Assembly: GCA_025455785.1 (NCBI GenBank)
Contig: JALOLV010000001.1
Span: 1-32,471 of the forward strand
Length of the DNA: 32,471 nucleotides
Direction: 5' to 3'
Source of the DNA: Spirosomataceae bacterium
Lineage (GTDB): Bacteria > Bacteroidota > Bacteroidia > Cytophagales > Spirosomataceae
This document shows, piece by piece, positions 1 through 32,471 of this stretch. Under the pieces are notes generated by a model. The model had not been told where the DNA came from, did not search any database, and saw only the letters and a list, made by a program, of their open reading frames with translations. Position 1 is the first letter of the stretch. Every line of letters starts with the position of its first letter. A program made the position numbers and the translations under genes.

Positions 1-99
1 AAGTCATTCAAAAGAATAAAGGGTCTCTTTTAATTCGTTCATAATAAAAGCCTGTTTTCCTTAAAGGTTTTTCAATATCACTATGAAGATAAGAGGTAA
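1..99. repeat. Terminal direct repeat, first copy (circular overlap)
   Basis: These 99 bases are identical to 32373-32471. An exact overlap of k-mer size at the two ends of a contig is what a short-read assembler leaves when the molecule is circular. The true circle is therefore about 32,372 bp, and features at the two window ends are neighbours. A genuine 99-bp terminal repeat of a linear element is the less likely alternative. Confidence 0.9.
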
Positions 100-181
100 G
101 TATAATTTCTGTCCCATCATTGAGATAGATAATCGCTTTATTAAAAAAATGATGCGGAAAAATAGCCCAACCATCATCCAT
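8..181 (-). CDS. Small hypothetical protein (57 aa)
   Basis: This 57-aa reading frame is too short for the supplied track. It begins MDDGWAIFPHHFFNKA, ends KRDPLFF, and is closed by TGA at 8-10. ATG at 181 is chosen because an in-frame stop lies about 30 bp upstream and no other ATG intervenes. It starts 20 bp after the stop of the 94-aa membrane-protein gene and points the same way, so it is probably the next gene of that operon. The middle (AIIYLNDGTEIILTSYL) looks like a beta-hairpin-rich fold. I do not recognise a family. Its position in a toxin/immunity tail suggests an immunity-associated or leftover gene. Confidence 0.45.
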   Translation of the reverse strand: MDDGWAIFPHHFFNKAIIYLNDGTEIILTSYLHSDIEKPLRKTGFYYERIKRDPLFF

Positions 182-201
182 TGTTGCACTTTTAAATAGT
201 T

Positions 202-486
202 TTATTTTGTAAGATTAGCTTTATTAATTTCTCTTTTATTTCCATTTTGAACATAAACAATCAAACCAACATCGAATGAGGCGTTTGTTCGTTTGTTTAT
301 TGAAACATATCTGAAAATTACCCAAAGTGATATAAGTAATGTAATAATATAAAATGACCCAAAAATTAGAATTAGTAATAGACCTCCTCCTATGTAAGAT
401 AATAGAGCAACATAAAATATACAGAGGACGATTAATCTCACTATAATTTTACTAAAGTTTTTAAAATTACTTTGGCAGTCTATCAT
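202..486 (-). CDS. Small two-pass membrane protein (94 aa)
   Basis: Residues about 13-33 and 34-60 form two near-continuous hydrophobic segments (IVRLIVLCIFYVALLSYIGG, then LLLILIFGSFYIITLL). They are followed by a basic, polar tail of about 35 residues. The start codon overlaps the upstream stop in an ATGA arrangement (ATG 484-486, TGA 483-485), which implies translational coupling to the 221-aa gene. No family is recognised. Its place directly behind a displaced Rhs toxin tip and putative immunity gene suggests an accessory immunity or envelope protein; that is inference from position only. Confidence 0.6.
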   Translation of the reverse strand: MIDCQSNFKNFSKIIVRLIVLCIFYVALLSYIGGGLLLILIFGSFYIITLLISLWVIFRYVSINKRTNASFDVGLIVYVQNGNKREINKANLTK

Positions 487-1148
487 TGGTATTGACCAAT
501 TATTTCAATTTCTCCTACTATATTATTGTTAAACTCGTCTAACTCCTCTGATGGTATCCAATATTCATCAATATTCTTACCACCTACATTATGAATTTCA
601 TACTTTAACAAATGAACTTTCTTTACTTTAAATTTGGTCACATACCCAACTCCATAAGCGGGTACATTCCAATCTTGAGTTATTTTTGTTGCATATTCTT
701 CATTGAGTACTTGGTAAAAGAAGGGTTGTTGTGGCAATCTTGGGGGAAACATTTTGTAATTGGATTTAATAATCAAATCAAGCTCCTGTTGATTAACAGG
801 ACGATAAAGGTTCACATACTCCAATTCTGGATAATGTACAATATCTTCAATAATACTACTACCTAATCTTATTTGAGGAACTCCCCAAGTTAAATTCTCT
901 CCTATTCTGAACGAAGCACTCAAATCACTCGGAATTACAACAATAATAATTTGGGCTGTTTTTCCAACCGACAAGGATTGTTCAATTGTATTAACAAATT
1001 GAACAACTTGGCATGTAGATGCATCTAATATGTCTCGCCAAATATAAAACTGTGTATCAATCTGTATTAAATCCTTTATCATTGCAGTATTGGTCTCATC
1101 GTATGAGATTTTTACTTTAAACCAATACAAATCACTAAATTTTTTCAT
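483..1148 (-). CDS. Putative immunity protein for the orphan Rhs tip (221 aa)
   Basis: This is a soluble 221-aa protein with no signal peptide. It starts MKKFSDLYWFKVK and ends with a WIPSEELDEFNNNIVGEIEII-type tail, with mixed alpha/beta content throughout. It starts 1 bp after the stop of the orphan Rhs C-terminus and overlaps the following membrane-protein gene by 3 nt. The gene immediately 3' of a Rhs C-terminal toxin module is normally the cognate immunity gene, so that role is inferred from position. Absence of a signal peptide fits protection against a toxin acting in the cytoplasm. The alternative is an unrelated accessory gene of the cassette. Confidence 0.5.
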   Translation of the reverse strand: MKKFSDLYWFKVKISYDETNTAMIKDLIQIDTQFYIWRDILDASTCQVVQFVNTIEQSLSVGKTAQIIIVVIPSDLSASFRIGENLTWGVPQIRLGSSIIEDIVHYPELEYVNLYRPVNQQELDLIIKSNYKMFPPRLPQQPFFYQVLNEEYATKITQDWNVPAYGVGYVTKFKVKKVHLLKYEIHNVGGKNIDEYWIPSEELDEFNNNIVGEIEIIGQYQ

Positions 1149-1149
1149 G

Positions 1150-2151
1150 CTATCTCTTTGTTATTGATACAACTATTTTTACTTGATTAAATGAGTTTAT
1201 ATTATTAGGGTAAACAATACCTGCCAAATGACCGTCTAAAATTTGTTGCTGCACAAGTCCGTAGGGTGTTATTACAGCAGTTGGCATAGTTATGGCAACA
1301 TTATAAGGACCTGATAGTGATTTTGAGTTCCAAAAGGCTAAACCATCGGGTGTCATCCAGAATTGCTTAGAATGGTCTAATGTATTAACACCAAAGCCAA
1401 AGTTTCCTCCTTTCCTCATAAAACTACTATATTCTGCTTCGCTCATATTTCGGTACATCGTTGTATATCTTATAGGCTTTTTTGAAGCATCTCCTTCTAC
1501 ACTTGTAGCAAGTGTTGCAAACCAACCAACAGTTCTAACAGCCCCTTTTCCTAATGTACCTAACCAATGCCCCCAAGGTATAGCAGAAGGTGGTGGTAGT
1601 CTCTTGAGTGCCGTTACAGATGCTGTAATATTCCATAAGAAAGGGTTTTGCTTACTGCCTTTTGGTGGGTCGCCCTGTGCCATTGCGGTTTCTGTATTGT
1701 GTAGTTGTAATTTAACCCCCCAATCTGCCAACCCAAACCCAATACCACCCATTACTCCGCCTGTTACAGCACCCCATAATGCTCCGCTTCCGTTTCCGCC
1801 GTTTAAAGCATCACTGATACCACCTGTTACACCCCCTGAAAATATACCATAGCCAATGCTTTGACCTAAGCCAACTTTAATGGGGTTTGGTGCTACTGCT
1901 CCAAAGTACCCACCAACTGCCCCAACAATACCAGGTTTTACAAAATCCCACATATTTTTGGGCATTGTACTCTTAATCATATGCTTGGCTGCTCCTGTAA
2001 ACAAGCCCACCATAAAGCCTATCATCACAGGGTTTCTACCGTCGGGGTCAATGTAGCTCAACGGGTTATTCATCATCCCAGCATACCCACTCAAAGAGTA
2101 ATTATCTACTGGGTCTATGCCATCAAAACGCCCTGTGTTTCCATCGTATTT
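1150..2151 (-). pseudogene. Orphan Rhs C-terminal module (displaced toxin tip, ART-like)
   Basis: The frame is open from 2151, just after an in-frame TGA, and begins with KYDGNTGRFDGIDPVDNY. This repeats the end of the Rhs core of the main gene, followed by the same hinge NNPLSYIDPDGRNPV. It has no signal peptide, no YD repeats and no ATG before the hinge; the ORF track starts it at a TTG. After the hinge come about 110 glycine-rich hydrophobic residues and then a distinct tip with TMYRNMSEAEY...KQFWMTPDGLAFW. That layout resembles ADP-ribosyltransferase-fold toxin tips (YR near the start of the domain, then a 'xFwTt...A' segment); this is a tentative match. It is probably silent until recombination at the shared core sequence swaps it onto the full-length gene. 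Confidence 0.7.
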
Positions 2152-2160
2152 TCAACTGGA

Positions 2161-2775
2161 TTATTTTTGTACTATCAGCGGTTTTATAAAGATTTCAGTA
2201 GTATACGGCATAAAATCGCCGACTATATTTTTATAAAATTCATCTTGAACCCTTTTTCTCTTTGCTACAATTTTTCCATTACCACTGTAATCAATACTTT
2301 TAAACGTAACTATATATGGACATCCTTTTTTGAAGTTTGAAACCAAATATTTATGGGATATTTCACTGTGTTTAGGAAGTAGAATAAACAGTTGATTCAA
2401 AAAAGATTCAAAACCATCCGATTGTTCACGTGCTAATAATGTATCTCTTTTCGAGAAACCATCAAAACCATTTTTCTTGTAGATTTCATTTAGACTTAAA
2501 TACAAACTTGATTGAATTTCTTTGTTTTGGTAGCCATCGACTTTTACGAGATTAAAATTAAGACAGTCATTGTTATAACAGTTGTTACTGTCTGTGTTTT
2601 TAGTACATCCCTCAATAATTTTATATGTGATAAAATAATTATTATTACTCTGATTGTTTAATGTAAGTGTTAACATATCTTCATTAGAATTATATTGAAG
2701 AGAACCTATAACTTTCGCTTGTTTTTCACAAGAAAAGAGAAAAGTTAGAAACATCGTCGATAGTATCTTTTTCAT
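2161..2775 (-). CDS. Lipoprotein, putative immunity to the Rhs metallopeptidase tip (204 aa)
   Basis: The N-terminus MKKILSTMFLTFLFSC is a lipoprotein signal peptide with Cys16 as the likely lipidation site, so the mature protein sits in the periplasm or on a membrane surface. The remainder is polar, with several cysteines (for example in EGCTKNTDSNNCYNNDC) that could form disulphides outside the cytoplasm. It starts 8 bp after the stop of the 2298-aa Rhs gene, the usual position of the cognate immunity gene. A periplasmic immunity lipoprotein fits a tip that acts as a peptidase outside the cytoplasm; this is inference. Its stop is 9 bp before the orphan module begins. Confidence 0.6.
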   Translation of the reverse strand: MKKILSTMFLTFLFSCEKQAKVIGSLQYNSNEDMLTLTLNNQSNNNYFITYKIIEGCTKNTDSNNCYNNDCLNFNLVKVDGYQNKEIQSSLYLSLNEIYKKNGFDGFSKRDTLLAREQSDGFESFLNQLFILLPKHSEISHKYLVSNFKKGCPYIVTFKSIDYSGNGKIVAKRKRVQDEFYKNIVGDFMPYTTEIFIKPLIVQK

Positions 2776-2783
2776 AAAAATAT

Positions 2784-5700
2784 TTATTTTGGGAAGATTA
2801 TTATTCGTGCTAACTGTTTGATAGGATTTAAAAGGGATGCTTCAGCTCGTGTACCTAAAAAATTAGTTGCTTGAGATGGAAAATTAGCAAGTTGCCATTT
2901 ATTAATCTTGATTAAATCGAGAGTCATTCCTTGTATTGCAACATGCCCCTCAGTATCAAGTAAGCCTGATAGTGCTTTCTCAGAAGCCTCGGACGAAAGA
3001 CCAAGGTTATTGTGTATAACATGTCCCATTTCATGAGTCATTGTATATGCTAATAATTCTTTTGATGCAAAAGATGCCTTTGAAAAGAATATGCTTTGTT
3101 TAGAGCCACCCTTCCAAACCCTGTAATAAGTAACAGCAAGAACATCATCACCTTTAGAATTAGTAAATGAACCTCTTGAATTTACCTTATAGCTTTTTGG
3201 CATCCAATCTTTTGAGATATTAGAAACACCTTTGACATCTGAAAAATTTAAGTCTTTCATTTCTTTTAAATATTCGTTTGTATAAGGAGCTTCTTCACCA
3301 CCTTTTATTGCTGGGACTTCAGATGCAAGCAATAAATGAGGCTCTCTATATCCCGTCCAAATATTTGCCCCTAATTTATCGGCTTGCAACCCTCCTGAAA
3401 TACCGCCAAAAATACTGCCACCAATGGCACCCATTAATGCTCCTCTACCAATATTATTACCATTTAATGCTGCTCCCAAAGTTCCTGTGATAGCTCCGCT
3501 TCCTGCACCGTATGCCATACCGGGTAGAATACCTATTGGAGCATAAAACCCTAATATTCCCCCAACCGCTCCTGTGATAGCCCCCTTTCCAAAACCACCC
3601 CAGTAGCTTTTGCCCTTTCCTACGCTTAATGTGCCACTTATATGTCCACCCATGAAAGCACCGATTGCCATCGCTATTAGTACAGGGTTTCTACCATCTG
3701 GGTCAATATAACTCAGAGGGTTATTCATCATCCCGGCATACCCACTCAAAGCGTAATTATCTACTGGGTCTATGCCATCAAAACGCCCTGTGTTTGCATC
3801 GTATCCTCTCGCATGAAAATCATAAGAATTGTACCCAAAAGCATCAATGTATTCTTGGCTCTGGTAAAGCCATTGCCAAGAGCTATCCACCCCGATTCCT
3901 TCCAAAAGCGTTCCGAATGGGCTATAATGGTTTTCTTGGGCAATGTAAACAGAATCATTGAGTTTTTCAAAGATAACCCTTGTATTACCCAGATGGTCGT
4001 TGATAAAATACTGATAATGAGAACCTAATGTGTCAAATCTAATTTTGCCTTCATCGTGCAGGGCGGCTGTGAGGGTATCATTACGGTATAGTAAACTACC
4101 AACATAGTCTGTTCGGATGGTGCTACTCCCATTCACAATCTTTTGGTAGAGCTTCTGCCCATCGGCAGTATAAACGTTCTCAATGTACTTATCGGTATCA
4201 AAGAAAATATGGCTTGGTAGCCCTAAATAGTTATAACGAATACTATCTATACCTTTGTTGGCATCTGTTTTTAGGCTACCATCGGGGTAGTAAGTATAAG
4301 CCCCTACTCCACCCGTTAGAGCTTCTTTAAAGCCGATATTATCGTTGGCGGCATCGGTAAGACCTGTCAATTGGTTTTGATAGGTGGGGTATATATAACT
4401 TAAACTGTCAATCCGTTGCCAATTATTAGTAGATTCTAAGCCAAATCGGTTGAGTTTCTCTATATTACCGTTGGCATCATAAGCTACATTTTCATCATAT
4501 TTCTCATTCGTTTTACCTTTAAAAGCTGCTTTGGTGTAGCGTTGCGATTTATCATAGTCATACGTAAAGCTCCGCAAAGTAGTATCTCGGCTTGTTTTCC
4601 ATGATTGTTTACTTAGGTTTCCATCAAAATATCTACCGTCTTCAAAATAATCAAGTTTCATTGAGAATACTTTGCTACTATCCAGTTTACCCGCAGGAGT
4701 CAGGTTAATACCTCTGAGATTGCCCCTTATATTGTAGCTGTAATCAACCTTTTGTATGCCGCTACCGATAAAAGCAAGGTAGTTGGTATCGGGCAAAATG
4801 GTTGTGCCAGGTTTGAGCAAAATGTATTTTTTGGCCACATCAATCACCCGATTATTCAAGGTCTCATTTTGCCTGATGATACTGTCTTTTTGGGCTTCGT
4901 TGAGATTTTTCCTAATCATCCTCCCAATTTCGTCATATTCATAGGTTGCCAGTAGCTCGGGCGAATGACCTGTAAAATAGTGTATTGCTTGGGTTTTACG
5001 TCCTACATGGTCGTATTGATAGGTCGTTTTGCTTTCAATTTCTGAAGAATACGGAATACTGCCCGTTGGTTTGCGATACAGCGTTCGCTCTTCTAATAAC
5101 TGACCTATAAAATCAAATACAAAATCATTCTGGTTAATATCTCCAAAGCGGTTTTCGGCTTGTGATTGTATCAATCGGTTTTGGTCATCGTAGTACATGG
5201 CGGTACGTAACCATGCTTGGGTATCTAATCGCCGAACTTGATTCCCCGTTTGGAGCCCCTTCACATTGCCATATTTGACACCTCTGTAAGGTACAAAATT
5301 TAATGTATCGGCAGGTTTCCATGAGTAATCATCATAGTAGTTTACGACCATCACATCTGGTTCTATAACGGGTATAGAACTCGGGAAACTACGATTGGTA
5401 TATCCCAGTATTCCGCCTGTGGGCGTAGTTTCTTCATATTGTTTTATTAGTGTGAGTGTATCAAATGTAGCTTGTAATGTGGCTCTGGTACTGTTATTGG
5501 GTAGTATTCCTGCCAGAGCCATTCTGCCATAAGCATCGTATTTACTAAATCTCCATTGGTTATTGGTTCTGATTCTGGCATCCTGCTCTAAAACGATTTG
5601 CCCTAAACGATTATAAACTACATAGCTCCAACCTGCATCCGGTGTGTGTTTTTCGATTATTCGATTTCGTTTATCATATTTCATCATATATACACCCACC

Positions 5701-8700
5701 AAATAACTACTTGAAGCGATATTGGTATTGTCGGGTATCACTCCATACATTTTCGGAGGAATGATTAGAGCTAAACGACCTAAATAGTCGTAAACGTAAG
5801 TTGTGATTAGATAATGACTTGTTGATGTACCATCACCTGTAAATTGCACATGTTTTTCAAGGATTCTACCATCTTTGTCGCTGTAACTTATAACAGCTTG
5901 CTGTTGCTCATCAATACCTACGGTTTTTAGAATCTGATTGCCTGAATATGTATTGATATTGAGATTACCGTTATAATCTAATTCATATTTGGCAATTCCA
6001 AAATTGCCTGTTTCAAACTTTTGTTCGGTCTCTCGATTAGGTCTAAACGCTGCTCCTACGCCGATACCCTTAAATGCCCTACTTAATGGTGAGTTTTCGT
6101 ATTGTGTTACTTCGGAGTAAGGAGCTGTGTCGTTATAAAAAGTTTGAGCCAACGATTGACTACCCGATTGGAAATTCCCCGTTGCAATTGGGCTAACGAC
6201 TGGTAAAATATTCTTTTGAGGGCGACCAAAGGTATCGTATTCGGGTGTACTACTCAGCAAATCTTTAGCTTTTGGCGATGCTTTGTAGGCAACAGATTGT
6301 AATGTACGCCCGCTACCGTCACTGTAAGATACAGAAGTACTAACTTTTTGATAGTCTTGATAGACATTTCGGGTACTATCTCTTGGGCTTCTGACAACAA
6401 CCCTATTTTTTGTAGTATCAGTATTGAATGTGCCTGATGTATTGATTAGATTTTGTTTGAAATAAGGGTATTCATAGTGGGATAGAATATAACCATCCTT
6501 GTCGGTTATTTGCTTTAATTGCCCGACTTTATGTAACTCACTATCAGTATAATATTTGTAATTAATGGCTAATTTATTCGGGCTTATTTGTTTAGACAAA
6601 CCAAAAATTTTGGTTTCATATTCATATTGGGTTGTATCAATGACTACACCACCAATATTATTGATACTCCTTATAGGTAAAACCCCTGCGGTATCGTAAT
6701 CTGTACCATTAATTGAAGCCCCAAAGCCTTTTACCTTTTTTGAAAATCCTTTGTTGTTGTAGTCTTGATATTCTACGATTGGATAAAAATTGGTGTCTCG
6801 AACCAGCGAATCATCACTCACTCGATTATAGATAACATCACTAAATATTGCCTCTCCAATATTATTTAATGCGAACGACTCTTTTAGAAAGTAGCCAAAT
6901 TGGCTATTTGTGGTTACATTTAAGCTATCATAACGATTAAATGCTGCTTGTGCCACTCGTGTACCATTTTTACTGACTATTTCGATGGTAGGAGTTAATA
7001 TGTGTCGCCGTTGCATTTCATAAATGGCTCGGGCTTGTGTGCCTAATCGGGGAACATGGATAAAGTATTCGGTGGTATCACAATTATAAGGAGTACCATA
7101 CTCAGGGTCATAACAAATGCGAGGTATTAGAACTGTATCTAAACCAAAATTAAAATCTGCAATATATTTTGTTAAACTACTTAGTTGGTGGTTTTGCCCG
7201 TCACTACTCTCAATTTTTACAAGGAAATTATGTTGCCCAGGGTATGTATTGTGGTATCCTGATAATATTTCATCTTTGTATGTAAACTCTTGTATTGTTG
7301 TGATAGGGTTAGTACCATTTTGAGAAAACACTTTACTGGTTTGTTTTTCTAAGTGATACCGTTTAAATAATTGACTGTACTCTTCTAAGAAAACACCTCC
7401 ACAACAAGAAGCATAGCCCAAGTTATAACCGTTTACTTTAAAGACCTTACTTGAAAATGTATTATCAACAGAATTGCCTTGTAAGGTCGTGTACGCAAAT
7501 GTCTGAACGGATAAAGTATCCCCATTTTGATTTAATATTTCGGTTCTAATGGGGTTTCCACTCTTAAAATCATGGTAAACAATTACCCCCTCTTTTATTC
7601 TCTCAGGTTGATAGTAGTATGTCGTATCACATATCTGATTAGGATATTCTCCCGTACAATTAACAACGATTCTTTCAGTAGTTATTTCTGTTGTATCATG
7701 GTCAAACGTGTAGATAGTTTTACCTAACGTATTATCTATATTATTTTTTATTTGCTCAACCACTCTGGTATATCCCACAACTGGTCGTCCTATTTCCGCA
7801 AATAATCGGTCATAAATACCTGAATTAGCACCTATTGCTGCAAAGTTATTTTTGAAACGATAAATGGGCTTCATACTAAGAAAACCAGACGGACGGGTAT
7901 CGGGTAATACGTAGCTGTAAGACTTGATGGTTTCGATGCCAGAAATCAAATCTTTGTTTTTTATTTCTTTAATTCTCGCTCCACCAATTGGCTTATATGT
8001 ACCATTGCTATTTTTATAATTACGAGCTTCGTGTAGCTCATAAATAAACTTTGTATAACTACCAGTAGAAACGACTACACTATCTAAACTACCATAAAAT
8101 GCAAAATCTATATTTGTTTCTCTATTACTTGTATTAGGAGTACAGCCAGAAAAGAATGAGTCTCTCGGGATTAGCCCTGTTAGAAAACGATTGCCTGTTG
8201 AGCCATTTGGAAATCCCCAATGGTCTATTCCGTAGTTTAATCTACTTTTGCCATTAAATGTAGGAGAATCACCATTGTACCTAAACCGATAAGTGGTTTT
8301 ATCTGGGAAAGTTACTTTTTCTAACCGTAGTCGTTTTGTATGAGAATAGCCTACATCATCGTGAGTATATCCGCTTGGTAGGTCGTCCTCAAAGCCTGTA
8401 AAATGACCGTAGTCAAACTGGTATTTTAGAGTATCAGTGGGATTTACCTTGTCCATTACTGTCATTTCAACCAATTTTTTTGCATTAGATTGGCTGGTTG
8501 GGTTTTCATCCCAAGAATCAAGGTCTAATCTTGGAGGGGCGTTAATATAACAAATTTCGTTTCCTGATTCTGTTTCAAAACATTCTCTGAATCTTCGGTT
8601 GAACTCAACCTTTTTATGGTCTGTTGTGATACTGCCCAATGAAGCCCCCTCAACGTAAACCTTATTGATACGTTTATCTACTTGTGCTGGGGTTGGGCAT

Positions 8701-9680
8701 ACCCCAGATGATTGGCTTTCTGCTAATTTAAAAAATGAGTATTGGACTACATCGTATGTAAAGTTTATCTCTTGCCCATAAGGTGTGATGATTTTTCGTA
8801 GATACCAAGCTGATGTTACTGATTCATTTTTCCAAAAATGATTCCATCGGCTTGCACCTGGATAAATATTTTCATCTTGTGCTGTTTTGACATCTACCTC
8901 TGTACTTTTTTCATAAGCCCCATCACCAAAAACATATTTTGTTCCATCGGGCATCAAAACATCAAACCTTGTGAATTTTCCTACATCTGTTGTTCCATCA
9001 AATTCAAAAATGGGTATTATCTCAATATCTGTATCGGGGAAAAATATAAACTTTGATACTCCTGAATATTTATACATAAATTTATAGGACTGACCATTGA
9101 TATTCATGTAAAAAACATCGGGTTCTGTATCATCATCTACGGTGCTTAAACCTGTATAGCCATACCAATAATACCCTTTTCTTTCATAACTACTCGACCA
9201 CGTATTAATATCAAACTTACCCTCGTCTGGAATCCCCCTTACTTGTCGGGTAATCATACCCCCAGCCATTAAAGACCAATTCATTCCACTCCATGAAGCA
9301 ACCTCGTGTAATTTCATACCAGAGGCATTGTAATTTAAAGCAATTGGTACATTCAATGCACCTTCTTGCAAATTATAGAGTGGTAATGGAACGATGGCAG
9401 TACCAGTAAATTGATTTACTGCAATATCTTTAAAGCGATTTATGTCTGCGGCTTCTGGAGGGGCTGCTGGTGCAATTCCCGAGGGTAGGTTTCCAAAAGA
9501 AGAGATAGTAGGAATACCCAGATTTGTAGGTTTGTTAGATTCAAATTGTTTGAGTTCTTCGGGTGTAAAAGTCCGAACTGGTGGATAACCGTGATTTGCG
9601 ACCTTAACTGAGATAACTTGCTGTGCAAAAGTAATAAGGTTTACCAAGACTAAAATTAACAGTAAAATTACTTTTTTCAT
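2784..9680 (-). CDS. Rhs/YD-repeat polymorphic toxin with HEMGH tip (2298 aa)
   Basis: Signal peptide MKKVILLLILVLVNLITFAQQ (cleavage near residue 19), so it is exported. Residues about 60-700 resemble the N-terminal part of Bacteroidota RHS proteins (for example NRFKDIAVNQFTGTA). YD-type repeats follow (YEYDEIGRMIRKN, YNYLGLPSH). The RHS core DHLGNTRV...YDFHARGYDANTGRFDGIDP ends in the hinge NNPLSYIDPDGRNP at about 1986-1999. The variable tip of about 299 residues starts with a glycine-rich hydrophobic stretch and ends with HEMGH (2216-2220) plus a possible third zinc ligand Glu2280, so the toxin is probably a zinc metallopeptidase. It is longer than enterobacterial Rhs (about 1400-1500 aa), which is usual for this phylum. 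Its immunity candidate is 8 bp downstream. The sequence does not show how it is released or delivered. Confidence 0.9.
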   Translation of the reverse strand: MKKVILLLILVLVNLITFAQQVISVKVANHGYPPVRTFTPEELKQFESNKPTNLGIPTISSFGNLPSGIAPAAPPEAADINRFKDIAVNQFTGTAIVPLPLYNLQEGALNVPIALNYNASGMKLHEVASWSGMNWSLMAGGMITRQVRGIPDEGKFDINTWSSSYERKGYYWYGYTGLSTVDDDTEPDVFYMNINGQSYKFMYKYSGVSKFIFFPDTDIEIIPIFEFDGTTDVGKFTRFDVLMPDGTKYVFGDGAYEKSTEVDVKTAQDENIYPGASRWNHFWKNESVTSAWYLRKIITPYGQEINFTYDVVQYSFFKLAESQSSGVCPTPAQVDKRINKVYVEGASLGSITTDHKKVEFNRRFRECFETESGNEICYINAPPRLDLDSWDENPTSQSNAKKLVEMTVMDKVNPTDTLKYQFDYGHFTGFEDDLPSGYTHDDVGYSHTKRLRLEKVTFPDKTTYRFRYNGDSPTFNGKSRLNYGIDHWGFPNGSTGNRFLTGLIPRDSFFSGCTPNTSNRETNIDFAFYGSLDSVVVSTGSYTKFIYELHEARNYKNSNGTYKPIGGARIKEIKNKDLISGIETIKSYSYVLPDTRPSGFLSMKPIYRFKNNFAAIGANSGIYDRLFAEIGRPVVGYTRVVEQIKNNIDNTLGKTIYTFDHDTTEITTERIVVNCTGEYPNQICDTTYYYQPERIKEGVIVYHDFKSGNPIRTEILNQNGDTLSVQTFAYTTLQGNSVDNTFSSKVFKVNGYNLGYASCCGGVFLEEYSQLFKRYHLEKQTSKVFSQNGTNPITTIQEFTYKDEILSGYHNTYPGQHNFLVKIESSDGQNHQLSSLTKYIADFNFGLDTVLIPRICYDPEYGTPYNCDTTEYFIHVPRLGTQARAIYEMQRRHILTPTIEIVSKNGTRVAQAAFNRYDSLNVTTNSQFGYFLKESFALNNIGEAIFSDVIYNRVSDDSLVRDTNFYPIVEYQDYNNKGFSKKVKGFGASINGTDYDTAGVLPIRSINNIGGVVIDTTQYEYETKIFGLSKQISPNKLAINYKYYTDSELHKVGQLKQITDKDGYILSHYEYPYFKQNLINTSGTFNTDTTKNRVVVRSPRDSTRNVYQDYQKVSTSVSYSDGSGRTLQSVAYKASPKAKDLLSSTPEYDTFGRPQKNILPVVSPIATGNFQSGSQSLAQTFYNDTAPYSEVTQYENSPLSRAFKGIGVGAAFRPNRETEQKFETGNFGIAKYELDYNGNLNINTYSGNQILKTVGIDEQQQAVISYSDKDGRILEKHVQFTGDGTSTSHYLITTYVYDYLGRLALIIPPKMYGVIPDNTNIASSSYLVGVYMMKYDKRNRIIEKHTPDAGWSYVVYNRLGQIVLEQDARIRTNNQWRFSKYDAYGRMALAGILPNNSTRATLQATFDTLTLIKQYEETTPTGGILGYTNRSFPSSIPVIEPDVMVVNYYDDYSWKPADTLNFVPYRGVKYGNVKGLQTGNQVRRLDTQAWLRTAMYYDDQNRLIQSQAENRFGDINQNDFVFDFIGQLLEERTLYRKPTGSIPYSSEIESKTTYQYDHVGRKTQAIHYFTGHSPELLATYEYDEIGRMIRKNLNEAQKDSIIRQNETLNNRVIDVAKKYILLKPGTTILPDTNYLAFIGSGIQKVDYSYNIRGNLRGINLTPAGKLDSSKVFSMKLDYFEDGRYFDGNLSKQSWKTSRDTTLRSFTYDYDKSQRYTKAAFKGKTNEKYDENVAYDANGNIEKLNRFGLESTNNWQRIDSLSYIYPTYQNQLTGLTDAANDNIGFKEALTGGVGAYTYYPDGSLKTDANKGIDSIRYNYLGLPSHIFFDTDKYIENVYTADGQKLYQKIVNGSSTIRTDYVGSLLYRNDTLTAALHDEGKIRFDTLGSHYQYFINDHLGNTRVIFEKLNDSVYIAQENHYSPFGTLLEGIGVDSSWQWLYQSQEYIDAFGYNSYDFHARGYDANTGRFDGIDPVDNYALSGYAGMMNNPLSYIDPDGRNPVLIAMAIGAFMGGHISGTLSVGKGKSYWGGFGKGAITGAVGGILGFYAPIGILPGMAYGAGSGAITGTLGAALNGNNIGRGALMGAIGGSIFGGISGGLQADKLGANIWTGYREPHLLLASEVPAIKGGEEAPYTNEYLKEMKDLNFSDVKGVSNISKDWMPKSYKVNSRGSFTNSKGDDVLAVTYYRVWKGGSKQSIFFSKASFASKELLAYTMTHEMGHVIHNNLGLSSEASEKALSGLLDTEGHVAIQGMTLDLIKINKWQLANFPSQATNFLGTRAEASLLNPIKQLARIIIFPK

Positions 9681-9985
9681 AAGAAAATGGATTAAAGTTT
9701 GACATGTGTATTTGTATAGCGACTTTTTGGGTTCGGTGAAAATAAAAAGCGTGTCGTGTCTTCTACTTTGTTGCTCTGGGGGTCAAATCCCTTGTACGCA
9801 AAGTAAAGCCACGCCCACGCAAACCGTAGGCGTTTGCTTTAACTCTCCTGCGTACATTTTTTTGACCTTTGAGCAACAGGACTGTTAAGCTAAACGCTAT
9901 GATAATTTTAGTGTGTGGCTATAAAATTGAGATGTAAATTACTCAATTAAGTAACACAATTCCAAAAGAATTTATTTTTCGGCAT
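9681..9985. other. Intergenic region upstream of rhs, mostly a long rod-like palindrome
   Basis: This 305-bp gap separates the end of the TIR operon from the rhs start codon. It contains the 108-bp nested palindrome described separately. I see no credible gene: the 60-codon plus-strand ORF at 9706-9888 merely crosses the palindrome. The rhs promoter should lie here on the minus strand, but I could not pick one box convincingly. Confidence 0.6.
9770..9877. repeat. 108-bp nested inverted repeat (rod-like structure)
   Basis: Arms pair from outside in: GTTGCTC (9770) with GAGCAAC (9871); GGTCAAA (9781) with TTTGACC (9861); GTACGCA (9794) with TGCGTAC (9849); then AAAGC/GCTTT and ACGCC/GGCGT near the centre. 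At least five stems stack with small bulges, and the segment is visibly more GC-rich than its surroundings. It could be a structured 5' leader of the rhs mRNA, an insulator behind the TIR operon, or a palindromic repetitive element. Single-stranded DNA could fold the same way. Confidence 0.7.
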
Positions 9986-10648
9986 TTATATTTCGTTTTT
10001 TATAAACCTTCTTAATTCAACAGAATATACAAGTAAAATGTCATTTACTTGTTTTAATGAACTGACTAATTCTTGATAATTTGGATATAATTTTTGTATT
10101 TCTTGTGGTGTTTTATTTTTATTCTCATTATCCTCTGAATGATTGGTATACCATTTTTTAAATTTTGCTTGGTGTTCAGTTAAATGAGGTCTAAGTCCTT
10201 TATTTAGTATATCAGTAGTTAGTTCTATAAGTTTATCTGATGCTGAACTTTTTTGTAGTAACTCGCCAGAAATGTTTTTCAGTTCTTGCCTGATTACTTG
10301 AAATAATGAGTACCAAGAATTATAGACCTCAATTATTAAGTCATGGTTTTCATCGAATGGGAGTGCTGCTTTTCTCGTTATTAGCTCAACGTATATTTTA
10401 TGTGCTATTTCGAGATTTGTAAAGTTTCGCACAATATCATATTCAACTTCTCCTCCTCCCACACTGACTTTCATTTTAACAGGGATAATTTGCGAATAAT
10501 GATTGTTTTTACTTTTGACAGATTTAATTATCAGCCAAATAATCAAACCTATAACGGATAATATAAAAACAATAAATAAACTTATTTGTATTGTAAAACC
10601 CCAGGTTTCGGGGTTGAAAGAAAGGTCGATTATCTTTATATCATTCAT
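9986..10648 (-). CDS. Single-pass membrane protein, last gene of the TIR/nucleotide operon (220 aa)
   Basis: The ATG at 10648 (MNDIKIIDLSFNPETWG) is preferred over the TTG used by the ORF track. It lies inside the end of the Nmad2 gene (ATGAATGA overlap), implying coupled translation. One strong transmembrane segment covers residues about 16-42 (IQISLFIVFILSVIGLIIWLI) and is followed by a basic stop-transfer stretch. The cytoplasmic part of about 175 residues starts with a short beta segment (MKVSVGGGEVEYDIV) and becomes strongly helical. I recognise no family. As the only membrane protein of a TIR-containing operon it could be a membrane-acting effector or a sensor; that is inference from context. 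Confidence 0.7.
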   Translation of the reverse strand: MNDIKIIDLSFNPETWGFTIQISLFIVFILSVIGLIIWLIIKSVKSKNNHYSQIIPVKMKVSVGGGEVEYDIVRNFTNLEIAHKIYVELITRKAALPFDENHDLIIEVYNSWYSLFQVIRQELKNISGELLQKSSASDKLIELTTDILNKGLRPHLTEHQAKFKKWYTNHSEDNENKNKTPQEIQKLYPNYQELVSSLKQVNDILLVYSVELRRFIKNEI

Positions 10649-11270
10649 TGTAGCTATATCGTTCAAAGTTTTCGTTAAAACTTATCGGGTCGGCGTGAAT
10701 ACCCATTTCAAATTTTGAAAGCCAATCTAAAAAGCTATTAATTTCTTCAAAGTTAGTAATCGTTTTATACCCCTGACCCTTTTTTAGAAAAGATTCGTGC
10801 AACTGTTCAGGAAGTTTACGAGCAAGTCTTCCAAAATAATAAAAATTTTCTGATACTAAGACAAAGGAACTTTTAGTATCTCGTGCGATATTTACACTAT
10901 TCGGACTACCATCTTCATTACTATGATGAGAGTTTTGTTGAATCCAAATATCGTTCTCCTTGTGATAGATATTATCTCCATACATTTGGACTAAACTACC
11001 ATTAATTACGGGTTTTTTTAATTCAAATCGAGAATCTTCCCAATATTGATTATACGTTAATTTTTCATCTACCCTCATAGCATAGACTAACTTACCCTCA
11101 AAATCACCATCACTTCCTGCAATGTCTTTGCCACCTGTTCCGATAATCCAATCACCAACATTTGCATTTTGTCTTATATCTGCTTTACATGTTGCAAGTG
11201 TACATAAACCATTAAAAGGATTTGGGGCAAACCCATAATCACGAACAATGACATAAGAATATATTTTCAT
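10641..11270 (-). CDS. Nmad2-family protein (nucleotide modification associated domain 2, 209 aa)
   Basis: The start is ATG 11270 (MKIYSYVIVRDYGFAPNPF), 2 bp after the TIR stop; the track's TTG start adds three residues inside the TIR gene. Conserved-looking blocks are GFAPNPFNGLCTLATCKADIR (about residues 13-33), GDWIIGTGGKD, KLVYAMRVDEKLTYNQYW, YGDNIYH and FYYFGR. These are what I recall of the Nmad2 family, a domain named for its gene neighbourhoods with enzymes that modify DNA bases or nucleotides. Its biochemical role is not established. An RNA/nucleotide-binding PUA/ASCH-like fold is plausible because of the small beta-rich N-terminal half, but I cannot show it. The gene overlaps the following membrane-protein gene by 8 nt. 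Confidence 0.75.
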   Translation of the reverse strand: MKIYSYVIVRDYGFAPNPFNGLCTLATCKADIRQNANVGDWIIGTGGKDIAGSDGDFEGKLVYAMRVDEKLTYNQYWEDSRFELKKPVINGSLVQMYGDNIYHKENDIWIQQNSHHSNEDGSPNSVNIARDTKSSFVLVSENFYYFGRLARKLPEQLHESFLKKGQGYKTITNFEEINSFLDWLSKFEMGIHADPISFNENFERYSYNE

Positions 11271-11272
11271 AC

Positions 11273-11767
11273 TTAACAATTACTAACGATTCGTGTAAAA
11301 GGACTATTCCATGAAGAGTTTTCTCCATCTTCCCATTTAGGAGGTGTCCCACCGCCCTCCAATGCTTCAATTATTTTATTACCTGTCCATCCAACCATTG
11401 CATGGCCATATTTTGCAAGTTTTTCGGGAATATCAGATTGTCCAGCACCATTAATATAGACGCCTACTATACGTTTACCTTTTTTGTGAGCTTGTTCAAT
11501 CTCCCAATCAACCCATGGTCTTGTATGTGTTTCTGGACCAACTAAAACAATGACTGTACCAGACCAGTGTATTCTAAGTCGAAGCAGTCTTTTAATGTAA
11601 TCGGGGTTTGATGCTTGATTCGGCTTTGTGCTATCAATAGAGCTATTTTTAAGCTGATACCCTCTATTACGCAATAGTGTTTTTAATCGCCCTATATGTT
11701 CTTCATCTTGCCCAAAATGACTTATGAAAACATTTTTTGCTTTGCGTTTTATTTTATCTCCAACCAT
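11273..11767 (-). CDS. TIR-like (ThsB/DUF1863-type) protein (164 aa)
   Basis: KNVFISHFGQDEEHIGRLKTLLRNRG (residues 11-36) is the first strand and helix of a TIR-like domain. VIVLVGPETHTRPWVDWEIEQA (72-93) is the segment that carries the catalytic glutamate in NAD-consuming TIRs, with Glu89 the best candidate. KRIVGVYI (98-105) is the next core strand. Overall it matches the Thoeris ThsB/MTH538 TIR-like family, whose members make or cleave NAD-derived molecules during phage defence. The gene is 2 bp after Nmad1 and 2 bp before Nmad2, so it is co-expressed with nucleotide-modifying proteins rather than with a ThsA. No ThsA-type SIR2/SLOG protein is in the window, so canonical Thoeris is excluded here. 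Confidence 0.85.
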   Translation of the reverse strand: MVGDKIKRKAKNVFISHFGQDEEHIGRLKTLLRNRGYQLKNSSIDSTKPNQASNPDYIKRLLRLRIHWSGTVIVLVGPETHTRPWVDWEIEQAHKKGKRIVGVYINGAGQSDIPEKLAKYGHAMVGWTGNKIIEALEGGGTPPKWEDGENSSWNSPFTRIVSNC

Positions 11768-11769
11768 TT

Positions 11770-12057
11770 TTAGACTTGTTTATCTTCATCAATAATAATT
11801 AACCCAATTATTGCATATCCGATAATATCTCTCAATGTATCTTCAATACTTTCAAAGTTAGGCGTCTCATTTTTAAGTGATTTTTCTACAAGGGTTTTAT
11901 ACCGACTAACTTTATCCCACAGGTGTACCATATTACCCAACATTCCTAAATCAAAACTTGCTCCCCCATAATCTTGATTTTTTTGAATTAAGATTTTTAT
12001 TATTTCATCTGTTATTAGCCTAACTTTTTCCTCTGTCATTGGATTATGTCGTTTCAT
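11770..12057 (-). CDS. Nmad1 / DUF1599-family protein (95 aa)
   Basis: A small all-helical protein with KNQDYGGASFD (26-36), WDKVSRY (47-53) and ESIEDTLRDIIGYAIIGL (69-86). This pattern (KNxDYG, DKxxR, ED-LxDxxxYA) is characteristic of DUF1599, also called nucleotide modification associated domain 1, and resembles the helical folds of MazG-like NTP pyrophosphatases. Acidic and basic residues suitable for metal and phosphate contacts are present, but the substrate is unknown. The start ATG (12055-12057) overlaps the end of the thymidylate-synthase-like gene by 14 nt. The TIR gene follows after 2 bp. Confidence 0.75.
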   Translation of the reverse strand: MKRHNPMTEEKVRLITDEIIKILIQKNQDYGGASFDLGMLGNMVHLWDKVSRYKTLVEKSLKNETPNFESIEDTLRDIIGYAIIGLIIIDEDKQV

Positions 12058-13057
12058 AGCTTAATTGATTTAAAATTGGATTAGCGAATTTAGGTTTTTT
12101 ATTTAGATTAAACTTATAAAAGACTTTTGCCCAATCATTTAGAAAATCATCATTAAAATAAGGCTCAGAGTCTAATAGTTTCAATCGGGTTTTTTCTTCG
12201 TATTTCTCTAATTCTTTAATTTTTTCATTAAACTCTGAAAGGTTGGAAAAGGTGGGTGTGGAATAGTCGAAATGATTATCTATTGGGTTTTTGATTTTTG
12301 CCATTTCAACAACCATTGGCTTAAAATCATCATAGAAATGGAAGTTATTAACAATATGGTAGTATTCTCCAATTGGGATGTTTAGAATATATGAGAAATA
12401 TTCTTGAATAAATGTAAAATTAAAAATATTTACCCCACTTGCCCCCCAAATGAAATCATTTGAACGCATATGAGTTATTAAATTAAGCCGATTATCTTTC
12501 GATAGAATAAATTGTAAACTAACAGTACATGGAAAATCTTTTGTGGTTTTTAAATGTCCATTCTCATCGAAACAATCTTTTGTTGGGTCTTCAATTGTAA
12601 TAATTGCTTGGCGTGTAGTTTTCTCTTTTTGAAAGCTCTTCTCTACAAAATCAAATTGGTCAATTACTCCAACTTTGTCAAGGATACTAATTCTATTTTT
12701 ATCAATTTTGTAATCATTAAGGATACCATTTCTATATCTTATTCTTGCCCCATATCCAGCCCTCATATAATCATTTTCAGCATATTCGTAAAGTTTTTTT
12801 GCATAATGCCCAATTAAAGACATATCATTCCTACCAAGCCCAATCCAGAGTGATTCAGCATAAGGTAAGCTGAACTTCCACTTCCGTGGACTTATTGTCA
12901 CTAATCGAGCTTTTGGGTTACTAATTTTTATTATTACTGGTTCTGGGAGTTCATAGCAAATATGATTTCGTACATTTCTTATTTGATAATTTGACAGCAA
13001 AAGGTCGGACATCCCTACTAAAAAAGAGTTAATTCCGTTGAATTCATAGGTTTGCAT
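12044..13057 (-). CDS. Thymidylate synthase-like / pyrimidine hydroxymethylase-like enzyme (337 aa)
   Basis: TS-fold signatures are visible. AESLWIG (67-73) has Glu68 in the position of the catalytic glutamate. FPCTVSLQF (175-183) has the nucleophile Cys177. RSND (198-201) is the phosphate-binding motif. GASGVN (205-210) has Asn210 near the residue that reads the pyrimidine. NNFHFY (237-242) matches the conserved His/Tyr pair. The Asn, if correctly aligned, favours a uracil- over a cytosine-type substrate, but the loop is one residue longer than in E. coli ThyA. The enzyme is therefore expected to methylate or hydroxymethylate dUMP. It overlaps the upstream kinase-like gene by 40 nt; ATG 13012 would remove the overlap but trims 15 plausible N-terminal residues. 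It is unlikely to be the housekeeping ThyA because the sequence is divergent and lies in a dedicated operon. Confidence 0.8.
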   Translation of the reverse strand: MQTYEFNGINSFLVGMSDLLLSNYQIRNVRNHICYELPEPVIIKISNPKARLVTISPRKWKFSLPYAESLWIGLGRNDMSLIGHYAKKLYEYAENDYMRAGYGARIRYRNGILNDYKIDKNRISILDKVGVIDQFDFVEKSFQKEKTTRQAIITIEDPTKDCFDENGHLKTTKDFPCTVSLQFILSKDNRLNLITHMRSNDFIWGASGVNIFNFTFIQEYFSYILNIPIGEYYHIVNNFHFYDDFKPMVVEMAKIKNPIDNHFDYSTPTFSNLSEFNEKIKELEKYEEKTRLKLLDSEPYFNDDFLNDWAKVFYKFNLNKKPKFANPILNQLSYETT

Positions 13058-14025
13058 GGTTCTATCCTTTCATTTATTCCCCATTTGGGTGGAAAAAAGT
13101 AATTAATTTGGTTCAGATTAGGGGAATTATATTTTTGTTTAATTCTAACATTATCTACTTGCAAACTCGGTAATGCAACTCTTAGATATTTATCTGTTTC
13201 GCAAAAACAATTTTGAAGGTCTATTAGTGTTAAATCTCTTCCAAATAAGTTAGAAAAACTTGTGTAACCGAATTCTTTTTGATATTTTTCAAAATTATCC
13301 TGCGTGTACTTAATAGCATCTTCCAAGCTATTTTTTCCTAAATCTTCAAAGCACTTTTTTATGCCTCTAACAGCACCTATACCAGCCTTAACAAAAGAGT
13401 TTTCATCAAAGTTTATTACTGGAGAATAATTTAGGTCTATTGAATATTGATAAGCTAAAAAATCGCCAATAAAAGAGCAATCATTCAATATATTATAAAC
13501 TTTTTCTAATGATTTGGCTGTAATTATTTTTTTTATTTTTTCACTTTTCATAATCTCAGTTTCGACCATTTTTAACCATTTTTCGTGTTTTGAATCAAAA
13601 TGGTCATATTTTCTATGCGAGCCAGTCATCATGTAAGCATTGTTAAAAATAGGTTTATTTTTAATACGTTCAGCAAGTAATGAAGAGATTTTATCGACAT
13701 TAAAATTTGATGTATTAAGCGGTCCAATCCGATTTTCTAAATACTCCCATGTTTCTATTTTATTGAAAATTTTGAATACTAATATTCTCAGGATAATATC
13801 TTCTTCTTTCATTTTTGTACAATCAACACCGTATATTACATTACTAATTAAGTATTGACTAACCCTATCACATGCCCTATAAACATTCGTAAATTTATTA
13901 TTTGCGAGAATTTTATCTTTTGAGAATGGGTAGTTTTCACCATTACATTTTTTCCAAAAAATGTTCATTCTTTCTTGCACAAAATAGAAATAATACTTGT
14001 ATGCTTCGGGTCTAATCTTTATCAT
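13018..14025 (-). CDS. 5-hmdU DNA kinase-like helical protein (HMUDK_hel type, 335 aa)
   Basis: The N-terminal pattern YFYFVQERMNIFWKK (11-26) followed by NNKFTNVYRACDRVSQYLI (42-60) is what I recall of the helical domain of phage 5-hydroxymethyl-dUridine DNA kinases and related thymine-hypermodification proteins. LGRDL, GAVRGIKK and the C-terminal YFFPPKWG further fit that family. It is essentially all-helical, and I see no P-loop, so it may be the helical/glycosylase-like part acting on modified pyrimidines rather than a complete kinase. It is the first gene of the operon. Its start lies 18 bp from the end of a MITE-like element, so transcription must begin inside or beyond that element. 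A neighbouring TS-like gene matches the phage pairing of hydroxymethylation with further modification. Confidence 0.65.
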   Translation of the reverse strand: MIKIRPEAYKYYFYFVQERMNIFWKKCNGENYPFSKDKILANNKFTNVYRACDRVSQYLISNVIYGVDCTKMKEEDIILRILVFKIFNKIETWEYLENRIGPLNTSNFNVDKISSLLAERIKNKPIFNNAYMMTGSHRKYDHFDSKHEKWLKMVETEIMKSEKIKKIITAKSLEKVYNILNDCSFIGDFLAYQYSIDLNYSPVINFDENSFVKAGIGAVRGIKKCFEDLGKNSLEDAIKYTQDNFEKYQKEFGYTSFSNLFGRDLTLIDLQNCFCETDKYLRVALPSLQVDNVRIKQKYNSPNLNQINYFFPPKWGINERIEPCKPMNSTELTLF

Positions 14026-14043
14026 TTTGAAAGTTGAGTTTAT

Positions 14044-14443
14044 GGGTATAATTAAGCATTTAGGTGTAAAGTTACAAGGTAAAAATATAATACGCTTATA
14101 ATCAGCAAGTTAAGCCTTTAAATGTCATTTTTTAATATTTCAACAAAAATGAATAATTTATACAAAAAATTTGATTGTTTGTTTTGTATAAAATAAAAGA
14201 ACGTTTGGTATAAACAGGATTTGCATAAAAATGACTTTATTTTTATGCAAAAAGTGTTTAAAAATATTCATTTTATAACTTTCTTGTAACAAATCTAAAT
14301 TTAAAACTCGTTTCTTAAAGCATTTCAGTACTCAATATCATCAAACTAAAAACAATAAAGCATCTTTTTGAATATAAACTATTGATAATAAATCAATTAC
14401 ATAGGTTTCATGTAACTTTACGCCTAAATGTTTAGGAACACCC
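14044..14443. mobile_element. MITE-like element, copy 1 (400 bp)
   Basis: The ends are GGGTATAATTAAGCATTTAG at 14044 and, inverted, GGGTGTTCCTAAACATTTAG at 14443. The two ends share the core TAAACATTTAGGCGTAAA (with substitutions) and a small CCTAAA/TTTAGG palindrome. The interior has no gene but carries a hairpin with 13-bp arms (TTTGCATAAAAAT at 14220). Nearly the whole element recurs in inverted orientation at 31816-32181. This copy has 34 extra bases (about 14319-14352) between two AAAGCAT repeats. The flanking 4-mers (TTAT, TACG) do not match, so one flank has been rearranged. No transposase for it is in the window, and the IS family is not assigned. Confidence 0.8.
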
Positions 14444-14449
14444 TACGTT

Positions 14450-14988
14450 GGTATTACGATTTAATCTCTGGTATTTCGTTGTAATACGTCTGGTGTTACG
14501 ATTTAATCGTTTGGTATTACGTGTAATATGTCGGTATTACGATTTAATACGTCGGTATTACGCTGTATTACGTCTGGTATTACGTCGGTATTACGATTTA
14601 ATACATCGGTATTACGATTTAATACGTCTGATATTACGATTTAATCTCTGGTATTACGCTGTAATATGTCGGTATTACGATTTAATACGTCGGTATTACG
14701 ATTTAATACGTCGGTATTACGCTGTATTACGTCTGGTATTACGCTGTAATACGTCGGTATTACGCTGTAATACGTCGGTATTACGATTTAATACGTCGGT
14801 ATTACGCTGTATTACGTCTGGTATTACGCTGTATTACGTCTGGTATTACGCTGTAATACGTCGGTATTACGATTTAATACATCGGTATTACGCTGTAATA
14901 CGTCGGTATTACGTTTGGTATTACGTCGGTATTACGCTGTATTACGTCTGGTATTACGTTGTATTACATCGGTATTAGACGGTATTAT
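14450..14988. repeat. Degenerate tandem array of 21-bp (2 x ~10.5) repeats
   Basis: About 25 units begin GGTATTACG. Three main versions alternate: ...ATTTAATACGTC, ...CTGTAATACGTC and ...CTGTATTACGTCT. Occasional half units of 11-12 bp (GGTATTACGTC) show that each unit is a doubled 10-11-bp motif. In the CTGTAATAC version the unit is a perfect palindrome GTATTAC-GCT-GTAATAC; in the CTGTATTAC version the same half-sites are direct. The last copies encode the final three residues of the serine recombinase. Spacing of one helical turn per half-site suggests a protein-binding array. It is not CRISPR because there are no unique spacers, and the 176-aa ORF through it is an artefact of a stop-free repeat. 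Confidence 0.85.
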
Positions 14989-15583
14989 GCTTTTTTAAGT
15001 AATTATATACTGTCCCATAGGCTACACCTGCACGAATACTTATCTGGTTCATTGATAATCCTTGTTTTTGTAATTCAAGGATTTCGTTGAGTTTATGTAT
15101 AGGTAGCTTCGGTCTCGAAATATTCTTACCTTGTACTTTGGCTCTTTGCATTCCTGCCTTTACTCGCTGACTTATCAACGAACTCTCAAATTGTGCCAAA
15201 GAAGCCATGACATGAAAAATCAATTCACCCGTTGGGGTTGTGGTGTCAATGTTTTCTTGGTAAGAAATGAAATCTACTCCCAAAGTCTGAAACTCTTTCA
15301 GGGCATTGACCAATGCTTGAGTCGAACGGGCAAATCGGTCGTATCGCCATACTAACACAACATCCAGTTTGCGTTTTTTGGCAGCATCCATCATCTGTTT
15401 GTATTGGGTTCGTTCTTGGGTAGTCCCCGAGGCATAATCTACGTACTCTCCCACAATTTCAAAGTTTCGCCTTTGGGCATATTCTCTCAATTGTAAAAGT
15501 TGGGTTTCGGGGTCTTGTGTTTTGTCGGTAGTAGATACCCTTGCATAGAGGGCAACACGATAATTTTTTGGGGTTTGATACAT
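14975..15583 (-). CDS. Small serine recombinase (resolvase/invertase family, ~202 aa)
   Basis: RVALYARVSTTDKTQDPETQ contains the catalytic serine (VST). VVLVWRYDRFARST (the RxDRxxRS-type motif) and ASLAQFESSLISQRVKAGM (catalytic/E-helix region) complete the domain. A short C-terminal helix-turn-helix (LSMNQISIRAGVAYGTVYNYL) binds DNA, as in Tn3/gamma-delta resolvases and Gin/Hin invertases. ATG 15583 (MYQTPKNYRVALYARV) is preferred over the TTG five codons upstream used by the track. On a plasmid it would resolve multimers, or it could invert or integrate DNA. Its last codons are made from the tandem repeat that follows, so array and gene have evolved together or collided. Confidence 0.9.
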   Translation of the reverse strand: MYQTPKNYRVALYARVSTTDKTQDPETQLLQLREYAQRRNFEIVGEYVDYASGTTQERTQYKQMMDAAKKRKLDVVLVWRYDRFARSTQALVNALKEFQTLGVDFISYQENIDTTTPTGELIFHVMASLAQFESSLISQRVKAGMQRAKVQGKNISRPKLPIHKLNEILELQKQGLSMNQISIRAGVAYGTVYNYLKKHNTV

Positions 15584-15925
15584 GATAATAATTATCAAAA
15601 AGGATTTCCTTTACAAAGTTCCTTTTTAATCTCGTAAACACCTCATTTTCAAGTATATTTTTTACCGAAATTTTGACACCCATTTTGATAAGTGCTTTCG
15701 ACAGATTTGACTCACTGATTTTTAAAAATATAATTTGGCAATATTATTATTAGCCAATATAATTACTTATAAAAACTCTTAATTAATGATAACAAATTCT
15801 TAACATTGGATTTGGTGCAAAAAAAAATATTTAATCTATCTTTAGATAAAAAAATAAAACCCAAAAGCCAACATAAAAATTAAAAGTCCGACAACCTAAC
15901 AAATCAGTTTTAAATCGGATGAAAC
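15584..15925. other. Divergent intergenic region between recombinase and 93-aa gene
   Basis: No gene is seen in this stretch of about 340 bp; the minus-strand ORF 15459-15683 overlaps the recombinase in another frame. It should hold two divergent promoters and possibly the recombinase site. The clearest structure is an AT-rich imperfect inverted repeat at 15731-15762 centred on TTGGC(13 bp)GCCAA. That could be a recombinase subsite or operator. Confidence 0.45.
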
Positions 15926-16207
15926 ATGTTTAAGAATGATGAAATTTTATCCATTATCATGCTCATTAGACAAAAGGTTTCTAATGAACCTGAAATAGTC
16001 ACCTCTTTAGAAAAATTATATGATTTATCGAAGGAGGTAGTCGAGCAAGAGAATGAGCCTAATTTGCGGAAAAAATTAGGTGAAAAATTTGAGAAAGTAG
16101 CCCGATTTCTATCCTATCTATTCAAGCAGTTTAATAAAAAAATTGTAATTAAAGATGAAGAGCAACTTTTTAAAGAAATAATTGATATATTAGACAAAGA
16201 TTTTTAA
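15926..16207 (+). CDS. Small helical hypothetical protein (93 aa)
   Basis: MFKNDEILSIIMLIRQKVSNEPE... is entirely helical and rich in charged residues (VVEQENEPNLRKKLGEKFEKVARFLSYLF), with no membrane segment or signal peptide. I do not recognise a family. It runs divergently from the serine recombinase and is followed after about 27 bp by a strong intrinsic terminator, so it is a single-gene transcript. It could be a small regulator or antitoxin-like protein, but nothing in the sequence proves it. Confidence 0.65.
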   Translation: MFKNDEILSIIMLIRQKVSNEPEIVTSLEKLYDLSKEVVEQENEPNLRKKLGEKFEKVARFLSYLFKQFNKKIVIKDEEQLFKEIIDILDKDF

Positions 16208-16233
16208 TTGAAACATATTTTTCATTATTACCT

Positions 16234-16278
16234 CAGAAAAGGCATAACTTGTGTTATGCCTTTTCTGTCCATTTTTTT
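16234..16278 (+). terminator. Rho-independent terminator
   Basis: Perfect 15-bp arms CAGAAAAGGCATAAC (16234-16248) and GTTATGCCTTTTCTG (16253-16267) enclose a 4-nt loop, and seven T's follow at 16272-16278. It ends transcription from the 93-aa gene. It also shows that the track's TTG start at 16249 for the next ORF lies in the hairpin loop and is not real. Confidence 0.9.
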
Positions 16279-16284
16279 ACAGAA

Positions 16285-16704
16285 ATGACAAATCGTATAG
16301 AAATTCAAGGTAATAAAGACATCAACACAGAAGCAGAATTTATTTCAGATGAATATCTTTTAGAAGATACTGCGGTAGGTGCTACCATAAGTCTTTATAG
16401 AAAATTACAAGGAATATCATTGGTTGAATTATCTCAACTTACGGGTATTGACATTAATACTTTAATGTATATCGAGCAAGATATAATTAATCCGATAAAT
16501 GATATTAAACTCATTTGTAAGTGCATTAATATCCCATTTGCTGTTTTGATATTAAATGCGATTTTAACGGAGCGGGATTTTGAACAGAATTCTACAAACC
16601 AATTTGCAGCTATGTTACAACCGATAATACACAAGCTAACAAAAAAGATTTACCTGAAAGACTCAGATAATAAACTTGATGAGTTAGTAATAACTACAAA
16701 TTAG
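16285..16704 (+). CDS. XRE-type helix-turn-helix regulator (139 aa)
   Basis: The start is ATG 16285 (MTNRIEIQGNKDINTE), just after the terminator. GATISLYRKLQGISLVELSQLTGIDINTLMYIEQD is a Cro/C1-type helix-turn-helix (roughly residues 32-66 of this start), followed by INPINDIKLICKCINIPFAVLI as the last helices of the domain. The remainder is a short helical tail. It probably represses a nearby promoter; the palindromic TGTAAACA cluster 0.7 kb away is a candidate target, but no direct link is visible. Its 3' end overlaps the convergent membrane-protein gene by 11 bp. Confidence 0.75.
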   Translation: MTNRIEIQGNKDINTEAEFISDEYLLEDTAVGATISLYRKLQGISLVELSQLTGIDINTLMYIEQDIINPINDIKLICKCINIPFAVLILNAILTERDFEQNSTNQFAAMLQPIIHKLTKKIYLKDSDNKLDELVITTN

Positions 16705-17350
16705 ATTGTTGATATAAAAACATGAAGACCTTAGATTTAATAATCCTATTTACTCTGTAAATTGTCAAAAGCAATCCAGATATTAAAGTGAATAGTACCA
16801 CAGTATTACCCCATTCGTAAAACGGGATAGTAGGTCTTAGTTTAAAAATATAAATAGTTGTAATTTGAGAAATTACAATAAAGCTATTCAGATTTTCTTC
16901 AATTTTAAGAGATATTTTTTTACTCCATTCTGAGATAAAAATATCTCTCTTTTCTTCCGATGATTTTTCAATATTCGGGTCAATAGACAACGTACCTCCT
17001 GAATATTCCTCCAGTAGTTTATCTATATTTTTATTTTGAAATCGATATTTGTAAAAAACTATTAAGAATCGCTCTACGAAGCCAAAAATCAGTACCTTAA
17101 CTATCCAATAAAATACTACCCAAACCAGTAGATATAAGATTATTGGAATAATAATCTGAAAAGAATAGAAGAAGTCAAAAACTGTTTTTGTAGAAATTTC
17201 TTTAGGAAAAATAATGCTCCCACCCAACAAATCATAGAGAAAAAAAGCAAAACAGATATTAGCAATTGCCTGAATGAGGCGTTTTGCATTATTACTATTG
17301 AAGTGTAGAAAATCAAGGTTTTCAACTAATCCTTCAATCATAGTTATCAT
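16694..17350 (-). CDS. Multi-pass membrane protein of unknown function (218 aa)
   Basis: Four hydrophobic segments are visible: IQAIANICFAFFLYDLLGG (about 26-45), IIIPIILYLLVWVVFYWIVKVLIFG (about 66-92), ISQITTIYIFKL (about 158-170) and VVLFTLISGLLLTIYRV (about 183-200). Between the second and third is a cytoplasmic helical stretch of about 65 charged residues. ATG 17350 is used; a second ATG three codons later is possible. No family is recognised. It lies between the XRE regulator and the restriction-modification operon and has its own upstream region carrying the TGTAAACA palindromes, so it may be regulated independently. Confidence 0.65.
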   Translation of the reverse strand: MITMIEGLVENLDFLHFNSNNAKRLIQAIANICFAFFLYDLLGGSIIFPKEISTKTVFDFFYSFQIIIPIILYLLVWVVFYWIVKVLIFGFVERFLIVFYKYRFQNKNIDKLLEEYSGGTLSIDPNIEKSSEEKRDIFISEWSKKISLKIEENLNSFIVISQITTIYIFKLRPTIPFYEWGNTVVLFTLISGLLLTIYRVNRIIKSKVFMFLYQQSNL

Positions 17351-17444
17351 ATTTTACAATACCAATGTATTCTTTATTTTCATGAAATACAAGGAAATAA
17401 TATTATCATATTATTAAATTTTTCACTCCTCCCTCATTTTACTT

Positions 17445-17463
17445 TGTAAACACCTTGTTTACA
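17445..17463. promoter_or_regulatory. Palindromic operator-like site TGTAAACA-CCT-TGTTTACA
   Basis: An 8-bp perfect inverted repeat with a 3-bp spacer, about 95 bp upstream of the membrane-protein start codon. The same half-site appears four more times in the hairpin at 17485-17524. Repeated symmetric half-sites of this kind usually bind a dimeric regulator; the XRE-type protein at 16285-16704 is the nearest candidate. Confidence 0.55.
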
Positions 17464-17484
17464 TGATAAATACATAGATAATGC

Positions 17485-17534
17485 TGTAAACATAGTGTAA
17501 ACGCTTGTTTACACTATGTTTACACGTTTTTTTT
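17485..17534 (+). terminator. Perfect 18-bp hairpin with T8 run (terminator and/or operator)
   Basis: TGTAAACATAGTGTAAAC (17485-17502) pairs perfectly with GTTTACACTATGTTTACA (17507-17524) across GCTT, and TTTTTTTT follows at 17527-17534. This has the form of an intrinsic terminator read on the plus strand. However, no annotated plus-strand gene ends nearby, and each arm contains two GTAAAC half-sites matching the palindrome at 17445. It may therefore act mainly as a multi-site operator. Confidence 0.6.
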
Positions 17535-17566
17535 GAAATTATGAGTATCTATTAGTTCTAAAAGCA

Positions 17567-17607
17567 CAGCAGGGAATAATCTTTTTTACAAAGACCATTC
17601 CCTGCTG
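17567..17607 (-). terminator. Hairpin downstream of hsdS, probable terminator
   Basis: CAGCAGGGAAT (17567-17577) pairs with ATTCCCTGCTG (17597-17607). On the minus strand the hairpin lies about 20 nt after the hsdS stop and is followed by GTGCTTTTAG, a short T run. The 19-nt loop is larger than usual, so it is a plausible but not perfect terminator for the restriction-modification operon. Confidence 0.55.
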
Positions 17608-17627
17608 CCCGAATATAAAAATATTCT

Positions 17628-18860
17628 CTACTCTACCACCACTTGCCCATTCATCAGCATTGGTAAAAGCCAATCTCGTAAGCTGGAAAGTTGTTGGTTT
17701 TCTTTTTGTTTTTTATGAATAAGTTGGTAAAAATTGCTCAATTGGGTCGAAATTGCTATCAATAAAGTATCCTCTTTTGGTAATGCTATTTTTAGGTTTA
17801 AAATATCATCTACATTAATTGATGGATAAGATGAAACACTTGTATCTGCAATTGTTTGTAAGAAATCTACTGTTATCCTATTGGATAAAAAACAGTAGAT
17901 AAAATCATTCAAAACTGTATTTTTTTTATGACTGATAACTGCAAAACCCGTTGAAACAATCATATTCTCAACAGGTTCTTTTATTATTCCATAATGCTCT
18001 TGATTGGGTCTTACAGTTGAGTAAATGATGTCATTTTTTTTGACTATTCTTTTTGCTCTACTTGGTAGATTATTTTTTAAATCATCAATCAGTATCACAT
18101 TATCTATCTGATTTTTTGTAATATTACTTGTATCCAAGTAGTTTACATAAGAAAAATTACTTGATGAGTTCAATTGGTATTGATTTGCGTTACACATAGA
18201 CTTCAATTCTCCAACTTCCCACCCCTCAGGAATTTCTCTTTTCAATTCTTCATTCCAAACCATTGCACCACCAGAAGTTTTGTAGGGTTTGCCTTCGACA
18301 TCTGGGAAATCAAACTGCACAAACCAATAATCATACAGTGTTTTTGCCATGGCTTCCAGCTCGGCATTGATGCGGTTGTTGAGTTCTATTTTAGCATCTA
18401 AGGCGGAAAGGACATTGGCGATTTTTTGTTGGGTAGATAGTTCAAAATCAGGTATTAAAAAATCTAAAATTTGGTTTTTATCTCCACGTGGCATTTTCGT
18501 TCCTTTTGAGCCACGCATCATGTGGTCAAAGAAATCATCTCTAAAAAGGGTGTAATAAATGTACTTTGGGTAGTATTCTTTATTTACACTTAAAGTCAGT
18601 ACATCTGCCGAGCATCCTCCATCTCTATCAGCAAACCATATTTTTTTAAGATATGGGCGTATATTTCCAATAAGTATATTTTCAATTTTAAAAGCGGGTA
18701 TTGTTCCACTTTGGGGTGGAAGGTTAGATGCTAATGTAATTCCTTCTTTATTTTGGAGAAGGTTATCAGTTGTTATAAAATTTTCGAGACTTACATTTTC
18801 TATTTTAACTCTCTTATCAGAATAATTTGCGACTTTACTCAACTTCACTAACTTCCTCAT
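17628..18860 (-). CDS. hsdS: Type I restriction-modification specificity subunit HsdS (410 aa)
   Basis: It has two target-recognition halves joined by conserved helices. The first half (about 1-150) ends in STQQKIANVLSALDAKIELNNRINAELEAMAKTLYDYWFVQFDFP, the central dimerisation helix and the 'YdyWFvqFdFP' motif of this family. The second half (about 215-375) ends with ISTQLSNFYQLIHKKQKENQQLSSLRDWLLPMLMNGQV. HsdS sets the DNA sequence recognised by the methylase and the restriction complex. It is the last gene of the operon, 89 bp after the DUF1016 gene. The length is normal and both halves look intact; the recognised sequence cannot be read from the protein. Confidence 0.92.
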   Translation of the reverse strand: MRKLVKLSKVANYSDKRVKIENVSLENFITTDNLLQNKEGITLASNLPPQSGTIPAFKIENILIGNIRPYLKKIWFADRDGGCSADVLTLSVNKEYYPKYIYYTLFRDDFFDHMMRGSKGTKMPRGDKNQILDFLIPDFELSTQQKIANVLSALDAKIELNNRINAELEAMAKTLYDYWFVQFDFPDVEGKPYKTSGGAMVWNEELKREIPEGWEVGELKSMCNANQYQLNSSSNFSYVNYLDTSNITKNQIDNVILIDDLKNNLPSRAKRIVKKNDIIYSTVRPNQEHYGIIKEPVENMIVSTGFAVISHKKNTVLNDFIYCFLSNRITVDFLQTIADTSVSSYPSINVDDILNLKIALPKEDTLLIAISTQLSNFYQLIHKKQKENQQLSSLRDWLLPMLMNGQVVVE

Positions 18861-18949
18861 TTTCTATTGTTATTGATGGGTTGTTTTTAGTATTTTTTCT
18901 TGAAAAGTTTTTATTGTTCTTATTGCACAAACTCAGCTACCGAATTCGT

Positions 18950-20047
18950 TTAGTTTTTCATTTCATCCTCAATAAATCTCAGAAGTGTCTGTTTATCAGG
19001 CAATTGTAGCATATACTTCGAGATAAACAGTTCGTTTTCAAGCCCAGCGGTGGCATATTCTACGAGGGCATCGTCTTTGTCGGCACACAAAATCAGTCCT
19101 ACGGGTGGGTTATCGCCTTCGGTCATTTCGTTTTTTCGGTAGTAGTTGAGATACAGCACCATTTGCCCCGAATCGGCATGGTCAAATTTACCCACTTTCA
19201 AATCAATCAATACGTGGCATTTCAGAATACGGTGATAAAACACCAAATCTATTCGGTAATGCGTATTGCCAAAGGTGATTCTCTTCTGTCGAGCTTCAAA
19301 ACAAAAGCCCCTGCCCATTTCGGTCAAGAAAGTCTGCAAGTGGTCAATGATGGCGGTTTCGAGGTCGGTTTCGCTGTATTCTGTTTTTTCTTCTAAACCC
19401 AAAAACTCCAGAAAATACGGGTTTTTTATTAAATCTTGCGGGTTGGGAGCTTGTGTCTCTTTTATCTTTTGAATTACCGTCGCTTTGTCGGTCGAAAGCC
19501 CAGTTCGTTCAAACAGCAGGGTATCAATCGCACGGGCCAATTCTCTCACTTTCCAAGCATTTTTGATGGTTTCTACCTCATAAAACCTCCTTTTGAGGTC
19601 GGATTCGAGCCGAAGGAGTTCGATAAAGTGCGAAAACGATAAGGTATTAATGAGGGTCTCGGCAGGGAGCAACAGATGCTCATAGGAATCATTAGGAGGC
19701 GTCATTAGATTTTGTTTCAATTGGTCAGACGCTGTCTGACCAATTGAAACAAACAAAGCTCTCTTGAAGATAACCTCTCCTAAAACCAGATAATTCTGGT
19801 AAAATTGCCTGAATAACTTTAGGTTGGTCAATGACATCCCAGCAATATGTTTAAGTCTCTTACTGAGTTCGGTAAGAGTTTTATTACCATAGATTGCTTT
19901 TTCTTCGCCTTCTTGTTCAAATTCGACAATATAAAAGCCAATCAGCCAATTTCTGACTGTTTGGAGGGTGTTTACCTGCTTAACCGCCTGTGTCGAGGTT
20001 TGCTGATGAGTAATCTCTATACTTTGTATGAGTTCTTCAAATTTCAA
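18950..20047 (-). CDS. DUF1016 / YhcG-type PDDEXK nuclease (365 aa)
   Basis: The N-terminal helical DUF1016 domain includes QVNTLQTVRNWLIGFYIVEFEQEGEEKAIYGNKTLTELSKRL. The C-terminal PDDEXK nuclease domain shows YRIDLVFYHRILKCHVLIDLKVGKF (Asp and the DLK variant of ExK) and VGLILCADKDDALVEYA. Proteins of this type are frequent passengers of type I restriction operons; their exact job is not settled. The start ATG overlaps the 3' end of hsdM by 11 nt. A 43-bp nearly perfect DNA palindrome sits inside the gene and encodes SIGQTASDQ at about residues 103-111, in a spot where the protein can probably tolerate an insertion. Confidence 0.88.
   Translation of the reverse strand: MKFEELIQSIEITHQQTSTQAVKQVNTLQTVRNWLIGFYIVEFEQEGEEKAIYGNKTLTELSKRLKHIAGMSLTNLKLFRQFYQNYLVLGEVIFKRALFVSIGQTASDQLKQNLMTPPNDSYEHLLLPAETLINTLSFSHFIELLRLESDLKRRFYEVETIKNAWKVRELARAIDTLLFERTGLSTDKATVIQKIKETQAPNPQDLIKNPYFLEFLGLEEKTEYSETDLETAIIDHLQTFLTEMGRGFCFEARQKRITFGNTHYRIDLVFYHRILKCHVLIDLKVGKFDHADSGQMVLYLNYYRKNEMTEGDNPPVGLILCADKDDALVEYATAGLENELFISKYMLQLPDKQTLLRFIEDEMKN
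19711..19753. repeat. 43-bp perfect palindrome inside the DUF1016 gene
   Basis: TTTGTTTCAATTGGTCAGAC (19711-19730) is followed by GCT and then its exact reverse complement (19734-19753). Twenty-bp perfect arms inside a coding sequence are not expected by chance and would form a strong hairpin in mRNA or a cruciform. It reads in frame as SIGQTASDQ. Confidence 0.9.
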
Positions 20048-21668
20048 ATCGTAGCCCCTCCAAAGCCTTTTCTATTTGGGTTTCTAAAGCTCTTGATTCG
20101 GCAAACATATTGCCCAAATTTGCCTTAAAACGTTCCATTTTAGCCTTAAATTCTTCGGGAGAAATATCAATGTGTTCGATTTTTACATCAAAATACTGCC
20201 CCGCACTAAATGAATAATTCTTTTCGGCGATTTGTTCGTAGCTCAACACCACCGAGAAATCTTCAACCGCTTTATGCTGATTAAACGTATCAATGATTTG
20301 CTGCTCTTCTTCTTCGGTCAATACCGTTTTTTGGTTTTTGCCTTCTTTTACAATTTTTCCGAGTTTCGAGGCATCCATCAATACAATATCGCCCTTTTTG
20401 TTGCCACAATCAAGAAATAAAATCGAAACATTGGTACCTGTCGTAGCAAAAATATTGCTCGGCATACTCACTACCCCACGTAGCATTTTATTATTTACCA
20501 ATCGCTCCCGAATCTTACGCTCAATACTACTTTGGGCAGTTATAAAACCCGTAGGAACAACGATTGCCGCTTTACCAGATTTTTCTTTGAGTGAAAACAT
20601 AATATGCTGAATAAATAGCGGATAAATCGCCATTTTGTCTTTATCCTTGTTGGGGACATTGGCTACCCCAGCAAAAAAGCGAGCATTATTATTTTCGGCA
20701 ACGAGGTCTGAATGGTATTCGCTAAAATCGAGCTTAAACGGAGGGTTCGACACGATATAGTCAAACTTCATCAGCTCTTCTCCTTCTTTGTGATAAGGCG
20801 AAAGAATGGTATTACCCTGAATAATATTGGGTATTGAGTGAACGAGGTTATTCAGAATCAGGTTTAGCCGCAACATAGCCGATGATTTCTGCGAAATATC
20901 CTGTGAGTAAATCGTACAGCGGTCTTCGCCAATAGCATGAGCCAAATTCATTAAAAGTGTACCCGAACCAGCCGAAGGGTCATAGCAGGTCACATTCTGC
21001 ACAGGAGCATCAACCAAGCAAGCCGCCATGATTTTGGCTACAGCGTGAGGGGTATAATATTCGGCGTATTTGCCGCCACCATCTTTGTTATAATCTTTGA
21101 TTAGGTACTCAAAGATTGTAGAGAAAAAGTCGAATTTTTGACTAAAAATATTCTCAAAACTAAAATTTACCAACTGATTCACTATCGCTTTGCAAAAATT
21201 ATCACGCTGCGAAGGGTCAGCTACAAATTGGCTGAGTTCATCAAAAAGTGTAATTTTTGAGCCTGTACCCGTTTTTACCGAAAAAATCTCGTTATTGAAA
21301 ATCCCAATATCACGCAGGGTATCATCAAATATTTTAGCAAACTCTTCACTGTTTTGTTTATCGAACAGATACGATAAAAAATGCTCACGCTTTAGCTTCG
21401 CACTATCGGGGCTTAGTTGCATCAGCAACATCTCGTAGTCTTGGTCGGTATATTTTTTTATTTCGGCTTCCCAATTATCCGATTTTTGTAAGTTTGGGTC
21501 TATCTGCTTTACTTCATAGCCAAACTTATCATTCATGAATTTGTAGAGAAAAACTTGGGTAATTATCTTAAATTCGTTGCCATCATTGCCCAATCCGTAA
21601 GAAGTACATACACTTTTGAGGTTATCAATTAATAATTTGGTTTTTGTTGTAAAATCTTGTATCTGCAT
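20037..21668 (-). CDS. hsdM: Type I restriction-modification methyltransferase HsdM (543 aa)
   Basis: An N-terminal HsdM_N domain (MQIQDFTTKTKLLIDNLKSV...) is followed by the N6-adenine methylase core. KYAEYYTPHAVAKIMA leads in, DPSAGSGTLLMNLAHA binds S-adenosylmethionine, and SNPPF (the D/N-PPY/F motif) is catalytic. With HsdS it methylates adenine in the target; with HsdR as well it makes the restriction complex. Length (about 540 aa) is normal and all motifs are intact, so the modification activity should be functional. The HNH gene lies 4 bp upstream and the DUF1016 gene overlaps its end. Confidence 0.95.
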   Translation of the reverse strand: MQIQDFTTKTKLLIDNLKSVCTSYGLGNDGNEFKIITQVFLYKFMNDKFGYEVKQIDPNLQKSDNWEAEIKKYTDQDYEMLLMQLSPDSAKLKREHFLSYLFDKQNSEEFAKIFDDTLRDIGIFNNEIFSVKTGTGSKITLFDELSQFVADPSQRDNFCKAIVNQLVNFSFENIFSQKFDFFSTIFEYLIKDYNKDGGGKYAEYYTPHAVAKIMAACLVDAPVQNVTCYDPSAGSGTLLMNLAHAIGEDRCTIYSQDISQKSSAMLRLNLILNNLVHSIPNIIQGNTILSPYHKEGEELMKFDYIVSNPPFKLDFSEYHSDLVAENNNARFFAGVANVPNKDKDKMAIYPLFIQHIMFSLKEKSGKAAIVVPTGFITAQSSIERKIRERLVNNKMLRGVVSMPSNIFATTGTNVSILFLDCGNKKGDIVLMDASKLGKIVKEGKNQKTVLTEEEEQQIIDTFNQHKAVEDFSVVLSYEQIAEKNYSFSAGQYFDVKIEHIDISPEEFKAKMERFKANLGNMFAESRALETQIEKALEGLRFEI

Positions 21669-21672
21669 TATT

Positions 21673-22083
21673 TTAAGGGTATAAACCTAATTCGGCTAAT
21701 TGTTTTCTAAAAATTAGGCGTTCGATATCATTAAATCTAAAAATTTGCTCGGTGGCTTTACCGATGGGTGTTTTACCTAAAATCATCGAATTTGACACCA
21801 TAAAGTGGTCGTTCCAATTATCTCTTCGAGGGTTAAAGAAGCGGGTAATTTCGTCAGATTCACCAACGAAGGTGGCAATGTCAGAGCCTTTAGCAAAGTT
21901 ACACTCGGGGCAACAATAGGCTAAGTTTTCTTGGTTATCGTTGCCGCCATGTTTCACGCTACGGATGTGTTCGATATGGAACGAATAAAACGAGAGTCTA
22001 TCCGCTAAAAGGCAGTATTCGCATTTAAAGTTAGCTCTTTTGGCAACTAATTTTTTAAGAGAATTACTGATATTTCGACTCAT
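21673..22083 (-). CDS. HNH endonuclease (136 aa)
   Basis: CEYC (about 20-23) and CPEC (55-58 region) are the two zinc-binding pairs. HIEHIRSVKHGGNDNQENLAYCC supplies the catalytic His and Asn of the HNH/beta-beta-alpha-metal fold. The length is typical for stand-alone HNH nucleases that travel with defence genes. It begins inside the end of the small 80-aa gene (ATG/TGA overlap of 4 nt) and ends 4 bp before hsdM, so it is part of the restriction operon. It may degrade foreign DNA in concert with that system or be a passenger. Confidence 0.9.
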   Translation of the reverse strand: MSRNISNSLKKLVAKRANFKCEYCLLADRLSFYSFHIEHIRSVKHGGNDNQENLAYCCPECNFAKGSDIATFVGESDEITRFFNPRRDNWNDHFMVSNSMILGKTPIGKATEQIFRFNDIERLIFRKQLAELGLYP

Positions 22084-22322
22084 TTAGCAGTCATTTTAAT
22101 TGCCCGAGCTTTGGCAAGTCCAATGATTCGGTTGATAATGAGGTAGTGTTCTAACTCGTTCTTTTCTTCGGCAGATAACATATTTGCTTTTTGTTTTTCA
22201 AAAAGTGTATCTACTCTTTTTTGGCTATTTTCAGAAGGTTTAAAACCAATAACTTTTTTAGGATTCATCTGTGCGATAAATTCCGATATTTCATCATATA
22301 TTGATACTTCTTGAAGTGTCAT
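22080..22322 (-). CDS. Small helical protein preceding the HNH nuclease (80 aa)
   Basis: MTLQEVSIYDEISEFIAQMNPKKVIGFKPSENSQKRVDTLFEKQK... is helical and polar, with the block AEEKNELEHYLIINRIIGLAKARA near the C-terminus. Its stop overlaps the HNH start by 4 nt. Small genes of this type commonly precede HNH genes and could be a regulator or antitoxin-like partner; that is inference from coupling. It starts 42 bp after the hsdR stop. Confidence 0.7.
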   Translation of the reverse strand: MTLQEVSIYDEISEFIAQMNPKKVIGFKPSENSQKRVDTLFEKQKANMLSAEEKNELEHYLIINRIIGLAKARAIKMTAK

Positions 22323-22364
22323 TGCTAAGGTTTATTTTATTGATTAAAATTAATCATTTGAACG

Positions 22365-25199
22365 CTAAACAAAATGATTTTGCCCCAAAAATTCGTTTAA
22401 ATATTCTTTTACTACACAAGCATTGATGTACTTGGCAGAATCGGGTGCTAATTTAACATTTGTTTTCTGAAAACCCTTTATGACCAATTGCAACATATTT
22501 TGCTCAAAGTAGGGTTCATTATTCAATAATCTTTGATTGATTAATATTTTATCATCAGCTTGATGCTTAATATCAGTTAAAATCTGGTGTATCTCTGATT
22601 CACGCTGGTTGATATTTCCTTTTTCAACAATTCGTTTATGAACACGAGCAAATTTTACGTCGTTTTCATATTTGGCTTTTAGTAAATTATTCTTTCGATT
22701 TAATTCGGTTACCTTATCATAAATTAGTCGTAAGGCTCCAATATTTGCTTTCATTTCGTCTTGCGACACTTCATCGAGATTTTTCTTACTAAACAACCGT
22801 TTTAGTTCATCATAAAGAGATACAAATTCGGGGTCTCGCTGGTCGAAATTACTGCCGAGAGCTTCACGGGTTTTACGTAATGTGTCTTTTAGTTGGTCTG
22901 CTAAAACTAATTCGCTTTCGGAACGTTTCCGAAATTGGAAAAGTACATTTTCGAGAGCTACGTTCAGTAAGTTTGTAGTTTCAGGGCTATTTATGACCGA
23001 ATCTCTATCGTTCAGTAATTGTAGGCGGTCGCTGGCGACTCTGAATAAATCGTTGAATTTTCGGAAATCAGTCTTTTCTAAGAGGTCAAAATGCCCTAAA
23101 TGTCGAATTACATTGTATAATTCACGTAGAGTATTGAGTGCCTTTTTGATTTCGAGTACTTTCTTACGGTCTTCGATTTCGGTGATTTGTCGAGAGAAAT
23201 TTTCGGCATTCAGTAAATCAAAGTGAAATAGTTGCTCTTTGATGTCCCTTATTTCAGTATCAATTTCTTCTTTCGATTTAAAAAGATTTGAATAACTCTC
23301 CATCTCATCACCCAATTCTTGCTGCAATTCATCAAAATATGCCTTATTAGTTATATCAAATTCTTTACTTATATCCGCAAAATCGACTACATAACCGTAC
23401 TGAAAATTTTTATACGGGCGATTAACCCTCGTAAGTGTTTGTAGTAAATTATGGTCTCTTATGACTCGTCCTAAATAGAGTTTCTTCAGGCGTTTGGCAT
23501 CAAAACCCGTGAGCAGCATATTAAAAACAAATAAAATATCTATCTTTCCGTTTTTAAAATCTTCTACCTCTTGTTTACGGTCACTTTTTGAGCCACTATC
23601 ATGCAAAATAAGAGCTGATGTAAGCGGGGTCGTATTAGTAAGAGTAGTTACCGCATACTTGGCGTTAAATATCTCATGAAGCTTTCTTGCTTGTTCCGAA
23701 CTATCACAGACTACCATCGCCCCAATGGTTTTATCACCAAATTTGATTCTACTTTCAGAAAAATTCAGAATGATATAGTCGAGCATTGGCTCAACGAATC
23801 GCTCATGGGCATAGATATATTTTTTATCGGCTTTACCCTTCAATATCTCGATTTCTTTCATTGCTTGTACCAACTGAATCTTGTAAGTTGTTTCGATGTC
23901 TTCACGAATCAACTTTAAGGTGTAGCCATCAGCAATCGAAGAGTTGTAGTAATATTTATGAAAATAGTTACCAAAAGTAGCTTTTGAGCTTCTATCATCA
24001 GTAATTAAAGGTGTACCAGTAAGACCAATCAAAATAGCGTGTTTATCTGAATTGGTCAAGTTAGCTAAAAAACTACCTTTAGGGTCATAACTGCGGTGTA
24101 CTTCATCCAAAAAATAAACTCTCTGGATATTGATATTGTAGTCAGTTGTTTTCAGTATAGTGGTTTCTTCCTTAAACTTTTGAATATTTACTACTGTTAT
24201 TTCTCTCTGTCCTGTTTTATTGTGAATAGCTGTTTGTGTTCTAAAATCAGCAATCAGTTCTTCTTTAGAATTTACGGTATGAACAATTAATCCACGACTT
24301 TTAAACTCTCCGCTTGCTTGAGTAAGAAGGTCGAGTCTATCAACGATAAAATAAAATTTAGGTACAATGCCCTTTTGCTGATAATAATCGGTTAAGAAGT
24401 GTGTATTATAGAAAGCAAGAGCAGTTTTGCCACTACCTTGGGTGTGCCAAACAATACCTTTTCTGATACCTTTCTCCAGTTCGGTTTCAATTGCTTTGGT
24501 AGCGAAAAGTTGCGGGTAACGCATGATATGTTTTTCAAGCCCATGCTCCTCTCTAACGTATGCAATACCAAACTTCAGAAGAAATTGTAGTCTTTCTTTA
24601 GAGAATAGTGAGGTTATTGTTCGATTGGTAGATGTATTTGTTTCTTTGTTTGTAATAAATTCTGGCGAATGTTTAAGAGTAATCAAGTTATTATCTTTTA
24701 AGACAAAGTTTTCAATTGCTTCGTCTTCGGGGACTAGCAGTGTATTAAGGTCTAATTTCTGTTCTTCCCTAAAACAATTGAAAACCGTATCTTTAAATGA
24801 AGTCGTGGCATAGAAGGCTCCTTGAATTGGTACAATAGATTCTGTATCGTACTCCATGTTATTTGAAAACATCAATAATTGTGAGATATTGATAAATTTT
24901 CTAAACTTTTTATTTCTAAATCTTTCGTTGATTCTATTCTTCTCAGCTAAAATACCTTCTTTATTATTAGGCTTTTTCACCTCAATAAAAACCAACGGCA
25001 TACCATTTATTAGTAGTGTTATATCAGGCCGAAATTCATCTTCACCATTCTTATAAGTCAGCTCTGTAACAACATTGAATGAATTATTATTAAAGTCTCT
25101 AAAATCAATTAATTTAATTCCAGAAGTAGATGTAAGTAGCCTATAAAATTCTTCGCCCAAATCTTCATTGTCTAATATCAATGATATTTTTTCGAGCAA
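22365..25199 (-). CDS. hsdR: Type I restriction endonuclease subunit HsdR, N-terminally truncated frame (944 aa)
   Basis: The PDDEXK nuclease core FRPDITLLINGMPLVFIEVKKPN has Asp59 and Glu73-Val-Lys75 in this frame. The superfamily 2 translocase motor shows WHTQGSGKTALAF (Walker A), FLDEVHRSY (DExH) and GLTGTPL. The C-terminal helical region (from about 650) contacts HsdM. The open frame starts at a TTG, but homology clearly continues upstream: codons 1-61 of the normal protein lie at 25200-25382 and are cut by a TAA at codon 28. Unless translation restarts or reads through, the protein lacks its first roughly 60 residues. The nuclease and motor motifs themselves are intact. Confidence 0.9.
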   Translation of the reverse strand: MLEKISLILDNEDLGEEFYRLLTSTSGIKLIDFRDFNNNSFNVVTELTYKNGEDEFRPDITLLINGMPLVFIEVKKPNNKEGILAEKNRINERFRNKKFRKFINISQLLMFSNNMEYDTESIVPIQGAFYATTSFKDTVFNCFREEQKLDLNTLLVPEDEAIENFVLKDNNLITLKHSPEFITNKETNTSTNRTITSLFSKERLQFLLKFGIAYVREEHGLEKHIMRYPQLFATKAIETELEKGIRKGIVWHTQGSGKTALAFYNTHFLTDYYQQKGIVPKFYFIVDRLDLLTQASGEFKSRGLIVHTVNSKEELIADFRTQTAIHNKTGQREITVVNIQKFKEETTILKTTDYNINIQRVYFLDEVHRSYDPKGSFLANLTNSDKHAILIGLTGTPLITDDRSSKATFGNYFHKYYYNSSIADGYTLKLIREDIETTYKIQLVQAMKEIEILKGKADKKYIYAHERFVEPMLDYIILNFSESRIKFGDKTIGAMVVCDSSEQARKLHEIFNAKYAVTTLTNTTPLTSALILHDSGSKSDRKQEVEDFKNGKIDILFVFNMLLTGFDAKRLKKLYLGRVIRDHNLLQTLTRVNRPYKNFQYGYVVDFADISKEFDITNKAYFDELQQELGDEMESYSNLFKSKEEIDTEIRDIKEQLFHFDLLNAENFSRQITEIEDRKKVLEIKKALNTLRELYNVIRHLGHFDLLEKTDFRKFNDLFRVASDRLQLLNDRDSVINSPETTNLLNVALENVLFQFRKRSESELVLADQLKDTLRKTREALGSNFDQRDPEFVSLYDELKRLFSKKNLDEVSQDEMKANIGALRLIYDKVTELNRKNNLLKAKYENDVKFARVHKRIVEKGNINQRESEIHQILTDIKHQADDKILINQRLLNNEPYFEQNMLQLVIKGFQKTNVKLAPDSAKYINACVVKEYLNEFLGQNHFV

Positions 25200-25382
25200 T
25201 CGCTTAATGTCCTTAGTTTCAACTTCAGGGTTTATATTAGCTATACTTTCTATGAAAATATCAGTAAAAATATTAGTGCTTTCATCTCTATTTGTATTTT
25301 ATAGTGAGAGATATTGGTATCCTAATCTGCATAAATGGAGAATTGCAGGAATTTTTACACGGGTGTTTTCATTGTGAGCCAT
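25200..25382 (-). pseudogene. N-terminal part of hsdR interrupted by TAA at codon 28
   Basis: From ATG 25382 the frame reads MAHNENTRVKIPAILHLCRL, the classic N-terminus of this HsdR family, then GYQYLSL, then TAA (25299-25301). It continues in the same frame through NTNRDESTNIFTDIFIESIA straight into the 944-aa ORF. A lysine codon (AAA) is the usual residue after LSL in relatives as I recall, so a single AAA-to-TAA change explains it. There is no frameshift. A sequencing error is possible but would need to hit exactly a stop. Confidence 0.85.
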
Positions 25383-25414
25383 TTAGTCGTATGTGTTAGG
25401 TTGATTCGTTTTAG

Positions 25415-25422
25415 CAAAAATA
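25415..25422 (-). promoter_or_regulatory. Candidate Bacteroidota -7 box (TATTTTTG) for the hsdR operon
   Basis: TATTTTTG on the minus strand matches the TAnnTTTG -7 element of Bacteroidota promoters and ends about 33 nt upstream of the hsdR ATG at 25382. No clean TTTG -33 element is seen at the right distance, so this is only a candidate. Confidence 0.35.
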
Positions 25423-25751
25423 GAATATTTATAGGACTATAAAGTATAAATTTTATAAAGTTATTGCTTACCCTCAGTTTATATGTGTTTAATAATTATA
25501 TCACAAAAAGCTGAAAGTAATATTTAGCTATGAATCTATCTGTAAACTGCCGCCCCGCCCCCCCCTCTTTTATATTATAAAACTTGATTTTTCCTCCTTA
25601 TTTTTTTGATTGATTTCGTGGAAAACCTGTGTACAATTCCTAAAAGAAATAAAAAAAAGTATAGCATCAATAATTTGAGTTATTTATCAATATTATATTT
25701 GATTGATTTAGGGTGGGTGTAAATAATTGATAATAAGTATTTTATGAGTTG

Positions 25752-26336
25752 AAAAAGGAGGTTTGGAATAGGTAAAACGGAGATTTGGAATAATTTAAGA
25801 GGTTTTAAAAAAGAGATTTGGAATAAATAAAACGGAGATTTGGAATAATTTGGGAGGCTACAAAACGGAGTTTAATTTTGTTTTCTCCGTTTTTGTTGAT
25901 AAATTGCTTTTGCATTACAATTCTAACAAAAATACTAAAAAATTACTGTATTAACTATTGTATAATCTTGACAAAAACGGAGGTTTGGAATGTATGTGCA
26001 AAAATACTGGTTTTTGGGGGGCTTTCGGTTGTGATTCGGTTCTATTTCAGCTCAATTTCGAGTAAAAAGCTCAACTATTAAAACTGAAAACGGAGGTTTA
26101 GAATAAATAATTTTCAAAATAGTAATTAAAAAAACAAATTTATTTTATTCGCTATTAATATATTTATTATATGTATAGCGTTGCAATTTAAAGATTTACC
26201 TTTAAAAACGGAGGTTTGGAATAAGTAATTGAAAAATACTGACTTTTTGGGGTTTTCGGTTGTAATTCGGCTGTCTTTCGTTTCTATTTCGTGTGAAAGA
26301 CGCAAAAGTAAAACCGCAAAACGGAGATTTAGAATA
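25752..26336 (+). repeat. Iteron cluster, consensus AAAACGGAGRTTTGGAATA
   Basis: Eight 19-bp direct repeats start at about 25752, 25774, 25807, 25829, 25974, 26087, 26205 and 26318, with a partial copy at 25862. Copies differ at one to three positions: GGAGG or GGAGA, and TTTGGAATA or TTTAGAATA. The first four are spaced 22-33 bp apart and the rest about 113-145 bp apart. Iterons of this size upstream of a Rep_3 gene are the normal binding sites for the initiator and set copy number. Confidence 0.9.
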
Positions 26337-26340
26337 GATA
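26000..26340 (+). repeat. Imperfect ~105-bp direct repeat, each ending in an iteron
   Basis: 26000-26105 and 26231-26336 align along their length. Both start AAAAATACTG and continue through TTTTTGGGG, TTTCGGTTGT and TCTATTTC, then end in AAAACGGAG plus TTTAGAATA. A whole origin segment was thus duplicated with its iteron, and the copies have diverged since. Confidence 0.75.
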
Positions 26341-26374
26341 TACGTAGTATGTTTTACAATAAATATGTTTTGAT

Positions 26375-27361
26375 ATGAGTGATTTGAATCAAAGTGTAAT
26401 TAGTTTTAGCAGAAAATCTGATAATTACCAACCTAACCCAATAACAGAAAGCCGACAAGAATTTAGTGAAATCGAGAAAAAAATTGTTGTTTATGTTATT
26501 AATCAGTTAGGACAAGTTGCTAAAGATTGGAAAGGGCAAAATATTAGCTTCCCGATTCCTTTTACCGAGCTAACAGGTACTAATCATGCCAAAATAAAGA
26601 AAACGGCAGAGTCTATCATAACTAAGAGGATAACATTACTTGATAAGGTGTCTTCATCTGATAATGAAACTTACTATCATCTAATAATCCCGTTTACTGA
26701 GGTTTTATTGAGAAAAATCAATGGGAAGGACTACCTACAAGTTGTGATGAATAGTTCCGTTGTCCCTTTTTTTATTGAGCTGGGCAAGCATTTTACAAAA
26801 TACAGTTTAGATATAATGCTTTCGCTTGGTTCAATATATGCTCAACGTATGTACGAAATTATTATGTTACATGTAGGACGCAAACAACGTAAGTTTAATT
26901 ACACCGTTGAGAAATTAAAATTTATGTTTAACTGCCCCGAGAGTTATACTTACAATGAGGTTAGAAGATGGGCTTTAGACGTAGCACAAAAAGAACTAAG
27001 AGAGAAAGCCAATATTATTTTTACATACGAGCCTTCTAAGAAAGAAGGAAAAAGAATAGTTGAGTTACAGTTTTATGTAAAAACAGAATTAGAGATTTCG
27101 CTCGAAGCAATTGCAAATGAAGCAGAGCAATTTGAAAGAGGAACCCCTATACAACAAAGAGATTGTATTATGAGGCTCCTGAATAATTACTCATTCACGA
27201 GAGAGCAACAAACGATAATAATGGGGGATAAAGAAAAATGGGCAATTTTTTTAAAGATTGATAGTGAAATTTATAATGGAGTTAGAAAAGATATAGATAA
27301 CCCAACTGCTTATATTGCTAAAAGCCTTGGCTTTAATGTCAGTGCTAAGAAGAAAAGATAA
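26375..27361 (+). CDS. rep: Rep_3-family replication initiator (328 aa)
   Basis: The two winged-helix domains of Rep_3/RepE/pi-type initiators are recognisable. The N-terminal block is ITESRQEFSEIEKKIVVYVINQLGQ...ISFPIPFTELTG; the central block is LLSL-type FTKYSLDIMLSLGSIYAQRMYEIIMLHVGRKQRKFNYTVEKLKFMFNCPESYTYNEVRRWALDVAQKEL, cut here for clarity into helices typical of the second domain. Length is normal for the family. The protein binds the upstream iterons and opens the origin. ATG 26375 (MSDLNQSVISFS) is the only start that keeps the N-terminal block. parA starts 62 bp downstream on the same strand. Confidence 0.93.
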   Translation: MSDLNQSVISFSRKSDNYQPNPITESRQEFSEIEKKIVVYVINQLGQVAKDWKGQNISFPIPFTELTGTNHAKIKKTAESIITKRITLLDKVSSSDNETYYHLIIPFTEVLLRKINGKDYLQVVMNSSVVPFFIELGKHFTKYSLDIMLSLGSIYAQRMYEIIMLHVGRKQRKFNYTVEKLKFMFNCPESYTYNEVRRWALDVAQKELREKANIIFTYEPSKKEGKRIVELQFYVKTELEISLEAIANEAEQFERGTPIQQRDCIMRLLNNYSFTREQQTIIMGDKEKWAIFLKIDSEIYNGVRKDIDNPTAYIAKSLGFNVSAKKKR

Positions 27362-27423
27362 AAAATGAGTTTTTAAAACTTGTTTTAGATAAAATTTGTA
27401 CATTTGGAGAAATTTAAGAATTT

Positions 27424-28368
27424 ATGATTTCAGCAGAAAAAATTATAAAATTTCTCCGACAAAAACCAGCTTTAAACCTTTCTCAAATTGAAAAGGAATC
27501 GGGCTTACCATCCAGAACACTGCATAAAGCATTTAGTGGCTCGTTAAAACTGAATGAAAAACACTGCCAGTTGATAGAACCAGTTTTACGAAATTACGGA
27601 TATGCAGACGAGCTTTTTTCAAAAGCCAAAATTATATCAATCGTCAACCACAAGGGGGGAGTCGGTAAAACCACTACTACTATAAATCTTGGTAAAGCAT
27701 TAGTAATTTCAGGTTTTAGAGTCTTATTGGTTGATTTTGATTCACAAGGAAATACTTCACAGTGTTGTGGCGTACACCAAGTAGATGTTCAAGTGATTGA
27801 TGCTTTACTTGAAAAAGTAGATTTGCCAATTATACCACTCGATGAGAATTTATTTCTTGCTCCGTCAAATATTAAAATGGCTTATCGAGAACTTGAATTG
27901 ATAAATTCGATAGGGAACGAAAAACGACTTAAAAATAGACTTCAAAAAATATCAGAAGAGTTTGATTTTATCATCATTGATTGTCCTCCAGCCCTAAATA
28001 TTTTTACAACTAATGCGTTAGTTGCATCTGATTTGTGTATAATCCCTCTACAGCCAGAAGCATCAGCTCTTTATGGGGTAGATAGCTTATTCAACCGTAT
28101 TTACGAGGTAAGAGAGGAATCTAACCCTTCATTAATTGTAAAAGGAATTCTTTTTACGATGGTAACAGAAAATACCTTGGTACATAAACAGATGATTGAT
28201 TATGTAAAGAAAGAATATAAACATATACCAATTTTTAATGTATTGATTGAACGTGCTACAATTATTCAACAATCGCAGGTAGCTCAAAAAGATATTTTTA
28301 CATATTCACCAAAGTCGCCTGTTGCACTACAATATGCTGAATTGGCAAAAGAGTTTTTCATAATCTAA
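27424..28368 (+). CDS. parA: ParA partition ATPase with N-terminal HTH (314 aa)
   Basis: Residues 1-60 form a helix-turn-helix-like region (LNLSQIEKESGLPSRTLHKAFSG), as in P1-type (class Ia) ParA proteins that repress their own operon. The Walker ATPase follows: HKGGVGKTTTTINLGKAL (deviant Walker A, about 77-94), VLLVDFDSQGNTSQ (A'), and FIIIDCPPALN (Walker B). It moves plasmid copies apart using ATP together with ParB bound at parS. It is 62 bp after rep, and parB follows 14 bp later. Confidence 0.95.
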   Translation: MISAEKIIKFLRQKPALNLSQIEKESGLPSRTLHKAFSGSLKLNEKHCQLIEPVLRNYGYADELFSKAKIISIVNHKGGVGKTTTTINLGKALVISGFRVLLVDFDSQGNTSQCCGVHQVDVQVIDALLEKVDLPIIPLDENLFLAPSNIKMAYRELELINSIGNEKRLKNRLQKISEEFDFIIIDCPPALNIFTTNALVASDLCIIPLQPEASALYGVDSLFNRIYEVREESNPSLIVKGILFTMVTENTLVHKQMIDYVKKEYKHIPIFNVLIERATIIQQSQVAQKDIFTYSPKSPVALQYAELAKEFFII

Positions 28369-28382
28369 TTTAACTTGATAAG

Positions 28383-29339
28383 ATGGCAAAAAACTTTATG
28401 GCTGCAATGGTAACTACCAAATCTTCGACACCACCAGCCTTGTATTCTCAAACAGAAAAAATAAAAAAAGAGATTAGTATTTTAGACAATCTCAAGAAAT
28501 TTATTCCACCATTATCCGCCGAAGAACGTCAGCAGTTAGAACAGAATATTTTAGAATTTGGGTGTAAGGACTCGCTCACAATATGGGAAACCACAGAGGG
28601 GGTTATCTCTTCAGATTCTAAAACTCCAGATTTACCAAAATATATTTTAATAGATGGTCATAACAGATATGAAATCTGCCAGAAATATGGTATCGATTTT
28701 AAAATTCTAATTGTTGAGTTTGAAAATCTCGATAAGGTTTATGACTTTATGATAGACCATCAATTAGGAAGACGCAATTTATCGCCCGAGCAGATGTCAT
28801 ATTTGAGGGGTTTGAAGTATAATTCTTTGAAAAAAAATGAAGTTCAAAGAGATAGTAGTGGTAAGTTTTTATCGGATGAGAAGCCGAGTGGTCAAAGTGA
28901 CCAGACGGCAATTTTAAGTGAGGTAAATCAAGAAAATTTACCGAGTGGTCAAAATGACCAGGCGGCGAAAAAACAGACGCTATCAGAGCAATTAGCTGAA
29001 CAGTTTAATGTTGGAGAAAAGACGATTCGACGAGATGCTGCGTTTGCAAAAGGTCTTGAGATGTTACCGTCGGAGATTAAGAGTCAAGTTTTACAAGGAA
29101 AATCAATTCTGAATAAAGCTCAGATAATAGAGCTTAGTAAACTCAAAGATAAAAATGAGATTGAACTATTTATCAATAGACAGTCTAAAGAAAATGATTC
29201 TATTGTAGTTCAAACCGAAGATGATAATTTAAAAAAAGAAAAAGAACGTATTTCTATTCTCGTAAAATCTATTTCCAAACCCAAAGACTGCGATTTCTTA
29301 ATAAAAGAGTTAAGAGAACTAAAGAATAAAATGAACTAA
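28383..29339 (+). CDS. parB: ParB-like partition protein (318 aa)
   Basis: The N-terminal ParB/sulfiredoxin-like domain (about 35-135) includes LSAEERQQLEQNILEFGCKDSL and ILIDGHNRYEICQKYGI (the GxxR-type nucleotide-binding motif). Then comes RRNLSPEQMSYLRGL. A linker contains two SGQ-(S/N)-DQ repeats. A helix-turn-helix (LAEQFNVGEKTIRRDAAFA) and a helical C-terminus with a lysine/glutamate-rich dimerisation region complete it. The linker repeats are encoded by two 25-bp palindromic DNA segments (separate entries). It acts with ParA in plasmid segregation, and the binding site parS is not identified with certainty. Confidence 0.9.
   Translation: MAKNFMAAMVTTKSSTPPALYSQTEKIKKEISILDNLKKFIPPLSAEERQQLEQNILEFGCKDSLTIWETTEGVISSDSKTPDLPKYILIDGHNRYEICQKYGIDFKILIVEFENLDKVYDFMIDHQLGRRNLSPEQMSYLRGLKYNSLKKNEVQRDSSGKFLSDEKPSGQSDQTAILSEVNQENLPSGQNDQAAKKQTLSEQLAEQFNVGEKTIRRDAAFAKGLEMLPSEIKSQVLQGKSILNKAQIIELSKLKDKNEIELFINRQSKENDSIVVQTEDDNLKKEKERISILVKSISKPKDCDFLIKELRELKNKMN
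28884..28908. repeat. Palindromic element in parB, copy 1 (CCG..TGGTCA-AAG-TGACCA..CGG)
   Basis: TGGTCAAAGTGACCA (28889-28903) is a 6-bp perfect inverted repeat with a 3-bp spacer. The flanking CCG and CGG are also symmetric. It encodes SGQSDQ in the ParB linker and is repeated 57 bp downstream. Candidate parS-like or regulatory site. Confidence 0.6.
28941..28965. repeat. Palindromic element in parB, copy 2 (CCG..TGGTCA-AAA-TGACCA..CGG)
   Basis: TGGTCAAAATGACCA (28946-28960) with flanking CCG/CGG repeats copy 1 with only two differences over 25 bp, exactly 57 bp (19 codons) away. It encodes SGQNDQ. Preservation of symmetry in both copies suggests either a recent duplication or a binding site. 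Confidence 0.6.
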
Positions 29340-29340
29340 T

Positions 29341-29679
29341 ATGGGTATTATATCGTTATTAATACGTTTTAATATTGAAATAAAATACATAACCATGCCT
29401 ACTTTAGATAGAAGTTCATTCAAATATAACGCTAAAGTTTTTGAAAAAACTTGTTTATATTGTGGTACCACTTATTTTGCTAATCGCTCCACAGCAAAGT
29501 ATTGTAGCTCGACTTGTCGTGGCTATGCCAACCAAGCAAAAAATTTAAACGAAGCTGCACCATGGAATGAAGAAGACCGCACTGTGGATGCTTTACTTTC
29601 GCAAGTAGCGTACCTCAAAGGGCAATTGCAGCATTATATTAATGAGAATGAGCAATTGAAACTTTTATTGAAATCATAA
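29341..29679 (+). CDS. Small zinc-ribbon protein with coiled-coil tail (112 aa, or 94 aa from the second ATG)
   Basis: CLYCGTTYFANRSTAKYCSSTCR is a CxxC...CxxxC zinc-binding motif of the kind seen in small nucleic-acid-binding proteins. The C-terminus (LLSQVAYLKGQLQHYINENEQLKLLL) is a leucine-zipper-like coiled coil for dimerisation. The first ATG is 1 bp after the parB stop. The internal ATG at 29395 (MPTLDRSSFKYN) is also plausible, because the first 18 residues look unlike the rest. As the last gene of the rep-par run it may be a plasmid maintenance regulator, which is inferred from position. Confidence 0.75.
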   Translation: MGIISLLIRFNIEIKYITMPTLDRSSFKYNAKVFEKTCLYCGTTYFANRSTAKYCSSTCRGYANQAKNLNEAAPWNEEDRTVDALLSQVAYLKGQLQHYINENEQLKLLLKS

Positions 29680-29811
29680 TGCTCCTAATAAATGACTTTT
29701 TAGAATAACGTATTTGGGTGTTGCTCGTTTCTAAAATGTTCTATTCGTGGTATTTTACCAACGTACAAACTTTGCAAGCATTGCCTCCTTCTCGTCGAAA
29801 CCACCTACTAT

Positions 29812-29863
29812 GGGACAATTAAACATTTAGGTGTAAGTTACGCCTAAATGTTTAGGAACACCC
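29812..29863. mobile_element. Minimal 52-bp copy: the two MITE ends fused
   Basis: GGGACAATTAAACATTTAGG (one end, lacking a T after GGG) runs directly into GTTACGCCTAAATGTTTAGG plus AACACCC (the other end). The 310-340 bp interior of the longer copies is absent. The flanking 4-mers (CTAT, TTAA) do not match. It lies 16 bp from the 3' end of the DUF4209 gene. Confidence 0.8.
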
Positions 29864-29879
29864 TTAAATGTTATAATTT

Positions 29880-31721
29880 CTATACTTTAGGCATATAATC
29901 GAATTTAGCGATACGCAATAAAGCTGCAATCAGTAATAAGATGTGTCCTTCATGATAATCTCCATAATCATAGAAACAATGTGCCACTTGGTTTCTCAAA
30001 TTCATTCCACCCTCATTTAAGAATAAATAGTTGAATAGTAAAAAATCATCATCATTAAAATATTTATGTAAGTCTTCAAACTTTAAAATCTCATGTATTA
30101 GAGCTTCTTGCATTCCTTTTTCTTTTAGTACACTTGTAGCAATGCCATTCATCCTACAAAATGCTCTGAAGAGACCTTCAATTTTTAGAGTTAAACTATC
30201 AATACATAAAATGTAGCTTGCCTTGTAACCATCCTTTGTTTTAGATGCCTTAACCTGCATAAAAAATTCAACAATTGCTGGAGTAATAAGAGCTACCAAC
30301 TGTAATGGCTCTTCACCTTCCTCATAATTGCTTTTTAGGTATTGCTTCCCAAGCCACGTCCTATCAGTCAGAAAAGTTAAAAAATTCTCAAATGTTAAAT
30401 GCCCTAACCCAATGCCATCAATAATTATGTTGTGCAAATAAGGTAGAACACTGAGGTTCAAAAATATTTTGTAACTATTGTATAAGTTATCTTTATCAGG
30501 TTCTAATTTATTATTTACAATATTTTGATTAGTATCAAATCTAATCTGTACAGCATACTTCAAAAACTCCTCCTCTTGATAAATACCATTTTGCAAATGT
30601 TTTATTTTAGGAAATAAGAAGCCGCCAGCAATTATTGTATAAATTTCGTACGGGTGTTCTTTTAATATTCGAGCTGAATATTCTCTAATAAAATTATGAT
30701 AGATTCGATATTCTTGTTGCCGTGTGTCATCAGGTGTGTATCTAATTTTTGATAGTTTTACATCTGGCTTTAATGTAGCATACATTTTTTCTACTTCTTT
30801 TCTTTTCTCAGTATTTGAGGCTCTTTGAAAAGCCTTTATAGCTTTAAAAAAATAATCTTGCTTTATCCAAAATCTATCAGTTTTTGTTTCTAATTCTGCC
30901 ATCCTTAAATATGCAAGCCCTATTTCATTATACCATTTTTTTATATCTGATGATGTCTTTTGTGCAATTTTAACGGCTAATGGTAAATAATAATTTACCA
31001 TTTGAAAATCTAAATCTACTGAATTGGCATCTTTTAGTAGTGATTCAAATACCTGTAAAGTATCTTTAAAATCTTCCACTTTGAAAATCTTGGGATATTC
31101 AAGCATTTTTTGTAAAATTTGAATTTTCACCCAAGACTCTATACGATTAGTTTTAAAAAGTAAGGTTTTAGTTACCTCTTTTAATGAGCTTGTATCCACT
31201 TTTATTTCTCCACTAAGACCTACTGCATTCTTAAATAATTCTAATATTTTGGAAGCAATCTCGTGGTATTCATTTCCATTACAAGCATCTATATAATGCT
31301 GAATGGCACTAAGGTAATTCTCAATAGCGATAATAGCATAAGTATTTTTCTTGATATAATTGGGGCTTCGCCAGAGTAGATGATTATATCTTGCTTTTAC
31401 AAGTGGGTTTTGTGATTCTACAGCTCTTTCTATTATATAATCAGTTAGTTTATTATCAAATTGAGGTTGTTCAAGGGTGGGGGTGACTTTAGAGGAGAAG
31501 ATTTGAGAAAAAATATTTCCTTCTTCAAAGTTGAAAAATATACAAGCCAATTCCCATTTAGCTTTTTGCTTTCCAGAAGTTGATTTTGTTTGACTACGAA
31601 AGGTTGCCCAAATATCTCTAAAATCCCACCTCCTATCCAAAGAAAAAGCATTATCATCAATCAAAGTATAAACATCTTTGATTGTTTTGACATCTCCTAC
31701 ATTTAGGTCTTTTGCTCTCAA
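29880..31721 (-). CDS. DUF4209 / HEPN-like protein, probable defence gene (613 aa)
   Basis: A large, mostly helical cytoplasmic protein. Near the C-terminus, FLNEGGMNLRNQVAHCFYDY contains the GxNLRNxxAH motif that I associate with DUF4209, and RNQVAH fits the R-x4-H signature of HEPN ribonucleases. The N-terminal two thirds are TPR-like helices (for example FFKAIKAFQRASNTEKRKEVEKMY). HEPN proteins often act as toxins or RNA-cleaving effectors of phage defence. The only usable start is TTG 31721: no in-frame ATG lies between it and an upstream stop, and none follows for 240 residues. Both flanks carry ends of the MITE-like element, so the gene may have moved with them or been trapped between insertions. 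Confidence 0.75.
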   Translation of the reverse strand: MRAKDLNVGDVKTIKDVYTLIDDNAFSLDRRWDFRDIWATFRSQTKSTSGKQKAKWELACIFFNFEEGNIFSQIFSSKVTPTLEQPQFDNKLTDYIIERAVESQNPLVKARYNHLLWRSPNYIKKNTYAIIAIENYLSAIQHYIDACNGNEYHEIASKILELFKNAVGLSGEIKVDTSSLKEVTKTLLFKTNRIESWVKIQILQKMLEYPKIFKVEDFKDTLQVFESLLKDANSVDLDFQMVNYYLPLAVKIAQKTSSDIKKWYNEIGLAYLRMAELETKTDRFWIKQDYFFKAIKAFQRASNTEKRKEVEKMYATLKPDVKLSKIRYTPDDTRQQEYRIYHNFIREYSARILKEHPYEIYTIIAGGFLFPKIKHLQNGIYQEEEFLKYAVQIRFDTNQNIVNNKLEPDKDNLYNSYKIFLNLSVLPYLHNIIIDGIGLGHLTFENFLTFLTDRTWLGKQYLKSNYEEGEEPLQLVALITPAIVEFFMQVKASKTKDGYKASYILCIDSLTLKIEGLFRAFCRMNGIATSVLKEKGMQEALIHEILKFEDLHKYFNDDDFLLFNYLFLNEGGMNLRNQVAHCFYDYGDYHEGHILLLIAALLRIAKFDYMPKV

Positions 31722-31761
31722 TTTTAATGTCTTTAGGTTTTTATTGATACGGAATTATATA

Positions 31762-32329
31762 CTATCTGACATCCTTTATTTTTGTGGGTCTAATAGCTAT
31801 TTTTTTGCTATATCTGGGTGTTCCTAAACATTTAGGCGTAAAGTTACATAAAACCTATGTAATTGATTTATTATCAATAGTTTATATTCAAAAAGATGCT
31901 TTAAAAAACGAGTTTTAAATTTAGATTTGTTACAAGAAAGTTATAAAATGAAAATTTTTAAACACTTTTTGAATAAAAATAAAGTCATTTTTATATGCAA
32001 ATCCATCCTGTTTATACCAAACGTTCTTTTATTTTATACAAAACAAACAACCAAATTATTTGTATAAATTATTCATTTTTGTTGAAATATTAAAAAATGA
32101 CTTTTAATGGCTTAACTTGTTGATTATAAGCATACTATGCCCTTACAATGTAGTTTTACGCCTAAATGTTTAATTGTACCCATCTAACTTCATACCAACG
32201 GCTTGTAATATTTGGTTTTTCTATACAAATAATTTCCATTGATTTTTTACGGAAAATTTCTACTGATTCCGAACAATCTTCGGAATAACAGAATATAATA
32301 ATAAGTGGTAGCAGTAATATTAGCTTCAT
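31762..32329 (-). pseudogene. Small secreted-protein gene interrupted by MITE copy 2
   Basis: ATG 32329 starts MKLILLLPLIIIFCYSEDCSE, a signal peptide, possibly of a lipoprotein with Cys14. The frame runs 49 residues, to YEVR, into the MITE and stops there at 32162 after six element-derived residues. Removing 31816-32181 and one copy of the ATCT duplication restores the frame: YEVR then YSKKIAIRPTKIKDVR and a stop at 31762-31764, giving 65 aa. It would be the last gene of the minus-strand toxin/immunity run that crosses the window junction. The exact restoration supports the insertion boundaries. Confidence 0.75.
31816..32181. mobile_element. MITE-like element, copy 2 (366 bp, 4-bp target duplication)
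   Basis: The ends are GGGTGTTCCTAAACATTTAG at 31816 and, inverted, GGGTACAATTAAACATTTAG from 32181. ATCT is present on both sides (31812-31815 and 32182-32185), a clean 4-bp target-site duplication. The interior is the reverse complement of copy 1 with scattered substitutions and without its 34-bp extra segment. It has no coding capacity, so it must be moved by a transposase in trans. It disrupts a small secreted-protein gene. Confidence 0.88.
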
Positions 32330-32372
32330 TGATTTTATAGACTATTTCAGCTACTATACTAACCATACTATA

Positions 32373-32471
32373 AAGTCATTCAAAAGAATAAAGGGTCTCT
32401 TTTAATTCGTTCATAATAAAAGCCTGTTTTCCTTAAAGGTTTTTCAATATCACTATGAAGATAAGAGGTAA
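32373..32471. repeat. Terminal direct repeat, second copy (circular overlap)
   Basis: Identical to bases 1-99. It contains the 3' end of the 57-aa minus-strand ORF a second time. It should be trimmed to obtain the true circle. Confidence 0.9.

Follow-up and report, generated by a model that had tools for sequence, protein, structure and literature searches.

A long array of one-turn-spaced GTAWTAC heptamers on a Spirosomataceae plasmid is a possible centromere-like site

Plasmid centromeres of type Ib tolerate both direct and inverted arrangements of short repeats (PMC5016525; PMC9499535). In parS/omega of pSM19035 and parH/ParG of TP228, such arrays of a short non-coding word go together with a small centromere-binding protein on a low-copy plasmid (PMC9499535, PMC5016525); the type Ib heptads are contiguous 7-bp copies of WATCACW, 7–10 per site, and lie beside the par genes. 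Another described case is R388, which is stabilised by 11-bp-phased repeats that StbA binds (PMC3098194): these short stbDRs act in cis and the small StbA acts in trans to stabilise the plasmid, with a word (TTGCATCAT) other than the one reported here and with two sets of five repeats placed in the stbABC promoter. Here we describe a much longer array of a different short word.

The window, by which we mean the whole 32,471-nt stretch of DNA analysed, closes into a complete circular plasmid of 32,372 bp, since its last 99 bases repeat the first 99. The plasmid is contig C102 of an incomplete (66%-complete) Cytophagales-type assembly. The array lies between a MITE-like element and a resolvase gene:

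14042..14443, no strand: MITE-like element with terminal repeats CATTTAGGYGTAAAGTTAC (two copies aligned)
14450..14990, no strand: array of about 48 GTAWTAC-like heptamers, in 20–22-bp dimers and 10–12-bp monomers
14975..15583, minus strand: Tn3-type serine resolvase with Resolvase and HTH_7 domains (homologues 59–85% identical)

Allowing at most one mismatch to GTAWTAC, we counted 48 heptamers at 14451–14988, 34 of them exact, versus a maximum of 2 exact heptamers per 540 bp in first-order shuffles of the window, which confirms the half-site array that the initial annotation had placed at 14450–14988. Spacing between heptamers is mostly 10, 11 or 12 bp, rarely 9, and doubled where one site is degraded (mean ~10.6 bp). 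The sites make up 23 full units of 20–22 bp, which dominate, and a few short units of 10–12 bp, and TRF reports periods of 10, 21, 42 and 85 over 14444–14987. Both annotated edges proved correct: the array begins 7 bp past the end of the MITE, which alignment of its two copies puts at ~14443, and it stops inside the codons AAT-ACC-GTC, the last three sense codons of the resolvase falling within it. Its interior is homogeneous and its edges are degenerate. Unit identity is 0.68 at a 4-unit lag compared with 0.59 overall, and this weak higher-order structure, together with a longest exact repeat of 66 bp at an offset of 85 bp, shows that block duplication contributes to the array. Since the source assembly is a short-read MAG, the array copy number is to be read with caution; the order of units in the assembly is plausible because the 99-bp contig overlap exceeds the 66-bp repeat in length. 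On a coding reading of the array there is a 175-codon open frame with a TTG start, and 11 of 500 unit shuffles reach such a length. The array was also considered as an RNA hairpin and rejected, its plus-strand folding energy being only ~1 SD below that of shuffles.

The heptamer is a palindrome except for its central base, so half-sites that look inverted arise by a T/A point change at the centre of the heptamer. All 12 of these sites that were counted carry the flanks of direct orientation (TGTAATACG or TTTAATACG), and none carries those of a true inverted copy (CGTAATACC). A single base change does, as had been noted, switch a unit between direct and palindromic form, but the inversion of half-sites read from it falls away, the units being in direct orientation throughout.

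The same phased heptamer is found at the partition operons of other plasmids. Seven par loci were picked from PLSDB solely by homology of the ParA protein, and their 200-bp flanks were tested. At up to one mismatch these flanks contained 12 phased GTAWTAC pairs versus 0.09 in shuffles. When all 64 classes of near-palindromic heptamer were compared in the same flanks, GTAWTAC yielded 10 phased pairs (10- or 11-bp spacing, at least one exact site; 5 of 7 loci) and the other 63 classes yielded none. The pairs lie upstream of parA in plasmids of Vibrio lentus, Leclercia, Kosakonia, Erwinia and Serratia, and in three of these five also downstream of the small parB:

L445, L446, L447, L455, L456: GTAWTAC-flanked gammaproteobacterial plasmid par loci, 11-bp spacing

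The small ParBs of these loci match no Pfam family, and a Pantoea relative repeats GTATATAC in place of GTAWTAC. For the small ParB fold, AlphaFold gave a model of moderate confidence and there was no PDB match, and we therefore do not claim an RHH fold. At the loci sampled, we regard the association of phased GTAWTAC with par operons as strong. This identity of heptamer and phase lends support, at the level of sequence, to the initial proposal that the half-sites are helically phased for protein binding. It also ties an odd repeat to a concrete site, since GTAWTAC at one-turn spacing appears to be a small-ParB binding site in several bacterial groups. Among the papers listed by a literature search for GTAWTAC-type words together with partition, none was relevant.

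A spacer-free pattern retrieved 103 loci from IMG/VR (L196–L298). In 62 of them the heptamers are spaced exclusively by 12 bp, and the examples displayed resemble coding repeats; 20 of the 41 phased loci have differing spacers, compared with 3 each for the control heptamers GTTWAAC and CATWATG. On one IMG/VR contig, L209, a parA–small parB operon is flanked on either side by exact heptamers, 14 in all, grouped into pairs and triplets with 11-bp phasing, and one triplet, GTATTACGTCGGTATTACGCGCGTAATACG, is nearly a window unit when set against GTATTACGTCGGTATTACGCTGTAATACG of the window. This contig was found through the motif itself and is not independent evidence, whereas the PLSDB loci were chosen independently of the motif. 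A ParA motif was present in the examined flank at 1 of 40 phased IMG/VR loci, which indicates that GTAWTAC arrays occur in other contexts too. Phased GTAWTAC clusters stand on dozens of phage-like IMG/VR contigs, and some of them lie between structural genes with no detectable parA.

Two Arcicella plasmids (L044 and L058) carry a resolvase of the window's type, followed by parA and then by a small ParB-like gene. The region ahead of parA in L058 contains, at up to one mismatch, 14 GTAWTAC-like sites versus 3.8 in shuffles, a degenerate array in which GTATTAC-like words stand mostly at multiples of 9 bp; L044 shows no significant excess of GTATTAC-like words.

The step from these par operons to the window array is made on the identity of word and spacing. 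We put at about even the chance that the array is an expanded, orphan centromere-like array that works like a type Ib parS, though it is not provably a member of that class. As in type Ib centromeres, short repeated sites are present in an arrangement that may be direct and/or inverted, and the site word is common to such operons elsewhere. Type Ib membership is not claimed, because the array has no adjacent parA–small parB operon and no small ParB was found in any frame: the nearest par genes are 12 kb off and of another type, and no cognate small binding protein was found on the plasmid.

27424..28368, plus strand: ParA ATPase (plasmid's own par operon)
28383..29339, plus strand: large ParB-like protein of 318 aa, matching no Pfam family at 0.001

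This large ParB-like protein is of another type than the small ParBs encoded in operons with GTAWTAC sites. Compared with the contiguous heptads of type Ib, the window has GTAWTAC at 10–11 bp in 48 sites, away from any par operon and with no cognate gene found. The GTAWTAC par operons (the gammaproteobacterial ones and IMG/VR contig 3300032360_000014) are closer, sharing the identical heptamer, its mixed centre base, the 11-bp phase and one near-identical 29-bp triplet, but there 1–14 sites flank parA and parB, whereas the window array stands 12 kb from any par operon. Evidence against the centromere reading also comes from the partition operon of the plasmid itself, a different ParA/ParB system 12 kb from the array, and from the number of sites (48), which is far above the 2–14 at GTAWTAC par loci.

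As to protein binding, function in cis and the history of the array, we infer the following. The array would be a parS/parC-type site to which a small ParB-like protein binds, as in the ParA/small-ParB (type Ib-like) partition class, with one dimer on each near-palindromic heptamer. One-turn spacing would align the dimers on one face of the DNA and so allow a cooperative complex, and a ParA ATPase would then pull or tether the complex of dimers and array. Either the array may work in trans with the small ParB of a co-resident plasmid, or it may be the relic of a resolvase–parS–parAB stability module; in the latter case parAB would have been lost where the MITE and the DNA-modification and defence genes now stand, and the array would then have grown by tandem duplication. 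We consider it unlikely that the array is a giant orphan centromere whose ~48 sites recruit the partition proteins of co-resident plasmids or phage-plasmids in trans. If this were so, the plasmid would be segregated at the other element's expense, or ParB would be titrated and the other element expelled. An orphan array of 48 sites on a plasmid whose partition system is of another kind would be well suited to testing whether plasmids exploit or undermine one another's segregation.

Profiles of gammaproteobacterial and Bacteroidota small ParBs detected no small ParB-like gene in any frame of the window, and a search with the small protein of L058 found nothing in the rest of the 66%-complete genome. 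The assembly does contain, on contig C224 (L448), a par locus with a small ParB and a type Ib-like parA, and both flanks of this locus have TGTTTAC/GTAAACA repeats. No GTAWTAC pairs occur at this ParA locus, and so no partner for the array was found in the incomplete assembly. The plasmid's own large ParB is likewise not supported as the binding protein. Six plasmids with a homologous large ParB (five scanned fully, the sixth mostly) had only rep-proximal iterons and no GTAWTAC array, which argues that the array is not the conserved site of this protein.

The array is private and tandemly duplicated and has no partner gene, which makes a neutral minisatellite the main and serious rival to the centromere reading. 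Here an 11-bp and then a 21-bp unit would have spread by slippage or unequal exchange in the non-coding gap between resolvase and MITE, nothing would bind it, and its match to partition-site words would be a coincidence; taken jointly, we find this possible but rather less probable than a centromere-like site. The array is indeed private to C102 among 396 relatives, 148 phylum-wide genomes, PLSDB and phages, and one array-specific pattern had no match in IMG/VR. Its head-to-tail units are confined to one locus, weakly duplicated at a higher order of 85 bp and degenerate at the array edges, as in a minisatellite, although this does not exclude a function, and variants in the unit columns are not clearly concentrated outside the heptamer (3 variant alleles in 9 core columns versus ~11 in the other 12). 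The lack of a cognate binding gene in the plasmid and the phased GTAWTAC clusters of phage-like contigs with no detectable parA point the same way. Against a minisatellite stand the fact that its unit contains the sole heptamer among 64 classes to be phased at par operons, with 10–11-bp spacing in both, and the finding that ~380 kb of random stretches from its own and related genomes held no array of comparable length. Those same phage-like contigs would also suit a cluster of operators for some other regulator, for example a phage-type repressor or the nearby HTH protein encoded at 16249–16704, whose gene is weakly similar to one near the L209 par locus. We judge this quite improbable, as a site that follows the resolvase gene and precedes the MITE is no promoter position, and 48 sites are too many for an operator.

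The two other candidates have very little in their favour. The initial annotation had suggested that the array is the expanded site of the recombinase itself, and such a recombination or accessory site would explain why it adjoins the serine resolvase and enters the 3' end of its gene; Tn3-family res sites likewise adjoin a tnpR-type gene. These res sites, though, lie upstream of tnpR and have another sequence, and the window possesses one separately:

15592..15691, minus strand: putative resolvase recombination region, TATCAAAAWGG ... GTAAAGGANNTCCTTTTTGATA (motif-level, aligned by eye)

We gathered 56 homologous resolvase loci. The homologues sit in complete Tn3-like contexts, with a divergent upstream gene at several loci that reads like a Tn3 transposase and with an annotated Tn3-family transposase adjoining the resolvase in one plasmid relative. 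Most share the upstream region TATCAAAAAGG ... GTAAAGGANNTCCTTTTTGATA that the window keeps at 15592–15691, and downstream of many, where the window has the array, is a Tn3-type terminal repeat ending near AGAACCTC, which is absent from the window. Related recombinases had been proposed as the place to look for the repeat, and a GTATTAC array stood beside none of the 56; a weak 54-bp repeat with an 11-bp period at one locus was the nearest thing, and no locus had a comparable array. Two Runella plasmids appeared to favour a link, having 10–11-bp-phased arrays of partly similar words within ~1.2 kb of a different resolvase, but that resolvase belongs to another subfamily (35% identical to the window's) and those arrays contain few GTAWTAC sites. 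Sampled loci of the Runella-type resolvase in relatives had no arrays, and a general array–resolvase link was accordingly rejected along with the recombinase site, which we hold to be the least credible of the readings. Hardly better is the possibility that the array consists of Rep_3 iterons, as a copy-control or incompatibility locus or as the relic of a second origin. Its 21–22-bp period does match that of Rep_3 iterons, of which nearly all related plasmids scanned have one such array directly upstream of rep. The plasmid's own iterons differ from the array in sequence and position, with nothing in common with it, and this candidate was rejected:

25751..26335, plus strand: Rep_3 iterons, AAAACGGAGRTTTGGAAT in 8 copies, with no relation to the array
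26375..27361, plus strand: Rep_3 replication initiator

In every iteron array scanned, the repeats directly precede rep, which is not the case for the window array, and 11-mers of the window array occur at chance level in related plasmids.

The short 10–11-bp-phased Runella arrays are at 42770–42821 and 43093–43144 of L142 and at 37381–37566 and 39127–39319 of L149, with the words TGGTAATACAT, GTAATGATAC and AGGTAACCTATA; arrays of GTAATGATAC, with few GTAWTAC sites within them, occur in 2 of 119 related genomes.

The MITE-like element beside the array has a second copy at 31816–32183 (83% identical) and a short double-ended remnant at 29820–29872. No close match was found in 38 relatives, and within the assembly the element is confined to the window plasmid. 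Other regions of the plasmid also drew our attention. Genes for a 5-hmdU DNA kinase (HMUDK), a thymidylate-synthase-like protein, Nmad1 (DUF1599), a ThsB-like TIR protein and Nmad2 lie at 9986–14025, and this nucleotide-modification and defence-like cluster looks like a hypermodification-linked defence island. A type I restriction-modification operon at 17628–25199 is split by genes for a YhcG/DUF1016 nuclease and an HNH endonuclease. At 2784–9680, a gene for a very long RHS-like repeat protein (2298 aa) is followed by small genes, and the region looks like a polymorphic toxin/immunity region.
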